This document shows positions 1-64,000 of a stretch of DNA of 64,000 nucleotides, in pieces. Below the pieces are notes generated by a model that made no database searches, was not told the origin of the DNA, and saw only the letters and a list, made by a program, of their open reading frames with translations. The position numbers and the translations under genes were made by a program. Positions within the stretch are counted from its first letter, which is position 1; the number at the start of each line of letters is the position of its first letter. The stretch spans positions 62,001-126,000 of the forward strand of contig JASANH010000897.1 of assembly GCA_030248295.1 (NCBI GenBank), given 5' to 3'. Origin of the DNA: Mesodorylaimus sp. YZB2_4. Taxonomy: Eukaryota; Nematoda; Enoplea; Dorylaimida; Dorylaimidae.

Positions 1-110
1 TAAGACTAAGCCTAAATCCAGCCTATCCTAGCCTAAGCCTAAGCCTAAGGCTAAAACTAAGCCTAAGCCTGTATCCGGCCTATCCCTAAGCCTATTGGGG
101 GACAAAGTGC
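1..110. repeat. Degenerate telomere-like array, (GCCTAA)n
   Basis: Repeated GCCTAA units, many perfect and others altered (GCCTAT, CCTAAA), fill the first ~110 bases. The complement TTAGGC is the established nematode telomere repeat. Degeneracy, and unique sequence immediately after it, suggest an interstitial or subtelomeric remnant rather than an active end. A C homopolymer of about 14 bases follows near 189-203. Confidence 0.6.
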
Positions 111-566
111 AAAAGGCCGACGGGACATCATGAAGGCCGGGTCTATTTTTGGGAAACCTGGCATGAAGCGCGTAACTGGTGTTGCAATCCCCCCCCCCCC
201 CCCGCAGTAGCTTCCATTCAATTCGATTGCTTTATCCAGTCAGTCCGATTCAGCTCCAGCTGATTTTTTAATTCTTTCCTTTTGCTGGCGCGAATCCGAT
301 TCAACGATGAGTTTTGAGAAACTCTTTTTCTGGATGGCTGTATATTCAACTACTGTAGTTTTATCGCTACTGTTATGGCTTCGTTGGCTTATCACACCTT
401 TTTCAGGCTCAGCAGGCTCGATTCTTATTTCTTTGCCGTTGACTGTGTGTTTTAGTCAGTCATAGCATGAGAAGATTGTCAAGTCAGAACGAAATAATTT
501 TGTCAGAAATGCCTTCCAAAATTTATGGTGTGACGGAATCCATTCATAGTCAAATGAGCGACCGCT

Positions 567-670
567 AAAGTGACTTTCAAGCCGAACTAGCCATCTACAT
601 GCCAGGCCATTTTTGAGCCAGCACCAAGGCGGGCTCAGTTCAAATCTTATTCGTGTCTGAAAGTCACTTT
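567..670. repeat. Short inverted-repeat unit upstream of the DNAJC16-like gene
   Basis: The 13-mer AAAGTGACTTTCA at 567-579 is repeated in inverse orientation at 658-670, bounding 104 bases. A B-box-like GTTCAAATCT lies inside. It could be a pseudo-tRNA, a SINE fragment or a very small inverted-repeat element. No function is assigned. Confidence 0.35.
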
Positions 671-748
671 TACGCGCCCTCGTGCTTCGCAAAAATCTTC
701 GCGTTAGAGGAAAAAAAATAAAAGATTCTGATTATTCATTGCTTCAAA

Positions 749-3700
749 ATGAAGACGGGAGGTTTGTTTGAATTTCTGTTTTCCACAATCTTCATTCTGC
801 TCTTCATCACCTCCTCATTTTCGCTGGACCCTTACAGCGTACTTGGTGTTCGAAGATCAGCCCCGCCTGCCGAGATCAAACGAGCTTATAAGCAGTTAGC
901 TAAAAAGTGGCATCCTGATAAGAATCAAAATGAAGAAGCTGAAAAGAAATTTGTCCAAATTAATCAAGCTTATGAAATACTTAGTGATCCCAAACGAAAA
1001 GAACGATACGATCGGTTTGGCTCGACCGATGAGAATGAGGGCCGAGGTGGTGGTAATGGGCATTTCGATCCATTCGCTAGCTTCTTCACGGGACATTTCA
1101 ATTCCAAACCGAGTTTCTTCGCGAAACATCGAATCGGATATAGGTGAGATATTAGAATAACATTTCAGCGGATGGTATTCGCCCGCATGCAGCCATGCGC
1201 GAGGTGTACACCCATCGTTGCTAGGGATAGGTCGGGATCACCTTTTTTCGGGATCGTGACCAGGATCGGTTTTTTTTGCATTTTTCTGTTTTTTGCCTAT
1301 GAACCTATCTTCCTCAGTAAAGCAAAGCTTAGGAATCCAGGTTTTTAAAAGCTTTTTTTGGGCCGATTTTCAACAATTATATATCAGCTGAAATTGATGA
1401 GAACATTTGCAGTTCCAATGCACGTCCAGCAAGGTCAGCCTAGGTTTGAGCTGAAAGTGTCGCTATGCTGTCATCGATTTGAGCTGATGTTGCTATTGCC
1501 TCTTCCTCGCTACTGCTTCATCGCAAATATGATGGATAGAGTGCACCTAGCGTGCTTATGCCCATATATATTGTGCGGACATATATGCAGAATCCCGATG
1601 CCTCAATGTCGGTATCGGGAGGGGTCAAATCCAGATATGATCGGGATCCCGACCTATCCCTAATCGTAGCATGGACTATATCCCTCTCTCGGGCAGGAGC
1701 CACCATGGATTTATGTGGCCTAGAATGTGCCCACTCCTGGTCTTACATACTGCAGACATAACGTCTGAGAGAGCAGCCAAAGATTGTCTAGCCATGCGCT
1801 CAAGAAAACTGCTGGAATGTTGATAATTGGGAGAGGCCATGTCAACCTGGGCATACCATCATCATTTAGGCATGTCAAAGAATTTTTTTGTTGCTATTCT
1901 GATCCTTCAGGATCCTGCTGTTATCTGTACTGCTGCATCACACACTGCACAATGTGATGCAGATTAGAATTAACGATAAGTTCTGACATCTATGATGACA
2001 TAAACTGACTGTGAAAGTGACTCTGTCCCCTTTGTACCCTCCTCTCCTGCTGTAGCCCAACTGAAATTTCTCCCTCTCCACAGGTACTATATAGCACTGC
2101 ATCGCATGAAGTATCGCAGAAGCTTTTACTCACAAGCTATTTATCTGCAGGATCTACGAAACCTTGTTGGAGAAAAGTTACTCCACACCTTACTTGATTT
2201 TTATCTATTCCGACTGGTGCATGACTTGCATGAGAGCCGAAGGAATCTGGGAACGTGTTGTCAACGAATTGGAGCCTCTAGGTAAGCATTGCTTTTTTGA
2301 ATATTTGATTTGCATCAGACGTTACATTCCGTCCTGATAGTATCCTTCAAAGACTGAGTGCTGAGTCCTCTCTGAATCCATGTCGGAATATGGAAAAAAG
2401 AGTATGATATTCAGAAAATTCTGGATCTCCAGCACCTACGAAAATGATTTTTGACTGCAAAGGACCAATTGGAAATGAAAATATCGACTTCTGAGATAGC
2501 GATTGATTCTAATTGAGATACCGATCCATAATTTTGGCCGCCTAGGCTGAAATGCCAGTTGTCGATCTGAATGTCGTGCTATTTTTCTTAATATTCCGAC
2601 CTCTATTCTACAGTCCCTCAAAATCCTACCCCTTGATTTGTATGCCCTCCCCAGGGCGTTCTATCCAGTGACGCTTTGGACATATTTGCAGTCTGCGGCA
2701 TTTTTCCAACTTCAGATCTTGATTGAAACCTTTTGGGCCCGAATAGTGTATGAGTACACTATATTTTTACTTTCAGGGTATGGCATCGCCACAGTCAACA
2801 GCATGCGCGAAGGTGCTCTCATTGAAAAATTGCGCGTCAATCATGAACCATCGATCGTCGCATTGGTGGAAGGTCGACCCAGTTTATTCCGCGGCCATGT
2901 GATCGAATTTCGAGCACTGGTCGAATTCGCCCGTCAGTCCCTCCCTAGTCATCTAGTCACAACCCTGAGCGATGCCAATTACCGTCAGTGGATGGACGAT
3001 AATTGGCGAAAAGACAATAAAATCTCGGTGATTATGTGCGGTCCTCAAGACCGACCTCGTTTAAGGTATCTTCTCGCAGCTATGCGATACAGTCCATACG
3101 CATCGTTCGGTTATGCCCCCTTGAAAAATTCGGCCATGGGAACGAGCGATTTTAGAACAGCTTATGGTGTGAGCACTTCGAGCAAACACGCGGGTGGATT
3201 AGAGACTTTCATGATTTTCAATGAACGAGTCGACTCACCCTTGGTCAGTATTCAAGCCAAAGAAATACAAAGTGAAAATTTAATTTCGGCCATCGAATCG
3301 AATCGATTTCTTATTTTACCCCGTCTTTCATCACAAATGTATTTCGATGATTTGTGTCCACCCTCTTACGCTACGTCATCGCGATTGAGACTGCTTTGTA
3401 TCATCTTGCTAGTTCGTGCCAGCAATCACCCTGCGGACGATATTCATTTGAGTAGTTATCGGGAATTCGCCGAAAACTCGACTACACATCACGATTTCAG
3501 TGATTCTGTTCGATATATGTACATTTTCGAAGATCGGCAGCCAGAATTTGTCAGCGCAATGATCTCTAGTTCATCGAGTCAGAACGATGAGCCCTTGCCG
3601 AATCAGAAGTCAGAGGATCGTCGAAACGTGGTCGTCCTCTGGCGAACGGATAGGGATCAAGCGAGGTTAGCTTGGTTACGAGGTATATGGTCCGGTCATC

Positions 3701-5463
3701 CAGATCTGGTCAATGGGTCAGCACAATTGTTGATGGACAAGATCGACAGGATTCTGCATCGGGGCAATGATTTGCTTGGGCAGAATGTAGAATTACAGAA
3801 ATTGGTCGATGAGCATAGTCCTGTGTGGTATCGACGGATTGTGGCCAGATTGGCGACGGCTTGGGACACATTTATCCATTATATTACCAAAGAGGAGCTA
3901 TTCCCCATCATATCCGTTGTGGGCACACTGGTGGCTATGTTAATTTTGGGGTATTGCGTCAATTTTATGACGTAAGTCGACATTGGAAACCTGTCTTAAG
4001 CTTTATTTTGCCCATCTGGGTGCAAGAAGTTGCATTTATAACCTGCCGTGATTAGACTTCGGGATATTCTCACAAAAATGTACTCATGCAGTCTAGAAAA
4101 GCTGATACAGTGCTGAAACTGGCTTAGTCGCATAAACCATCTATACATGTGGGAGACGTCGAATTAGAAGAGTCGAATTCTTATTCAGCAGATGTCTAAA
4201 ATATGGGGGTTCAGACAGAATGGCCCATGGCTATCTTTTTAGTCACTACGTATTCCTCACTCGCTTGTAAATTTCAGGGAGCCAATTAAACCGAGCGACA
4301 GATCGTCGTCGTCTCATTACCACAGTCGAACACAGGACGCGCAGGGCAAAGGACCAGCAGCAGACGATAGTGGCGACTTGATGATGCGAGAATTAGATGG
4401 GCGCACGTACTCTGACATGGTCTTGAATGCACCACCCGGTGTTAGGACTATTGTCATTCTGGTAAACGAAGAAACCAAATCGAAGTTGCTTAGCATATTC
4501 GTGCAATATTTGCTACCTTGGAATGAGTAAGTTCACCTGCTGATGTTTGGGTGCTACGTTTCTCAACCAGTCCTGTAAATGGTCACACAGTGCCATAATC
4601 GTGATGAACACACATCTGGTATGAAGACAAGAATAAGTCAGCCATAAACTGGAAGCTTTTCACGTCCAGCGAATATGATTGGTTGTGGTGAGTACACGCA
4701 TTAGCTAGCGTACATAGGTCTGTGTACAGCGTTTCACAAGTCTCAAAAACCATAAATCAGGAAAACTGTCAGCAGAAAATTTCTGTCCCTTCACTAGGGC
4801 ATACACTTTAAAGTAAGGGACTTTTCAGCTATGTAAAACTGTCATAAGCGGCGTGGAGGAAAATTCAAAGTTTCAAAGATCTGTGAAATGGTCTAGTATA
4901 TTTGGGTGGCATGACAGCTTTGATGCTAGTAACTCCTGGGCACACAGAGGCAGTCATTCCAAAAAATATCTCAACTTTTATGTTCGCGAATAAAGTGACT
5001 TGGTGGCTTGCCGAGAACTCTGCCTCTGCCATCTCATCTCATGTAAACCGTTTTCAGGAACAACTTCCAATTCGGTTACGTTTCTCTGGAGAGAAATTTT
5101 TCTTGGTTATGTGAGCTGTGCTCGCTGGCCGAAGTCAGCTCCAAACTTAGTTTGGCATCTGAAATCAGCGACCCTTCGGACTTTGTGGGCGCAGTGTTGT
5201 CACTGAATGGGTATCGTCGATACATAAATATCTACTACCCCGATAAACAATGTCGGGCAAAGAAATGTCGTAATTCGGCTACTGCAGCGTCGAGAAATCA
5301 GTTTTTGGGATTTGATTCATCGAGTTCTAGTGACGAAGAGGAAGCCGCTAAGAAGGTGCCAGCGTCAGTGACGTTGTTATACGGTTTGCCCAGTTGGTTT
5401 GAGCGCTTATTCGAAGGTTGTTGTCAAAAGTTTCCAGTGCCCCACTGGCCATCTATTCGATGA
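749..5463 (+). CDS. DNAJC16: DnaJ homolog subfamily C member 16-like protein (J domain + thioredoxin, ER membrane)
   Basis: I reconstruct five exons: 749-1143, 2151-2281, 2777-3971, 4278-4526 and 5058-5463. They splice in frame to 791 residues, close to the ~780 of vertebrate DNAJC16. Visible parts are a hydrophobic N-terminal segment (about 8-25), a J domain (about 27-92) with HPD at 55-57 and [17 protein letters not shown] at its end, a Gly-rich linker, a thioredoxin-like domain with [12 protein letters not shown] (CxxC at 155-158), and a transmembrane helix near 552-572. Behind the helix is a C-terminal region with the family's LLP-N and LNGYRRY-type motifs and an acidic [10 protein letters not shown] stretch. 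All four introns are GT-AG with consensus donors. The family is an ER-membrane J-protein thought to recruit Hsp70 (BiP) and has been tied to autophagosome size; C. elegans dnj-8 is the likely counterpart. The start is the only ATG giving the signal segment. No break was found. Orthology is inferred from domain order. Confidence 0.92.
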
Positions 5464-6678
5464 TTGGCACTGTGCTGTTCACAGCATGACACTGATTTTA
5501 TGGACTGTGTGGTACAGTGTTTCTGATTTGCTTCAACGGTCGGGTCATAGATTCTGTATGACACTGGCATCGTGATACCTTCTATGATTGTGAGATGCAC
5601 AGCATGCATGCTGCACTTTCCGTGTTTTTGAGTTGATGCAGGCAACAATTTAGGCCTAATTTACTTTAAAAGGATATAGTTTCCTTAGAGTGCGGGAATC
5701 GCAGTAGATATGATTTTGTTCTGCTGTTTTATTGTAGCCTACTCCTAATATAGTAATATTGTTTGTCCGTGAAGCGCAGCATTGCAAAGATGACAAACTT
5801 ATGTAACTGGTGTCTCACAGTCAATGCATTTTATTTTCGTACCAGTAGTGCGTCAATTTTTGTTACCCCCTCCTTAATTACTAAGAAACCTAGACAGGAC
5901 CAGCAAATAAAGGATTTTACCGTATATTTAGTGTAGTCTGGGGCCACAGAGATCTCGTCCAATATTAGTCAGGGTTAAGTAATTACAGTCATCATTATAA
6001 AATTGATCAGCTCATAATATCGATACAAATGCAGGTCAGGTTTCATGTTCGCGTAAGAAAAGATGATGCACCATGTTACAGTAAAGGCCCACGTCGAGTT
6101 TTTTGATAAGACCAAAGACGGCACAAAGTTTTTCATATTGTTTTGTTGAACTAAATACGAGTAAGATCATGGGAAGATGCCTTTTGCAAAGGGCAGGTTA
6201 GATGATCCGCTAGACTTTATAGCTGAACCATCGCATTCGAAGACACCTGCTTCAACAACAACAAAGGCCTCTACTGTAGGTGCGTTCGACCCAAACAGCA
6301 AAAGTCGCTGCGATGAATTTACAGTATATACCGTCTATCTTTAGTTACTATGCGGTAAGGTTTCTCAAAAAATAAAAGCTTTCATGGGCGGATGCGGTGC
6401 ATAACAGAAAAAACCTCCTTTGTTTTGTTATAATTGGGACACAGGGCAGGGATGTTGGCGCTCGAGTCTGGCATGTAGAAGTATGGCGTGATAATCCTTG
6501 ACAGTTTTGGGAGTGAACATATCCAATCCCAATTGCCACCTGGACAACCAAATTCCTTTTGATCTGATCTGACTTTTATTCTCTGCAAAGCTTTTGCGGG
6601 AAACGCACGAGCGAAAAAATAGAGTGATGATAATCAACGGGAATGTCATCGAAAACGAGATGTCACTCCACAATCTGA
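5464..6678. other. 3' flank of the DNAJC16-like gene, no further gene seen
   Basis: AATAAA at 5906-5911 is a plausible polyadenylation signal for the upstream gene. The rest is AT-rich with only short frames. I see no repeat family of the window in it. Confidence 0.4.
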
Positions 6679-7149
6679 CAAGGGAACATCGCTAACCGTG
6701 AAGTCGAAGTTTGAGAGACCAAAAATTGTATTATGTTCATAGGTGCAAAAGAAAGCTCCGTGCCGAATATTAGAGGCGTCTGGCTAACTGGTCAGCAATG
6801 GCCAGCGTCTAAAGTACGGAATTTTTTGTGGTAACGAAGTTGCGCGTTGAGAAAAACGCGCAGAGTTCTTTCCAAACTAGGTTTTTGGGTTCGGTTTTGA
6901 GGTTTGATGGAAGGGGTGAGGTTTGATGGAGTTTAAGCTTTGAACACTCTGGTTAGGGAATTTTTCCTGAAAAAACCCAAAAAATCCAGCAGAATTTGAA
7001 AATTTCGCTGTACTCTACGCGCTGACCTCAACTGACCAGTTGGCCAGACGCCTCTAATATTTTGCATACAGCTGCTGTTTGCAACCAGGAACATGTTACA
7101 ATTTTTGGTTTTCTAAAAATCCGACTTAACGGTTGGCGATGTTCCCTTG
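6679..7149. mobile_element. MITE family A, copy 1 (471 bp), TSD TGA
   Basis: Ends are CAAGGGAACATCG and its complement. The inverted arms run about 100+ bases and include the ACCAAAAATTGT and CAGACGCCTCTAAT segments. It is flanked on both sides by TGA (6676-6678 and 7150-7152), a 3-bp target-site duplication of TNA type. There is no coding capacity. Other copies lie at 15381-15796 and 62482-62924, with a decayed one near 14565-14880. The superfamily is not clear: a 3-bp duplication fits PIF/Harbinger-like or CACTA-like elements, but the termini match neither consensus. Confidence 0.85.
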
Positions 7150-7330
7150 TGAGTATTCATAAGGTGGGTCCGTGTGCCAGTCACGCCGGTACTTATGATA
7201 AGATACTCGTAAATAGTAACTATCCAATACTCAACCTCTCAGGCCCAAACAGGTCATTGTAAGAACAACTACGAAAGGTTCAGGCGGGTGATATGACTCT
7301 ATCACGGTCTACATACGATCCACGCTCTAT

Positions 7331-7657
7331 TCATATCACTCTTGTTTCTTTTTCCGATGTTACTTTACCAAGGCAACTGAAAAAAGTGTAAGATCTTTTC
7401 CTGCGACAACAGCCACAGATTGTGAGTAACATATTTTTCGATCTACCTGCGCCAGATCCATTTCTATCCATCAGCGACAACAGCCGCCTCCTTTGCTGGA
7501 GCTGCAGCTGCATTAGTTTTTGTTGCTCAAGATGGTAAAATCCTTTCCATATAAATACCATTCTTCCGTTGGCTACATGCTCGAATTGCAATACAGCAAA
7601 TGTAAGCGCAAAGATTAGCAAATACGCTCGAAAATGAGTGGTCATATTCGTAGTCAA
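7331..7657 (-). CDS. Candidate small secreted peptide precursor, unknown family
   Basis: An uninterrupted 108-codon frame opens with MTTNMTTHFRAYLLIFALTF and continues VLQFEHVANG, a convincing signal peptide of ~30 residues. The remainder is Gln/Arg-rich (QLQLQQRRR), with a monobasic/dibasic-rich region and a Cys cluster ICGCCRRKR followed by SCLGK. A GTAAAG at the SCLG codon could be a splice donor, so the last ~15 codons may not be real. The basic cleavage sites and Cys pattern suggest a neuropeptide or small secreted protein, but I match it to no named family. It lies between MITE copy A1 and unannotated DNA. Confidence 0.4.
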   Translation of the reverse strand: MTTNMTTHFRAYLLIFALTFAVLQFEHVANGRMVFIWKGFYHLEQQKLMQLQLQQRRRLLSLMDRNGSGAGRSKNMLLTICGCCRRKRSYTFFSCLGKVTSEKETRVI

Positions 7658-7774
7658 CCGGGGGTTCGATTATATCTAAGATTGTAAACTGACGGACTTT
7701 ACTCAGTTATCGTTAAAGGGCCAAATGGTGCTTCGAAAATCTAATGACAGTGGGAAGGGATTTTGCGTCAATGT

Positions 7775-7880
7775 ATCAAGCGTATATACGCAGTGTTTCC
7801 AGTTAGGGGTGAGGTTTGATGGAAGGTTCGTGTCTACGACCTACCCAGCAAGCATGTGGGCGTATTTACCACATTTGAAT
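7775..7880 (+). repeat. Dispersed repeat C, copy 1
   Basis: This stretch (ACGCAGTGTTTCCAG ... TGATGGAAGGTTCGTGTC ... TGTGGGCGTATTTACCACAT) reappears inverted at about 11270-11400, with the same block order and moderate divergence. It contains a tRNA B-box-like GGTTCGTGTC, so it may be a SINE piece. Confidence 0.55.
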
Positions 7881-7925
7881 CAAAAATTAATTATTGTCGA
7901 GGCAAGGCTGCACAGTGTCGGGTGA

Positions 7926-9129
7926 TAACGTTATGCATATGTCTACTGCTATGTATGGCTTCTATTATGTGACTCTATTTTGGGCCAGATGTTATATGCT
8001 GAAAAATATGGCGCCCCATGCGTCAGCTATTCATTGCACCGAAAGGTGATATTTCTTTTTATGTAGCTTACAATTAGTTGTTATCTTCAGTTGTATTTCA
8101 GCACTAAAGTTTTTACCTTTAGGCTCACGCTTTTAATGGGGAGGTTATCTGTCAGGGTGAAGCACTGGCACGCCAGTTTTTCAGGAAAGTTCGTTATTGA
8201 AACTGCTTAGCAATATCGAAGTCCCCAAACTCTACATACAAAGATATCAGAAGTCTGCTCGAGTAAAACTGCAAAATATTGCGCATTGAATAAGCATATT
8301 GTTAGATTGAACCAGCAAAACGTATCCGGCGGAGCACGTTTAAATAAAATTAATAAAATTGCTGCACAATCACTCGATCGAAAGGAAGGTGAGCGAGGTC
8401 ACGCTACCAACACCAATAGTACTCGGATAAAAATAAAGGATCATCCGCATATCATAACATATCACCCGACATTATGCAGCTGCCACGACAGTAATGTGCA
8501 ATGATCGTCTGTTTTCATATGACTAAAGCCAGAACAACCGCTCGAGGCCTGAACTTTATTCAAAAGGCATCTCTTTTTCGCCTCTCTGCCTCTTTGGCCC
8601 TTAGTCTGAACATTAGTGTAAGAGTGTAAGCCGCTTTAGACTGGTGAAACAGTTAGGTTCTCGGGCAGTAACACTGAACCAACTGCGCTGTGGTGCAAGG
8701 TTCGTATCAAGCCACGCAGCCCACCACTACAACGGATATTGTTTACTGTCGCCACCACGCCGTACCAGGGATGGACTCACGCAGGACCACGGGAGCCAGC
8801 TGCAAACGTCGGGTCGTCGAGAGGTACTCTGATCGAGACTGATCTCGCCAAGCAAGGAGCAGAGCCTTTATATAGGCGATGCTCGAGTCCAAGGCCTAGT
8901 CATATCAATCCCTCGCATGTTAGGAAAACCAGTCAGCTCGGCCTCTCGGCCTCGCTCGGTCCTGACCAGGGAGGAAGAAAAGAAGTCTGTGCACCGCGTG
9001 CACTCGAAGTGTCCTATGCAAACAGAGTACACTGAGACATCTATTACACTGGTACACAAGCATATCGTGCAATTTCTAGGCTAGCTTCGGCTATGAATAA
9101 GCATGCGCCCGCCTCCAAGGTGCCTACAC
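7926..9129. other. Intergenic stretch, nothing named
   Basis: Only short random frames are present. A B-box-like AGGTTCGTATC near 8698 hints at a SINE fragment, but I could not define ends. Confidence 0.3.
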
Positions 9130-9820
9130 ATTATTTCCAAAAAAGTATGCTATGACAGACTCAAAACCTTTAGACCAGCCAATGCGCAGAATGGATAACC
9201 AGGGCTCAGGATGGCTGGTCTACTCGGCCACTGCAAATCGCAACAACGGCTGATTAGGAAACGTGCTCAAGCTGCTTTTTCTGCATGAATATAAGCACCA
9301 AGACTAATCGTGAGGGCCGTAGAGAGATCGTGGTCTACTTACGATTAGCGGCCTCGAAGTGTCTGCCTCTCGGGTTGAATGCGCACTACTAGCGAGTGTT
9401 CAACCCCTGCCTACGCAAATCATTCCTGATGTAGTGAAACATGACAATTAAAATACAGTTGCAAAGGGGAAAGACTGTTGCGAGTGTTACTCAAGGCTTA
9501 TGATCTGCCGATAAGCTGCACCACGCTACTCGCAGCGCTAGAGCTTTGGCATATTCAGGTTGCCATCGTGTGAAACAGCTGGTACCCTTTGGGGAGCCTG
9601 TCCAAACAGCAGAACCACACAGACTATGCGGCTTTGGTGATGACATCGACAAGCATCTGTGTGTTAGTGATTACACACTGTGTGCATTAAGCAGCATGAG
9701 AGGACCTTGTCATCGTGCGGCCGAGTAGACCAGCCATCCTAAGCCCTGGTTATTCACTCTGTGCATTGGCTGGTCTAAAAGTTTTGAGTCTGTCATAACA
9801 GACTTTTTTTAGAAATAATA
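9130..9820. mobile_element. MITE family B, copy 1 (~690 bp, ~100-bp TIRs)
   Basis: The left arm 9130-9229 (ATTATTTCC ... GGATGGCTGGTCTACTCGGCC) is the near-complete inverse of 9719-9820 (GGCCGAGTAGACCAGCC ... GAAATAAT). Two further copies occur at 29110-29861 and 33181-33890. Inside each copy is a tRNA-SINE-like segment (here ~9355-9450) with GTCTGCCTCTCGGGTTGAATGCG and a B-box-like TGTTCAACCC. No transposase frame is present. Confidence 0.85.
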
Positions 9821-10093
9821 AGACCGTTTTTCGTTTTTGTTACAAACTAGTTTCGACCACAGCACTGCGTGCCCATGCAAAGATCAACTGAGAAATGAGG
9901 TGACTGACTATTATACATAGAAACCTCTGAAAAGCATAAACCTCAAACGGAACTTGCAGCAGCGCGCCTGAGATTATTCGTACGGTCCGCCTAACACGAT
10001 CGAATGCATGCACTTTTTTAAAAATATGTAGAAACGAGGGCAGCTCAAAAAGTTCGTAGCCTAACCACATATTGAACATATACAATGCCATAA

Positions 10094-10480
10094 TTATTCT
10101 TTTACGACATAACCTCTCCTGAGACCAATGCACTTGTTAACACTTTGGTGCGACGCGTGAATATCGCTTAATAAGAAGGATTACTCACACCCCTCAAAAA
10201 ACGCTCAAGTCGCTGATTTCACTTCCTCATCGCTCAAAAATCATTCCCTCAATAAACTTTTTTTGGGTTTTTCAAATACAGTAGGTACTAATCGCTGGGT
10301 GCCAGGTCTGGACTGTATGGTGGATGATCAATTTGTTTGAATCCCTATTCATCGATAGCAGCCTGAGCACTTTCTTGCAGGAGTTCTAGCGGGATGTGTG
10401 GCAGTGTAAATAAAAAATTTCACTGCTGCAGCTCATGCGGAAGGTACTCAGGGTACGAACATTTTTAACTCCCTCCGTCT
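10094..10480 (-). pseudogene. Mariner-type transposase C-terminal relic, copy 1
   Basis: Reading the minus strand gives HPPYSPDLAPSD (10291-10326), the signature around the catalytic Asp of mariner transposases. It is followed after a stop by YLLYLKNPKKSL, then FLSDEEVKSAT, AFFEGCE, and finally NKCIGLRRGYVVKE with a stop near 10094. This matches the order of the mariner C-terminus (YLF.NLKK, SSDEEV, AFFEGLDKSF, NKCI.L.GDYVEK). Several in-frame stops and the lack of an N-terminal half make it dead. The copy near 30140-30520 carries the same TAG after APSD. Confidence 0.8.
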
Positions 10481-10635
10481 ATAGACACCGGGAAAAAACA
10501 TTACTTCTTTTATGCGCCTATCATATCCGATAGCTTATCCCCTACTTGAAAACGCAATCCAAGATCACCCTCATATTCTTTATTCACAGTAAGGTGCCTC
10601 TGCCACGCGAAAAAAACAGAGCAAAAATTCAATTT

Positions 10636-10706
10636 AGTGATGGAGTCGACCCGCGTACCTCGTGGTTTCAAAACAAGCTCTCTTCCAACTGAGCCATAGC
10701 GCCTCA
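10636..10706 (-). repeat. tRNA-like segment (pseudo-tRNA or SINE head), copy 1
   Basis: The minus strand reads GAGGCGCTATGGCTCAGTTGG (A-box-like), then a 9-base loop with TTTTGAAACC, then CGGGTCGACTCC (B-box-like, one T short). The acceptor stem does not pair well. The copy at about 30673-30745 is nearly the same. It is more likely a tRNA-derived repeat than a working tRNA gene. Confidence 0.5.
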
Positions 10707-10854
10707 AAGGGGGCTTACGTGATGCCCAACTGCCCTTGCAGCGGGAGGGGACGCTCAACTCTGAACGAAATATTTTCAATAATCGATAACTCAAGAACAA
10801 ATTAACCAAAAAGTTTGGTTTTTGCAAGCTTCGCAAGATAGGTCAGGTCCGCTG

Positions 10855-11161
10855 TCGTGCCAATTTTTATCGAAATCCGTCCAGTTGCTGACGAGCAACG
10901 GATGAAAAAGGCCAAAAAAGGGACTATTTTTGGGAATAACTTTTCAGAAATTGATGCTTTCAAAAAATGAATATCAAAAGGCAGATTCCGGAGAAAAAAA
11001 ACTAAAATTCACAACTGTACGAACTCTGGTTGTTGCTCTACGCTGATGTTGTCTCCTCCTCCTCTTCTCCTCCTCTTCTCCTCGTCTTCTCCCCCCTGAA
11101 CAAGAAATCGCGTATTCTGGAACTCGACGACGGCTGGATGGATTCTGATAAAAATTGGCAG
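10855..11161. mobile_element. Small inverted-repeat element nested in the 2-kb block
   Basis: TGCCAATTTTTATC plus AATCC.TCCAG at ~10857-10886 is mirrored at ~11130-11161 (complement of GGATGGATT..GATAAAAATTGGCA). It encloses ~300 bases with a CTCCTCCTCCTC run. The same structure lies at ~30905-31197. Confidence 0.5.
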
Positions 11162-11269
11162 ACCAAGCAAAAACCCATGCCTCATCATGGCGCAAGTCTT
11201 ACACAAGTTTTTTACTCTCATTACAGTTCCTTTTCATATTGCTCTCCATCGTGCCGAGCACGACAGGTA

Positions 11270-11400
11270 ATTAATAAAAAATGTGGTAAATACGCCCACA
11301 TCCCAGAAAAATGTGGTAATGGCGCAATTGGTAGGTCCCAGACGCGAGCCTTCCATCAGTTGCTTATCCCAGACCTGGAACACTGCGTATTTTCACACTG
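11270..11400 (-). repeat. Dispersed repeat C, copy 2
   Basis: Inverse of the 7775-7880 repeat. It includes ATGTGGTAAATACGCCCACAT and the complement of ATACGCAGTGTTCCAG. Confidence 0.55.
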
Positions 11401-11489
11401 GGACCTGAATCTGACTAAAATGTGTCTTGCCCGGAACATACAATACGCTGTTATCAACTTTTTTGAATATCGATTCCAGCTGCTTTTTA

Positions 11490-11534
11490 AATTTTAGTAT
11501 ATGTCCATGGAATGGACATATGTCCATGGAATGG

Positions 11535-11574
<40 letters not shown>

Positions 11575-11625
11575 GGCCCCTGCGCAAGGATGACACGCAA
11601 ATTCGTGAAGCGTTCCAAATTTTTT
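11490..11625 (+). pseudogene. U6 snRNA-derived sequence lacking its 5' stem-loop
   Basis: From about 11535 to 11625 the sequence follows U6 snRNA base for base: CATATACTAAAATTGGAACG, then the ACAGAGA box, the AGCATGGCCCCTGCGCAAGG catalytic region, GACACGCAAATTCGTGAAGC and a terminal T run. The ~18-base 5' stem-loop of U6 is missing. In its place is a 60-base inverted structure (11490-11549) with 18-bp perfect arms, the outer arm being an inverted copy of U6 bases, and a 19-bp unit repeated twice inside. A tRNA-derived SINE head starts directly after the T run. The near-perfect core suggests recent origin, but without the 5' end and correct initiation site it is probably a retrotransposed pseudogene. 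Confidence 0.85.
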
Positions 11626-11815
11626 CCGGCCTCGTGGCCTGGTGGGTTAGGCGTCTGCCTCTCACGCCAGGTGCGCAGTTACGGGCGAGTGTTCGACTCG
11701 CGGGCCGGTAAATCATTTCGTGTAAAATGTGTCCCTTCACCCTCGAGTGCGCATAAGCGTTTAGTGATGTGGTAAAACATGAACATGAACATGAACATGA
11801 ACATGAGCTGCAAGT
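11626..11815 (+). repeat. tRNA-derived SINE (family S1), fused to the U6 sequence
   Basis: 11626-11708 is 83 bases with a 7-bp acceptor-like stem CCGGCCT/GGGCCGG, a D-arm-like GTGGCCTGGTGGGTTAGGCG (as in Ser/Leu tRNAs) and a perfect T-arm GCGAG-TGTTCGA-CTCGC. The anticodon arm does not fold. A body (AAATCATTTCGTGT.AAATG, CCCTCGAGTGCGC) and a (GAACAT)n tail follow. Related copies are at 38165-38330 (-), 56376-56470 (3' half) and inside each MITE B. Confidence 0.75.
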
Positions 11816-12099
11816 ACTGCGGAGAAATGCTGTCAGAGGCTGTACCCGCGACCAGCTTTTAGTGACCATCAATAAATTAAGTGGAGCGAAACCAGCTAGA
11901 AGACTACAACACATTTTCGCTCACGACAGTGCTACAGAGTCAGAGATTTTTCAAGGAAAGACTGATACAACAAGTCCGCAAGTCTGTAAAATTAGAGGAA
12001 TCAGGCATTATTTGTGGGATTACTGTACTGCTGATATCAATATTCATATCTTTATCTATATCTAATAAATATTAGCGAAAAATTCATGAAATGAAACTG

Positions 12100-14560
12100 G
12101 GTAAGGTAGTATATGTTGTTTGAACGCCTTTGGAGCAGGCTGGTCAAGGTTACAAAAGGTGATCAAGGAAGATCCTCCCTGGCTCCTGGCTGGTCAACAG
12201 TACTTGCGGTTTTAGGGTTGAAAAGTAGAGCATAACAACTGGCCTCTTATGTCACCAGCTTGAGCAGCAGCTGGCTGCTAGGACATGCTTACATTAGTTG
12301 TTGCTTAGTAAATACCTCAAAGACTGTGTGGTGAAAGAAGCTATTATCTGCTGGGCATGCCATTAATTGCACGATCCCCCGCTTCAGCCCAGAATTTTGA
12401 CGAATTCGCAGCTTCGCTAGACTTTCTTGCAGCAATGAGGCACAGCGAAATTCAGAACACTGGAATGTTTTGCGTGCCTGGCGCTTTTGATCCGATGCAT
12501 GGAATTTATGCTTATAAATATATGTATCTTTCTTTTGAGAGTAAAGACGAATTTGGTGACCCATCCAAAGGATGTGTTTTAATAGCTTCCAGTGCAAATG
12601 TTCTCCACATATCCTCAAATTATCCAGCAGTCAGCCAAAGCAGAATAGGGCAAGGATCCTAGGTACAGTAGCACATGCTCGAAATGGTGACAACAAGTAC
12701 AGGCAGACACACAACAGGTAAAAAGGGACGGCAATATTTTCAGTTTACACAGTTCAAGAAAACATTTTCAGTTTTTTACCAGTCCCTGTTGGGGCATATT
12801 CCAAAAACACGAGCACGCGTGCTACCCGAATCGACATTTTATTCACTCGGACATTTGTGATCGTCGGGTCAGCCCTCGCTTCCTGCAACCGCACCAGCTG
12901 GAAGTCAAAGCACAGCGAACGGACGCAATTACCCAAAATTTTGAATTCTCAGCCATGACCCTGTGGAATAATGTTATCGATTGTGATATTGCGTTTAGTT
13001 GGATCAATGGTTTTAAGACCGTTGCGACAAATCTCCGTTTTTGATGCCTGATTACGTTTTAACCATTCGACTTGGGAGGCGGCAGGGCCCGACTTCGTGG
13101 TTCTTCTCAGGGGACTCCTCTTCGTGCCGAAGAATTAAGACTAAGAAACGATGCCGAATTGTCATGATACTGTGCGCTCGTGATATTTTAAGGTGCGCGC
13201 TTGAACTTTAAAAAGGATGGTAAGGTTAAAATATGAAAAGGATGGTTTCTTGGTTGATGCTTGGTTTGTTTGTTGTGCGTAAGTTCAAAGCAAAACATGA
13301 AGTCTTCGCGCTGAGAAGTGATCGTGCTCGAACTGCTTTAGGCAGCAGGGTCCAATCACGATTGCAAGCAATAAGCAATAAATTTGTCCTGCTGCACGGA
13401 GCCGGCAGCTGGGAGCGTCACCATGTACTAGGTCGGAAGACTTGGTAGGCTGCCCTGGGTTTTGGACGTGGTGCAAAAGCTCCACTAGTCACTCCCTCCC
13501 GTAATACAGACCAAGTCGTGTTACAGATACTCTCCCCTGGCTGGGAGACGTCAACCTCTCGGGTTGATGCTTCTAGGGCATGTATGCTCACGAGACTCGC
13601 CTTCCTTCAATCGGAGTTTATGTCCCAGGTCTCTTACTCCTCTGCCGCCTGGGTACGCTGGCTGCACCAGGGTTTCCGACTCACTTGTGTTCGACTGTGT
13701 CTCTTTTTGGGGCCCTTTCACTATGTCCGGCTCCATTCGCAAAGCTTTGGGTCCAGCTCGCAAATTTTTTCCATGTGGATTCAGCACTCCTTCCCGCGCC
13801 CACTGACAACGGTCGGGGCTTTTTACCAATGGTACAATGATCGGGGTTTTTTAATACCAACGCGAAGAAAAAACATTTTTTAGTTGTATGTCGCTCTTTT
13901 CTCAGCGAGCTGGTAGCGTTTGTATCCGTCGAGAATGATGTTTCAGTTTGACTTTCAATTTCCCGCCGTTCAAATGTTGTTCTGTTCTACTAGTCTTGTG
14001 AGTCTCATTTTTTTTACCGTTCACGTGATTTCCATGTACAGGATTTTAGCCTCGCTTTCCCATTTCAGCTAGCGTTGATACTGTTGACTGAAACTGGAAC
14101 TGAATCTCTTCGTCGAAACTGAATTTGATTGTAACTGAATCTTTTTAGGATCAGTTGAATTCAGTTTTCAAATGACCGCGTTGTCTGATCCTCGCGATCT
14201 GTTTTCGGCTGTTTGTGTAGCTCAAAGAAACGAAAGGCAGCTACCCGAAAGACGATTGCTGGTTCTAACCCAGTCGATCGCGAGTTAGGGGCATATTCTG
14301 TCATCCTTAAAAAGCTCTAAGCGGCTGTAAGTGAAATAAATCGGATTGAATTATGGTCCAAACGTAGGTAATTGCCACATCTTTGCAATACTGCAGTCGT
14401 TTATCATCTCATCCTAAGTTAGCGCCGAGTGAGAGAGTTTTCAGAGCTAGTTCCATGTTGAAATAGAGTCAGCGTAGTTAAAATATGAAAAGGATGGTTT
14501 CTATAATTTCAACCATTTTATTGGAAAAAATGCTAAAGTTGCATCTCCTTGACCTTGCCA
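12100..14560. other. Intergenic stretch with one short dispersed repeat
   Basis: The only thing I can tie to elsewhere is 13126-13190 (GTGCCGAAGAATTAAGACTA ... GCCGAATTGTCATGATACTG), which recurs at 38926-38995 in the same orientation. Other open frames look random. Confidence 0.4.
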
Positions 14561-14564
14561 TCCA

Positions 14565-14880
14565 TTTTTCCTGGGCATGAAAGAAAGCTATTTGCCAAAT
14601 ATTGACCCGTCTGGCCAGCTGGTCAAAAGTGATCAGCGACTAAAGTCCTGCAAGTTTTTGAATTCCTGTGAAACAAGAAGACAGAGTGCTTAAAAAAGGC
14701 TTGCAGGTTTTTTTTAAACTCGGTTTTTGGGTTTGGGGCTTTGAGCTCCGTGCTCCAACACTCGGGGTTTGGCTTTTTTTTCACAGAAGGCCCGACAAGG
14801 CAGAAAAATTTCAAAAAATTTGAAGGACTTTGGGTGTTGACTACTGCTGACCAGTTGGCCAAACCTCCTCAATAACCGCG
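14565..14880. mobile_element. Decayed MITE family A copy
   Basis: CCTGGGCATGAAAGAAAGCT followed by GCCAAATATTGACCCGTCTGG at the left, and GACCAGTTGGCCAAACCTCC at the right, match the inner arms of the family. The outer ~60 bases are not recognisable at either end. Confidence 0.45.
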
Positions 14881-15380
14881 CCTAAATAAGCTACACTCGT
14901 GGCTTATCGCAACTTCGACTTTAACGTTCGGCAAGACTCTTGAAATCTAAATGCGACACTGTAGCATTTGAATGAAGAAAGTGGAGACTTTTGTTCTCCA
15001 AGCATTCACATTTAGATTCGAAATTTTTTTTGACAGAAAAACTGAATCTTTGAAGATCCTGTCAACTGTAACTGAAACTGAATTTTTTTCGAAAACTGTA
15101 TCAACGCTACAGTACATGCATCGGCCTTGCTTTGCTTCTGACACGCAAAACTATCACGAAAAGATGCGAACTTCCGCAAATCGTTCCCTCTAACGTCCAC
15201 TGCTATTAACAGCTGATGCTGCTTTACACTCTTTGAAGTAGTAAAGAAGATAAATGCTGCTCATAAATGCCTGATACCACAACTACAATTTCTTCATTAA
15301 AAAAAAACGGATATATCCACTTCATTTTCACTCCTCACTATTATTTTTGTTGCCCGACTCCTAACATCTGCAAAATATGA

Positions 15381-15796
15381 CAAGGCAACCTCGCCAACTG
15401 TTGTGTCGACCTCAACAAAACCAAACGTTTTAATCCTAGGTGCAAAAGAAAGCACTTCGAAAATATGGGGGCGTCTGGCCAATCGGTCAGCAGTGGTCAG
15501 CACCTAAAGTCCTGGGAATTTTTTAAATTCTTCCATGAAACCCGAGTGTTTCAAACTCGAAGCCTGAAACCCGAAAAGTGGGTTGGGAAAAAACTCTGCT
15601 CGTTTTTTGTCAACGCTCAGGTTCCTTGCCATACAAGAGCTCAACAATTTTCTAGACTTTGGGCCACTGCCACTGCTGATCTGGCCAGATGCCTCTGATA
15701 TTTTGCAGAAAGCTTTCCTTTGCACCTACGAGCAGAAACACATTACAATTTTGGGATTTTGTAAAGTTCGACTCATCGGTTTGCGATCTTCCCTTG
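15381..15796. mobile_element. MITE family A, copy with TSD TGA (416 bp)
   Basis: The left end CAAGGCAACCTCGCCAACTG is diverged, the right end GCGATCTTCCCTTG less so. Both are flanked by TGA (15378-15380, 15797-15799). The inner arms contain GTGCAAAAGAAAGC and GGCGTCTGGCCAA and their complements. Confidence 0.75.
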
Positions 15797-15959
15797 TGAG
15801 TCATCCATGTTTTTTCTGGTCTCAAATGACACTAACGGTGAGAAGATGACTCGTAAGTCTATTATGAGCAGAAGAAACGAAGCATGAATGCAGGATATCG
15901 ATCTCATTTCATCGGAAACTCCAACTTGGTTGGAGAAAATTGCGCAACAGTCAATCCCA

Positions 15960-16001
15960 AAGTATAGTTCGGTGCGATGCGTCAAATAAGCGTGCGATGC
16001 G
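15960..16001. repeat. Half copy of the palindromic repeat at 60382-60510
   Basis: AGTATAGTTCGGTGCGATGC, then GTCAAATAAGCGTGCGATGCGG, matches one arm of the 60.4-kb palindrome with one or two changes. Confidence 0.6.
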
Positions 16002-16017
16002 GATATCTGATCCGAAC

Positions 16018-16140
16018 GGATGACATCCAAGGGGCCATCCATGAAGGACGTCCACTCAAGGGGGTAAGTGGGGCTCAGCGGAAAGTGGACGAAAGTGAAT
16101 GGGGGAGGGGAGGCTGAAGCCAAGTGGACGTCCACTTTGC
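16018..16140 (+). repeat. Repeat D, copy 1 (GTGGACGTCCACTT ends)
   Basis: GGACGTCCACT near the left and AAGTGGACGTCCACTTTGC at the right enclose GAAAGTGGACGAAAGTGAAT and GGGGGAGGGGAG. The same blocks occur in order at 17808-17925, with a long G run there. Confidence 0.6.
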
Positions 16141-16464
16141 AAAAGTGGTTGGAGATATCTTGAAAAATTAGCAAAATTATCATTAGTTAAAAGATTCTAT
16201 AGATAAAAAATTACTAATATTTTTAAATCATCAAGCGTCGATCCAAAGACTCTTCGTTAGGCGACTATGATCGATTATATTCCAGTTTTTACCACGATAT
16301 CAAGATCGATTACCGCCACCGAGCCTGCCGAACCGAACCGGGACCAACACGCGTGCCTTGTATCATATCACACTGACTGAAAGTGCAAAAATAAAAAAAA
16401 GTTGTTAAAAGTTTCTAGTGGAAGGACAATTATAAACTAGGAGTTATCGTGGGTGTGGGATGTA

Positions 16465-17215
16465 GCCAGTTGCGCCACTTCCAGTTGCGCCATTCCCAAT
16501 CGCGACATTGTTCAATTGCGCCGGATCCCACATGCTTCGTTCCCATAAGCACCGTTCCCATATGCGCCTAGTTTTGCCACACATAGGAAGTTGATCCTTA
16601 TTATTGAAAAATTGGAACTTGTCTTTGAACAAACTGGCGATAAAGTGTCAACCAAAAGCCCTGATGCAACTGAAACTAGAAAGACATAGGACTTGCCAGG
16701 TTGTAGGAAACCCCATGATTGATATGCATCGACTCCTCCGTTATCAAATTTGTTTTGCAACGTCAGAAGACGGTTATTCATGGCCGCATATTCTTTCTTG
16801 CGACGAACGACGAGTCGACCAGCTGCTGCAGCAAGCAATAGCGTTTCGTTTGCATCATTCTCAGTAAAAAAGGCCTTAATCAACCCGTAGATATTTGGGT
16901 GGTTCTTCTTCTTCAAACACTTAAAACACTGCCCCCCCCCCCGTTCTACCAACCTGTCCGTAGAAGACAACGAAAACAAGATCTGCAGCTTTGTAGGTAC
17001 CCGCTGATACCACGTGTCAATCCAGTTTGAAGCAGGTTCGCCGAAACGGCGCTACTGGAAACAGCGCAAGTGCAAACGGCGCATCTGAGGCACAGCGCCA
17101 AGTGAGAACGGCGGAACTGGGTGATGGCGCAGTCGGTGAATGGCGCAATTAGGATCAGCGCAATAGAAACAGCGCAATTAAGAAAAGCGCATCTGGGAAC
17201 GGCGCAACTGGCCTA
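16465..17215. mobile_element. Foldback-like element whose inverted ends are arrays of GGCGCAACTGGGAAC-type units
   Basis: The left end (16465-16575) has several degenerate units of AGTTGCGCCATTCCC. The right end (17035-17215) has about ten units in inverse orientation (GGCGCAACTGG, GGAACGGCGCA, AACAGCGCAA). Such array-built TIRs characterise Foldback elements. The centre holds a MULE-type transposase relic. The element is ~750 bp and non-autonomous. Confidence 0.7.
16580..16979 (-). pseudogene. MULE-type (Mutator/Phantom-like) transposase C-terminal relic
   Basis: The minus-strand frame contains HPNIYGLIKAFFTEND, then LLLAAAAGRL, then KKEYAAMNNRLLTLQNKFDNG. This is the layout seen at the C-terminus of MULE transposases (hPNiw.li..l..e, AGR, kky..ln.rl..l...y.nG). 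Nothing of the catalytic DDE core lies upstream, so it is an internal-deletion remnant inside the array-TIR element. Family assignment comes from motif memory; no search was run. Confidence 0.6.
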
Positions 17216-17807
17216 CTAATTTCGATCCTGGTTCAATCATGGTCTGGTCCTGGTTCAGCTGCGAAAGCTGGTTCGGTTGAACCTGGCAGAGAGGAGGATC
17301 GATACTTCCCTCACTCGCCGTTGTCCACTGGCGCCAGGGCTACATTTATTTGCTCCGTCTTTTGGACGTCAGAAACGATGCTGAGCAGTGCCAGCAACTG
17401 ATCAGACCCTCGTCGTGGATCCCCATCTCGATGCGGCTGATGCTTCAAGAAATAAGATATGAAAGGGGTGGCATCTTTGGCACTACGCCCTCACCAACCT
17501 GTCTGCCCTCTTGCGAGCCTGTTTTCTCGCTGACACTGTCTATGCCCACTTCGAAAACTCCTATCAGCAGAACTAACGCACGTAAGGCGGGATTCAATAC
17601 CAATTTGGAAGAAAAATTATGATTTATCAATTGTATGTAGTATGTTAGGCATTATTCGCAAGCAGAGAGGGCGAAAAATTGTAAGCTGCCAATCCGGCAG
17701 ATGCAGCAGTCGGATCAGACTGAAGATAGATGCCCATCACTTCGGCGGATTGGTCGATGCTGGGAGAAATGTTTTTTTAGAATAAATATTGGCTATGCAG
17801 AGGGGGG

Positions 17808-17925
17808 GCGCTAAAGTGGACGTCCATTTTGGGGGGGGGGGGGGGGGTCAAGGCGAAATGGACGAAAAGTGGATAGGGGGAGGGGAGTCAAAAAAACGCG
17901 TTATTTGGTGGACGCCCTTTATGGA
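17808..17925 (+). repeat. Repeat D, copy 2
   Basis: CTAAAGTGGACGTCCATTTT, a G homopolymer of ~17, GAAATGGACGAAAAGTGGAT and GGGGGAGGGGAG parallel the 16.0-kb copy. Confidence 0.6.
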
Positions 17926-18065
17926 TGGGACTCGTGTGGAGGTGCTTCTAGTGGAGACAACAAGAGGAAAGCTGCCGCGAGAGCTGGTCATTTCACGGCA
18001 TCGCTTATCATATCATGACGCTGATAGGCAAAGCGGGTTGGAAGTCCGGTGTGAAAATAGGGTGG
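17926..18065 (+). repeat. Repeat E, copy 1
   Basis: CGTGTGGAGGTGCTTCTAGT, GGAGACAACAAGAGG and a trailing GTGTGAAAATA match 32695-32832 in order and orientation. It may be SINE-derived. Confidence 0.5.
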
Positions 18066-18794
18066 CGTAGGACCGACCCGACAAAAATCAAAAATGAAGG
18101 ACTGTAAGGAGCAGGACGAAGATGCTGATCTGTGGGGAAGAGGTTATTGACTCTTAGTTTAAACGGAGGGCCGCACTTTGACCTTGCTCATTGTCAGTTC
18201 AGATTTCTGTAAAGTCGTCTCAGCTTGCTATATTGAGCTATTGCAACAACTTTTTATGACAAAACCCCATCTACTTCGCTTTTGCAATAGGTTGCATTAG
18301 TTCTGAAAGCACCACAAAAATGTTCAAGCCTTGCACCTCATAAGAGTCGAGGATGTATGATAAATTTGTGTAGCGAGTTAATTTGAATGTGTATTTCGCA
18401 TGCTGTCGCTCCTACTGGCGAATAATCTATATATACACTCAACTCTTTAGATAATTTTAACCTAAAAAATATTTTTACATTCGCTTTATTGCAAATTTTT
18501 TTGCTACGAGCAGTTGCGAGTTGCGGGTTCGAGATTAATGAGATGTTTGTGACGGACATGAGTCGCGGAGTCCAGATTCTTGCGTTGGTTGATGTTGACG
18601 CTGTCGCCTCGCATCAACATGGTCGGATTTCTCAAACCCGCCTTTTCATTTTCTATTGATTGCCTTAGCTTAGCCCAATTAAAAGCGTAGGTATTCTGCA
18701 GGAGTCAATTTAATTTATTTTCTGCCATTCTTATTGTATTTCCCTGAAAAACTTCTTGCCGGCGCCAAAGGCTTCAATTTATCCTTCGAAAAAT

Positions 18795-18802
18795 GTATAA
18801 AA
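18795..18802 (+). promoter_or_regulatory. TATA box of the allatostatin-C-type gene
   Basis: TATAAAAT lies 77 bases before the ATG at 18872. Allowing ~30 bases to initiation leaves a 5' UTR of about 45 bases. Confidence 0.5.
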
Positions 18803-18871
18803 TCACTTCGCTAGAGGAAAGCAGCGTGAAAACTTCAAACAGTTTTCAGTAGCAGTACTTCTTAGAACATT

Positions 18872-19217
18872 ATGAAGATCAGTTTAAGTTTTTACCTCAT
18901 ATTCCTCCTGCTCTTGTCTGCGAATGCAATCATCGGAGGAGCAACTCCAACGTTTATCAGGTATTGACTTTATCTGATCTTGATAGACTGTTGCACTCTC
19001 GCTTCATGAATGTCTTTTCAGATCATCGCCCAAAGGCCAACTGAAAGGCCTATTGCTCATGAGAGACTATTTCGCCATCAACAAAGCCAGAGCGAAAGAC
19101 AAGCCTCTATCAGCATTGGAGAAAACTGCACTTTTTGAGAAAATAGTGAAACAAAAGTCAAGAGGTTTTATAAATTGTTATTTTTCACCAGTGCAATGCG
19201 TTATCAGGCAAAAGTGA
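18872..19217 (+). CDS. Allatostatin-C-type neuropeptide precursor, gene 1
   Basis: Two exons, 18872-18960 and 19022-19217, splice in phase 2 (donor CAG|GTATTG, acceptor TTTTCAG). The ~94-residue precursor begins with the signal peptide MKISLSFYLIFLLLLSANA. It has a short spacer rich in Lys/Arg/Leu and ends with KSR-GFINCYFSPVQC-VIRQK. The C-(6 residues)-C ring with CYF.P matches the allatostatin-C core (CYFNPISC in arthropods), a cyclic inhibitory peptide related to vertebrate somatostatin and acting on G-protein-coupled receptors. Cleavage probably follows the Arg before GFIN. The usual terminal Phe is Val here, with extra basic residues after it. A TATA box at 18795 precedes the start. The second gene at 41.6 kb has the same core and intron phase. 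Family call is from the ring motif plus precursor layout. Confidence 0.82.
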
Positions 19218-19562
19218 CACTTGGTTATGGCTATTGGACATACAGCTCACAGATGTTCCATAACACAAGGCTGCTTGAGCAGTAAATTTATGGCAATTAG
19301 TATTTGACTAATGCATCATTGAGGAGACCGGTTTGAATAAAATTGATTCTATAATATCTCGAGCATGCTTGCTTCGAGCTGAAAAAATTTCGTTTGCTTT
19401 TTGCCTCTTGGTTGAATGTTCGAATTTGGGACAGAATATATGCCGCACCCTACACATACAGTGCCTCTTTGCCAAAGAAAGCAAAATTTCCTCTCATGGG
19501 ATGTCACCAGCACCATCCAAACAAAGATCGCTCGATTTGCTCCTGTGAGCAATGACTGTTAA

Positions 19563-20273
19563 GAGGCACTGTCTGTAAAATCGACTCCAAATCGGCAAAC
19601 CTTCAAAAATTACCCCATTATATTATTACATATTTTCCAAGAGGGTGCCGTGGGGACCACGAAAACGATAATCGTTTCACGGTCAGGTCAATATTCATGA
19701 AACAGGATCCGTTAAAAAATTTTTTGGTGTCCGAAAAATGCGGGTTTTGAAAAAACCTAAATAGCTCAACTAGTATGCGGCCAAAGAGATTCGGACGCAG
19801 CTCATTGAAAAGAGCACCTTTTTCTTTACAAGCCCTTGATATCTTGAAGAAAACAGCCTATTTCTCTAATTGACAAAATTGGATCAAACAAAAGTTCAGG
19901 CAAGAATTTTCACTAACATTTATCTCATTCACGCATTTGTGCAAAAATGCACTTTCTTCTAACAAAATACATGTGAAAGAGATGGGCTTTCGAATGAGAC
20001 CATCCGCGTCAAAAATTAATGGATCGGATATTGTCACGACCCGCCTGAACACAGAAACCACCTAGTCGGCGCGCAAAATTTTAAATTTCCCGCACTTTTC
20101 GCTTGCTCGTCTGCCATGACCTGACCGTGAAATGATTATCGTTTTCGGGGTCCTCATCGCATCTACTTTTGGGATATGTAACAATATAGGGGAAGGGGGA
20201 AGGGGGGGGGGGTGCTTTGTCAAAGTTTGCCAATTTTTTGGTCGAATTAGTCGATTCTTATAGACAGTGCCTC
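19563..20273. mobile_element. piggyBac-like non-autonomous element, TTAA target site (711 bp)
   Basis: Ends are GAGGCACTGTCTGTAA and the complement of GAGGCACTGTCTATAA. TTAA sits directly outside both (19559-19562, 20274-20277), the target specificity of piggyBac. A second, inner inverted repeat pairs ACGATAATCGTTTCACGGTC near 19669 with GACCGTGAAATGATTATCGT near 20125. A G run of about nine bases sits near 20205. No transposase frame is present. Confidence 0.8.
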
Positions 20274-21856
20274 TTAAGTATTCTGCACCCTCAACGTTCG
20301 ATCACAGCACGTACCCCCGATTTTCGCTCATAAATTGCTGTTGGAAAGCTTTACAATGGAGTGAGTTGAGGCTCATGATCCCCCGCAGAACGGAATGCAG
20401 CAGATTGTTGACTCACAGTAGATTCCATGGGAAATTCATAGGATTGCCCTGACTGGGTCTGGTGGTATCTATTGAATTTTTAAGGCCTGGTTTAGATTAA
20501 AATAAGCTGCTCCAGTCCAACATTCGGACCAACAGTCTGAAATTCTAAGTTTCACGCAAAAAACGGGCGAAATTTTAAGCGTAAGCTTCTGTAGTCTTTC
20601 AATCCGAAAAGTCTTGAACAATCATCGAATTGATCAACTTTTTCTCTGCATTTTTCAGGAACACTTTTTCCAAGAGGTCTCAAACCAGTTAGTAAAAACA
20701 TCATTCAGGCATCCTTCGACTTGTCTCTCTCTAAACACCGCTCAGATTAATTACAATAGATGTTTTACGAGATTGATGTAGATCGTAATTTTATTTTCCT
20801 GAGCGCTCCTTCTAGTCTGATATGTTTGACATCATACATGCTTGCCCTTACCGGGCTTCTTGACGTGGTTGCATCCGCTGACGTCGTGCCTTCGCCAATT
20901 ATCTGCAAATGATTATGCGTGGTTATAATTTTACTTGTAGAACTATGGTTTTTTGTGCGAATTACGTTCACCTATAATCTCAGCTTTTGCCTTTAATTGT
21001 GCTTTCAAAGATTTTTCACGCCCGCGTTCTCCCTCCTCTCATCTTTGCCATTGATGATCAACCTAGCAATACGCAAATGAAAAATTCTCCTCTTGCCCAG
21101 AGTTTTTATTTTTTTGAAGGATGGCAAGCAGAGAAAACAGAGAATCAAGGGGTTCATCAGTTATTTTTTCCAGCGCAAACGAATTTATTCACCCATAATA
21201 TTCAGCGTGTGCCGGGTCTTTGACCTGCATACATTACATCAGACTTATGTACAGTAGAGCCAGTTTTCGATGGAGCTGATCGTAAGTCTTCGTCTCATTG
21301 TGTCGTGCGGATAATATTGATCCTTTTTTGTAACCATACAATAGCATTCTAATATGATGTCGATAGATATTTAACCTATAATGAGCACGATGGTGATGCG
21401 GCTGACATAAACAGGAAACTCGAATAATATTGATTGAGTTGGTTTGCTTTCGTGTTCGATCAGCAGACCCCAAAAAATAACAGAGAGCGCTATTTGCTTG
21501 TACAATTTCAGGAAACTTGGTAACGAGACCAACCGTACCGATCAGGGTATCTTCGGCTTAAATGATATCGATCTGAGTTTTGCTTTAAAAAATTCGAATA
21601 GTTTCCTTTTGAACAAACCGAAAGCTCATGTAGAAACAACATACGTAAACATAAGCATACAGTACAACCCAAAAAACTCACTACATTATTAGAGTAGATA
21701 GAGTAGGATAGAGTAATATCGGGTATAAGTACTAGAAAAAAAATTTTTTTTAAAGAATTATTTTTAACGAGGAAAAATAATCTAAAAGGAAAAGGTTCAA
21801 AAAATACAATAACGAAAACGGTTTCCTGAGAAAAAATCTTTTCATGTCGCTGAAAT

Positions 21857-21898
21857 TGCTAGTGAGATGTGCTGTCGCCGCAGCGCATCTCACTAGCA
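21857..21898. repeat. Near-perfect 18-bp hairpin
   Basis: TGCTAGTGAGATGTGCTG pairs with CAGCGCATCTCACTAGCA with a single G-U type position, over a 6-base loop TCGCCG. Confidence 0.8.
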
Positions 21899-22857
21899 CG
21901 GCGTAGTTTTTGATAACAAGTCTTCATTTTGTGTCCGACAGGCCCGGATTTCTCCGATTATCTTGTCCTTGACTTTAAAAAATCCAAGTTTTCAGAATAA
22001 TCCCATCCTGTGGAAACCTACAGCGTTTTCTTTTGGAGATGAAAGATATTCTAGTATGAGAGCAATTTCAACCAGCACGCTAATTTTTAGTAATTTTTAT
22101 CTTTCAAGCTATGTACAGTAGAGTGCAACAGGCTTCGAAGATAGCCGCTTGCGTTTGCTGGTGTTGAGTGAGTCTTGCTGATGCCAAGAAAAGTTGGCCA
22201 CTCATACCAATGGTCATTGGGTATTTCTCAGAGCTCACGTTTTGACAGTCAAAGTGGAGGCGCCTACTGTGTCTGAGGGATCTCCAGAGTGCAAGAAAGA
22301 TTCGGAAACAGTTCGGAACGTGTCTTGTTGACTCAGGATTTCTTAATGAATAGAGTGAATACAATTCGCTTCATGACAGCCAGGCATTTTCAGTCGAGCA
22401 TGCCATGATTTGGTGTAAATAATGAAGAGACTACAAAAAAGAAAGAATTCGGCAGAACTTACAGTGAACAAGACTTAAGAAACCTGCATAATTGGTACGG
22501 ATCTGACTTCTTTACCGAACGACCTCGATGTCCTTCAAGAAGCCTTCTTCTAATGCTTGTGCTCTAAACTTTTGAATCTCGATTACGGGTGTCAGGATAG
22601 CACCAAAAAATTTAATTTGAAGACGTCGCACTTAAAAGACAGGATATACTGTCCAGTCGTGTTGGCATGGTTTCAAAATTGAGCAGGTGCATTATCGCCA
22701 CGCTATGCCTTGCCATCTGGCCAAGTTCCATGAAAGTCATTTATGGCGCAATTACTGTTCGTTTCCTGTTTTCTTTGCCATTCTGATGGCAGTGTTTGTT
22801 TTAAAAATCACATTCCAACATACAAGTTCGTAGGATATTTGTGTTCCAGAATCTTGA

Positions 22858-22925
22858 ACCGTGAGCGGGATTTGAATCCACGCATTGGAAATACTCAGTC
22901 GTCTGCTGGCCGAGCTATCAAACTT
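22858..22925 (-). repeat. tRNA-like segment
   Basis: The minus strand reads TTTGATAGCTCGGCCAGCAG (A-box-like) and later GTGGATTCAAATCCCGC, a good B-box with a partly paired T-stem. There is no matching acceptor stem, so it is a pseudo-tRNA or SINE head. Confidence 0.45.
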
Positions 22926-23574
22926 TGAGCATTGGCAGATGCCGAGGGACATGAAAAGACAAAAATGCATATAACCTAGTCGCCTCCAGTCTTGTGTTAG
23001 CGTTCAATTTGGATTGGCGCAAGGGCAAACCATCAAAACTAGCTCATGAGAGCCTATCGTTGAGCGACACAATCATCCCGTCATCTTGCCACCTCTGGTA
23101 AGGTCCCAGAGTGCGCGATCAGGCAGGCTGCCCAAAAAGGATTTTATGCGGCGAGACTTATGAGCCTGTTTGCTTTCTGTTATTATCAAGCCCGCCCTGG
23201 GATGACCAAGAAATTCTGGAAACTTGAAAGTGTCTAGTGCAAGCGCATGGGGCATGGAAGCACTCGCGGTTCCTATAAGAAGACTTTCTTTCTGATTTGG
23301 GGAGTATGACGGATTCTTTATGACATACGTATACACATAGCGTACATATGTACTGGCGTAATGTACTGTTAGGTCACACAAGGGAAAATTGGGATCGTAC
23401 GGTCGATCTTTAGTTGCCTTGTGCAGGACAATGTTTGCGTATTCTGAACTTGACGCCGTTCAGACTGTCTTGTACAGCAGCCCTTCCAAAAAGTCAGCTA
23501 TAACAAGAATGCCACTACTTTGCATAATCTATCCCGCAGTCAAACGCGAACTATCATAGAACTTTTTCGCGTGT

Positions 23575-23755
23575 GATGGCCACCGCCGAAACAGCCGCCG
23601 CTCACTTCCGTGCTCTGTTAGCTTCCTCTCTGTTGGCACGACATGTAAGAGACGAATCTGTCGTCCTAAATCGCCATGCTAAAAGCATTCAAGAATTCGA
23701 CGACTCCGGATTCCCTCGTTTGCAACTACATCGACAGCAGTATGACGACGACTGA
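23575..23755 (+). CDS. Possible small protein or first exon, unknown
   Basis: The frame starts ATGGCCACCGCCGAAACAGC in a fair initiation context and encodes about 59 residues, Ala-rich at first (MATAETAAAHFRALLASSLL), ending QYDDD. GTAAGAGAC after the LLARH codons could be a donor. Codon composition looks more coding-like than the surroundings, but there is no family, no partner exon and no signal peptide. Confidence 0.22.
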
Positions 23756-25011
23756 ACGGGAAGTACGGCAAGTATAAACGGCAAAAGTAAAGTGAACGCC
23801 AAAAAAATTCAGGCTATAGTTAAAGATAGAGGATGCACTTAAAACGAAGCTAAAATATTGTTAGTATTTGAAAATTTTTGAAAAATTGCGGCTGTAAATA
23901 TGATTTTTTAAAGTATTGCGTCTCACTCACCGTCAATTTTAGCATACAAATAATTTGTTCGAAGTCCATGCGATTGAAATAGAGGGTCGTGATAGAGGTG
24001 TGGGGATCAAAAACTGAACCACTGTGAACTCACTGTCACTCCTCTCACTAGCATTTTTAAATGTTCCTGGTCTGGATTTTCGCCCTTGCAATCCTAGTAT
24101 GAGTGGAGCCCGAGCGGAAGAAGATTTTGGAAACTCCTCCGATAGAACTTAATTTAGTGTAAAGCTACACTAAGAAACGAAATTTCATCGCCGTATGACA
24201 TCAGGATGTTGAGATATCGCCATTGCTGCCAGCCTCACGAAAGTAATCGATTCGGCAATATTGCTGGAAAGGGTATGAGGACTTCTCAGGAGTACTCCCT
24301 GATTCCTTCCATCCAGACACATCTCGCCATCCCCAAAACACAAACGCAAACACTCTTTTTTGCATATGGTTAATCGAACAAGTAGGAATCACCTCATCAA
24401 CTAAAATGGTGGTGAAGTTTTCAGTAGTAAAGTTGAGTTCGTAGGAAACGATTTTGATTAAAAATTCACCAGTTTCCTGGCCAAAATCAGGTCAAGTAGG
24501 GCACCAACACCTAGCTGAATGGCATAACCATACAGTGGCTGCTTAAATTCGTTTTCTGCTTCATTGTATTACTTTATTGGTAAGGTCATTTTTGCTTAGG
24601 GTCAGGTTTACTAAGCCCTCTTCTTAGAGCAGTAATAATTTCTCAGTGCGGCGTCCCTTAAGCAAGGAGGACAAATCGGGTTGAATCAAACTAAACTGCT
24701 ACATTCAAATGTTGTGCTTTACCGCATAAGATAACTTGACTGTTGTACGGTCATAGGGCTTCTTTGTGATAAATTTTCAAAGGTGTAATGAATTTGGCAA
24801 AGTGCGCAACAAATGAGCCTGAAAGAGAACTTTCTCATTTTAGTAAGTGGAGGTAACAAAAACACGAACCTGATCATCGCTAAGAAATCGAATAACTGCG
24901 CTGTCAAGTAGGGCAGGTAAGCGAATCCTAATATGAAGATCGGCTGCACACCTAAAGAAGAGATTGTTCATTTATCAAAAAGAAATTTTAAAAGAGAAGA
25001 TCACTGCTCAC

Positions 25012-25117
25012 CTTCTGACGTAGAAGAATATCTGGTGATGAAAGCACTAAACACTCCGAAAAGAACAACAATCAAAACAGCACCAAGACAAACGCGCAAA
25101 AAATGCAGCGAAGCCAT
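25012..25117 (-). CDS. Probable signal-peptide first exon of an unidentified gene
   Basis: The minus strand opens with MASLHFLRVCLGAVLIVVLF and continues GVFSAFITRYSSTSE to a strong donor GAAG|GTGAGC (phase 1). This is a textbook signal peptide or signal anchor followed by a splice site. The next exon is uncertain: an acceptor TTTAG on the minus strand near 24952 would join a hydrophobic frame running to 24719, but I cannot confirm it. No family is recognised. Confidence 0.4.
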
Positions 25118-25381
25118 TTCCGATTTCTTTCGCGCCAATAATGTCTGAGTGGACGAAACTCTCGATACTGTCGTATAGGACTATTGCGATGCAATCAATC
25201 TATAAAATGTATTTCAAACATCTTTTACTGTTCACAGAGGCAAAAAAATATACCGTTGACTAGGGACTCGCCGAATACTAGAAAATATAACATTTTGTTA
25301 ACACCCATACTATGAAAAATTGCGAGAGCCTAAAAAATTATAACCGAACAAAGTATGCAGCATGAAGGGGCATGAAGAGTA

Positions 25382-25435
25382 AAATTACCGCGACAGGATC
25401 AGTAGCAGCCGCTACTGATCCTGTCGCGGTAATTT
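25382..25435. repeat. Perfect 25-bp hairpin, 4-base loop
   Basis: The arm beginning AAATTACCGCGACAGGATCA (25382-25406) is exactly complementary to 25411-25435. The loop is AGCC. The sequence is unique in the window. Confidence 0.95.
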
Positions 25436-27093
25436 CACTCAGAACTTAATCGGGAATCGAAAAAATGTGAATGCGGGCGATGACGGTGCTAAACATCAGA
25501 CATTCCAAAGAAGTGGTGCTCCACGACCTGTCCATGAAACCAAGTAAGTAACATCCATACAGGGGATAGGCCTATGATCAGCACATTCAGGACGGTGCCC
25601 TGAAAAGGTCTTGCAGCTTGTATCTGTGACACCTGCCAAACCAGCACTTATACCACAAGGGCATGTAGTATAATGGATCCAATGTTTTCATTATATGCTC
25701 GTTGTTTGAATGAGTACGAGGCCTCCAACACAATTCTTAAAATAGGGTTAAGAGTTAGCGTTACACCATGTTTAGGTTGTAGTTTCTATGAGGAATCTAC
25801 GCCAACATCGCAGATTACTTTTCAAAATTTGAATTTACCGCTCAGCTTCCTATGACAGAATGGTGTTGACAGGATAGGTACTGATAATCAGGATATGCTC
25901 CTCAGCTGTTTCAGAATTCAGTTTACCACTAGAAAAACTTTTCTGTAGTGAATTTCTAGGCAAACAGTCCAATTATCGTGTAGTTAAGAGGAAATAGAAG
26001 CAGAAAAATTGCCTAGTATAAAATTCTGGCGGGTTTTTTATCACGGATTTTTGAGTTTACTGTCAGCGATCCTTATGTGAAAAATCGGAAGAAAAAAGTT
26101 GTCATCAGCAGCCTATCGTCTCTACCTAACTTTGTAGTAACTAGTGTAAATACTTTTAATTGCCAAATGCCGCCTGGGCCCAGTTTCACCGTAGCACTTC
26201 CAAGTATTACAAGCGCCACAAGTGGTCATTTTACAAGTATCCGAGTTTCACCACGAACAAAGTCACAAGTTAGGAAAGTAAGCGTGAGAGATACTGGGAA
26301 CTAAGAGCCTGTGAGCCATCCAGGAGAAACAAGTTGCAAGTATCAAGAAATATGGACCATGAGGCACAAGTCCGACGGACGAGCGTTTCACCACGATTTT
26401 GTCAGCTTTGTAAAAAGGGGCCTATTAGGAGAAAGTGACTAGTGAGCGATCCAGGCAGAACTTCTACATCAGCTCCGAAGGCAGCAACATTTTCTACTTT
26501 TTCGTAAAATTGCTTTACAAGCAGGTAACTAGGCCAAAAAAATATCAAAACTGCCACATATTCCCTAATAAACTGCTGCAGCTGCAGCGCATTGAGTTTT
26601 TGGAAAGTAAAGGCGCTTAATAAGTTAAGCTTTTTTCGCACGGCAGAGAAATTCTGGTTTCCTGCCATCATCATTCATCTGCCAAAAGGCGAGAAAGAAG
26701 GAATCCATGGCAAAACAACAGGCCAAATCGATAAAAATCAGCAATGCCACAAGTCCTAGGTGTCTCGTTCAGACTACTAGAAAATTTGGCTTCCCGCCCA
26801 CTTTTTCTGGTAGCTTGGAGGTTCATGAAATCAAATTGCTCGTATTCGTGCAAGTGCTCCTACGACAAGTCTTGTAACTCTGGTAACTTTAAATGGACAA
26901 TTAATTCTGTTGAAACACGAGTCGCTCGTGGACTTATACCTTGTAAGCCCATAACTCGTGAACTTGTGACTTATTTTGCTTTGTAACTTGCTGAAACCTG
27001 GCCATGGGCAGCTACAATAAAAGGCAATTTGTGAACACTCACCTCCGCAGCAGCATGTCTCCCCGGCAGGGGGATTTTTTTTCTTGATCAAGG

Positions 27094-27150
27094 CAAGACC
27101 TGCAAGACCTGCGAGACCTGCGAGACCTGCGAGACCTGCGAGACCTGCTA
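27094..27150. repeat. 9-bp minisatellite (GACCTGCGA)n
   Basis: About six tandem GACCTGCRA units. The uninterrupted frames across it (Ala-Arg-Pro or Gly-Leu-Ala repeats) are a by-product of the 9-bp period. Confidence 0.85.
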
Positions 27151-28949
27151 GTTCTGGGCGAACGATAGCGGTGTTCATTGCGGCCAGCGGACACGCTGTC
27201 ACATTACCATGCTGCTCACATATTTCGGCAGATACAGCACCGTATCTAAAATACCATTTTGTTCTGTAGCAAGTACTTTCTTTGACTTTCTAGAACACAA
27301 AAACAATTCTTTACCCATCATTCTGCTCAGAGCGAATATGTTGGATAAGCTCGTTGAAGGAATTGGACCAACTCGAATTTCCATGAAGGGTTTTCCACCC
27401 TCGATTACATTCAGGCTCTTCCTCTTTTTTGCTGTCGGCGCGGCAGCAAAGAAACAGGAGGCTAGGGTAAAAAAACTTCCTTCAGGCAGCAGTTAGCAAC
27501 TTTGAAGTCTGAGCTCGGATCAGCCAATAGTTTTGCAAAACTCGCTGTGTTGCAGCAGAGGTCAGAGCAGAGAGCAGAGCTCCCAATGTCAGTTCTGTTT
27601 TGAGCTACGAGAAACATTTTTCAGAGTGGGACCAGGTCTTCATTCCATGGCTTTTCAGTAATTCCGCTGCTGGTTCTGCAACCTGCTAGCTCGGATCGTG
27701 ACTAAGCGACTGGTGCCGAAGCTAATCAATAGGGAGTACGGAGATTATATTTTCAAACGCAGCCAAATGTCCAGTCATCACTGGACGAAGGACAGCACCG
27801 AATGCCCTAGGCGGAAATACTGGTTTTTGAAGCCAACGATAAGAGGGCAGTCTACCGCCTCATTTTCTCGCTCATTAAATCGTCGCTGCTTTCTAAATTA
27901 GCGTGCCGTGTTCTGGGCAACACAAAACCTCATCAATGATAGGCCTTACTGCATGTACTGTATATCTACATATTTCTATTCCGGTAACTAACGATACGTT
28001 CTTGAGGCATATTTCTGGTACATTTTTAATGGTTTACTGTACGCTCCTCAACGAAGATCCTTAGGGTCCCATGCACCCAGCCCATGTGGGTCAGCTTGAG
28101 AAAAGACAATGATTTACGGCAGCCCATACTATTGAGAAAGGCATGGCGTGACAAGCAGAGTCTTGATGGCTCAGTTGGTTTTAGGGCTTGGTCCTGCATT
28201 GCTTGGACCAGAAACTCTGCTGGGGTGCTCCAGCTCTATTATCATTGTTGCAGTCGGCAGTTTAGTAAGAGGTTGTCGCATTGGACGGGCGTTTAGTTGT
28301 CCATCCATCGCTGGCCTAGCACACCTCGTTCTGAATGACACATCGTCAAGTAGCCGGCGCCGAACGAGTAGAGACTCGGGGACACTTTCACAAGCAGACA
28401 AAACGTGGGAGTTAAACGCAAGTCGATAAGGACTCCCTTCTCGTCTGGTATCGTCATGAGACGCATTCTGGTCATTCAAGGGGGAGGTCGATTTTGGGTC
28501 CTTTTTCTGCGGTATTGGGGCTTCAGTCAGTTGACCCTATCTGGCCATCGACTACGGTCAGTCCAGGATGCATCCCGGGCAAGAGCACGAGTTAATCGCC
28601 TCCGCGACGTCGGTGGTTATTACGCATACCCTGTGGTGACCATACCCAGCCCATGTCCCGTCAAGACAGCCGGATGCGAGAGCCCCGCCCAAATAAGTCT
28701 CTTCTTCTTTATCGACCGCGCGAAGGTAAGGGGTGAGTCTCCCACCGCCAGTAGCAGGAGGCGCAGAAAAAAGTGCACTGCGTTCTCACAATCAGACAGC
28801 CAGGCCAGTTTCCAGCTCTGCCAATCAAAACTGTGGCAGACGCCTTCAACGGCTACACCAACAAGGCGGCTTTGGTGACTATGCGGGTGCACCTGGTGAA
28901 AACGTCAGAGGGAACCCATGGTACCAAGAGTTGGTCAAGGGAGTTATTG

Positions 28950-29100
28950 GAGTACCCTCCCCTTGCAGCAAAATCGACATCGGCCACGTACAGAGAGCTG
29001 TTTCCAAATGGTTGGGAAAAGATCTTTGTTCGTTCGCGATGTCGATGCTCCAGATCTGAGCCCTTTTGATTTAGCAGCGTGGTCAATGCATGCTTGAGAG
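28950..29100 (+). pseudogene. Weak mariner/Tc1-like transposase fragment
   Basis: In two frames the sequence gives LFPNGWEKIF and then APDLSPFDLAAWS, resembling the FPNGWEKDFWP...SPDLNP.DY..W region of mariner-like transposases. A frameshift lies between them, and the second copy of the 2-kb block begins immediately after. Confidence 0.35.
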
Positions 29101-29109
29101 AAAAATGTC

Positions 29110-29861
29110 ATTATTTCCAAAAAAGTCTGTTATGATAGACTCAAAACTTTTATACCAGCCGATGCACACAGTGGATAACCAGGGCTTAGGATGGCTGGTC
29201 TACTCGGCTACTGCAAATCCCAACCACGGTCGATTAGGAAACGTGCTTTTTTTGCGTGAATATCATCACCACGACTAATCGTGAGCAACGAGCAGATTTG
29301 AAAGCAACGAGCAGTGTCATTGAAAGATCCAGTTCGTGGTCTACATGGTGGGCGAAAAGTGTCTGCCTCTCGGGTTGAATGCGCACTACTAGCGAGTGTT
29401 CAACCCCCGGCTACGCAAATCATTTCGTGTAATGTGTACCGCTATCCCGAAGTGTGCTATTCCTTTTGTGGTGAAACATGACCATGAACATAACGTTGGA
29501 AAGGGGAATGACTGTTGAGAGTGTTACTCAAGGCTTAGGATCTCGCGATAAGCTGTACCACGTTAGTCGCAGCGCTAGAGCTTTAGCATATTCAGGTCGC
29601 CATCGTGTGAAACAGCACGGCTGGTATCCTTTGGGGAGCCTGTCCAAACAGCAGCAGCACACAGACTATGTGGCTTTGGTGCTGTAATCGACAAGCATCC
29701 GTGTGTTGGTGATTACACACTGTGTGCATTAAGCAGCATGAGAGGACCTTGTCATCGTGCGGCCGAGTAGACCAGCCATCCTAAGCCCTGCTTATCCACT
29801 CTGTGCATTGGCTGGTCTAAAAGTTTTGAGTCTGTCATAACAGACTCTTTTGGAAATAATA
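29110..29861. mobile_element. MITE family B, copy 2
   Basis: Arms 29110-29209 and 29761-29861 are inverse. The internal SINE-like segment (29353-29490) is the best preserved of the three, with AATCATTTCGTGTAATGTGT and GTGGTGAAACATGACCATG as in the SINE at 11.7 kb. Confidence 0.85.
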
Positions 29862-30139
29862 AGACCGTTTTTCGTTTTTGTTACAAACTAGTTTCGACCA
29901 CAACACTGCGTGCCCATGCAAAGATCAACTGAGAAATGAGGTGACTGACTATTATACATCGAAACCTCTGAAAAGCATAAACCTCAAACGGAACTTGCAG
30001 CAGCGCGCCTGAGATTATTCGTACGGTCCGCCTAACAGGATCGAATGCATGCACTTTTTTAAAAATATGTAGAAACGAGGGGAGGTCAAAAAGTTCGTAG
30101 CCTAACCACATATTAAACAAATACAATGCCATAATTATT

Positions 30140-30520
30140 CTTTTACGACATAACCTCTCCTGAGACCAATGCACTTGTTTACACTTTCGTGCAACGCGTG
30201 AATATCGCTTAATAAGAAGGATTACTCACACCCCTCAAAAAACGCTCAAGTCGCTGATTTCACTTCCTCATCGCTCAAAAATCATTCCCCCAATGAACTT
30301 TTTTTGGGTTTTTCAAATACAGTAGGTACTAATCGCTGGGTGCCAGGTCTGGACTGTATGGTGGATGATCAATTTGTTTGAATCCCTATTCATCGATAGC
30401 AGCCTGAGCACTTTCTTGCAGGAGTTCTAGCGGGATGTGTGGCAGTGTAAATAGAAAATTTCACTGCTGCAGCTCATGCGGAAGGTACTCAGGGTACGAA
30501 CATTTTTAACTCCCTCCGTC
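30140..30520 (-). pseudogene. Mariner-type transposase relic, copy 2
   Basis: Carries the same HPPYSPDLAPSD motif, and the stop directly after it, as the copy at 10.3 kb. The block was therefore duplicated after the transposase had died. Confidence 0.75.
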
Positions 30521-30672
30521 TATAGACACCGGGAAAAACATTACTTCTTTTATGCGCCTATCATATCCGATAGCTTATCCCCTACTCGAAAACACAATCC
30601 AAGATCACCCTCATATTCTTTGTTCACAGTAAGGTGCCTCTGCCACGCGAAAAAACAGAGCAAAAATTCAAT

Positions 30673-30745
30673 TTAGTGGTGGAGTCGACCCGCGTACCTC
30701 GTGGTTTCAAAACAAGCTCTCTTCCAGCTGAGCCATAGCGCCTCA
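30673..30745 (-). repeat. tRNA-like segment, copy 2
   Basis: Near-identical to 10636-10706, with ATGGCTCAGCTGG in place of ATGGCTCAGTTGG. Confidence 0.5.
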
Positions 30746-31434
30746 GTAGTTGGGGGCTTCTTTTACGTGATGCCCAACTGCCCTTGCAGCGGGAGGGGAC
30801 GCTCAACTCTGAACGAAATATTTTCAATAATCGATAACTCAAGAACAAATTAACCAAAAAGTTTGTTTTTTGCAAGCTTCGCAAGATAGGTCAGGTCCGC
30901 TGTCGTGCCAATTTTTATCGAAATCCGTCCAGTTGCTGACGAGCAACGGATGAAAAAGGCCAAAAAAGGGACTATTTTTGGGAATAACTTTTCAGAAATT
31001 GATGCTTTCAAAAAATGAATATCAAAAGGCAGATTCCGGAGAAAAAAAACTAAAATTCACAACTGTGCGAACTCTGGCTGTTGCTCTACGCTGATGTTGT
31101 CCCCTCCTCCTCCTCCTCCTCGTCTTCTCCCCCTGAACAAGAAATCGCGTATTCTGGAACTCAACAACGGCTGAATGGATTTTGATAAAAATTGGCACGA
31201 TTGTAGATTCGGCCGATTCTGCTATGTGTGCAAAAAATCAAAAATTTTTGTCAAACCGTTCTTCAGTTATTAGCCGGCGAAAATCGTCCTTTAGCATTGT
31301 GCGTCTGGTTGGCTGGTCTAAGCACAGAGCATCTAGGTAGCATCGCTCTATGCAGCTTGTAAATGAGAAATAAGCTTAGGGAGAAAAAAATGGGAGTGAC
31401 TTGACGGCCATAATTGAAAATTTGGGTAAAAAGT

Positions 31435-31979
31435 TTAAATTCTTGAAAAGTTACTGTTAAACATTGAAGAAGACATCAGTTGGAATTATTATCTCAACAA
31501 TCATGTCAGACAGAAAAAATAGATTTTTTGTTTTGGTGGGATGGTTATTGAGATATTGGATTTTAAGTGAGGGCCAGAACTTATCACGCACCCTGTGTAC
31601 ACTGCGTTGACTTGTTCACTTACTGTTGCTTGTTCAGCAAATGGTCGAATAAGACGCGAATACCACGAACGTAGTCTTTGTAGTCCTTATCGCTGGCAAG
31701 GCAATGAGTGCGGTATTGGCATCTCTGCGACGGTTGTCAAAGTGGTGCATGACGCCTACAAGTTCCTATCTTGGCACTTACTTCTTTGCAGCTGCTTGTG
31801 AAGTTCTTGCAAAAAATTTTGTAACGCCTGCATTCAGTCTCCTTTTCATCCCAGTCCAAATTGACTAACGTCTGGCCAGGTCGACACGAAAGGCGTTGAT
31901 CCATTTCCGACGAAGGACAAGCACCCACGTCTGACACCAGCACAATTGCGAGCAACGTACGCAACGTTGTGGAAAGCAT
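31435..31979 (-). CDS. Small cysteine-rich secreted protein, unknown family
   Basis: Exon 1 (31782-31979) encodes the signal peptide MLSTTLRTLLAIVLVSDVGA and a Cys-rich start, ending at a perfect donor GAA|GTAAGT (phase 0). Exon 2 (31624-31724, acceptor TCGCAG) continues in frame with RCQYRTHCLASDKDYKDY and a helical VRGIRVLFDHLLNKQ, ending at CA|GTAAGT. A third exon at 31435-31453 (acceptor TTTAACAG) would add HNFSRI and a stop; this last step is tentative. The product is ~106 residues with Cys at 21, 32, 50, 57, 64, 68 and 74. An unspliced reading of exon 1 would stop at 31737 but ignores two perfect donors. Small size, signal peptide and Cys pattern suggest a hormone-like or defence peptide; I match it to no family. 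A TATA box lies at 32023. Confidence 0.6.
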
Positions 31980-32022
31980 TTGATTGAAAGGCTGGTACTA
32001 CTCTGTCTTATGACTTCAGCGG

Positions 32023-32030
32023 CTTTTATA
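32023..32030 (-). promoter_or_regulatory. TATA box of the cysteine-rich peptide gene
   Basis: The minus strand reads TATAAAAG, 43 bases before the ATG at 31979, a normal distance for initiation about 15 bases ahead of the start codon. Confidence 0.6.
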
Positions 32031-32419
32031 TGCGTTTTTTTTCTGAATGCTTCTTGATTTAAACCTAGACTTGGACACCCACTTTAAGGCAACAAGTTTC
32101 CGATTCAGTGCGTCGCACTTTCGAACAAGCGGGTAGGTACGAGCAAAATAAGTCTAACTAGCGATTTTTGTCGGGCCTGGGGCGACTTTGATTAATGGTT
32201 GGCCAAAATTTTCAATTGCCTACGTGGTTCGAGTTGGAAAATTTCTAGCTCAACGATGAGCACGACTTCGAAATATTTTTTTGTGAAAGGGTGCGACTAT
32301 TCCGGAATAATAAATCATCCCATGATTTATTTTGACACTTCTTTGTTTGCGGGGTTAAATGCGTGGCCAAAGAGGTTTCTCTCTGACGTGAAAGCTTTCG
32401 CTAATGCAATCCTCACGTG

Positions 32420-32670
32420 CGCGACTCACCAAGTACGTCGAGGCGCTCCTAACAATATCCAACAATAGTCTTGACTGTCGAGCACAAACACGGTTTGGAG
32501 CCCACCAACATTATATCGAAACCGAACTCACGGCCTGACCTTGAACGCCAGGCCGTGGGTGACTCACCCAGTACCGTCGAGGTGCGTCGAAAGGAGGGAA
32601 CGAAGTTAAACGAGTAGACAGTCTCGGCTGTCGAGCACCGAAAGGGTTTAAAGTTCACCCACCATCGTCC
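32420..32670. repeat. Imperfect ~100-bp direct repeat with a hairpin between
   Basis: GACTCACCAAGTACGTCGAGG ... GACTGTCGAGCAC at 32425-32510 recurs as GACTCACCCAGTACCGTCGAGG ... GGCTGTCGAGCACC at 32565-32670. Between them, TCACGGCCTG pairs with CAGGCCGTGGGTGA. Confidence 0.5.
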
Positions 32671-32694
32671 GAGAAAGTCGCTGTCCAATCCAGG

Positions 32695-32832
32695 ATGCCC
32701 TCGTGTGGAGGTGCTCCTAGTGGAGACAGGCAGAGGGACGCTGCTGTGTGTGCTAGTACCCGCACAGCCTTGCTTATGAGGTTTGACCGCTGGCTGGATA
32801 AAGGTAAAACAGGCTTCGGCCTGAAAATACTT
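32695..32832 (+). repeat. Repeat E, copy 2
   Basis: CGTGTGGAGGTGCTCCTAGT, GGAGACAGGCAGAGG and CCTGAAAATACTT parallel 17926-18065. Confidence 0.5.
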
Positions 32833-33180
32833 TATATAAAAAAAAACAGAAAAGAACATTTATTCATCTAGAGAGCTGTGACTAGCACTTTGGCTGATCG
32901 TGAGTTGGCGACAGTGCCGCTGTACGCTGATGTAGATCGTGCCAGGAAGTTCTTACTTCTATGCATCGGTCGCCGCCCAGCAGTGTACGGTTTACGCACG
33001 GTAGGACGAGTGTCTTTCTGACGACATGCATTCTACACCAGTCATTGCGTCGCCGTTCATTCTGTGCGGCGCGTGACTTTCACCCCATCAGATCAAACAG
33101 TGGAGGTCCTTCTGCCTGGCGCTAGCCAAAGCAGGGGATATACAATTTTTCACGGTCAGCGGTCAGAGTTTCACGAAACA

Positions 33181-33890
33181 CGGTCTTATTATTTCCCAAA
33201 AAGTCTGTTATGACACACTCGAAACTTTTAGACCATCCAATGCACACAGGGGATAACCAGGGCTTAGGATGGCTGGTCTACTCGGGCAGTTGGTAAGGTA
33301 ATGTGCTCAAGCAGCTTTTCTGCATGAATATCAGCAGCAGGACTGAGGAACAAGCAGATGGTCATTGAGAGATCCAGCTCGAGGTCTACATAGTGAGGAA
33401 GGAGTGTCTGCCTCTCGGCTGGGTGGCACTACTGGTGAGTGACTCCTGGAATGGGTGAGTCATTTTTAGTACTGAGTCCCTCCATCCTCAAGTGTGCCAT
33501 TCCTTCTGTGGTAAAAAATGAGCATGAACATAATGTGGGAAGAAGGGGAGAAAAGATTGTTGAGAGTGTCTCTCGAGACTTTTATGGAGTCTATGTCATC
33601 GTAGCCATGCCACTTACTCGCAGCTGCAGGCTATAAGTCAAAAGCTATAGCATATTCAGGTGACTATCGTGAGAAGGTTGCTATTCTTTGTGGAGCCCGT
33701 CTAATCCAAACACATCACATTGTAGCTGATGCTGACATCGAAATGCATCTGTGAGCATTGGGCAGAATGTCAGACCCTCTCTTGGTGTGGCTGAGTAAAC
33801 CAGCCATCCGAAGCACTGGTTATTCACTGTGTGCATTGGCTGAAGTTCTGAGTCTGTCATAACAGACTTTTTTTGGGAATAATAAGACAG
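33181..33890. mobile_element. MITE family B, copy 3
   Basis: Arms 33181-33285 and 33791-33890 are inverse. The left arm begins CGGTCTTATTATTTCCC, showing the TIR extends a little further than the other two copies reveal. A SINE-like segment is present at 33403-33530. Homology to the 2-kb block continues only to about 33990. Confidence 0.8.
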
Positions 33891-35412
33891 TTTTTCGTTT
33901 TTTTTACAAACCAGTTTCGGGAAAAACACCGCGCGCCCATTCATTGATCGACCGAGAAAATTAGTTGACAACCATAAACCTTTTTCGAGGGTTTTAAGGG
34001 GCTAAAAGGACACCAAGAAGTAAAAAATGCTTTCTTTTTTCCTAGCAAAAATTTGATTCTTTCCCTGATTATTTTCCTTTTTTGCAGCACTATCAAGCCA
34101 ATTTTAACAGGTTCACGCTCACAGCATGATTACCCTTGGAAAAGGCAAGTGATTCGAAAATTTGAAACCTCAAAATCCAGCCTCTCAGTTATCCCTGATT
34201 TTCGTAGGTGCTCCAGACACATCTTTGATGGAAAGAGAAAATAACAAATAGAAAGAGAAAATACGCGCACATAGGTAAAATGCGGATAAAATGTGGAAAG
34301 CGCGGAACGGACGCCCGGAAAATTGCATTCGGATCGAGCCGAAATTCTGGATGACTACTATAGCTAATCGCGTTATTCCACTGATTTTCATTTGGCACAT
34401 AGCTAGATTACATCGAGTGTTGTTGGCAAGCAGTGTCGGAATCTACAGTATAATTAGGCTAGGTGGTAACTAACTCATGTAAATAAACTTTCTACCATGA
34501 TCAATATGCAGTGATTAATGGAAGTTTAGTGTTTTAGGTTCAATGGGGAAAAAAAGACGGATCCGTTTGTAACGGGGCACAAAATTTTGAGTGAAGACGA
34601 TAAAACTGTGTCCTAAACGGATCCAAAACGGCCACTGTTGACATAAAGGTCATCGCCAATCTCATCGTCGGTTTTTCTTTGCAGTAAGGGATAAGATACA
34701 GCATCACTTATCGTTAGATGTACGGGAACGCATGTCTGTGTTCAAACAGTTCGAATTCTGTGTAACCTAGTTTAGAATTAGGTAACACAGATCTTCAGAT
34801 CCCTCTGATCGCTGAAACTTCAGAAATTTCTTAAGTTTCGGTGGTCAGAGAGTGAAGACTAGTTAACAAAAATGGCCCCTATGTTTTTGCATAATTACCC
34901 ACTATTCATACTTATTTAGTTTACAGTGAAATCGATAACGATGCATTGGTCTATGGTCATGCGGCACATGATTGGAATTTGAAAAATGGACGAAACGGTT
35001 GTCGGCTCAGGCGTCTCAAAAAGTTAGATCTCAAAACAAAGGAAGAATCTTGATTTGATCTCAGCTTTTGACATTTGTGTCTGTTGGTGTCGGTGCTATT
35101 TTAGTGAACAAGGTAGATGCGACTGGGTTGATGTGCGGTAGGGAAATGAGGCATTACTAGCAGACAAACTAAAAAGCGATTCCATCGTCAGACTAAGCGT
35201 AAGATCTTCATACCTCTGCACTTTGTTAGAGTTATACCTGATAACTCTGTCCGCCTGGGCCAACAGGAAGAAAGGCGCTGGGATTTTGTCAAGCATATTT
35301 TGCCTTGATTTCTCAACCTGTTCACCCAAGTTTGATATACATTTATCGTCAATTTTTTTGGGTTTTTTATTTGATTTTTTCAAATTGAATGAAACATTTT
35401 TGCGATGTCCAG
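33891..35412. other. Intergenic stretch
   Basis: AT-rich, with short frames only. A hydrophobic frame starting MTTIANRVIPLIFIWH at 34351 has no supported splice site. Confidence 0.3.
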
Positions 35413-35667
35413 AAAGGACAACGGAAACATTTTTAATGCCGCAAGTACAGGGCACATACCAGTTGAACTCCAATAAAAGCTTGATCCGAAGTTTTTGGAT
35501 TGCGCAAACCATCGTAAAACAAGTGACAACAACTTTCTTTGATCAGAATGCAAACAAAATGCTCTCGTCGGTGGCAAACGGCGCCAATCAATCGATAGGA
35601 TATCTCGCAAACAGTCAAAGTGTCGGGCAAATCAATCACATTATCCACGGTATCTTGAACATGGATG
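35413..35667 (+). CDS. Candidate internal exon, unknown protein
   Basis: Bounded by GTCCAG on the left and GATG|GTAAAA on the right (phase 1 to phase 1). It encodes 84 whole codons with a regular, coding-like composition: Thr-rich at first, then SFWIAQTIVKQVTTTFFDQN and ANGANQSIGYLANSQSVGQ. I recognise no domain and no adjoining exon. It converges with another coding-like frame on the other strand at 35790-36095. Confidence 0.3.
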
Positions 35668-35789
35668 GTAAAAAACGGCGGATTGCGGACTAACTTCTAG
35701 GCAGAACAGGTTCTGATTCCGCAGCATTCCGCAGCTGATTCCGCACCACCTTCTCCAATGGCTGTGAAGAATCGCTGGCAAAACGTGTA

Positions 35790-36095
35790 AAGGAAAAGGT
35801 GGCTTTTATGTTCAGTCGACCCCAAATCGCATAAAGAGTTCGAACAAACGCTGCTGTACGAAAACACGTCATCGAATCGACTAATCCAAAATTGGTGCAC
35901 GTCGTCATATAAATCCAGAGTCTGCGCTCCTTTGCTGATGCCGATTTCTTTCACCCATTCATACTTCGCTTCGCTAAACAAACCCTGTTGCATCAAGCGA
36001 AGACACTTACCAATAGCACGATAGCGGCCTTTAGATCGAAGCAGCTGATCGTACGCAGACAAACCCGACTTGACATTCGCGTAGTGCAGAATTGC
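35790..36095 (-). CDS. Candidate coding segment, unknown protein
   Basis: A long minus-strand frame with protein-like composition: ILHYANVKSGLSAYDQLLRS, KGRYRAIGKCLRLMQQGLFS, then EAKYEWVKEIGISKGAQTLD and DDVHQFWISRFDDVF. It lacks a clear start, and acceptor sites are not obvious. It could be an exon or a piece of a transposon protein. No family recognised. Confidence 0.3.
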
Positions 36096-36305
36096 CAAAA
36101 AATTATTAATTGTGCAGGTTAAAAAACATTATAAGTTTGAACTGACTGGTGCCACTCTTGCTTTTCTTAACTCGCACAGCGTGGAGCCTCTCGCAGGCAT
36201 TTTCCTGCCATCACCAGTTGTCTTTCAAAATCCACCATCTTTTTTCTTCAGGCGATAATACTTACGTCGCTTGGTGATATTCGCTGGCTTCTGATCATCA
36301 GGAGC

Positions 36306-36354
36306 TGCTGATTTTCCAACCCACGGCTTCGGACCGTGGGTTGGAAAATCAGCA
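36306..36354. repeat. Perfect 21-bp hairpin, 7-base loop
   Basis: The arm TGCTGATTTTCCAACCCACG+G (36306-36326) is exactly complementary to 36334-36354 over the loop CTTCGGA. Confidence 0.95.
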
Positions 36355-36841
36355 AAAAAAATTCGGACCCTTGCAATTGTCTCCTCCAGATGCATTGATA
36401 ATGCATACAGCATATGCATATTGTAGCATCTGCACACCAAGGAGCATCTCTGGTGAAATTATCATTTTTTAGGTTTGCTTTTCTTTTTCAAGTATAAGCC
36501 CAAGTTTTTTGTGAAAAAATCCAAGTGTTCACTACTGGCGGGATCTCACGAATGATGGGACCTAGGAGAACTTTGAAAAGAAAATTCGATAGCTCATCAC
36601 CTTGGGATCATTGTGATATTTCTTGGATCATTCCAGGACCAAGGGTCGGGGAGACATGGGCCATATCGCCGAAGCAACAAGTTTTTATGTGTATTTCCAT
36701 ATGGATGGGGGTTGAAAATATATTCTTGACTTTTGCTTGACCATACACTTAAGGGTACTACTTACTTCTGTTGGTCTTAATTTAAAAAAACGCGTCATGG
36801 ACTCGTGTGTGACGCAGTATGTAGATTCTGTCTTCTTCTAG

Positions 36842-37046
36842 AGGTGCGGGTTTAAAAGTTCGTGGTGCTCAGCCCCATAATTTTATTGCGACAATGGGGA
36901 AAATGTTTAATTCTGAGATAGACGCTACTGATGATGAGGTTGAAGAAACTGGAGGTACTAATCTTGTTTCTGACTATGCTTATGAGCCATTAGATTTTAT
37001 CGAAGAAATGTTGCAGCTAGCAAGGCGGCGTTCAGTAAAAGCTTGA
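36842..37046 (+). CDS. Candidate terminal exon, unknown protein
   Basis: A strong acceptor TCTTCTTCTAG precedes a 68-codon frame in phase 2 that ends TGA at 37044-37046. The product is hydrophilic and acidic in the middle (GKMFNSEIDATDDEVEETGG), then YEPLDFIEEMLQLARRRSVK. The composition looks genuinely coding. A frame starting ATGATGGGACCTAGG at 36552, with a basic stretch RRTLKRKF, could be an upstream exon, but I found no clean donor. Function unknown. Confidence 0.35.
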
Positions 37047-38164
37047 TGCTCCCTTTGTCTGACCTCGATGTGATTCCATCTCGTTGCTACCGCAAGCGTT
37101 TTTTTGTGAGGGAATTATTGACGGCTTTTGGATAAGTGATGAAGGTTTTGTGAAGGTTTTTAGGGTCACGTGCGACGGGATTCACTTTGAGCGTCTGGCA
37201 ACCCTGACACCCGGCTCGACCTATGTGCGTCCATCTTCAGCATCGAATCTTCCTCTTTCTCTACTGCTTCGATTTTCATGGCGCTTGGTTGGTGATTTTC
37301 ACGCTTCACGCTTAGTGTTTGTGCTGATGTCTCGTAATTGATACACAGCTACGAAAAAGCCGACGCCGAGCTATTTAACGATCTTCCAGTTTCGGATCAG
37401 CGTATCGTTCGGAAAGCTGTCAACCTTCGATGTGTGCTCGCCCATGTCTGCCGCCCAGCAGTCGAGCGAAATGAACACACACGCAATGAAGGCACCCTAG
37501 AAGTCGACTGTGGTAGATGCTTTCAGTGTAAAGTAGCCTTTTATTGGCCGTCTCGGCAACTCGCAACTGGTCATCCATGTCGCGTCTTGAAAGCAGGGTC
37601 GAAATGCGCTTGGACTGACCAGGAGGCAACTTCACTTCTGACTGATAAGCCAGTACCATCGAGAGGAAGCCAACAGAGCAAAGAAGTGAGCTGCGGCTGT
37701 TTTGCCATTGCAGGCGAAAAGTTCTAGTTCGCGTTTGGGTGCTAGCTGACAACTTTTAGTGGTGAATGGCGGAATACCCAAACCTAACGAGTCGAACGAG
37801 CTGTGCTTAGAGCGAAATCAGGAATCAGTCGATGTGGCATTCTCTTGTGCGATTGCACAGGACTGCGGGATAGATTATGCAAAGTAGTGGCATTCTTGGG
37901 GTAGCTGACTTTTTGGAAGGCCTAGCGATGCGTTTCTCTCCAGTTTCGCGTCTACTGTAAACTGCGCAACATTTGCCACATACAGATACAAGGTTCCGAA
38001 ATGATTGCGTAAAATTGCTCGCCATAAACCACAGATTTGACACATGACAAGCTTTCTGAACACTGTACCTTGGCTAAATCTAAATTACAAAAATACTGGT
38101 CCTGGCACTGTAAAGCGCGAGCTCTCCCCCCAGGAAAGGTGTGAGAATGCAAAGTGCGCCATTT
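37047..38164. other. Intergenic stretch, overlapping frames on both strands
   Basis: Frames of 129 codons (+, ending 37727) and 110 codons (-, 37420-37752) overlap. Neither has a start context, splice site or motif that I would trust. Confidence 0.3.
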
Positions 38165-38330
38165 GTCATGTCATATTTTATCCATAGCCAAGCACTATGC
38201 AGCGCACTCGAGGGCTAAGGAACACATAATTGACAATCATTTTGTACCGAGGCGGGAGTCGAACCCTCCCCTGTAAGTGCGCCCCAGTGTGAGAGGCAGA
38301 CGCCTTAACCCCATTTTCAGGCCTCTTTGC
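38165..38330 (-). repeat. SINE family S1, best full-length copy
   Basis: The minus strand reads GGGGTTAAGGCGTCTGCCTC, then GGAGGGTTCGACTCCCGCC (a good B-box in a paired T-arm), then a body with ATGATTGTCAATTATGTGTT and CCTTAGCCCTCGAGTGCGC, and a (TGACA)n-type tail. It is the same family as the SINE fused to U6. Confidence 0.7.
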
Positions 38331-38925
38331 AGCTTCAGGGTGAGAGGCAGACCATTTTTCAGGTCTCTCTGCAGCTTTAGGTCCCATCTTAGCTCTAGCT
38401 GCGTACAGTCGGTTCGTCTTTTTTCGATCACCTTGGCGCTGGGGCTGCTGTACAAGACAATCCGAACGACGACTAACGGCGTCAAGCTCGACTCGAATAC
38501 GGCAAACATTGTCCTGCACAAGGCAACTAAAGATCGACCGGACGATCCCGTCTTCGAATGGTGAACGCATCGACAATTTCGGTCGAAAGCAGTGGAATCA
38601 AGAACACCGCTCATCACCTTGGTACCAGCATTTGCTATCTGGGTTTGGTCAGAAGCTGCTTTAAGCTTGGCCAGAAGCGGCTAACTGGTTTGACAGACTT
38701 GACATGGGAAATGGCAGGCCTTACTTGAGGGCGATAGGCTTGATTTAGGGTGCTGCAGGTTCAACTTGGATGTGACGACAGAATCAGCTCAGGAGCAATA
38801 GGACCAACTTAGAGCCTAACCCGCTCGAATACTTTTCCTTTTTTGGGGGTAGTGGATGCGCTCGCCGGACAATTCAAAGGCCCATTTCCCGATAGTAAAG
38901 ATTTGAGACTTTGCACGAAAGACGC

Positions 38926-39180
38926 GTGCCGAAGAATTAAGACTAAGAAATGATGCCGAATTGTCATGATACTGAACGCTGTGATACGAATACAACCTCG
39001 GGTGGGAGTCAACCATTTAACAAAAGCAGGAGACTCCCCCGAAGCCAGGTGTCCAAAGCCACCCAACCCACTACTAACTGCCAAACTGCCATCCTCCGTC
39101 GGAATAGAACCTCGGCCTCGCAGTCAGGGTTACGGGCCAGCAAGGCGGATCGACGGCTTAACCGGCTGAGCCATCGCCTT
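38926..39180 (-). repeat. tRNA-like SINE plus a short dispersed repeat
   Basis: At 39095-39180 the minus strand reads GATGGCTCAGCCGGTTAAGC (A-box-like) and GAGGTTCTATTCC (B-box-like). At 38926-38995 the block GTGCCGAAGAATTAAGACTA is shared with 13126-13190. Confidence 0.5.
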
Positions 39181-39189
39181 TCAACTTTA

Positions 39190-41469
39190 CTCTTTTGGAT
39201 TAGATGCCATTTCAGTCGGGAATAAAAGTCCTGATGAACCCGAAATTGAATAGTCGAGAATGAACGACTGAGGAGACGAAAAGACAAAAAGTTTTAAAGG
39301 TCATCAAAAGTTTTTCGCGCGCACTAATGGAAAAAAAAGTTGTTTTTTGTCATCAAAGGTTTAAGAAATTCGCTGCGGTCGACCATTGGCCCCCTACCCC
39401 TCCTTCGACCGCACCTGACCACTTTTTGCTTACCACCTTCTACGACAACTCATATGTAGATACTAATCTTGAAGGGTTTTATTGAAAATAATTAGCGCGA
39501 ATTTGAGAGGTACATAGTTGAATACGTAGTCTGTTTCAATTGTTGGATTAGTGTTCCCCTGTGTTGTGCGTATCACAATATATCTTCATTATATTTAATG
39601 CAGATTAATAATAAGTTGCAGAGAAACATTAGGTAACTTTGAATCCTTTAAAAAGTATATTTTAATATCACGACACAAAAATACAGTATATCATATAAGA
39701 ATAACGATTTTTCTTCCAATATACTCGGTGTTCTAAAGCCGCTCTCAGGATAATGCACGCATAATCTAAAACCTGTTTGGAGAAGTAACAGAAAGAAGGG
39801 CTAGTCATCAGCCGGGCTCACTAGTATGTTCGAATTATTAGTAAACTAATCAGGTGCGTTATCGTCATGCTTCTTTTACCTGGCCGATATCCTTCATACA
39901 TATATCATCTAAATCATAAGTAATGTTTTTTATTTTTTTAGCCGAAGCCTGTTTTTGTCTTGAGCCTTTGATTAGGTTTTTGATCTACTTGTCAAAACAC
40001 TCAAGATTCAAATCAATTGGTTTTTATTCGCAGTATAACCGCCAGAAGCAACAATTCCGAAAGAATTCTTGTTAAGTCTTTGGTCTCTGATTCAAGCTTT
40101 ACCTCGCCTTATTCATTTCTCGTCTCTAGGAAGTTCACAATGAGGACCCAACATCAAACGGCACAGAAAACCAACGCACGAAGGTGCAGCCCTTCATCAA
40201 TGTTCACCTGCTGCAGCTTTAGCAGCACTGAAAGAATGGTGTCACCTGCGATCTCGATGTCTGGCATGGTCTCGATAACGACATCGAGGGTAAGCCGCAT
40301 CTCGGTTATTTGTTACGTGGTGACCTTATCTATAGCGACGGCGGACCTTGCTCTGGCCAGGAGGGAGCAGATGACGCATCCGACCTTCGCTTGCTGCCCG
40401 TGCCCCTATAATTGTGATGAGCTGATAAATTTGACATTCTCAAGTCATCTTTCATTTTTCAATTTTCAATTATTTTGTTGACTATGATATGACAGCAGTG
40501 AGCAGATGAATTTCACGATCCATTTGACTTGCGCTAATGCTTTTGCTTTTAAGGTGGAAGAAAGCTATCTAACCTACAGTATCTCGTCTTACGGGTCGCG
40601 AGACATACTCTAATAAGGCCTTCGGCACTGACTCATTTGATCAACTGCAGTATTTCCCCGATTCTCGAATATAAATTGAGTTGCGCATTTATCGATTTTG
40701 TTCAGTTTTGTAAGAGTTTTTAATTCGACTGATGCCGAAACTGCAAAATTTAATCTGTAAGTGCTTATAAAGTGTGCATAATCACGACCAGGAATAAGGA
40801 CTGCGTATCTGATGAGCTATCGTATTCCCTGGGGCCATGAAGAGAAACTTTGCATAATAGGAATGGCGATAATGGGCTTGCTGCAATCAAAACACCACGT
40901 ACATAAAGGCTAAACGAAAAATTTCTTCTTTCTGTCAGCACTGCACTTGTATGAGCACAGTAAAAAAGGACTAGAAGGGATTAGACTGCAGTGAAATTTT
41001 CTACTCACACTGTGTGAGTGCGTTTAAAAATTCAGTTCGACTGATGCGTGACAAATTGTTTTTTCCATTGATCCATTCCCGATCCCGACTCCAATCTTGT
41101 TACAAAAAATCTCTCTTCAGCGCTCCCTAATCGTAGTTGCAAGCGAGCAGTTCCTGGATACTGCGCCCATGTGAGAAATCTCAAGGATCTCAGTCTCTTC
41201 TAGAATGGCCTCCAAGGCATGGCAATGTGGGACGGTCCCTAAAGAGGGAGGTCTCAATCACTGCATGTGGTTTTTAGTAATAGCCTTACATGTACAGTGT
41301 ATCGATGCATAACACTGGTTTGGCACTGTCAATGCTTTCTCCCAATTGTCGCCTACTGACTCCAAAATACGTCCCTAGTCTACCAGCTTGACTCGTCCAG
41401 GGATCGATCACTACCGCTGGAATTCAGTTGGTAGAAGCCTCGTAGTGCACACCAGGCAGTGAATGCCTT
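39190..41469. other. Intergenic stretch ahead of the second allatostatin-C-type exon
   Basis: A 154-codon frame (40017-40481) is Ser/Thr-rich, without signal peptide, splice sites or motifs; I do not call it. I searched here for a signal-peptide exon ending in phase 2 for the 41.6-kb gene and found none I trust. Confidence 0.3.
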
Positions 41470-41489
41470 AATCAGGATTGTTGGGGTGC

Positions 41490-41812
41490 ATGCGTTTTCA
41501 CATTGCCACGCTTTTTGTGACAGCTGGACAAAGTTTCTCACAAGTTTGCTGGGTGTACTGTACTGAGACCCCGCACTGCTGGAGATTACCGCTTCAAAAA
41601 ACTCACACGAAAGTTCAATTTCATTTTAGACAGCTTGGAAAGGGGAACAGACAAGTATTGATCCCACGCGAATATTTCTCCAGTAACGGGAGCGGCGAGT
41701 TACAATCGAAAACAGAGATGATGATCATGTTGAAGCAATTTATGAAAGAGCCCAAAGCGAGAGGCTTCATCAACTGTTATTTTTCACCAGTGCAATGCGT
41801 GAATATTTGAAA
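41490..41812 (+). CDS. Allatostatin-C-type neuropeptide precursor, gene 2
   Basis: The certain part is an exon from 41630 (acceptor ATTTTAG, phase 2, as in gene 1) to the stop ending at 41812. Its product ends KAR-GFINCYFSPVQC-VNI, with the same 12-residue GFINCYFSPVQC core as the gene at 18.9 kb and a similar spacer (EYFSS versus DYFAI). The matching intron phase argues for duplication of an intron-containing gene. The frame is also open back to ATG at 41490 (MRFHIATLFVTAGQ), so an unspliced start with a weak signal peptide is possible; I list that start provisionally. A 19-bp direct repeat flanks the exon (41470-41488, 41828-41846). Role as for gene 1: an inhibitory cyclic neuropeptide. Confidence 0.7.
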
Positions 41813-41846
41813 GCGGTCAGATATGATAATCAAGATTGTTGGGGTG

Positions 41847-42953
41847 GCGACATGCAATGTACATACGCGACATCTGTGTACAGTATGTATGTAAAGCGAG
41901 TACATTGCAAGTAAACTTAGACGTACTAGAGAAAAAAATACTCTATGTGACGTAAGTAAACCCACTAATGTGAGAGCTTTTCCGCAATTTAATTGAGTGT
42001 GGATGATTTGGGATCCTATTGAAACAGGGATGATGTCACCCTTGCAATTGAGGGGAGCAGGCAGGTGAGACTACACAGTTTAGTAAACTTTATGCGAATA
42101 CATTTCTGCAAATTGGACTATCAGGTTGGGCCCACAAGGCCTTGTTCTAGTGTTGATTGCTGGCTGGCAGGCAAGAGAGGCTCTCGACAAATACAAGGAA
42201 AGGCGCCCCGATAAAACTATATTTGACGCATAAGTTATCAGGGGGAAACAAAAACAGAAAATGCGGTGTCTCTTATCGCTTACGCATTCATTAAAGTTTT
42301 TGCGAAGAATTCACAATTACGATTGCGATATCTTCCCTAGCTCCTTCTATTTCAACTTTTAGTACGTGCACAGGAAATAGACAATCCCAAGGTGTCATAT
42401 GGGCGTGGTGTCGCCTTGTCACGATCGCTGCATTCTTGCAATTAATCGCTCTGATAGGGGAGGCCAGTATTTCGTGACACCCGTTCATAAACCTTGTCTC
42501 CGACCCATTCGTCTCCTATCGTAGTCACCAATCGATCAACCCAATTTTCAAAATCGCCCCGCCAAGCCTTAGTTTTTCCTCGCTCATCTTTGTACCGAAC
42601 CAGTGTTATCCAGTTTTGTGCCAAGAAACAGGATTGGAGCACAAATTTATTTATTCGCGCCAGAAATAAGTTTGCATCACTGCATTCATTCGTGGCCCAT
42701 TAGTCAACATGGGTGTTTGATAAATTCGTTCCGAGAACCGTTCTTTGCGCGGCTAGTGTAAAGTTGTTGACGACAACTAATCAATCCACCCAATGGGATG
42801 TTAGCAACCTACGCAGGCCTGGCTGCTGGCGTGGCCTAACATTGACTTTACGATTGAGTTGTGTCGGCAAATTGGCAGAGTGCAAAGTCGGAGCTCTCCG
42901 TTGTGTGCGTTTGCGTTCACGTTTGGTTGGATTGGAATTGAGTGAAAGAGAGA
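41847..42953. other. Intergenic stretch before the tandem secreted-protein cluster
   Basis: Contains only short frames. Some promoter of the first cluster gene must lie in the last few hundred bases, but I see no TATA box. Confidence 0.3.
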
Positions 42954-43898
42954 ATGTACGCGACGCTCGGACTGCTGACGTACTGGCTATTTGTCGATAT
43001 AGCATGTATGGACGGCATTGGTAAGTTATGATCCTGGAGATCCAGGGTCTTGATTCCGGTGTGTCGATCAAATTCGCGCAAGATTCTGTAGGAGATTTCA
43101 GTAATTATCAACAATAATTCGTACTTTATTGTAGCTAGTGCCTTGCCACTAAATCAAGAGTTTATGCGCTCACTGATCCTCAAACGCTTGAAGCGGGCAA
43201 ATCCAACTGGCAATGTCTACGATCCTCCTCTTCCCGTGTTTCCATCCAGAGAGAACGCACCATTCTGGATTCCACCACCGTACCCATTCCCGACCACGGT
43301 GGCACCACCTCCTGTTAATCGCCGCAAACTTCCTTCCTATGACCCCAATAACCCGTACTTGGACGCCATGACGGACGGATACTGGCCTAATTTCGGTCTT
43401 GGATTTATCAATCAAATGCCAACTCAAATAGGTGGCGGAATAAACTGGCCGACTGGCAATGCATTGATGCCGTCCGATCATTTCAACGGCACTATTGGAC
43501 TGGCGCGGCCTCAGCAATTGAGAGTGGGCATGCAGGGCGGACCATTCTTCCCCTATCAGAGTCCTCAGTACATCAAAACGGCCAAGGACATCAACGATGC
43601 CAACATGCTGGCACAAATAGCTCAGACTCAAGCTGATTCGCGGCAACTGGCATCCCTAAACACTGCGCAAGGAACACCAACGGGCTTCATTCCAGTGCAG
43701 CAGCAGATGTTTGTTCAGCAGCAACCTCAGCAGTCATTTGCGCCTCAACAACAGCAGTTGGCTCCATCGCAGGCTCAATTGCAGCCGTCATTCGCGCCTC
43801 AGCAACAGCAGCAATTTTTTTCACGCTCACAACAAGTGCAAGCCTTGCCTAATCATAGGCGGATGTCATTTTCTTCTCTTCCAAACCCTCTGTCTTAG
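42954..43898 (+). CDS. Tandem secreted proprotein family, member 1
   Basis: Exon 1 (42954-43020) encodes MYATLGLLTYWLFVDIACMD, a signal peptide, ending ATTG|GTAAGT. Exon 2 (43135-43898, acceptor TTGTAG) joins in phase 1. The 276-residue product has LKRLKR ending at residue 43, a furin/PC-type site, before ANPTGNVYDPP. The core contains PPYPFPTTVAPPPV, DPNNPYLDAMTDGYWPNFG, NWPTGNALMPSDHFNGTIG and LRVGMQGGPFFPYQ, then a helical KDINDANMLAQIAQ. The tail is Gln-rich (QQQ, QPQQS) and Ser-rich at the end. There are no Cys in the mature part. This composition suggests an extracellular structural or matrix protein, or a precursor cut into peptides; the function is not known to me. Member 3 is its closest relative. 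Confidence 0.85.
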
Positions 43899-46530
43899 TT
43901 ATGGAGGAGACTAGGCTCTAAGAACGATTATGTGCATTATCATTGTCGGGTTGTGTATGCATGTGTGGGCGGCCATGGACCTGTTTTGTACCTTCGAACA
44001 AATGTATTATACTCTCTATTGTTAGATGAGAACACGTTTTTGTTTTGTTCTCTGTGTTAGTACAATCTTAAATGTACTGTACAGTATGGTAGGTACCTGA
44101 GCCAATAAGAATCATGCTGATCGCCAGTATTGAAATCCTTGGCTCGCTCTAGGATTCATGCCTATTACAGCATCTTACTATTATGCGGTTTTTTTCAACC
44201 ATCTGTATAGCTCGTAAAATTGATCACCTCTCTGATGTCGCATGGTTGGTGCCAGTCGATGGCACCAATCTGATAAGGAAAGACATGTGCCTCGTTCTGC
44301 ACTGGACACACGTATACGGCTATATGGCATGGGAACCTGGGCTAGCAAGCACTTTGCACCACTTCCGCGAGTGCAGTGACATCCTACCCCACCCAATCTG
44401 GGAGGAGTCAGTGGTGAAACACCCGTTGGGTACGCTCCTCTTAGACGGGCCCCGTCTTTGACCCGGAGATGGATTCCTTCAAGGAGACGAGGTGAAACTG
44501 GGTCTGGCACATGGCAGTCTTACTGTACATCCATGCGAATACCATGACGGCTGTCCAATTGCATACATAATATGCTGATCATATCTCGGAAAGTATTATA
44601 TATCTAACGCATACTCAACGTTCTTCTGAGCTTGATCTGCCCCACGTCTGTGGATTTAAAATGTCACTGGCAAATCACCCTGATCCAGGGCCATCTCAAG
44701 GATGGACCACACCCGATGAAATCAGGCCGTAGACGAAGGACTGTCACGATCAGCACATTCCACCAATTTGTCATACATGAAATAGCAAACTAGTTTTTCG
44801 TGACAAGCCAGTCATGATCGACAAGAAATGCTCATACGTCTTGCGTATCGAGAAACAACCTAAATCATGTGTCAAAATAACCGCTCCTTTAACTCGTCAA
44901 AACTAAGTCGATTCATGCATTTCCTATCCAAACTGGTGATCACTGGATTAGAGTAGTGCATGCGAAACAGGGCAGAACAGTTCAATCATTTACTGCCATT
45001 TCTGAGCGCCGACAAGCACTGCAATACCCGCGACTCTGGAAATAATCGAAGTGCAACGGGATACGCCAACGCGGGGGGCTGACCATAGAACGAAAGTTTG
45101 TCCACTAGGAAATATTTGAAAATTCTGATATACTACGTCATGTCATGGCTTATTCGTCACATGAGCAAATACTCTTCAATCAATGTGAAGCAATGAACCT
45201 TGCACACTAATCGTGAGTTTTGCGCCAATTCCTTTTTAGACCACATTCCCAGAGGGTGAGAGGGTACATGCATTTTTTAGGTTTGCCAGTATGAACGTAC
45301 AGGACAGGACATATAACACCTATGTTTTCAGAAAAGGCCTGGTCACGTTGATCGCCTGCCATCCCTTTTAGACCTTGGCTATGCTGCGGAATCCTTGCTT
45401 TTGTCCAACGTGTTATGGCGGTCTGTATCACTTCAAATTTTACACCTTGGTAGCCACAGAGCGGGATTTCCTGCCTGGGCTCTTATTGCTTGTATGTGCA
45501 CCCTCTAATGCAATCTGAGAATTGACATCATCACGCCGTGAAAATATGCGGAATCGCATTGGTGACTAAAAGCTGTATCAGTAGAAGGTGAGAAGCAGGT
45601 GCGCTACGAGAGTGTAAGAAGCCGCATCATTCTTATAGAAGTGCATGATGCAATGGCGTGAAAGTACGACCTGGCTAACAAAGAAACTATCGATGTGGTT
45701 ACGGACCCAAAAAATGTGTTCGAGTGCCACGAAGTGCCAAAACATGAATGTGTTCTGTAACTTACACTGGACACTGTCTACAGACCAAATTCCGAAAAAT
45801 ATGTGCTTTTTTGTGCATTTTGTTGTTCGCACGATTGACTCGTCATCACTCGCAAAACTTTTAATCATATAAAAATGCGCATTCTCCGATGTTCCATCTA
45901 CGAAGCGTTTTGCCAGCAATCGAGGGAGAAAAAGTGCTTTTGTGGCGAGTGATTGCAGGATCAGCTGAAGCTTCTTCAATGACTGACGGACACCTCCATT
46001 TCAATACAACCTCGTCACCTCAGGAATAAAGGATTTCAGAGGATGAACCAGGGTGTGAGGATTTACGGTACGAAAACGCTTCGTAGACGGGGCATCAGAG
46101 AGTGCTAATTTTTATACGATTAAGTTTTATGAGTGATGACGAGTAAATCGTACGAACAGCAAAAACACGAAAAGGCACATCTTTTTCGGAGTTCGGTCTG
46201 TAGACAGTGTCCAGTCTAACGAGCACATTCATGTTTTCCTAAAAGTTTTTTCCAAACAAAAAATGCACAATACCGTCGAATTTTTCAAAAAGACAGAAGC
46301 GAGTATGTTGCACGACTAGACGAGTCCCTACAAAAGCACTGGGGCGCAAACGGCGAACATGCCGGAGCTATTTTCGATTGTGCTGGCATAATTGATCGAG
46401 TTAGGCATCAAGCGCTCGGGGCGGAGCGAACGGGGCACGACTGAATGATCTTATGCGCATGGACATCCCCGCATACAAATGGCGGTAAAATGCAGATTAC
46501 TCCGGTTTGGGTAGAAGAAAAGTTCCAAAA
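43899..46530. other. Spacer between cluster members 1 and 2, with a foldback repeat
   Basis: No gene is called. The frame pair at 44181-44510 (both strands) has no splice context. The inverted repeat at 45735-46240 is listed separately. Confidence 0.35.
45735..46240. mobile_element. Foldback repeat, ~170-bp arms
   Basis: 45735-45915 (ACATGAATGTGTTCTGTAAC ... ACTGGACACTGTCTACAGACC ... ATCTACGAAGCGTTTTG) is mirrored, at roughly 80% identity by eye, at 46070-46240. A ~155-bp spacer separates the arms. Weak similarity continues outward, so the element may be larger. No coding capacity. Confidence 0.7.
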
Positions 46531-47997
46531 ATGTACTATGAAAACACCCTAATTTGTTGTCATTTATTTGTTTTTATATTGGTTTTTGACCAAGTGTCAG
46601 GTGAGTCTTCGCCTTGGCCCTCTTTCGTTGCTTTGGATACTCTGCTTGTTTTAATCATTTAATCTAAATTGTCGTATGCCCCCAAATGATGCATTCTCAT
46701 GATTAGGACTTTATTGGAAGGCGCAGAATTCAAGTGTCAGCCACCGCTTAGGTGTGTAGATGCTGAATATATCTCAGGTTACACGACATGGCGGCATGGC
46801 GGCTGGCCGAGCATCTTCCAGATCATCGTTTCACGTCCATGCGGCTACTCTAGATGACCGGTTTTCTCGAAGAAATGAATATTGTCTTCCTCAAGTTTTT
46901 TATGTTCACTGATACAATGCGTCAGAAGTGTGAACACAACTTTTAATGAGATAAATTTCTGCGAGATTAATTAAAATGATTCAGCTTTTATCCTCCTTTG
47001 GGATGGAATTTAGTTCAGGAAAAAAGGGAAAGTCAAAGTCAAATTTCGACCTGGCTTAACAGATGCGTAGCTCGTAACTCCTATATGTCAGCACAGCATG
47101 GAGAGAATACAGCGGTTTATGTACTCCCACCTGATTCCCCCTTCTTTACCTAAAGCTTTCTATAAAAAAGTATTGTAGAAGCCCTAGTCTTTGTAATTAA
47201 AGAAGATGGTTTATCTGAACAGAAAAAACTGAATCTGAACAAAACGACTTTTGAAGAATCGGGGGAATAAACTTAGAAACCAGGACCTACATTTTCCGCT
47301 CTTCTCTGGCCTTTTTCGGCTTGTTCCTTGTTTTTATACTACACTCCTGGTTTTAGGCGGTTCTCCCCCGCTCAATGAAGCATTCAGGCCCTCCATTTTC
47401 TCCAACCGTCTAAAACGCGGCAATCCAACGGGCAATATTTACGATCCGCCCTTTTCTGCCTTCCCTTACAAAGAAAACTCTCCTTTTTGGCACCCATGGC
47501 CCTACCCTTTCCCAGCCACTACGGCACCACCTTCTGTCAACCGACGAAGACTCCAGTACTACAACCCGAATAACCCTTTCGTGGATTCTATGGCTGATGG
47601 ATACTGGCCCAATGTGGGACTGGGCACTGTTAACCAGCGACCCACGCAAGCCAATGGACCAACTGGAAATTCCAGAGGAACCATAGCATATTCACGGCAG
47701 CCTGCGACAACGATGCAAGGTGGTCCTTTGGTTCAAAACCAGAACCCTCAATTGGTTAGAACAGGCCAAAATTCAAATGGTGCCATTGTGCAGACGCAAG
47801 CTGAGCCGAGACAGATGGCACATGTGAACAGATTGCCAACAAATTTCATCCCGCCACAACAACTGCTGACCCAACCTCGTCCCCAGCTTGTGTCTCAGCG
47901 GCACCCACAAATTTTTGGGCAAGCGAACCAAGCACAGCCGTCTCAATATAACAGGCAGTTGTCGTTTGCTTCCCCTCCGAATTCAGGATCGTCGTAA
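46531..47997 (+). CDS. Tandem secreted proprotein family, member 2 (diverged)
   Basis: Exon 1 (46531-46600) encodes MYYENTLICCHLFVFILVFD, a signal peptide, with donor TCAG|GTGAGT. Exon 2 (47357-47997, acceptor TTTTAG) joins in phase 1, giving 236 residues. The cleavage site SNRLKR ends at 44, followed by GNPTGNIYDPP. NPNNPFVDSMADGYWPNVG is conserved. The second half has drifted: GGG.NWPTGN...SDHFNG is reduced to NGPTGNSRGTIAY, and QGGPFFP to QGGPLVQ. The tail is Gln/Pro-rich. The open frame and intact splice sites say it is still a gene, but the core is under weaker or different constraint than in members 1 and 3. Confidence 0.82.
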
Positions 47998-48393
47998 ATT
48001 CATTTTTAGCACTAGAGAAAGCTTATGGTTCTAGTAGGCGTAGTTCCGTAGCGACCGCACAAAACTTTTTTGCTAAAGGTGTTCTGTAGGTTTAACTGAC
48101 TAAAGTAAAAAAATGGCCACTTATGTACAGTTAAGTTCAAATATGGCCGATTATGCGCCCGGTCGAATGAAATAGCCTATATTTTTTCATGGCTGAATGG
48201 AATGTCTGATCTATGATAGCTTGTAACTTTTTGCATTTCTGTCGCGTTTTTGGTCCACCCCGCACAGTACAGTAGTATCTTTCGATGCCTCTAAGGAAGT
48301 AATTTAATGTCCTTTCCATCAAGCAACAAGATTACTCCAATGAGCAACACAATGACTCCATATCATTGTTGAAGTACTTTCTTGTTTGTCTAG

Positions 48394-48571
48394 CCGTGGT
48401 CACTCTGGTCTGGGTCTGAGAAAACCACGCTTGGGACTGGATTATGTGAGTAAAATGATTATTCTTTTTAATGAAGAAGACAAGAAATTAATCTCTTCTG
48501 GACCTGGTTCTTTTGATGTACCCGTGATGTGCTCAGAGGACTCTGGCTTTTATATTGAATCGACGAGTTGA
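48394..48571 (+). CDS. Candidate terminal exon, unknown protein
   Basis: Acceptor TTTGTCTAG, then a phase-2 frame of ~59 codons ending TGA at 48571. It encodes GLGLRKPRLGLDYVSKMIIL, then FNEEDKKLISSGPGSFDVPV and MCSEDSGFYIESTS. The composition looks coding; no upstream exon or family is identified. Confidence 0.33.
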
Positions 48572-49954
48572 AAAAGGTAAGTCAGCTTGTTTTTGGCATT
48601 TCAACATTACTGACATTAAAGATTTCTGGCAGTCAAAATTTCTCGTGTAAGTGGCAGAGAGAGAATGCACTGGGCATGGAATGATGGAGGCCGCGTTTTG
48701 GATACGAGGACTGTGGAAGTTGATGGTAAACTTTAAAGTCCGGGTTTCTGAGACACTTATCGTTAGCCCGTGCAAAACACCAGGACAAATCTTTGTATGC
48801 TCAATCAAAATCATGCATGAAGGAGACTGGATTAGGTGCAAGTTTATTTTGCGCTCTCTTAAAACCGTCTAAAGTATTAGGTCGAAAAAGGTTCCCTGGA
48901 AGAACTTTAGCGACTTCTTTGTTTTTCACGAACATAAAAGAAATACTGCAAACAACAGAAAAAAATGACCCCGAGCGGGAATCGAACCCTCGTCCGTGAG
49001 GACGCTCCTGAAAATATTATTCGATGCAAACTTGATAGGGGATATCAGTAGAAATCGCATGGGTCGATTTCAACTACTGCTCGGAGGTCGTGGTCTTGCT
49101 ATCTGTCAAGTTTTAAATTTTCTGCAGCTGCAAGGGTTTCAGAGATATGTATTAGCGCGAATTTCTTATGACCACCTGAGTCGAGCTCTCTTGAAAACAT
49201 ATATCCTCTTAAAAGTAAGCTGAGACCACCCCATCTTTAGGGGCACGTCCACCATCTGGCCCCTAAAGATCGCTAGAGCTTCATTAGCCAGCAGCTGTTT
49301 TACTCCCAAAGATCACTAGCTAGGGTTAGTAACACGATGAGTGCATATCAGCAGCCTGGTGGCTACTTAGTCTCTTGAAACAAAAAAGGACGGCTGCAGG
49401 GCAGTGTGTGGTGCTGATTCAATAACGTGCCTATTGCGTACTCAACAAACTCGACTCCACTACAATCTGGTATAATTGTACGAGCATCATCTCCAGCACA
49501 CACTGTATCACTTTATAGACGTTTTATAAACAGCCATATTAGCCTCGCAACCAGTGGGCGCTCTCCTGCTGTTGTGGCGGCAATGCATTTTTTCAGGAAA
49601 AAAATGTCCGTTCATTATGCGCCAAGGACTCCGGCCGATGTACCGTTCTTTATCCGACCATCGATTCGAGTAATCGATCATTTCACAGACAGGTTTATCC
49701 GGATGTGCCCACCCCGAGTGTCCTTACCTAAGAGTCGGTTCGCTCCAGCAATCAGAAAAATGCACTTGACTAAAAGAAAGGTACGTTGGAGATAAGTGCA
49801 TGATTTCCCATTGCAGACCTTCTCGTACATACCTGGAATGGGCGGGGTTCAATGCAGAAATGGACAGTTCGTGCATTAGGTTCATACTCGTACACTCAAC
49901 TAAAGGCCAGTTGTAAAGTTCTCGTTGGAGGTAGTGTGTAGATGGTGTTCTGAA
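48572..49954. other. Spacer between cluster members 2 and 3
   Basis: A tRNA-like piece on the minus strand lies near 48968-49012 (GAGGGTTCGATTCCCGCTCG). A ~45-bp block CAGGTTTATCCGGATGTGCC at 49691-49735 recurs at 50102-50147 within the intron of member 3. A 122-codon frame (49427-49795) has no supporting signals. Confidence 0.4.
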
Positions 49955-51086
49955 ATGGCGATAAATTGGTGCCCCGTGCTTTGTCTTTCAAGCTTTCTGT
50001 TGGTTGGTGCATTTAATTCATGTAAGTGGTGTTTTGTTTTGCTTTTTCCATATTTATGGGATACTGAAAGCATTGATTTGAGTGAATCGATTATTACAAG
50101 CAGGTTTATCCCGATGTGCCCTCCTCGGTTGTCCTTATGTAGCTCGCTTTCAACGCGCTCAAACACTTTCATCCTGGAAGCGTTGAAAACGTGGATAACA
50201 ATGCGATAAAATGTTTCCCAAAATTATTTATTCTCAAACTCACGGAATCCAGCGCTTTTCGAATCTTCTGACAGATAAGACTGTTCATAAATATTCTGCT
50301 AGTGTGCTTGAACCATCCGAAGTTTCAGAAACTTTTGCCCTGGTAGAAGTGGCGTCTTTCAGCCCAACTGACCTTTTAGCTCACTCATACCCAACTATTC
50401 CTCGTCGCACATTCGTGCTTAGCCTCCTTCTCAAACGCGAGAAACGTGGCAGTCCGACGGGAAATATCTACGACCCACCTCTTCCCGTGTTTCCATCCAA
50501 AGAGAATTTGCCATTCTGGATTCCACCTCCTTACCCTATGCCAACCACCGTGGCACCCCCACCAGTCCAACGCCACCGACTCCCCTATTACGACCCCAAC
50601 AATCCCTACTTGGATACCATGACCGACGGATACTGGCCAAACTTTGGTTTAGGCTACGCTAATCAAAATCCGACAATGATCGGAGGCGGTCTTCACTGGC
50701 CAACAGGCAACATGCTTATGCCGTCGGATCATTTTAATGGCACCATCGCGTTCGCCACACCCCAGCATCTGAGAGTAGGCATGCAAGGTGGTCCGTTCTT
50801 CCCATACCAAAACCCACGGTACATCAAAACGGTCAAAGACATCAACGATGCCAACATCCTACAACAAGCTGCCCAGGCGCACAGCGATGCAAGGAGATTA
50901 GGATCGAGCAGTGATGGTCAAGAAATTCCTGCTGGCTTCATTCCAGTGCAACAGCAGATGCTTGCTCAAACGAAGCAACAACAGTCTTCCCAGCCCCAGC
51001 AACAGCAATTTTCCACGCGCTTTCGGCAAGTACAGTCGCCATCTAATCAAAGACAAATGTCGTTTTCTCTTTTTTCTAAAAGATAG
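49955..51086 (+). CDS. Tandem secreted proprotein family, member 3
   Basis: Exon 1 (49955-50021) encodes MAINWCPVLCLSSFLLVGAF, a signal peptide, with donor TCAT|GTAAGT. Exon 2 (50380-51086, acceptor CTTTTAG) joins in phase 1, giving 257 residues. Cleavage site LKREKR ends at 45, before GSPTGNIYDPP. It keeps every core block of member 1: PPYPMPTTVAPPPV, DPNNPYLDTMTDGYWPNFG, GGGLHWPTGNMLMPSDHFNG, LRVGMQGGPFFPYQ and KDINDAN. The tail is Gln-rich (QQQSSQPQQQQFS). An open frame runs upstream of exon 2 to 50211, but the signal peptide and paralogue structure favour the spliced form. Confidence 0.85.
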
Positions 51087-51594
51087 TTCATTTTCTGCAG
51101 GTTTATGATTGTCATTATCAGCCTCGATGTGCAGAAATTCCTATTTCACCCACCCGTTTGTATGCAGCTCATGTTTTACGAGCTGCTTTTTATGGGAGGT
51201 TTATATCCCGTGCTATTTAGTAAAAATGCTTCAGTGCCTGCTGTAAAAGTGCTGTAATATGTACATTATTTTCCAGCTTTCCTTTTTGTCTGAATCAGCT
51301 GAGGGCTGATTGCGGTGTTAGGGGGACCACGATCAGCTCACGTCGTCAGCTTCTCGTCGTGCGCAGCAGCACTTGTCGTCGGTTTCAGCATCCTTTACAC
51401 TGCCGACCCCCCTTGCATCGAACTTCAACGTGTGTCCATACGCACCAGTGCGCGAAGGACTTGCAAAATAGGTGACACTAAGGGCAACTAACAGGTGAAT
51501 ATGCACACTTAGTGGGCGATAATGGCGTAAGTCTATTTTCTCGCCCTATTTCTCATCATTGTGATCTATTTTGTCGCCCAATGCAACCGTGTGC
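51087..51594. other. Spacer between cluster members 3 and 4
   Basis: No gene or repeat recognised. Confidence 0.4.
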
Positions 51595-52813
51595 ATGGAT
51601 TGTATTCGTGTGTGGGAACTGTTACTTTTGATGAGTGCATATCTTATTCATGAAGGTATGTTCGAATGGCCCAGTCTGAGCATAAGGGACCATAGGGGAC
51701 CATAAGGGACCATAGGGGACCATAAGGGACCATAGGGGACCATAAGGGACCATAGGGGACCATAAGGGACCATAGGGGACCATAAGGGACCATAGGGGAC
51801 CATAAGGGACCATAAGGGACCATAGGGGACCATAGGGGACCATAAGGGACCATAGGGGGCCATAAGGGACCATAGGGGACCATAAGGGACCATAGGGGAC
51901 CATAAGGGACCAAAGGGGACCATAAGGGACCATAGGGGACCATAAGGGACTATAGGGGACCATAAGGGACCAAAGGGGACCATAAGGGACCATAGGGGAC
52001 CATAAGGGACCATACGGGACCATAAGGGACCATACGGGACCATAAGGGACCATACGGGACCATACGGGACCAAAGGGGACCTCAAAGGGACCATTTTTAT
52101 GACTTCCACCTGGGGACCCAGGGATCTCTAAGAAGAAGATTGCTGTTTGAACTTTATCTATTTTATGAACCTGATTATTAATTACAGGACTTTGCATCCC
52201 CCATCGACCCTTGCAAAGGCAACGACGCCAAGGCTCACCAAACGCCTTTAATCCACCAGTTCCAGATTTCCCCTCTCCACGAGACAATCCACTCTATCTT
52301 CCCCCACCTTATCCCTTGCCAACAACGGAGGCTCCTGCTCAAAATCCGCCAAAAATCTCGCGATTCGCTGGATCCAGCACTCCTTACCTGGATGCGTTAA
52401 CGGACAGTTTCTATCCAAATTACGGGCTCGGTTTCCTCTACCAGCAGCCTGTATTGGTCAATGGCGGTCTAAGTTGGCCTACAGGAAACATTCTTCAGCC
52501 CACTGATAGATTCACTGGAAATCTTGGTGTTGTCCGACCAGTGCAACTACGACTCGGAACCCAAGGTGGTCCATTTTTCCCATGGCAGGACTCGAGATTC
52601 ACGCAGACGATCAAGGATGTTAATGAGGCCAGCTTGACGTTGCAAATGGCCCATCTGTTGCAGAATTACGCATTGCTCAGGTCGCTGGACGATGGACGAG
52701 TGAATCCTTCGGCTGTCACAGGGCAGAACCGACCCGTTCAAAGACCCCAATCGTTTGGTCAGGCTATTAATCGCATGGACCCGTTGACTTCCCTGTTTGA
52801 TCAAAGAAGATAG
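51595..52813 (+). CDS. Tandem secreted proprotein family, member 4
   Basis: Exon 1 (51595-51655) encodes MDCIRVWELLLLMSAYLIHE, a signal peptide, with donor GAAG|GTATGT. Exon 2 (52188-52813, acceptor ATTACAG) joins in phase 1, giving 228 residues. The basic site QRQRR ends at 34, before QGSPNAFNPPVPDFPSP. Core: PPPYPLPTTEAPA, TPYLDALTDSFYPNYGLGF, NGGLSWPTGNILQPTDRF, LRLGTQGGPFFPWQD and KDVNEA. It lacks the long poly-Gln tail and ends in DPLTSLFDQRR. Its intron is filled by a 10-bp minisatellite of ~400 bases. Confidence 0.85.
51681..52080. repeat. 10-bp minisatellite (GGGACCATAR)n in the member-4 intron
   Basis: About forty units alternate mainly GGGACCATAA and GGGACCATAG, giving a 20-bp higher-order period. 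Variants (CATACGGGAC, CAAAGGGGAC) are concentrated toward the 3' end. It lies wholly within the intron. Confidence 0.95.
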
Positions 52814-53649
52814 TATTAGAATTATTGCAATGATATGAGAGATCAGTCAGAACCTTGCAAAGGTTTATGTTCTTATATTCAGTGTGCGATGAGCCTAATG
52901 GACTGTTGGCTGCAACATCAACTTCCACGTGATAAATGATTGCTGTGACAAGCTACAGAGCAAAGTGCAGAAGTGCTTTTTACAAATATTAAGATGCAGA
53001 ATGTTAGTGGCCTAACAGAATATGTAAAGTGTAAATTATGTCTTTATGTAATATATTTCATCAAATTGATGAGTTCAAGATCCTGTAATACAAATGTATT
53101 TATCCGTCCATACTCAATGAGCTGTACTCGTGAATACTTGTTTAGTTTCTCCCCTAAAATAGTTTAGGGGGAGACACAGAGGGCAGTGAGTTCCATGCAG
53201 CAAGGGTGGCCGCACCGGTTAAATAAAATCATCACTTTGAATCCAAGATGTTGCTCATTTCAATTTCTTCCACCCCTCAAATATAACCGTCCTCAATCCA
53301 TATGAAATAATAATTCAGTAATAAATACTATCTCTGAGTGTTTATGGTATCACGCTTTGCACACTTCCGAGCCCAATAGATGACGTTATAGTCTACACCC
53401 CTTTTCCGGAATAAGTCCGTATCTCAAAATACGTTAAGTGTCGAGAGCAATACCGACTGACCCATCTACAACAGAAAAGACAAACAACGGGTATAATTGA
53501 TTTCAAAATCGTCCTCGATGACAGTCGCCCCGAGGCGTCCTACTCGGCCCGTCTTCTCCAGAGAGACTGGGTGGAAGGCACTGCGCGAACTGTAGTCGCT
53601 ACCGAGGAGTCGTCATTTGCAGTAGGTGCTTCGAAGCAAGATTTTTAGA
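52814..53649. other. Spacer between cluster members 4 and 5
   Basis: 3' flank of member 4 and 5' flank of member 5. A hairpin-like pair TCTCCCCTAAAATAGTTTAGGGGGAGA lies near 53147-53173. No gene is seen. Confidence 0.35.
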
Positions 53650-54340
53650 ATGAGGTGGGCATTGACTTTGATTATTCTGATTTTCTTATGGACAAACAAA
53701 AATGGTAAATTTTAAAGATTCGTTACCTGATCAATCTTATTCAATTTCTGTTTCAGCTAATGGTCGGCCTTCACATCGCTTGAAACGTGATTTTGTGCCT
53801 CCTTCTTTTGCTCCTCAATTAGCGGCTGGTCGGCCACCTCAGCCAGACCCTTTGCGACCAGAACATATTGACCCGAATAATCCCTATTTGGAGAGTCTCT
53901 CCGATCCGTTCTACCCAAGCTACGGCATAGGCGTCGGTTACCAGCGACCTTTCATTTTGGGTGGCGGGGCCAATGTCCCGACAGGAAATATTTTCCGACC
54001 TACTGAGAGCGTAAATGGAACAATAGGCGTTACTCAATTGAGGAATGTCAGATTTGGCACACAAGGTGGTCCGTTCTATCCGTGGCAAGATCCAAAGTTC
54101 GGTGGCAGTGCAAAGTATTTGGCCATGCTCCAATATCAGCAACAACAGCGCCAGGCAATGTTGGCTGATCAAATGGCTAGGCAGGCCATGGCCAGATCAG
54201 GGGCGAGCTCTCCAGTTGATCCATTCAGTAATCCTAATCCGGCTGCAGGAGGCGATGACAGGATGAGAGCCCTGCAAAATATGCCCGCCAATAATCTGGC
54301 GACACCACCCCCACTGCCAGCACGATTTTCGTCAGTGTAA
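53650..54340 (+). CDS. Tandem secreted proprotein family, member 5
   Basis: Exon 1 (53650-53704) encodes the short signal peptide MRWALTLIILIFLWTNKN, with donor AATG|GTAAAT. Exon 2 (53757-54340, acceptor TGTTTCAG) joins in phase 1, giving 212 residues. Cleavage site SHRLKR ends at 29. The N-terminal PTGN..DPP block is missing, but DPNNPYLESLSDPFYPSYG, NVPTGNIFRPTESVNGTIG and FGTQGGPFYPWQDPKF are present. After the core comes a Gln/Met/Ala-rich helix (QYQQQQRQAMLADQMARQAM) and a Pro-rich end. The intron is only 52 bases, the smallest in the cluster. It shares PWQD with member 4. Confidence 0.85.
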
Positions 54341-55037
54341 GGCTATGGTACGCGTCATGTTTGAGCAGACTTTTTTTTGAGTACCGTACCAATATTACAA
54401 GAAACGGTTATACTTTGTGTATGTTTGATGTTCCATGTAAAGCCGGATTGTGCGCGTGGAAAAGTCTTGCTCTTTTGCATAGCTGGTTTATTATTGGTTT
54501 AATGAGAACAGACCTAAGACCACCTGTTGGCATCGAGCGTGTGTTCTAGCGATAGTACACTCTACTTTCTATTTGTACCCCGCCCATAAGTGAGTTCCTT
54601 CCACGCATGCTTTGGCAAATGGTAGCAAAGTTTTTTACTGGGTGTAGCTCGCAGTACGCAGCTTAGACTTTACAAATCTTTCTGTGAATTTACATAGCTG
54701 CAAAATATAAAGCTCTGTTTATCAACAGGCGAAGTCAGCTTAGCAGTGAGGCGCAAATCGGACCTAAATGAAGCGACCTACAGCTATACATACTATCTGT
54801 TTGCTTTGGGAATGTACACGCGGCCTATGCGGTAACGTGGAGGGCGTGTATATTCTCAAAGAAAACAGGTTATACTTGGGTAAAAATGATTTTCATTTTT
54901 TTGAAATCCTACGTCCACCGCCGTATAGTTAGCCCCAAGCGAAGAATATGTGCCCTCACGATGACAAAGGCAGAGTCAAAGAATGGTCCAAGCCCATAGC
55001 ACGATAACAAAGCTCAAATATGTAGATTGATATTTAC
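54341..55037. other. 3' flanks of cluster member 5 (+) and lectin gene 1 (-)
   Basis: The two genes converge here. The missing short last exon of the lectin must lie in this stretch if the gene is intact; I could not choose an acceptor. Confidence 0.35.
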
Positions 55038-55696
55038 TTGTGATTTGGCAAATAGGGTAAAAAGGACACCAATTTCTGCTATCATTAGGGGCGTCTCCGA
55101 AGTAAATTGACGCGCCATTGACAACTAAAGTTATAAAATTGCCATTGCCAACAGCGCGGTCCCCACACGCCTTGATTCGAATCCAGGTTTTCCCCGCTGG
55201 CAGTAAGGCGTTGGCTTGTGTGAGGCTGTCGTACCAGTACGTGGTGGTGTTTGTGATGGCGCAAGCTGGTCTTTTGTCCAAAGGGTCACGTTGGAGAGCG
55301 ATCCAGTACGACGTCAGCCTCTTGTTAGTGGCCAAAAAAACAGGATGCGGGGACTGAATTATCGCTATGTGCGCATCTTACCAAGCATTTTTGGATAATC
55401 TTATCGCACTCGTTAGTTGTGTGGATATGCGCCAGAGTCGCTCCATAGCCGTACTGCTGGAACACTGCCCAGGACTCAGTCCAGGAGGTGGATATATTTC
55501 CGAGAAAGAAACAACGCCCATTGTCCATCACGCCATTCAAAGTTTGGGTACACGTCGTCGCCCATATATCGCACGTGGCTTGGCCATCTGCATGAAAAGA
55601 TGAGAATGCATAAATGATGACACACAAGCATGCCTAACACCCCAACTCACCGACACACCCATACAGCCAGAACAGAACCAAGGCTGCGACTTTCAT
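55038..55696 (-). CDS. Secreted C-type-lectin-like protein, gene 1
   Basis: Exons on the minus strand: 55651-55696 (signal peptide MKVAALVLFWLYGCVG, donor GTGAGT), 55382-55587 (acceptor CATGCAG, donor TTG|GTAAGA) and 55038-55320 (donor A|GTAAAT). A short last exon was not found. The lectin fold is visible in order: C...NGRCFFL, W..SWAVFQQYGYGATLAHIHT, SYWIALQRDP, TYWYDSLTQ, and a final NWCPFYPICQ. This follows the CTLD pattern (WIGL-like motif, W..C...C), but no EPN/QPD-WND calcium site is clear, so sugar binding is unproven. Exon 3's start is odd: homology to gene 2 begins 12 bases before the first AG, where the sequence TTTTTTTTGGCC has no acceptor. Gene 2 is divergently arranged at 62.1 kb. 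Confidence 0.72.
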
Positions 55697-56375
55697 TCCT
55701 CAAGAATAGATGCTTGCTAGGGTCAACCGACTGGTCTTCGTTGGTCGCTTTTTGCAAAATGGCCACCTGACCAGTCAGTGTATGCGCCAAGCACAGTTTG
55801 TGGCAAGCTAGCAACATGCCAGCCTCGTAGACACTTCGCGAGTTTTTTATGATCCTGTCGATTGTAACACCATGGCGACCTGAGGGCATGACCAGACCTT
55901 CATCCACCCACGGTAATCCGATTGTGAGACGATTCCCCCACTTGGTCGATTCCCCCACTAAGACGATTCCCCCCTGTGTCGTTTCCCCCACCGTGCCTGG
56001 TGGCAGAATCGACTCACTGATACATGCGTCGCTTCACCCACTGTGACGGTTTCCCCACCACCAGTTTTGAGAAACTGCGGCTATTCAAAATTTTTAGCCT
56101 TCGTCTAAGAATATAGCATTCATGCGCAAATTGTCATCATTACTCCTAGAAGATATGAAATATGCCTCAAATAGTTCGCGATCTTGTTGTTTTATTATTC
56201 AATTGTCATGCAAATGCCATGCTGTAATAGCGGCCTTTAAATGTTTGCTCCTCGGGTCACTCTCGCCTGGTCCAAGGGCAGCATCGACCGAAAAAATTTT
56301 AAGTTAATGGGGATGTCGTACTTGGCACTGCGTCCTCGCCAACCTGCTCTGTTTCCTTGCTCTCACTCTCTCTAC

Positions 56376-56470
56376 TCCAAAATGATTGTCAATTATGTGT
56401 TCCTTAGCCCTCGAGTGCGCCTTATGGTGCTTGGCTATGGATAAACTATGACATGACATGACACGACAGG
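56376..56470 (+). repeat. SINE family S1, 3' half
   Basis: AAATGATTGTCAATTATGTG, CCTTAGCCCTCGAGTGCGC, GTGCTTGGCTATGGATAAAC and a (TGACA)n tail match the copy at 38165-38330. Confidence 0.7.
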
Positions 56471-56694
56471 ACACAGGTGAGAGATAAGCAGAGCATAAAG
56501 TGGGACTGAATGCTGATTTAAGAGAAAAAACGGGATTTTCTCATCATAGTATGACAAACCTTATCATTCTTCAGCATATACAGAGCGAAAATTCCAGCTG
56601 CCAATGCTGCCGATCGAGCAGTCGGATCGGATCGAGAACTGATTCACCCCTCAGATCGGGCTTATTACATACATTTGCAATTTGAACCGCTGCC

Positions 56695-56880
56695 TTGATA
56701 AGCAGAGAAAACTGGCCTGGTCTTACATTCGCTCGTATAGGCAGCGTGTCAAATATCCTTCCTGAAATACTCGAAGGAGTTCAAAAAGTTCGTAGCCTGA
56801 ATACCTTGCGCATGAGCTGTAGCACCGAAATTTCACCTTACACTGCCCACATTCTACAAGCCTATCACACTCGTACTGCC
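56695..56880 (+). pseudogene. Fragment related to the mariner relic at 10.4 kb
   Basis: The frame LEGVQKVRSLNTLRMSCSTE corresponds to EGVKNVRTLSTFRMSCSSE just upstream of the HPPYSPDLAPSD motif in the 10.4-kb relic. The catalytic motif itself is absent here. Confidence 0.45.
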
Positions 56881-57839
56881 TGTTGCAACCCAAGTCGGGT
56901 CACCACATCAGGCGAAAAATTATGGTGGGGAAACGACATGGTGGGGGAATCGATTCCGGGGGGGGGGGGAATCGACCAAGTGGGGGAATCGTCACGGGAC
57001 CGGTAATCCACCCATATGAAGTATGCGGGTGCTACATACAACTCTGTCCAGTTTTTGTTAAAATTCACCGAAGTCTTTATGAGCGTTGGGTTCTTCACTT
57101 TCGATTTCGGCTGAACACTTTCCAAACTGCCCTGCTTCGACGGCCTAATGGAACGGAACATTGCGTCTTCATTTTGGCTGTGTACACCGGCATTTTCAAG
57201 TCTTTGAAATTGTCACCTCTCAAAAAATCTCTCAATTAGGGTTCATTATATATGCGACTGGACATGATCAGCTCATGGCTATGGTTTCTGTCATGCTTGC
57301 CATCACTCTTTATAGAATATATCATGATAATAACATGAGCATTTACTCAACAAAATTCCATGGTCACCCATAAAGCCAGGAAAACGATAACACAGTGGGC
57401 TAAAAGTGGTTGTTTTGCCTCCAGCAGAGATATTCAAAGTTTTCTCGTCTTTGACTTTACTGATTTCATGTGTGTTCCTCACATCATGACGCATACCTTA
57501 AAGACGGCACGTTAAAAAACCAACGGGACAGACCTGGGAAGCATTTTGGATAAGATTGCGTGTTTCTGAGTGTAGAGCAGTAACTCTTATTCGAAACCGC
57601 CAGGGCTTGCGGTCGAACGACGCGCGGGCTGGTATTAGAAAAAGTAGGCAATCGCGAGGAGGAACGAGTTTAAGTAATAGCGATTGCTTTCGCCAATACT
57701 GTATGTATTCTGGATGATAAAATCTGAGGTTCAAAAAGTAACAATTGATTCACAGCAAGTTGTACCAAAAAAGCTTCTAATTAGAAAAAGGTGGCGGAAT
57801 AAAGTGCACTGCCTGGGCCGCTGCACAGTGCGAATTGCT

Positions 57840-58265
57840 GGAAATCCTGACTGATAATCTGATTATCTTGCTCGTAAGTCGACGATTTCGAGTCTTTTAG
57901 GTAATTATTTGAATTCCCAGAATCGTATTATTGGAACAGTGGAGGAGGAAGGGTAAAATCAACGTGGAAAGTTCCGGAATAAGTTGCGCTTGGTGACTTT
58001 CTGATCTGGTGATATGTTGTTCTTTTGACATACGTATGTCTGAATATTTTTAACGTCTATTTTGATGTTTGAGAGTGCACAAATCACAACGTCAAGAGTG
58101 AATATCAATAACTGGCAGGGGGTTTTTGTTGCTAAATACTCTAATCTAAAATCCACCCCGCTAGCTCGATAGTCTTCTAGGGTATCGATGGAAATCCTGA
58201 CTGATAATCTGATTATCTTGCTCGTAAGTCGATGATTTCGAGTCTTTTAGGTAATTATTTGAAGA
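57840..58265. repeat. 74-bp direct repeat, one mismatch, 278-bp spacer
   Basis: GGAAATCCTGACTGATAATC ... GGTAATTATTTGAA occurs at 57840-57913 and 58192-58265, differing only in GTCGACGATT versus GTCGATGATT. The spacer is unrelated. Confidence 0.9.
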
Positions 58266-59264
58266 AGGGGCGCTAAAAAATTCTAGGCTTTTTCGATCTC
58301 TTTTTATTAACCCTGGGAGCTCAGCTTAATACAGCAATGACGTTTTGAATTTTATAGATGCCCCCGGAGATTTCAAACAGGCCGAAAAGGAAGCTACAAG
58401 TGTTTATCTCTCATGTACACTTTCCATGACAACTTTGAATTAACTATGGGATACGAAAAGTCCATTCTCCTCGCGTGCTTCTGGAATGTGTGGGCGATGA
58501 CCAAACCACCCAAGGGGTGGCTTCATTGTTCTTTCAGACGGACCCCTAAAAACTGGTGTTCAATCGCGTTTTCCCCATTAATTCTAGCTTGTTACTTTGG
58601 GGACCTAAAATTAAAACATTCATACTACTGTTAGAAATGACCTCAAGGTCAAGGTCAGAATTCTGTCAAAACCCCGATTGACCGACCCTTGGTCTGGTCA
58701 AGGTCAGGGTCAGGTCAGAATATCTTGCACCCGGTCAGAGTATTCTGACAGCGAAAGAAAGTAAATTTAGTGAAATGTTGGTGAAAAACATTTCAATCTC
58801 TCGCCTTCCTGAGTAGGGATCTAAGGGGAGGGCAGTTTTACAGTTCTAAATCCCAAGGCATGTCCTAAATCCTAGGACAGTCCTAAGTCATTTCCCAATC
58901 AGCTTGGTGTCCCACCCAAGGACACCAGGCAGTCATACAGTAAGTTTCAAACACTCCCTGGTGTCTTTATTTCCCAGCAGCGCTGTCAAACGCAGGGCAA
59001 TTTCCCTTGATTTATGGCAATTTTGAGCTGATCTTTCTAGAGCAACTTTTTGGGCGTCTTGAGATTGTGGCATTTTGCGTTAGCTCTCTCGAGCCGTAAA
59101 TTTGACTTGGAACACACAGTTTTGCTAGAAAGATCTAGGAGGCAATTAAAAAAAAACCAAGTTTTATGTTCCCTGTTCATCAAGCAGGCTTATATAAGGC
59201 TTCCTGAAAAAACAAATGCCGCTTTCTCGCTCTTTTATTTGAGCCCGAATCAGTGTTCCAATGA

Positions 59265-59430
59265 CCTGGGTTTTTCACTGACCTTGGGTTTTTCACTGAC
59301 CTTGGGTTTTTCACTGACCTTGGGTTTTTCACTGACCTTGGGTTTTTCACTGACCTTGACCGACCCCTCAAAAAATTTTCTCAAAAAATTTTCCACCTGA
59401 CCTGGGTTTTTCACTGACCTTGACCTTGAC
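59265..59430. repeat. 18-bp minisatellite (GGTTTTTCACTGACCTTG)n
   Basis: Five near-perfect tandem units plus one separated unit, adjoining (GACCTT)n-like sequence and repeated GACCGACCCCTCAAAAAATT segments. Confidence 0.9.
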
Positions 59431-60381
59431 CGACCCCTCAAAAAATTTTCTTACCTTGACCTTGACCTTGACCGAACCAAAAAACTTTCTGACCTAACCC
59501 TTGACCTGCGAGGAATTGTAAATTATCTGGCACTGACTTTGACATTGATCGGATAAAAAATTTTGCCTATAACAATAATCGGCACCAGTAACAAAGCTTC
59601 TCTGTGTTTGCAATTTTAACAAGAAATTTTACTACAGCCGACAATTTCCTGGTATTGCGTGAAATTTCACGAGCCGCCCAAGAAACTGAACTTTTATCAA
59701 GCTCAAAAAGATATGTGAAGCTGTTTTTGCCGGCTTTGGGAAAACTGGAGAAGCTGAGACCCATTGAAAATTAAAAAAACATCTCATTCGTAATAAACAT
59801 TAATTCCTGTTCCAACTGCCTTCGCATGATCGATTTCTTCCCCCACGAAAACAGATGCTGGCTTCCATTGAAAAGCCGCCTTGCCAGGCTGGAAGTGGCT
59901 GGTACAGCCAGAATATCTTGTGCCAATGAAGCCAAGTTTGGATATATTGAACAAATGGGAGGAGAGAGGCTATGCCACGGATGGATGGCATATGCAGGCG
60001 AGCACTAGTCTGGCACACAATAGTCTATGCCGCTAGGCTGGTAGATGACTGTACGAGTAAGATAACTGCAATAGCACAAGACTCGCAATCAGCAGAGACC
60101 AGTTTCACTGTGCGATCCTAATTTCGGGACGGGCACGAATTACTGTGGTACTGTACAGGGTACTGTTTAAGGACAGCAACTTTGAGCAACGATGAGACAC
60201 CAATTTAAGACTTTTCACAACAGCAGTCATACAGGTGCCTCATCCGTAGATTTAGGCGCGTCCAGACAGGTCTCATCTTGTTCCACAATTAACAAAGGGT
60301 GACTTTAGACATTTTAGCAGACCACAAAATTTAAAGCGGGAAATAAATACTGCACGTGTAAGCCGGGCACCCATTAAGCTG

Positions 60382-60510
60382 GAAGTATAGTTCGATGCGA
60401 TGCGTCATGTAGGCTTGCAATGCGACGGTTTAGGCATCTTTTTACATTGTTAGGGCACCCCAAAACGCCGCATCGCACGCTTATTTGACGCATCGCATCG
60501 AACTATACTT
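60382..60510. mobile_element. Palindromic mini-MITE, 26-bp perfect ends
   Basis: GAAGTATAGTTCGATGCGAT+GCGTCA at 60382-60407 is exactly mirrored at 60485-60510, and the complementarity continues imperfectly inward (AATAAGCGTGCGATGCGGCG). A half copy lies at 15960-16001. It is ~129 bp, with no coding capacity, inside the 3-kb foldback element. Confidence 0.8.
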
Positions 60511-62129
60511 CGGGCTTTACTGGTCGAAGTTTGCTGTGCGATTGCATCTGAATAATTTTACTATGTCACGAGGACGCCTTGGCTAAGGCAGGCTGGTCCA
60601 CACTATATGAGCTCTGTAAACGTGCCGAATCGGATTATTTTATAAGCGTTACCATGGGTTTATTATTTGGGAATCCGCGTTTTATGCACAAAATCTGACC
60701 GTCATGTCAGTGGGCGACTCTGTGAACTACATCATTTGGATTTTCCAAGTCATAATTTTGAGTCCACATACAGAGTTTTGTGTTTTCTGCGACTGTTTTA
60801 TGGGATTCTGTACCATAAGATTATGCTTGCTGGTAACTTGCTCTCGCGTGTGATGTGAGGTGAGGTGAGCTTTGATTAATTTCAAAAATGCCCCCCTCCC
60901 GTCAAGTGCATGTATTTGCCTGGGCCAGGAGTAAAATGATCATGATGGGATTCTGCTGTCCCTCTTTGGCCTCAATGACTAAATGAAGATGACAGAATTT
61001 TAGTTTAGCTGAAAAAGAACCGGTTTTGCGGGTCGAGAGAGCTAAGGCAAAGTGCCAAAATCTCAAGACGCCTAAAGATTGCCCTGAAAATTGCTCCAGA
61101 AAGGTTAGCTCAAAATTGCAATATGTAGATCAAGGGCAATCAAGTGCGCCTGTCAGCGCTGCTGGGAAATAAAAACACCAGAATGGGTCTTAGGACATGG
61201 TCGAGGTAGTTCTCAACTCAAGACGCGGTGTCCCACCCCAGGACACCAAGTTGATTGTGAAATGGCTTTGGACCGTCCTAGAATTTAGGACATGCCTTGG
61301 GATTTAGAACTGTAAAACTGCCCTCAGATCCCCACACAAGAAGGCGGCAGCTTAAAATGTTTTCACCAACATTTCACTAAATTTACTTTCTTTCGCTGTC
61401 AGAATACTCTGACCTGGTGCAAGAAATTCTGACCTGACCCTGACCTTCACCGACCCCTCAAAAAATTTTCTAACCTGACCCTGACCTTCAGGGGCCCCCT
61501 TCAAAAAGTTTTCTGACCTTGACCCTGACTTTGATCAAGGGTCGGTCACTTAGGGTCTTGACAGAATTCTGACCTTGACCTTGAGGTCATTTCTGACACT
61601 AGCCCGAATTCAACAAAATCTGGTAAATAGTTATCGACATGTTCAAAAACTTTGCAGATCCCAGGGAACTGTAATTTGGACACTTTGCACTGTACAAGTC
61701 AAGCAGATACCCCTGCAGTCAACGTAAATTCAAAACGGGAAATCATTTGATAGTTACGCACGAAGCCGTTTGCTGATTTAAAGACCACTGTCACTTGCTC
61801 ACAAAGACGACAGCTTTTTTTGCCTTCGCAATTAAATGAAGCTGGCGACTGAAACCATAGCGATGCTCCAAGCGAATAGCCGCAGTTCAATGAGCACACG
61901 TAAGAAATTTCGAAGAAGTCTGTTAATTAAGAAAACGGAGACTAAATGTGGACAGTCAACGTTGAACTGGAAGGCTGTTCAGACGTCTAGAACGTCATAG
62001 TGCTACAGCGAAAGGCCGATAGGATCATGAAAAACTCACGAGGTACCGACGACCGTGGCATTTCGGCAGCGCGCAAACATCGCTGTTGAGGTGCCAGGCC
62101 ACAGAAAAACGTCTATATCTCTAACAAAA

Positions 62130-63237
62130 ATGGGATTCGCAATCTTGGTTCTATTCTGGTCGCATGGATCTGTTGGTGAGTTGGGGAGTTGTGGCTGCGC
62201 GCCGTCGATCTCATAAATTTGAATCTTTTTACTCAGATGCCCAGGCCAAGTGCGACATATCCCCAACAACGTGCACCCAAACTTTGAATGGCTTAATAGA
62301 CGGTTGGCGCTGTTTCTTTTCAAACAAGACCAGCAAATTCACTGGATCCTGGGCAGCGTGCCAGCAGTACCGCTATGAAGCTACTCTGGCACATATCCAT
62401 ACAACAAGCGAGTATAATAAGATTTTCAAAAAATCTTTGGCAAGGATTGTTGAGATTTAGCTCCCCTTCTCTTCAGCCTTACAAGGGAACATCGCCAACC
62501 GTTAAGTCGAACTCTAAGAAACCAAAAATTGTAGTATGTTCCTGGGTGCAAAAGAAAGCTATGTGCAAAATATTAGAGGCGTCTGGCCAACTGGTCAGCA
62601 GTGGTCAGCGTCTAAAGTCCCGGATTTTTGTGTGTTAACGAAGCTGAGCGTTGAGAAAAACACGCAAAGTTCTTTCCAAACTAGATATTTGGGTTCGGAG
62701 TTTCGAGTTTAAGCTTCCAACACTCGGGTTTGGGGTTTTTTGCTGAAAAAACCCGAAAAATCCAACAGAATTTGAAAATTTCACTGTACTTTTCGCGCTG
62801 ACCAGAAGTGACCAGTTGGCCAGACGCCTCTAGTATTTTGCATAGAGCTTTCTTTTGTACCCAGGAACATGTCACAATTTTTGGTTTTCCAAAATTCGAC
62901 TTAATGGTTGGCGATGTTCCCTTGTTAGTTTGTTAGGCCACCCACACGAACCTGACGTCGTACTGGATCGGCCTGCAGCAGGACCCACTGGAAACCAACC
63001 TAATGTGCCCCGTCACGAACACCACCACTTACTGGTACGACAGTCTTACACAAGGCAATGCCTTACTGTTAGTTGAAAAAACATGGATTCGGAACCACGC
63101 GTGCGTGGAACGTGATATAATTGGCAATGGCAATTACATGATCTTAGCCATATTTAACGCAACATATTTCTTTTTTGGAGACATCTTTGATAATGGGAAT
63201 ACGTGGTGTCCAATATTCCCTTCATGTCAAATAACGA
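62130..63237 (+). CDS. Secreted C-type-lectin-like protein, gene 2
   Basis: Exons: 62130-62175 (signal peptide MGFAILVLFWSHGSVG, donor GTGAGT), 62237-62439 and 62937-63237 (donor A|GTAAGT). The CTLD follows gene 1 block by block: TCTQTLNGLIDGWRCFF, SWAACQQYRYEATLAHIHT, LTSYWIGLQQDP, TYWYDSLTQGNALL and WCPIFPSCQ. The second donor is GC (TTG|GCAAGG) where gene 1 has GT. If GC is not used, the frame runs into a stop at 62458. The second intron holds a whole MITE A copy (62482-62924), without which it would be ~50 bases. It is either a functional gene with a GC-AG intron or a recent pseudogene. The last exon was not found. The 24-base signal-exon and intron neighbourhood also matches gene 1 (GTGAGTTGGGG). 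Confidence 0.68.
62482..62924. mobile_element. MITE family A copy inside the lectin-2 intron, TSD TTA
   Basis: 443 bp from CAAGGGAACATCGCCAACCG to its complement, flanked by TTA (62479-62481, 62925-62927). It is the best-preserved member: the outer ~80 bases of both arms pair almost completely. Confidence 0.88.
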
Positions 63238-64000
63238 GTAAGTATTAAACTATTTGAGCCATTCTTCCCTGCTGCTAACAAAATCGGAATACGGCTAACA
63301 GAAAGGACTGACAAAAAGAAGGATGGTTCAGTCCTGTCGTTAGCCCACGAATTTTGTCTTGTTCCTGCGCCTGAAAACAGGGATTTGTCCACAAAAGGCT
63401 TGCTCTTTCAGACCGCGCCCGAAGTTATCATAAAACCAATTTGTGCATCATCGAGCCGCCAGTCGAAACGTTGCCAGCGACTCAGGCGCTAGACTGCGCT
63501 AGTGCCAATGTTTGTGCGAATGTGGTGTCGAAGTTTTACTTTCATGGTCGATTAAACGTGCGACACATTTTCATGCCAGTTATTTTCGTGGTTTTCGACT
63601 GAAAACTGCCCTAATTGCCCTGCCACGGCCCAAGCGAAAGGAACTTTGTGCCATTATTTTGATTACATACCTTGAGTAATCGAAACTTGGAATCTGATGC
63701 AGGTCATTCTGTGATGCCATGATCATCTTTTGTGAAGATGCTGCTCTCTGCTTGCACAGAACTTTATAGAGCGGTACGAGTAATTTGAATGTCCGATAGA
63801 ATATTCAGACAGAGAAGCGCACGATAGTATGCAAGCTTACAGCATGAATAGTGGCTTAAATAGCAGAGAAGCAGTCAGGGCATTACAGTACACGAAACTT
63901 GCTGCATGTGATGCAAGCGCAGGTAGCGGCTGAAAAGATACAACAATTAGCCGGCTTGTGTTTTACTTCTCGTTATTGTAAAATTTGAAGCGATGTCGGT
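63238..64000. other. 3' flank of lectin gene 2
   Basis: A block at 63580-63680 (TTCGACTGAAAACTGCCC ... GCGAAAGGAACTTTGTGCC) resembles 57100-57180. A final lectin exon is expected in this stretch or beyond the window. Confidence 0.4.

Follow-up and report, generated by a model that had tools for sequence, protein, structure and literature searches.

Within the window, i.e., the whole 64-kb stretch of DNA that was analysed, five paralogous genes (g1 to g5) occupy positions 42954 to 54340, all on the forward strand. Each consists of a short exon 1 coding for a hydrophobic, signal-peptide-like segment, a single GT-AG intron of phase 1, and a large exon 2, and the common same-strand architecture described in the sequence-only reading could be modelled in 5/5 cases. 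In g1, exon 1 (42954..43020) is followed after 114 bp by exon 2 (43135..43898), which encodes an RLKR site, a Pro-rich arm, a conserved core, and a Gln-rich tail, giving a protein of 276 aa. Exon 1 (46531..46600) and exon 2 (47357..47997) of g2 are separated by 756 bp, and the protein of 236 aa carries an RLKR site and a divergent core with deletions. The g3 gene (exon 1, 49955..50021; intron, 358 bp; exon 2, 50380..51086) codes for a protein of 257 aa with an REKR site and the g4 gene (51595..51655 and 52188..52813; intron, 532 bp) for one of 228 aa with an RQRR site. The two exons of g5 (53650..53704 and 53757..54340) lie 52 bp apart, and its protein of 212 aa has an RLKR site and the shortest N-terminal arm of the five.

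When the window was scanned for an ATG plus 17-26 codons, one base and a donor-like GT, including a hydrophobic stretch, with thresholds chosen once the gene models were already known, six candidates were found on the forward strand, five of which are the first exons of g1 to g5, and three on the reverse strand. All five first exons are hydrophobic as judged by hydropathy alone, without a dedicated signal peptide predictor, and that of g1 sits at the threshold. The canonical SL1 22-mer does not occur at up to two mismatches. In the 400-bp stretches upstream of the five genes no 7- or 8-mer is common to all; one 6-mer and its complement are shared, fewer than the average over 200 random sets, and co-regulation of the five genes is unsupported by any common upstream k-mer.

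Basic site and composition of the predicted chain

Each protein contains exactly one RX[KR]R motif, i.e., the site named above, with its last residue at position 43, 44, 45, 34, and 29 in g1 to g5, respectively, in agreement with the basic cleavage site proposed earlier at 29-45 residues from the start. In 5000 shuffles per protein, such a motif starts at residues 23-46 in only 0.26-1.30% of cases, although the five proteins are paralogues and these percentages hence not independent. The basic site behind a hydrophobic exon 1 bears out the earlier description of the five products as secreted proproteins, and cleavage at the motif is predicted. The chain that would be released comprises 183-233 residues with a net charge of +2 to +8 and, as had also been noted, is free of Cys in all five cases. 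Plain dibasic pairs after the motif number 3, 2, 2, 1, and 0 in g1 to g5 (overlapping pairs counted singly). Across the five proteins Pro accounts for 13.7-15.1%, Gln for 8.2-15.0%, and Ala for 5.2-9.8% of the residues.

Conserved core and age of the duplicates

The sequence-only reading had spoken of fixed blocks. This holds for PTGN and QGGP, which together with scattered single residues make up the 23 of 151 alignment columns that are invariant across the five proteins, but it is overstated for the other blocks named: DPNNPYLD..TDGYWPNFG, SDHFNGTI, and QGGPFFPYQ occur as exact copies in g1 and g3 only. Variants of them are present in g4 and g5, whereas g2 has NPNNPFVD..ADGYWPNVG and QGGPLVQNQ, lacks SDHF, and is missing 13 of the 73 core columns. 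A second PTGN near the mature N-terminus is found in three of the five copies (g1, g2, and g3), as had been observed before. The greater conservation of the core relative to the Gln-rich tails was confirmed in all ten pairwise comparisons, with Ka values of 0.31-3.27 for the tail versus 0.12-0.67 for the core. By branch length g2 (0.66) is the fast copy, compared with 0.09 for g1 and 0.20 for g3.

Since synonymous sites are mostly saturated between copies while the core is nonetheless conserved, the five genes are old duplicates whose core is under purifying selection, and a recent expansion of the family is therefore disfavoured. Even in the closest pair, g1 and g3, core ps is 0.93 (saturated) at a core Ka of 0.12, and the stretches that are unsaturated give Ks values of 0.97 (N-terminal arm) and 1.26 (KDIN stretch). 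In blastn comparisons between copies exon 2 aligns, while introns and flanks do not. For such old duplicates, orthologues should be expected in related nematodes.

A search of the genome with three of the five proteins located the family at this cluster only, consistent with the tandem paralogues described from the sequence. Searches of Pfam, NCBIfam, PHROGs, and PDB sequences produced no credible match, and within these collections the view that the family cannot be assigned to any known one is upheld. A Pfam scan of the five whole spliced proteins at E values up to 10 returned only TFIIA for two of them (E 0.31-1.1), with the same outcome for the exon-2 frames; this match and that of g1 to phrog_20763 (E 0.053) were taken as low-complexity noise, and a genome match at C22:846784-846975 (E 0.45, two stops) as noise derived from the tail. 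Degenerate extra copies in the window were rejected, as tblastn gave weak matches only, at 31505-31600 on the minus strand (E 0.6-0.9), at 47925-47791 on the minus strand, antisense inside the g2 exon (E 0.10), and at 1002-1148 within a DnaJ frame (E 0.06). No relatives were confirmed in viral contigs or in bacterial and archaeal genomes, as expected for a nematode gene. In a literature text search with motif strings of the family WPTGN alone matched, in papers that are unrelated by title.

A kinship with PIERCE1, a microtubule-wall piercer protein, appears extremely improbable. PIERCE1 did rank first in a PDB profile search (E 0.017 in hmmsearch, spanning 83 profile positions; hhalign probability 35.8%), but a reversed-sequence control profile reached E 0.0055 against the unrelated protein WDR24, so that the match does not rise above chance and was rejected. 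Pfam, which presumably includes a model for the PIERCE1 family, gave nothing for it beyond the TFIIA noise, and PIERCE1 sits inside microtubules whereas the five proteins are predicted to be secreted.

The structure prediction of the core suggested with the sequence-only reading was run with AlphaFold and returned a low-confidence model (mean pLDDT 39, no residue at 70 or above). This is compatible with disorder of the core, although the alignment was only five rows deep and low confidence need not indicate disorder. In all five proteins the charge-hydropathy index lies close to zero (-0.08 to +0.07), in three of them on the ordered side; together with the shallow alignment, this makes disorder no more than a possibility. 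The five genes form a real orphan family of a familiar kind.

Comparison with known nematode matrix proteins

Cuticle collagens such as SQT-3 and DPY-17 resemble the family in having an N-terminal hydrophobic segment, a convertase-type RXXR site, and a long extracellular chain. According to excerpts of PMC10538796, an N-terminal RxxR is present in 109 of 173 cuticle collagens of C. elegans, and SQT-3 and DPY-17 with AxxA in its place stay inside the cell. In the genome studied here Col_cuticle_N has 133 matches, which mark it as that of a nematode. Among the best 30 of these, RXXR read from the domain end onward occurs in 21 loci, in at least one of which (RPGR) it falls inside the collagen repeat, and is absent from nine; the stricter RX[KR]R occurs in nine of the 30. 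RQRR and REKR are found in these collagens as well, and the genome contains seven matches to the convertase P-domain. An N-terminal RXXR site, which all five proteins possess, is common to both and insufficient for membership, and unlike collagens none of the five whole proteins matches Col_cuticle_N, contains a run of three or more consecutive Gly-X-Y triplets, or has a Cys after the site.

Other matrix proteins differ from the family in other ways. In contrast to the ZP-domain cuticlins, there is neither a Pfam ZP match nor a Cys after the site. The epicuticlins (EPIC-1 to -3, Ascaris epicuticlin 1) and CUT-2 are likewise secreted, low-complexity nematode cuticle proteins, but in extracts from PMC11529277 Ascaris epicuticlin 1 is described as Ala/Gly-rich with near-perfect repeats of 49-51 residues each, and Ala contents of about 34.5% for EPIC-1 and -2 together and 27% for CUT-2 are given, whereas Ala is far less frequent in our family and such tandem repeats are lacking. 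At the DNA level, TRF found no tandem array in the exons of the window or in the spliced coding sequences. Passages of PMC9629831 state that 48% of the secreted products of the C. elegans pharynx in the moult are predicted to be disordered and that Cys-, Pro-, and Gln-rich pharyngeal proteins peak while the new cuticle is built; the IDPA/IDPB/IDPC and APPG (ABU/PQN) families of the pharyngeal cuticle are similarly secreted and of low complexity, and some proteins of this cuticle are biased towards Pro and Gln, but our chain is without Cys. The same absence separates it from the SPIA-1/DPY-6 family, which according to passages of PMC11304992 is nematode-specific and consists of secreted matrix proteins with a C-terminal cysteine-cradle domain.

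Possible functions of the family

We give roughly even chances to the five paralogues being secreted structural proproteins that a convertase cuts and that end up as part of an apical matrix; the protein sequences predict secretion and cleavage, while the matrix role is inferred. Exon 1 would supply the signal peptide, and a BLI-4/furin-type convertase would cut after RX[KR]R to leave the Cys-free chain with its Pro-rich arm, its aromatic/Gly/Asn core containing PTGN and QGGP, and, in most copies, its Gln-rich tail. As in nematode cuticle collagens, this cut might enable secretion and proper assembly, and the mature chain, perhaps largely unfolded alone, might then enter the matrix by means of its core, with Tyr or Gln cross-links possibly involved in the joining. 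Candidate matrices are the body or pharyngeal cuticle or the eggshell. The exon structure, hydrophobic exon 1, single RX[KR]R, and lack of a later Cys shared by all five favour a matrix role, as do the convertase-type sites in collagens of this genome, the Pro/Gln composition, and the purifying selection on the core, but so conserved a core may point to specific binding or folding instead of a bulk material. Moreover, many secreted proteins that do not belong to a matrix also carry RXXR sites.

A soluble secretion of a pharyngeal or amphid gland, or a uterine or seminal fluid protein, processed in the same way without ever joining a matrix, would fit the secretion and processing features equally well, and the tandem cluster with its diverging tails and the fast copy g2 is a pattern that secretions commonly show; still, the conserved core and a Pro/Gln/aromatic make-up that seems more typical of structural proteins make such a role a somewhat unlikely one. 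Proteins of the eggshell or vitelline layer would be analogous to PERM-2 and PERM-4 of C. elegans, which an excerpt of PMC7712855 presents as secreted mucins complexed with CBD-1 in the vitelline layer. The Pro/Thr-containing arm of the family would suit this placement, but the likeness is one of description, and we regard it as improbable. Quite improbable, too, are precursors of signalling or antimicrobial peptides: a convertase-type site does stand behind a signal-peptide-like exon, and g1 to g4 each have at least one dibasic pair farther on, but RX[KR]R is single, the later pairs delimit no series of short peptides, and the chain is long and only modestly charged.

If the apical matrix role is true, a conserved-core family independent of collagen would be added to the parts list of the nematode extracellular matrix, and its convertase site would make the assembly step directly testable. 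More tentatively, and with some doubt, the genes might represent a new nematode matrix family in which the aromatic PTGN/QGGP core of a convertase-released, Cys-free chain acts as a self-assembly or cross-linking module of a new type, independent of collagen, ZP, and cysteine-cradle domains. If the matrix role is wrong, the genes would still make up a conserved family of orphan secreted proteins that merits a curated model.

Gene Models and Age of the Copies

The five paralogous + strand genes g1 to g5 (42954-54340), which encode proteins of 276, 236, 257, 228, and 212 residues, respectively, all have the anatomy claimed by the sequence-only reading, consisting of a short exon 1, a phase-1 GT-AG intron, and an open exon 2. 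Scanning both strands of the 64 kb for first exons (ATG, 17-26 codons, one base, and a donor-like GT, with a hydrophobic stretch) yields six candidates on the + strand and three on the - strand, and five of the six + strand candidates are the proposed first exons, one ahead of each gene. As the thresholds were picked once the gene models were known and g1 lies right at the hydropathy threshold, the scan provides support for the signal exons rather than an independent test. A 20-bp minisatellite (51681-52094; 20.6 copies, 94% matches) separates the signal exon from the main exon within the g4 intron. Between g1 and g2 lies a long inverted repeat (45739-46237), its arms being 83% alike over 173 bases (69% over 515 in another comparison), which resembles a foldback or MITE element.

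All five proteins agree at 23 of the 151 aligned core positions, and core identity ranges from 61/73 (g1-g3) down to 24/60 (g2-g4). The same reading was right that the sequence blocks are conserved and that the core evolves more slowly than the tail (lower Ka in all 10 pairs), but calling the blocks fixed was too strong, as g2 is without 13 of 73 core columns. The frame, intron, and cleavage site of g2 are nevertheless intact, and this gene might be either adapting or decaying. By the Nei-Gojobori method, the g1-g3 core displays a Ka of 0.12 with a saturated synonymous difference (ps 0.93), and the entire mature chain of this pair a Ka of 0.19 and a Ks of 3.2. Unsaturated stretches exist (Ks 0.97 in the g1-g3 N-terminal arm, 1.26 in the KDIN stretch); the remaining nine of the 10 pairs are saturated across the whole chain. 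Similarity at the DNA level is confined to exon 2. The low core Ka combined with saturated synonymous sites indicates that g1 to g5 are old copies whose protein is under purifying selection, and a recent expansion of the family is unlikely. An unrooted tree contains a single supported split, g4 and g5 versus g1, g2, and g3; branch lengths are 1.12 for g5 (the longest), 0.66 for g2, 0.49 for g4, 0.20 for g3, and 0.09 for g1.

Relatives and Genomic Surroundings

Searching Pfam at E up to 10 returned TFIIA alone, in two of the five proteins (E 0.31-1.1), NCBIfam gave no match at E up to 1, and PHROGs gave a single one (E 0.053). PIERCE1, a microtubule-wall protein, ranked first when the family profile was compared with PDB sequences (E 0.017), and is regarded as noise because a reversed control profile scored better (E 0.0055, WDR24). 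Viral and prokaryote collections contained no confirmed relative, and literature retrieved with the family motif strings included nothing relevant as judged by title. Within Pfam, NCBIfam, PHROGs, and PDB sequences, no described family thus gives a credible match. Queries with g3, g5, and g4 (three of the five proteins) against the 145-Mb genome (1067 contigs) located the family only at this cluster, in a search that scores best candidates only and that very divergent members could escape. Judged by sequence, g1 to g5 are a real, conserved, orphan family of a familiar kind, predicted to be secreted.

The window lies in contig 240 (62001-126000) and begins, inside the contig, with a degenerate TTAGGC-type repeat (1-70; TRF 12.2 copies, 74% matches; four pattern matches versus 0.31 expected), whose units are of the nematode telomere type. 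No stretch of the 145 Mb matches the canonical SL1 22-mer with two or fewer mismatches, an absence that would be unusual among chromadorean nematodes. A DnaJ-domain exon (722-1147; Pfam E 3.8e-26) has an N-terminus that looks hydrophobic by eye, and a U6 snRNA gene (11522-11624; 113 bits) is overlapped at its start by 2.2 copies of a 19-bp unit (11499-11540). A direct duplication of 1.75 kb, 95% identical and 20 kb apart (9422-11160 and 29459-31197), is possibly a transposable element. Two related genes in opposite orientation, 54976-55633 (-) and 62125-63248 (+), share 76% DNA identity over 209 bases; by eye they are presumably C-type-lectin-like exons, and their four exon frames have no Pfam match at E up to 0.1.

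Predicted Cleavage Site and Possible Matrix Assembly

Each protein contains exactly one RX[KR]R, the candidate convertase site, ending at residue 43, 44, 45, 34, and 29 in g1 to g5, and none has a Cys after it. Among 5000 shuffled versions of each protein, 0.26%, 0.54%, 0.50%, 1.12%, and 1.30% carry a site that starts at residues 23-46, as the real ones do, rates that are not independent chances, the genes being paralogues. The same genome encodes seven matches to the convertase P-domain, including a pair that lie next to each other on a single contig, and 133 to Col_cuticle_N, which has none in 14 control genomes. Together with the telomere-type units at the start of the window, the Col_cuticle_N matches mark the genome as that of a nematode. 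RXXR occurs in 21 and RX[KR]R in 9 of the best-scoring 30 of these 133 cuticle-collagen loci, counted from just before the Col_cuticle_N domain end onward, a count lowered by several loci whose reading frame stops shortly past the domain and raised by at least one RXXR, RPGR, that sits within the collagen repeat itself. In C. elegans, 109 of 173 cuticle collagens are reported to bear RxxR, and SQT-3 and DPY-17 with altered RxxR stay inside the cell (PMC10538796).

AlphaFold modeling of the 150-residue core from the five-row alignment gave a mean pLDDT of 39.3 with no residue at or above 70. Such low confidence is compatible with disorder, but a thin alignment would explain it just as well; for the charge-hydropathy index, the proteins score near zero. 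Most likely, a predicted signal peptide would direct the proteins to secretion, a convertase would cut at the basic site, and the secreted chain would finally assemble into an apical matrix by means of its conserved core. This last step is suggested by composition and by analogy with the behavior of nematode collagens and pharyngeal-cuticle proteins. One may speculate that Tyr or Gln cross-links would form in such a matrix, following the example of CUT-2, in which dityrosine is reported to form.
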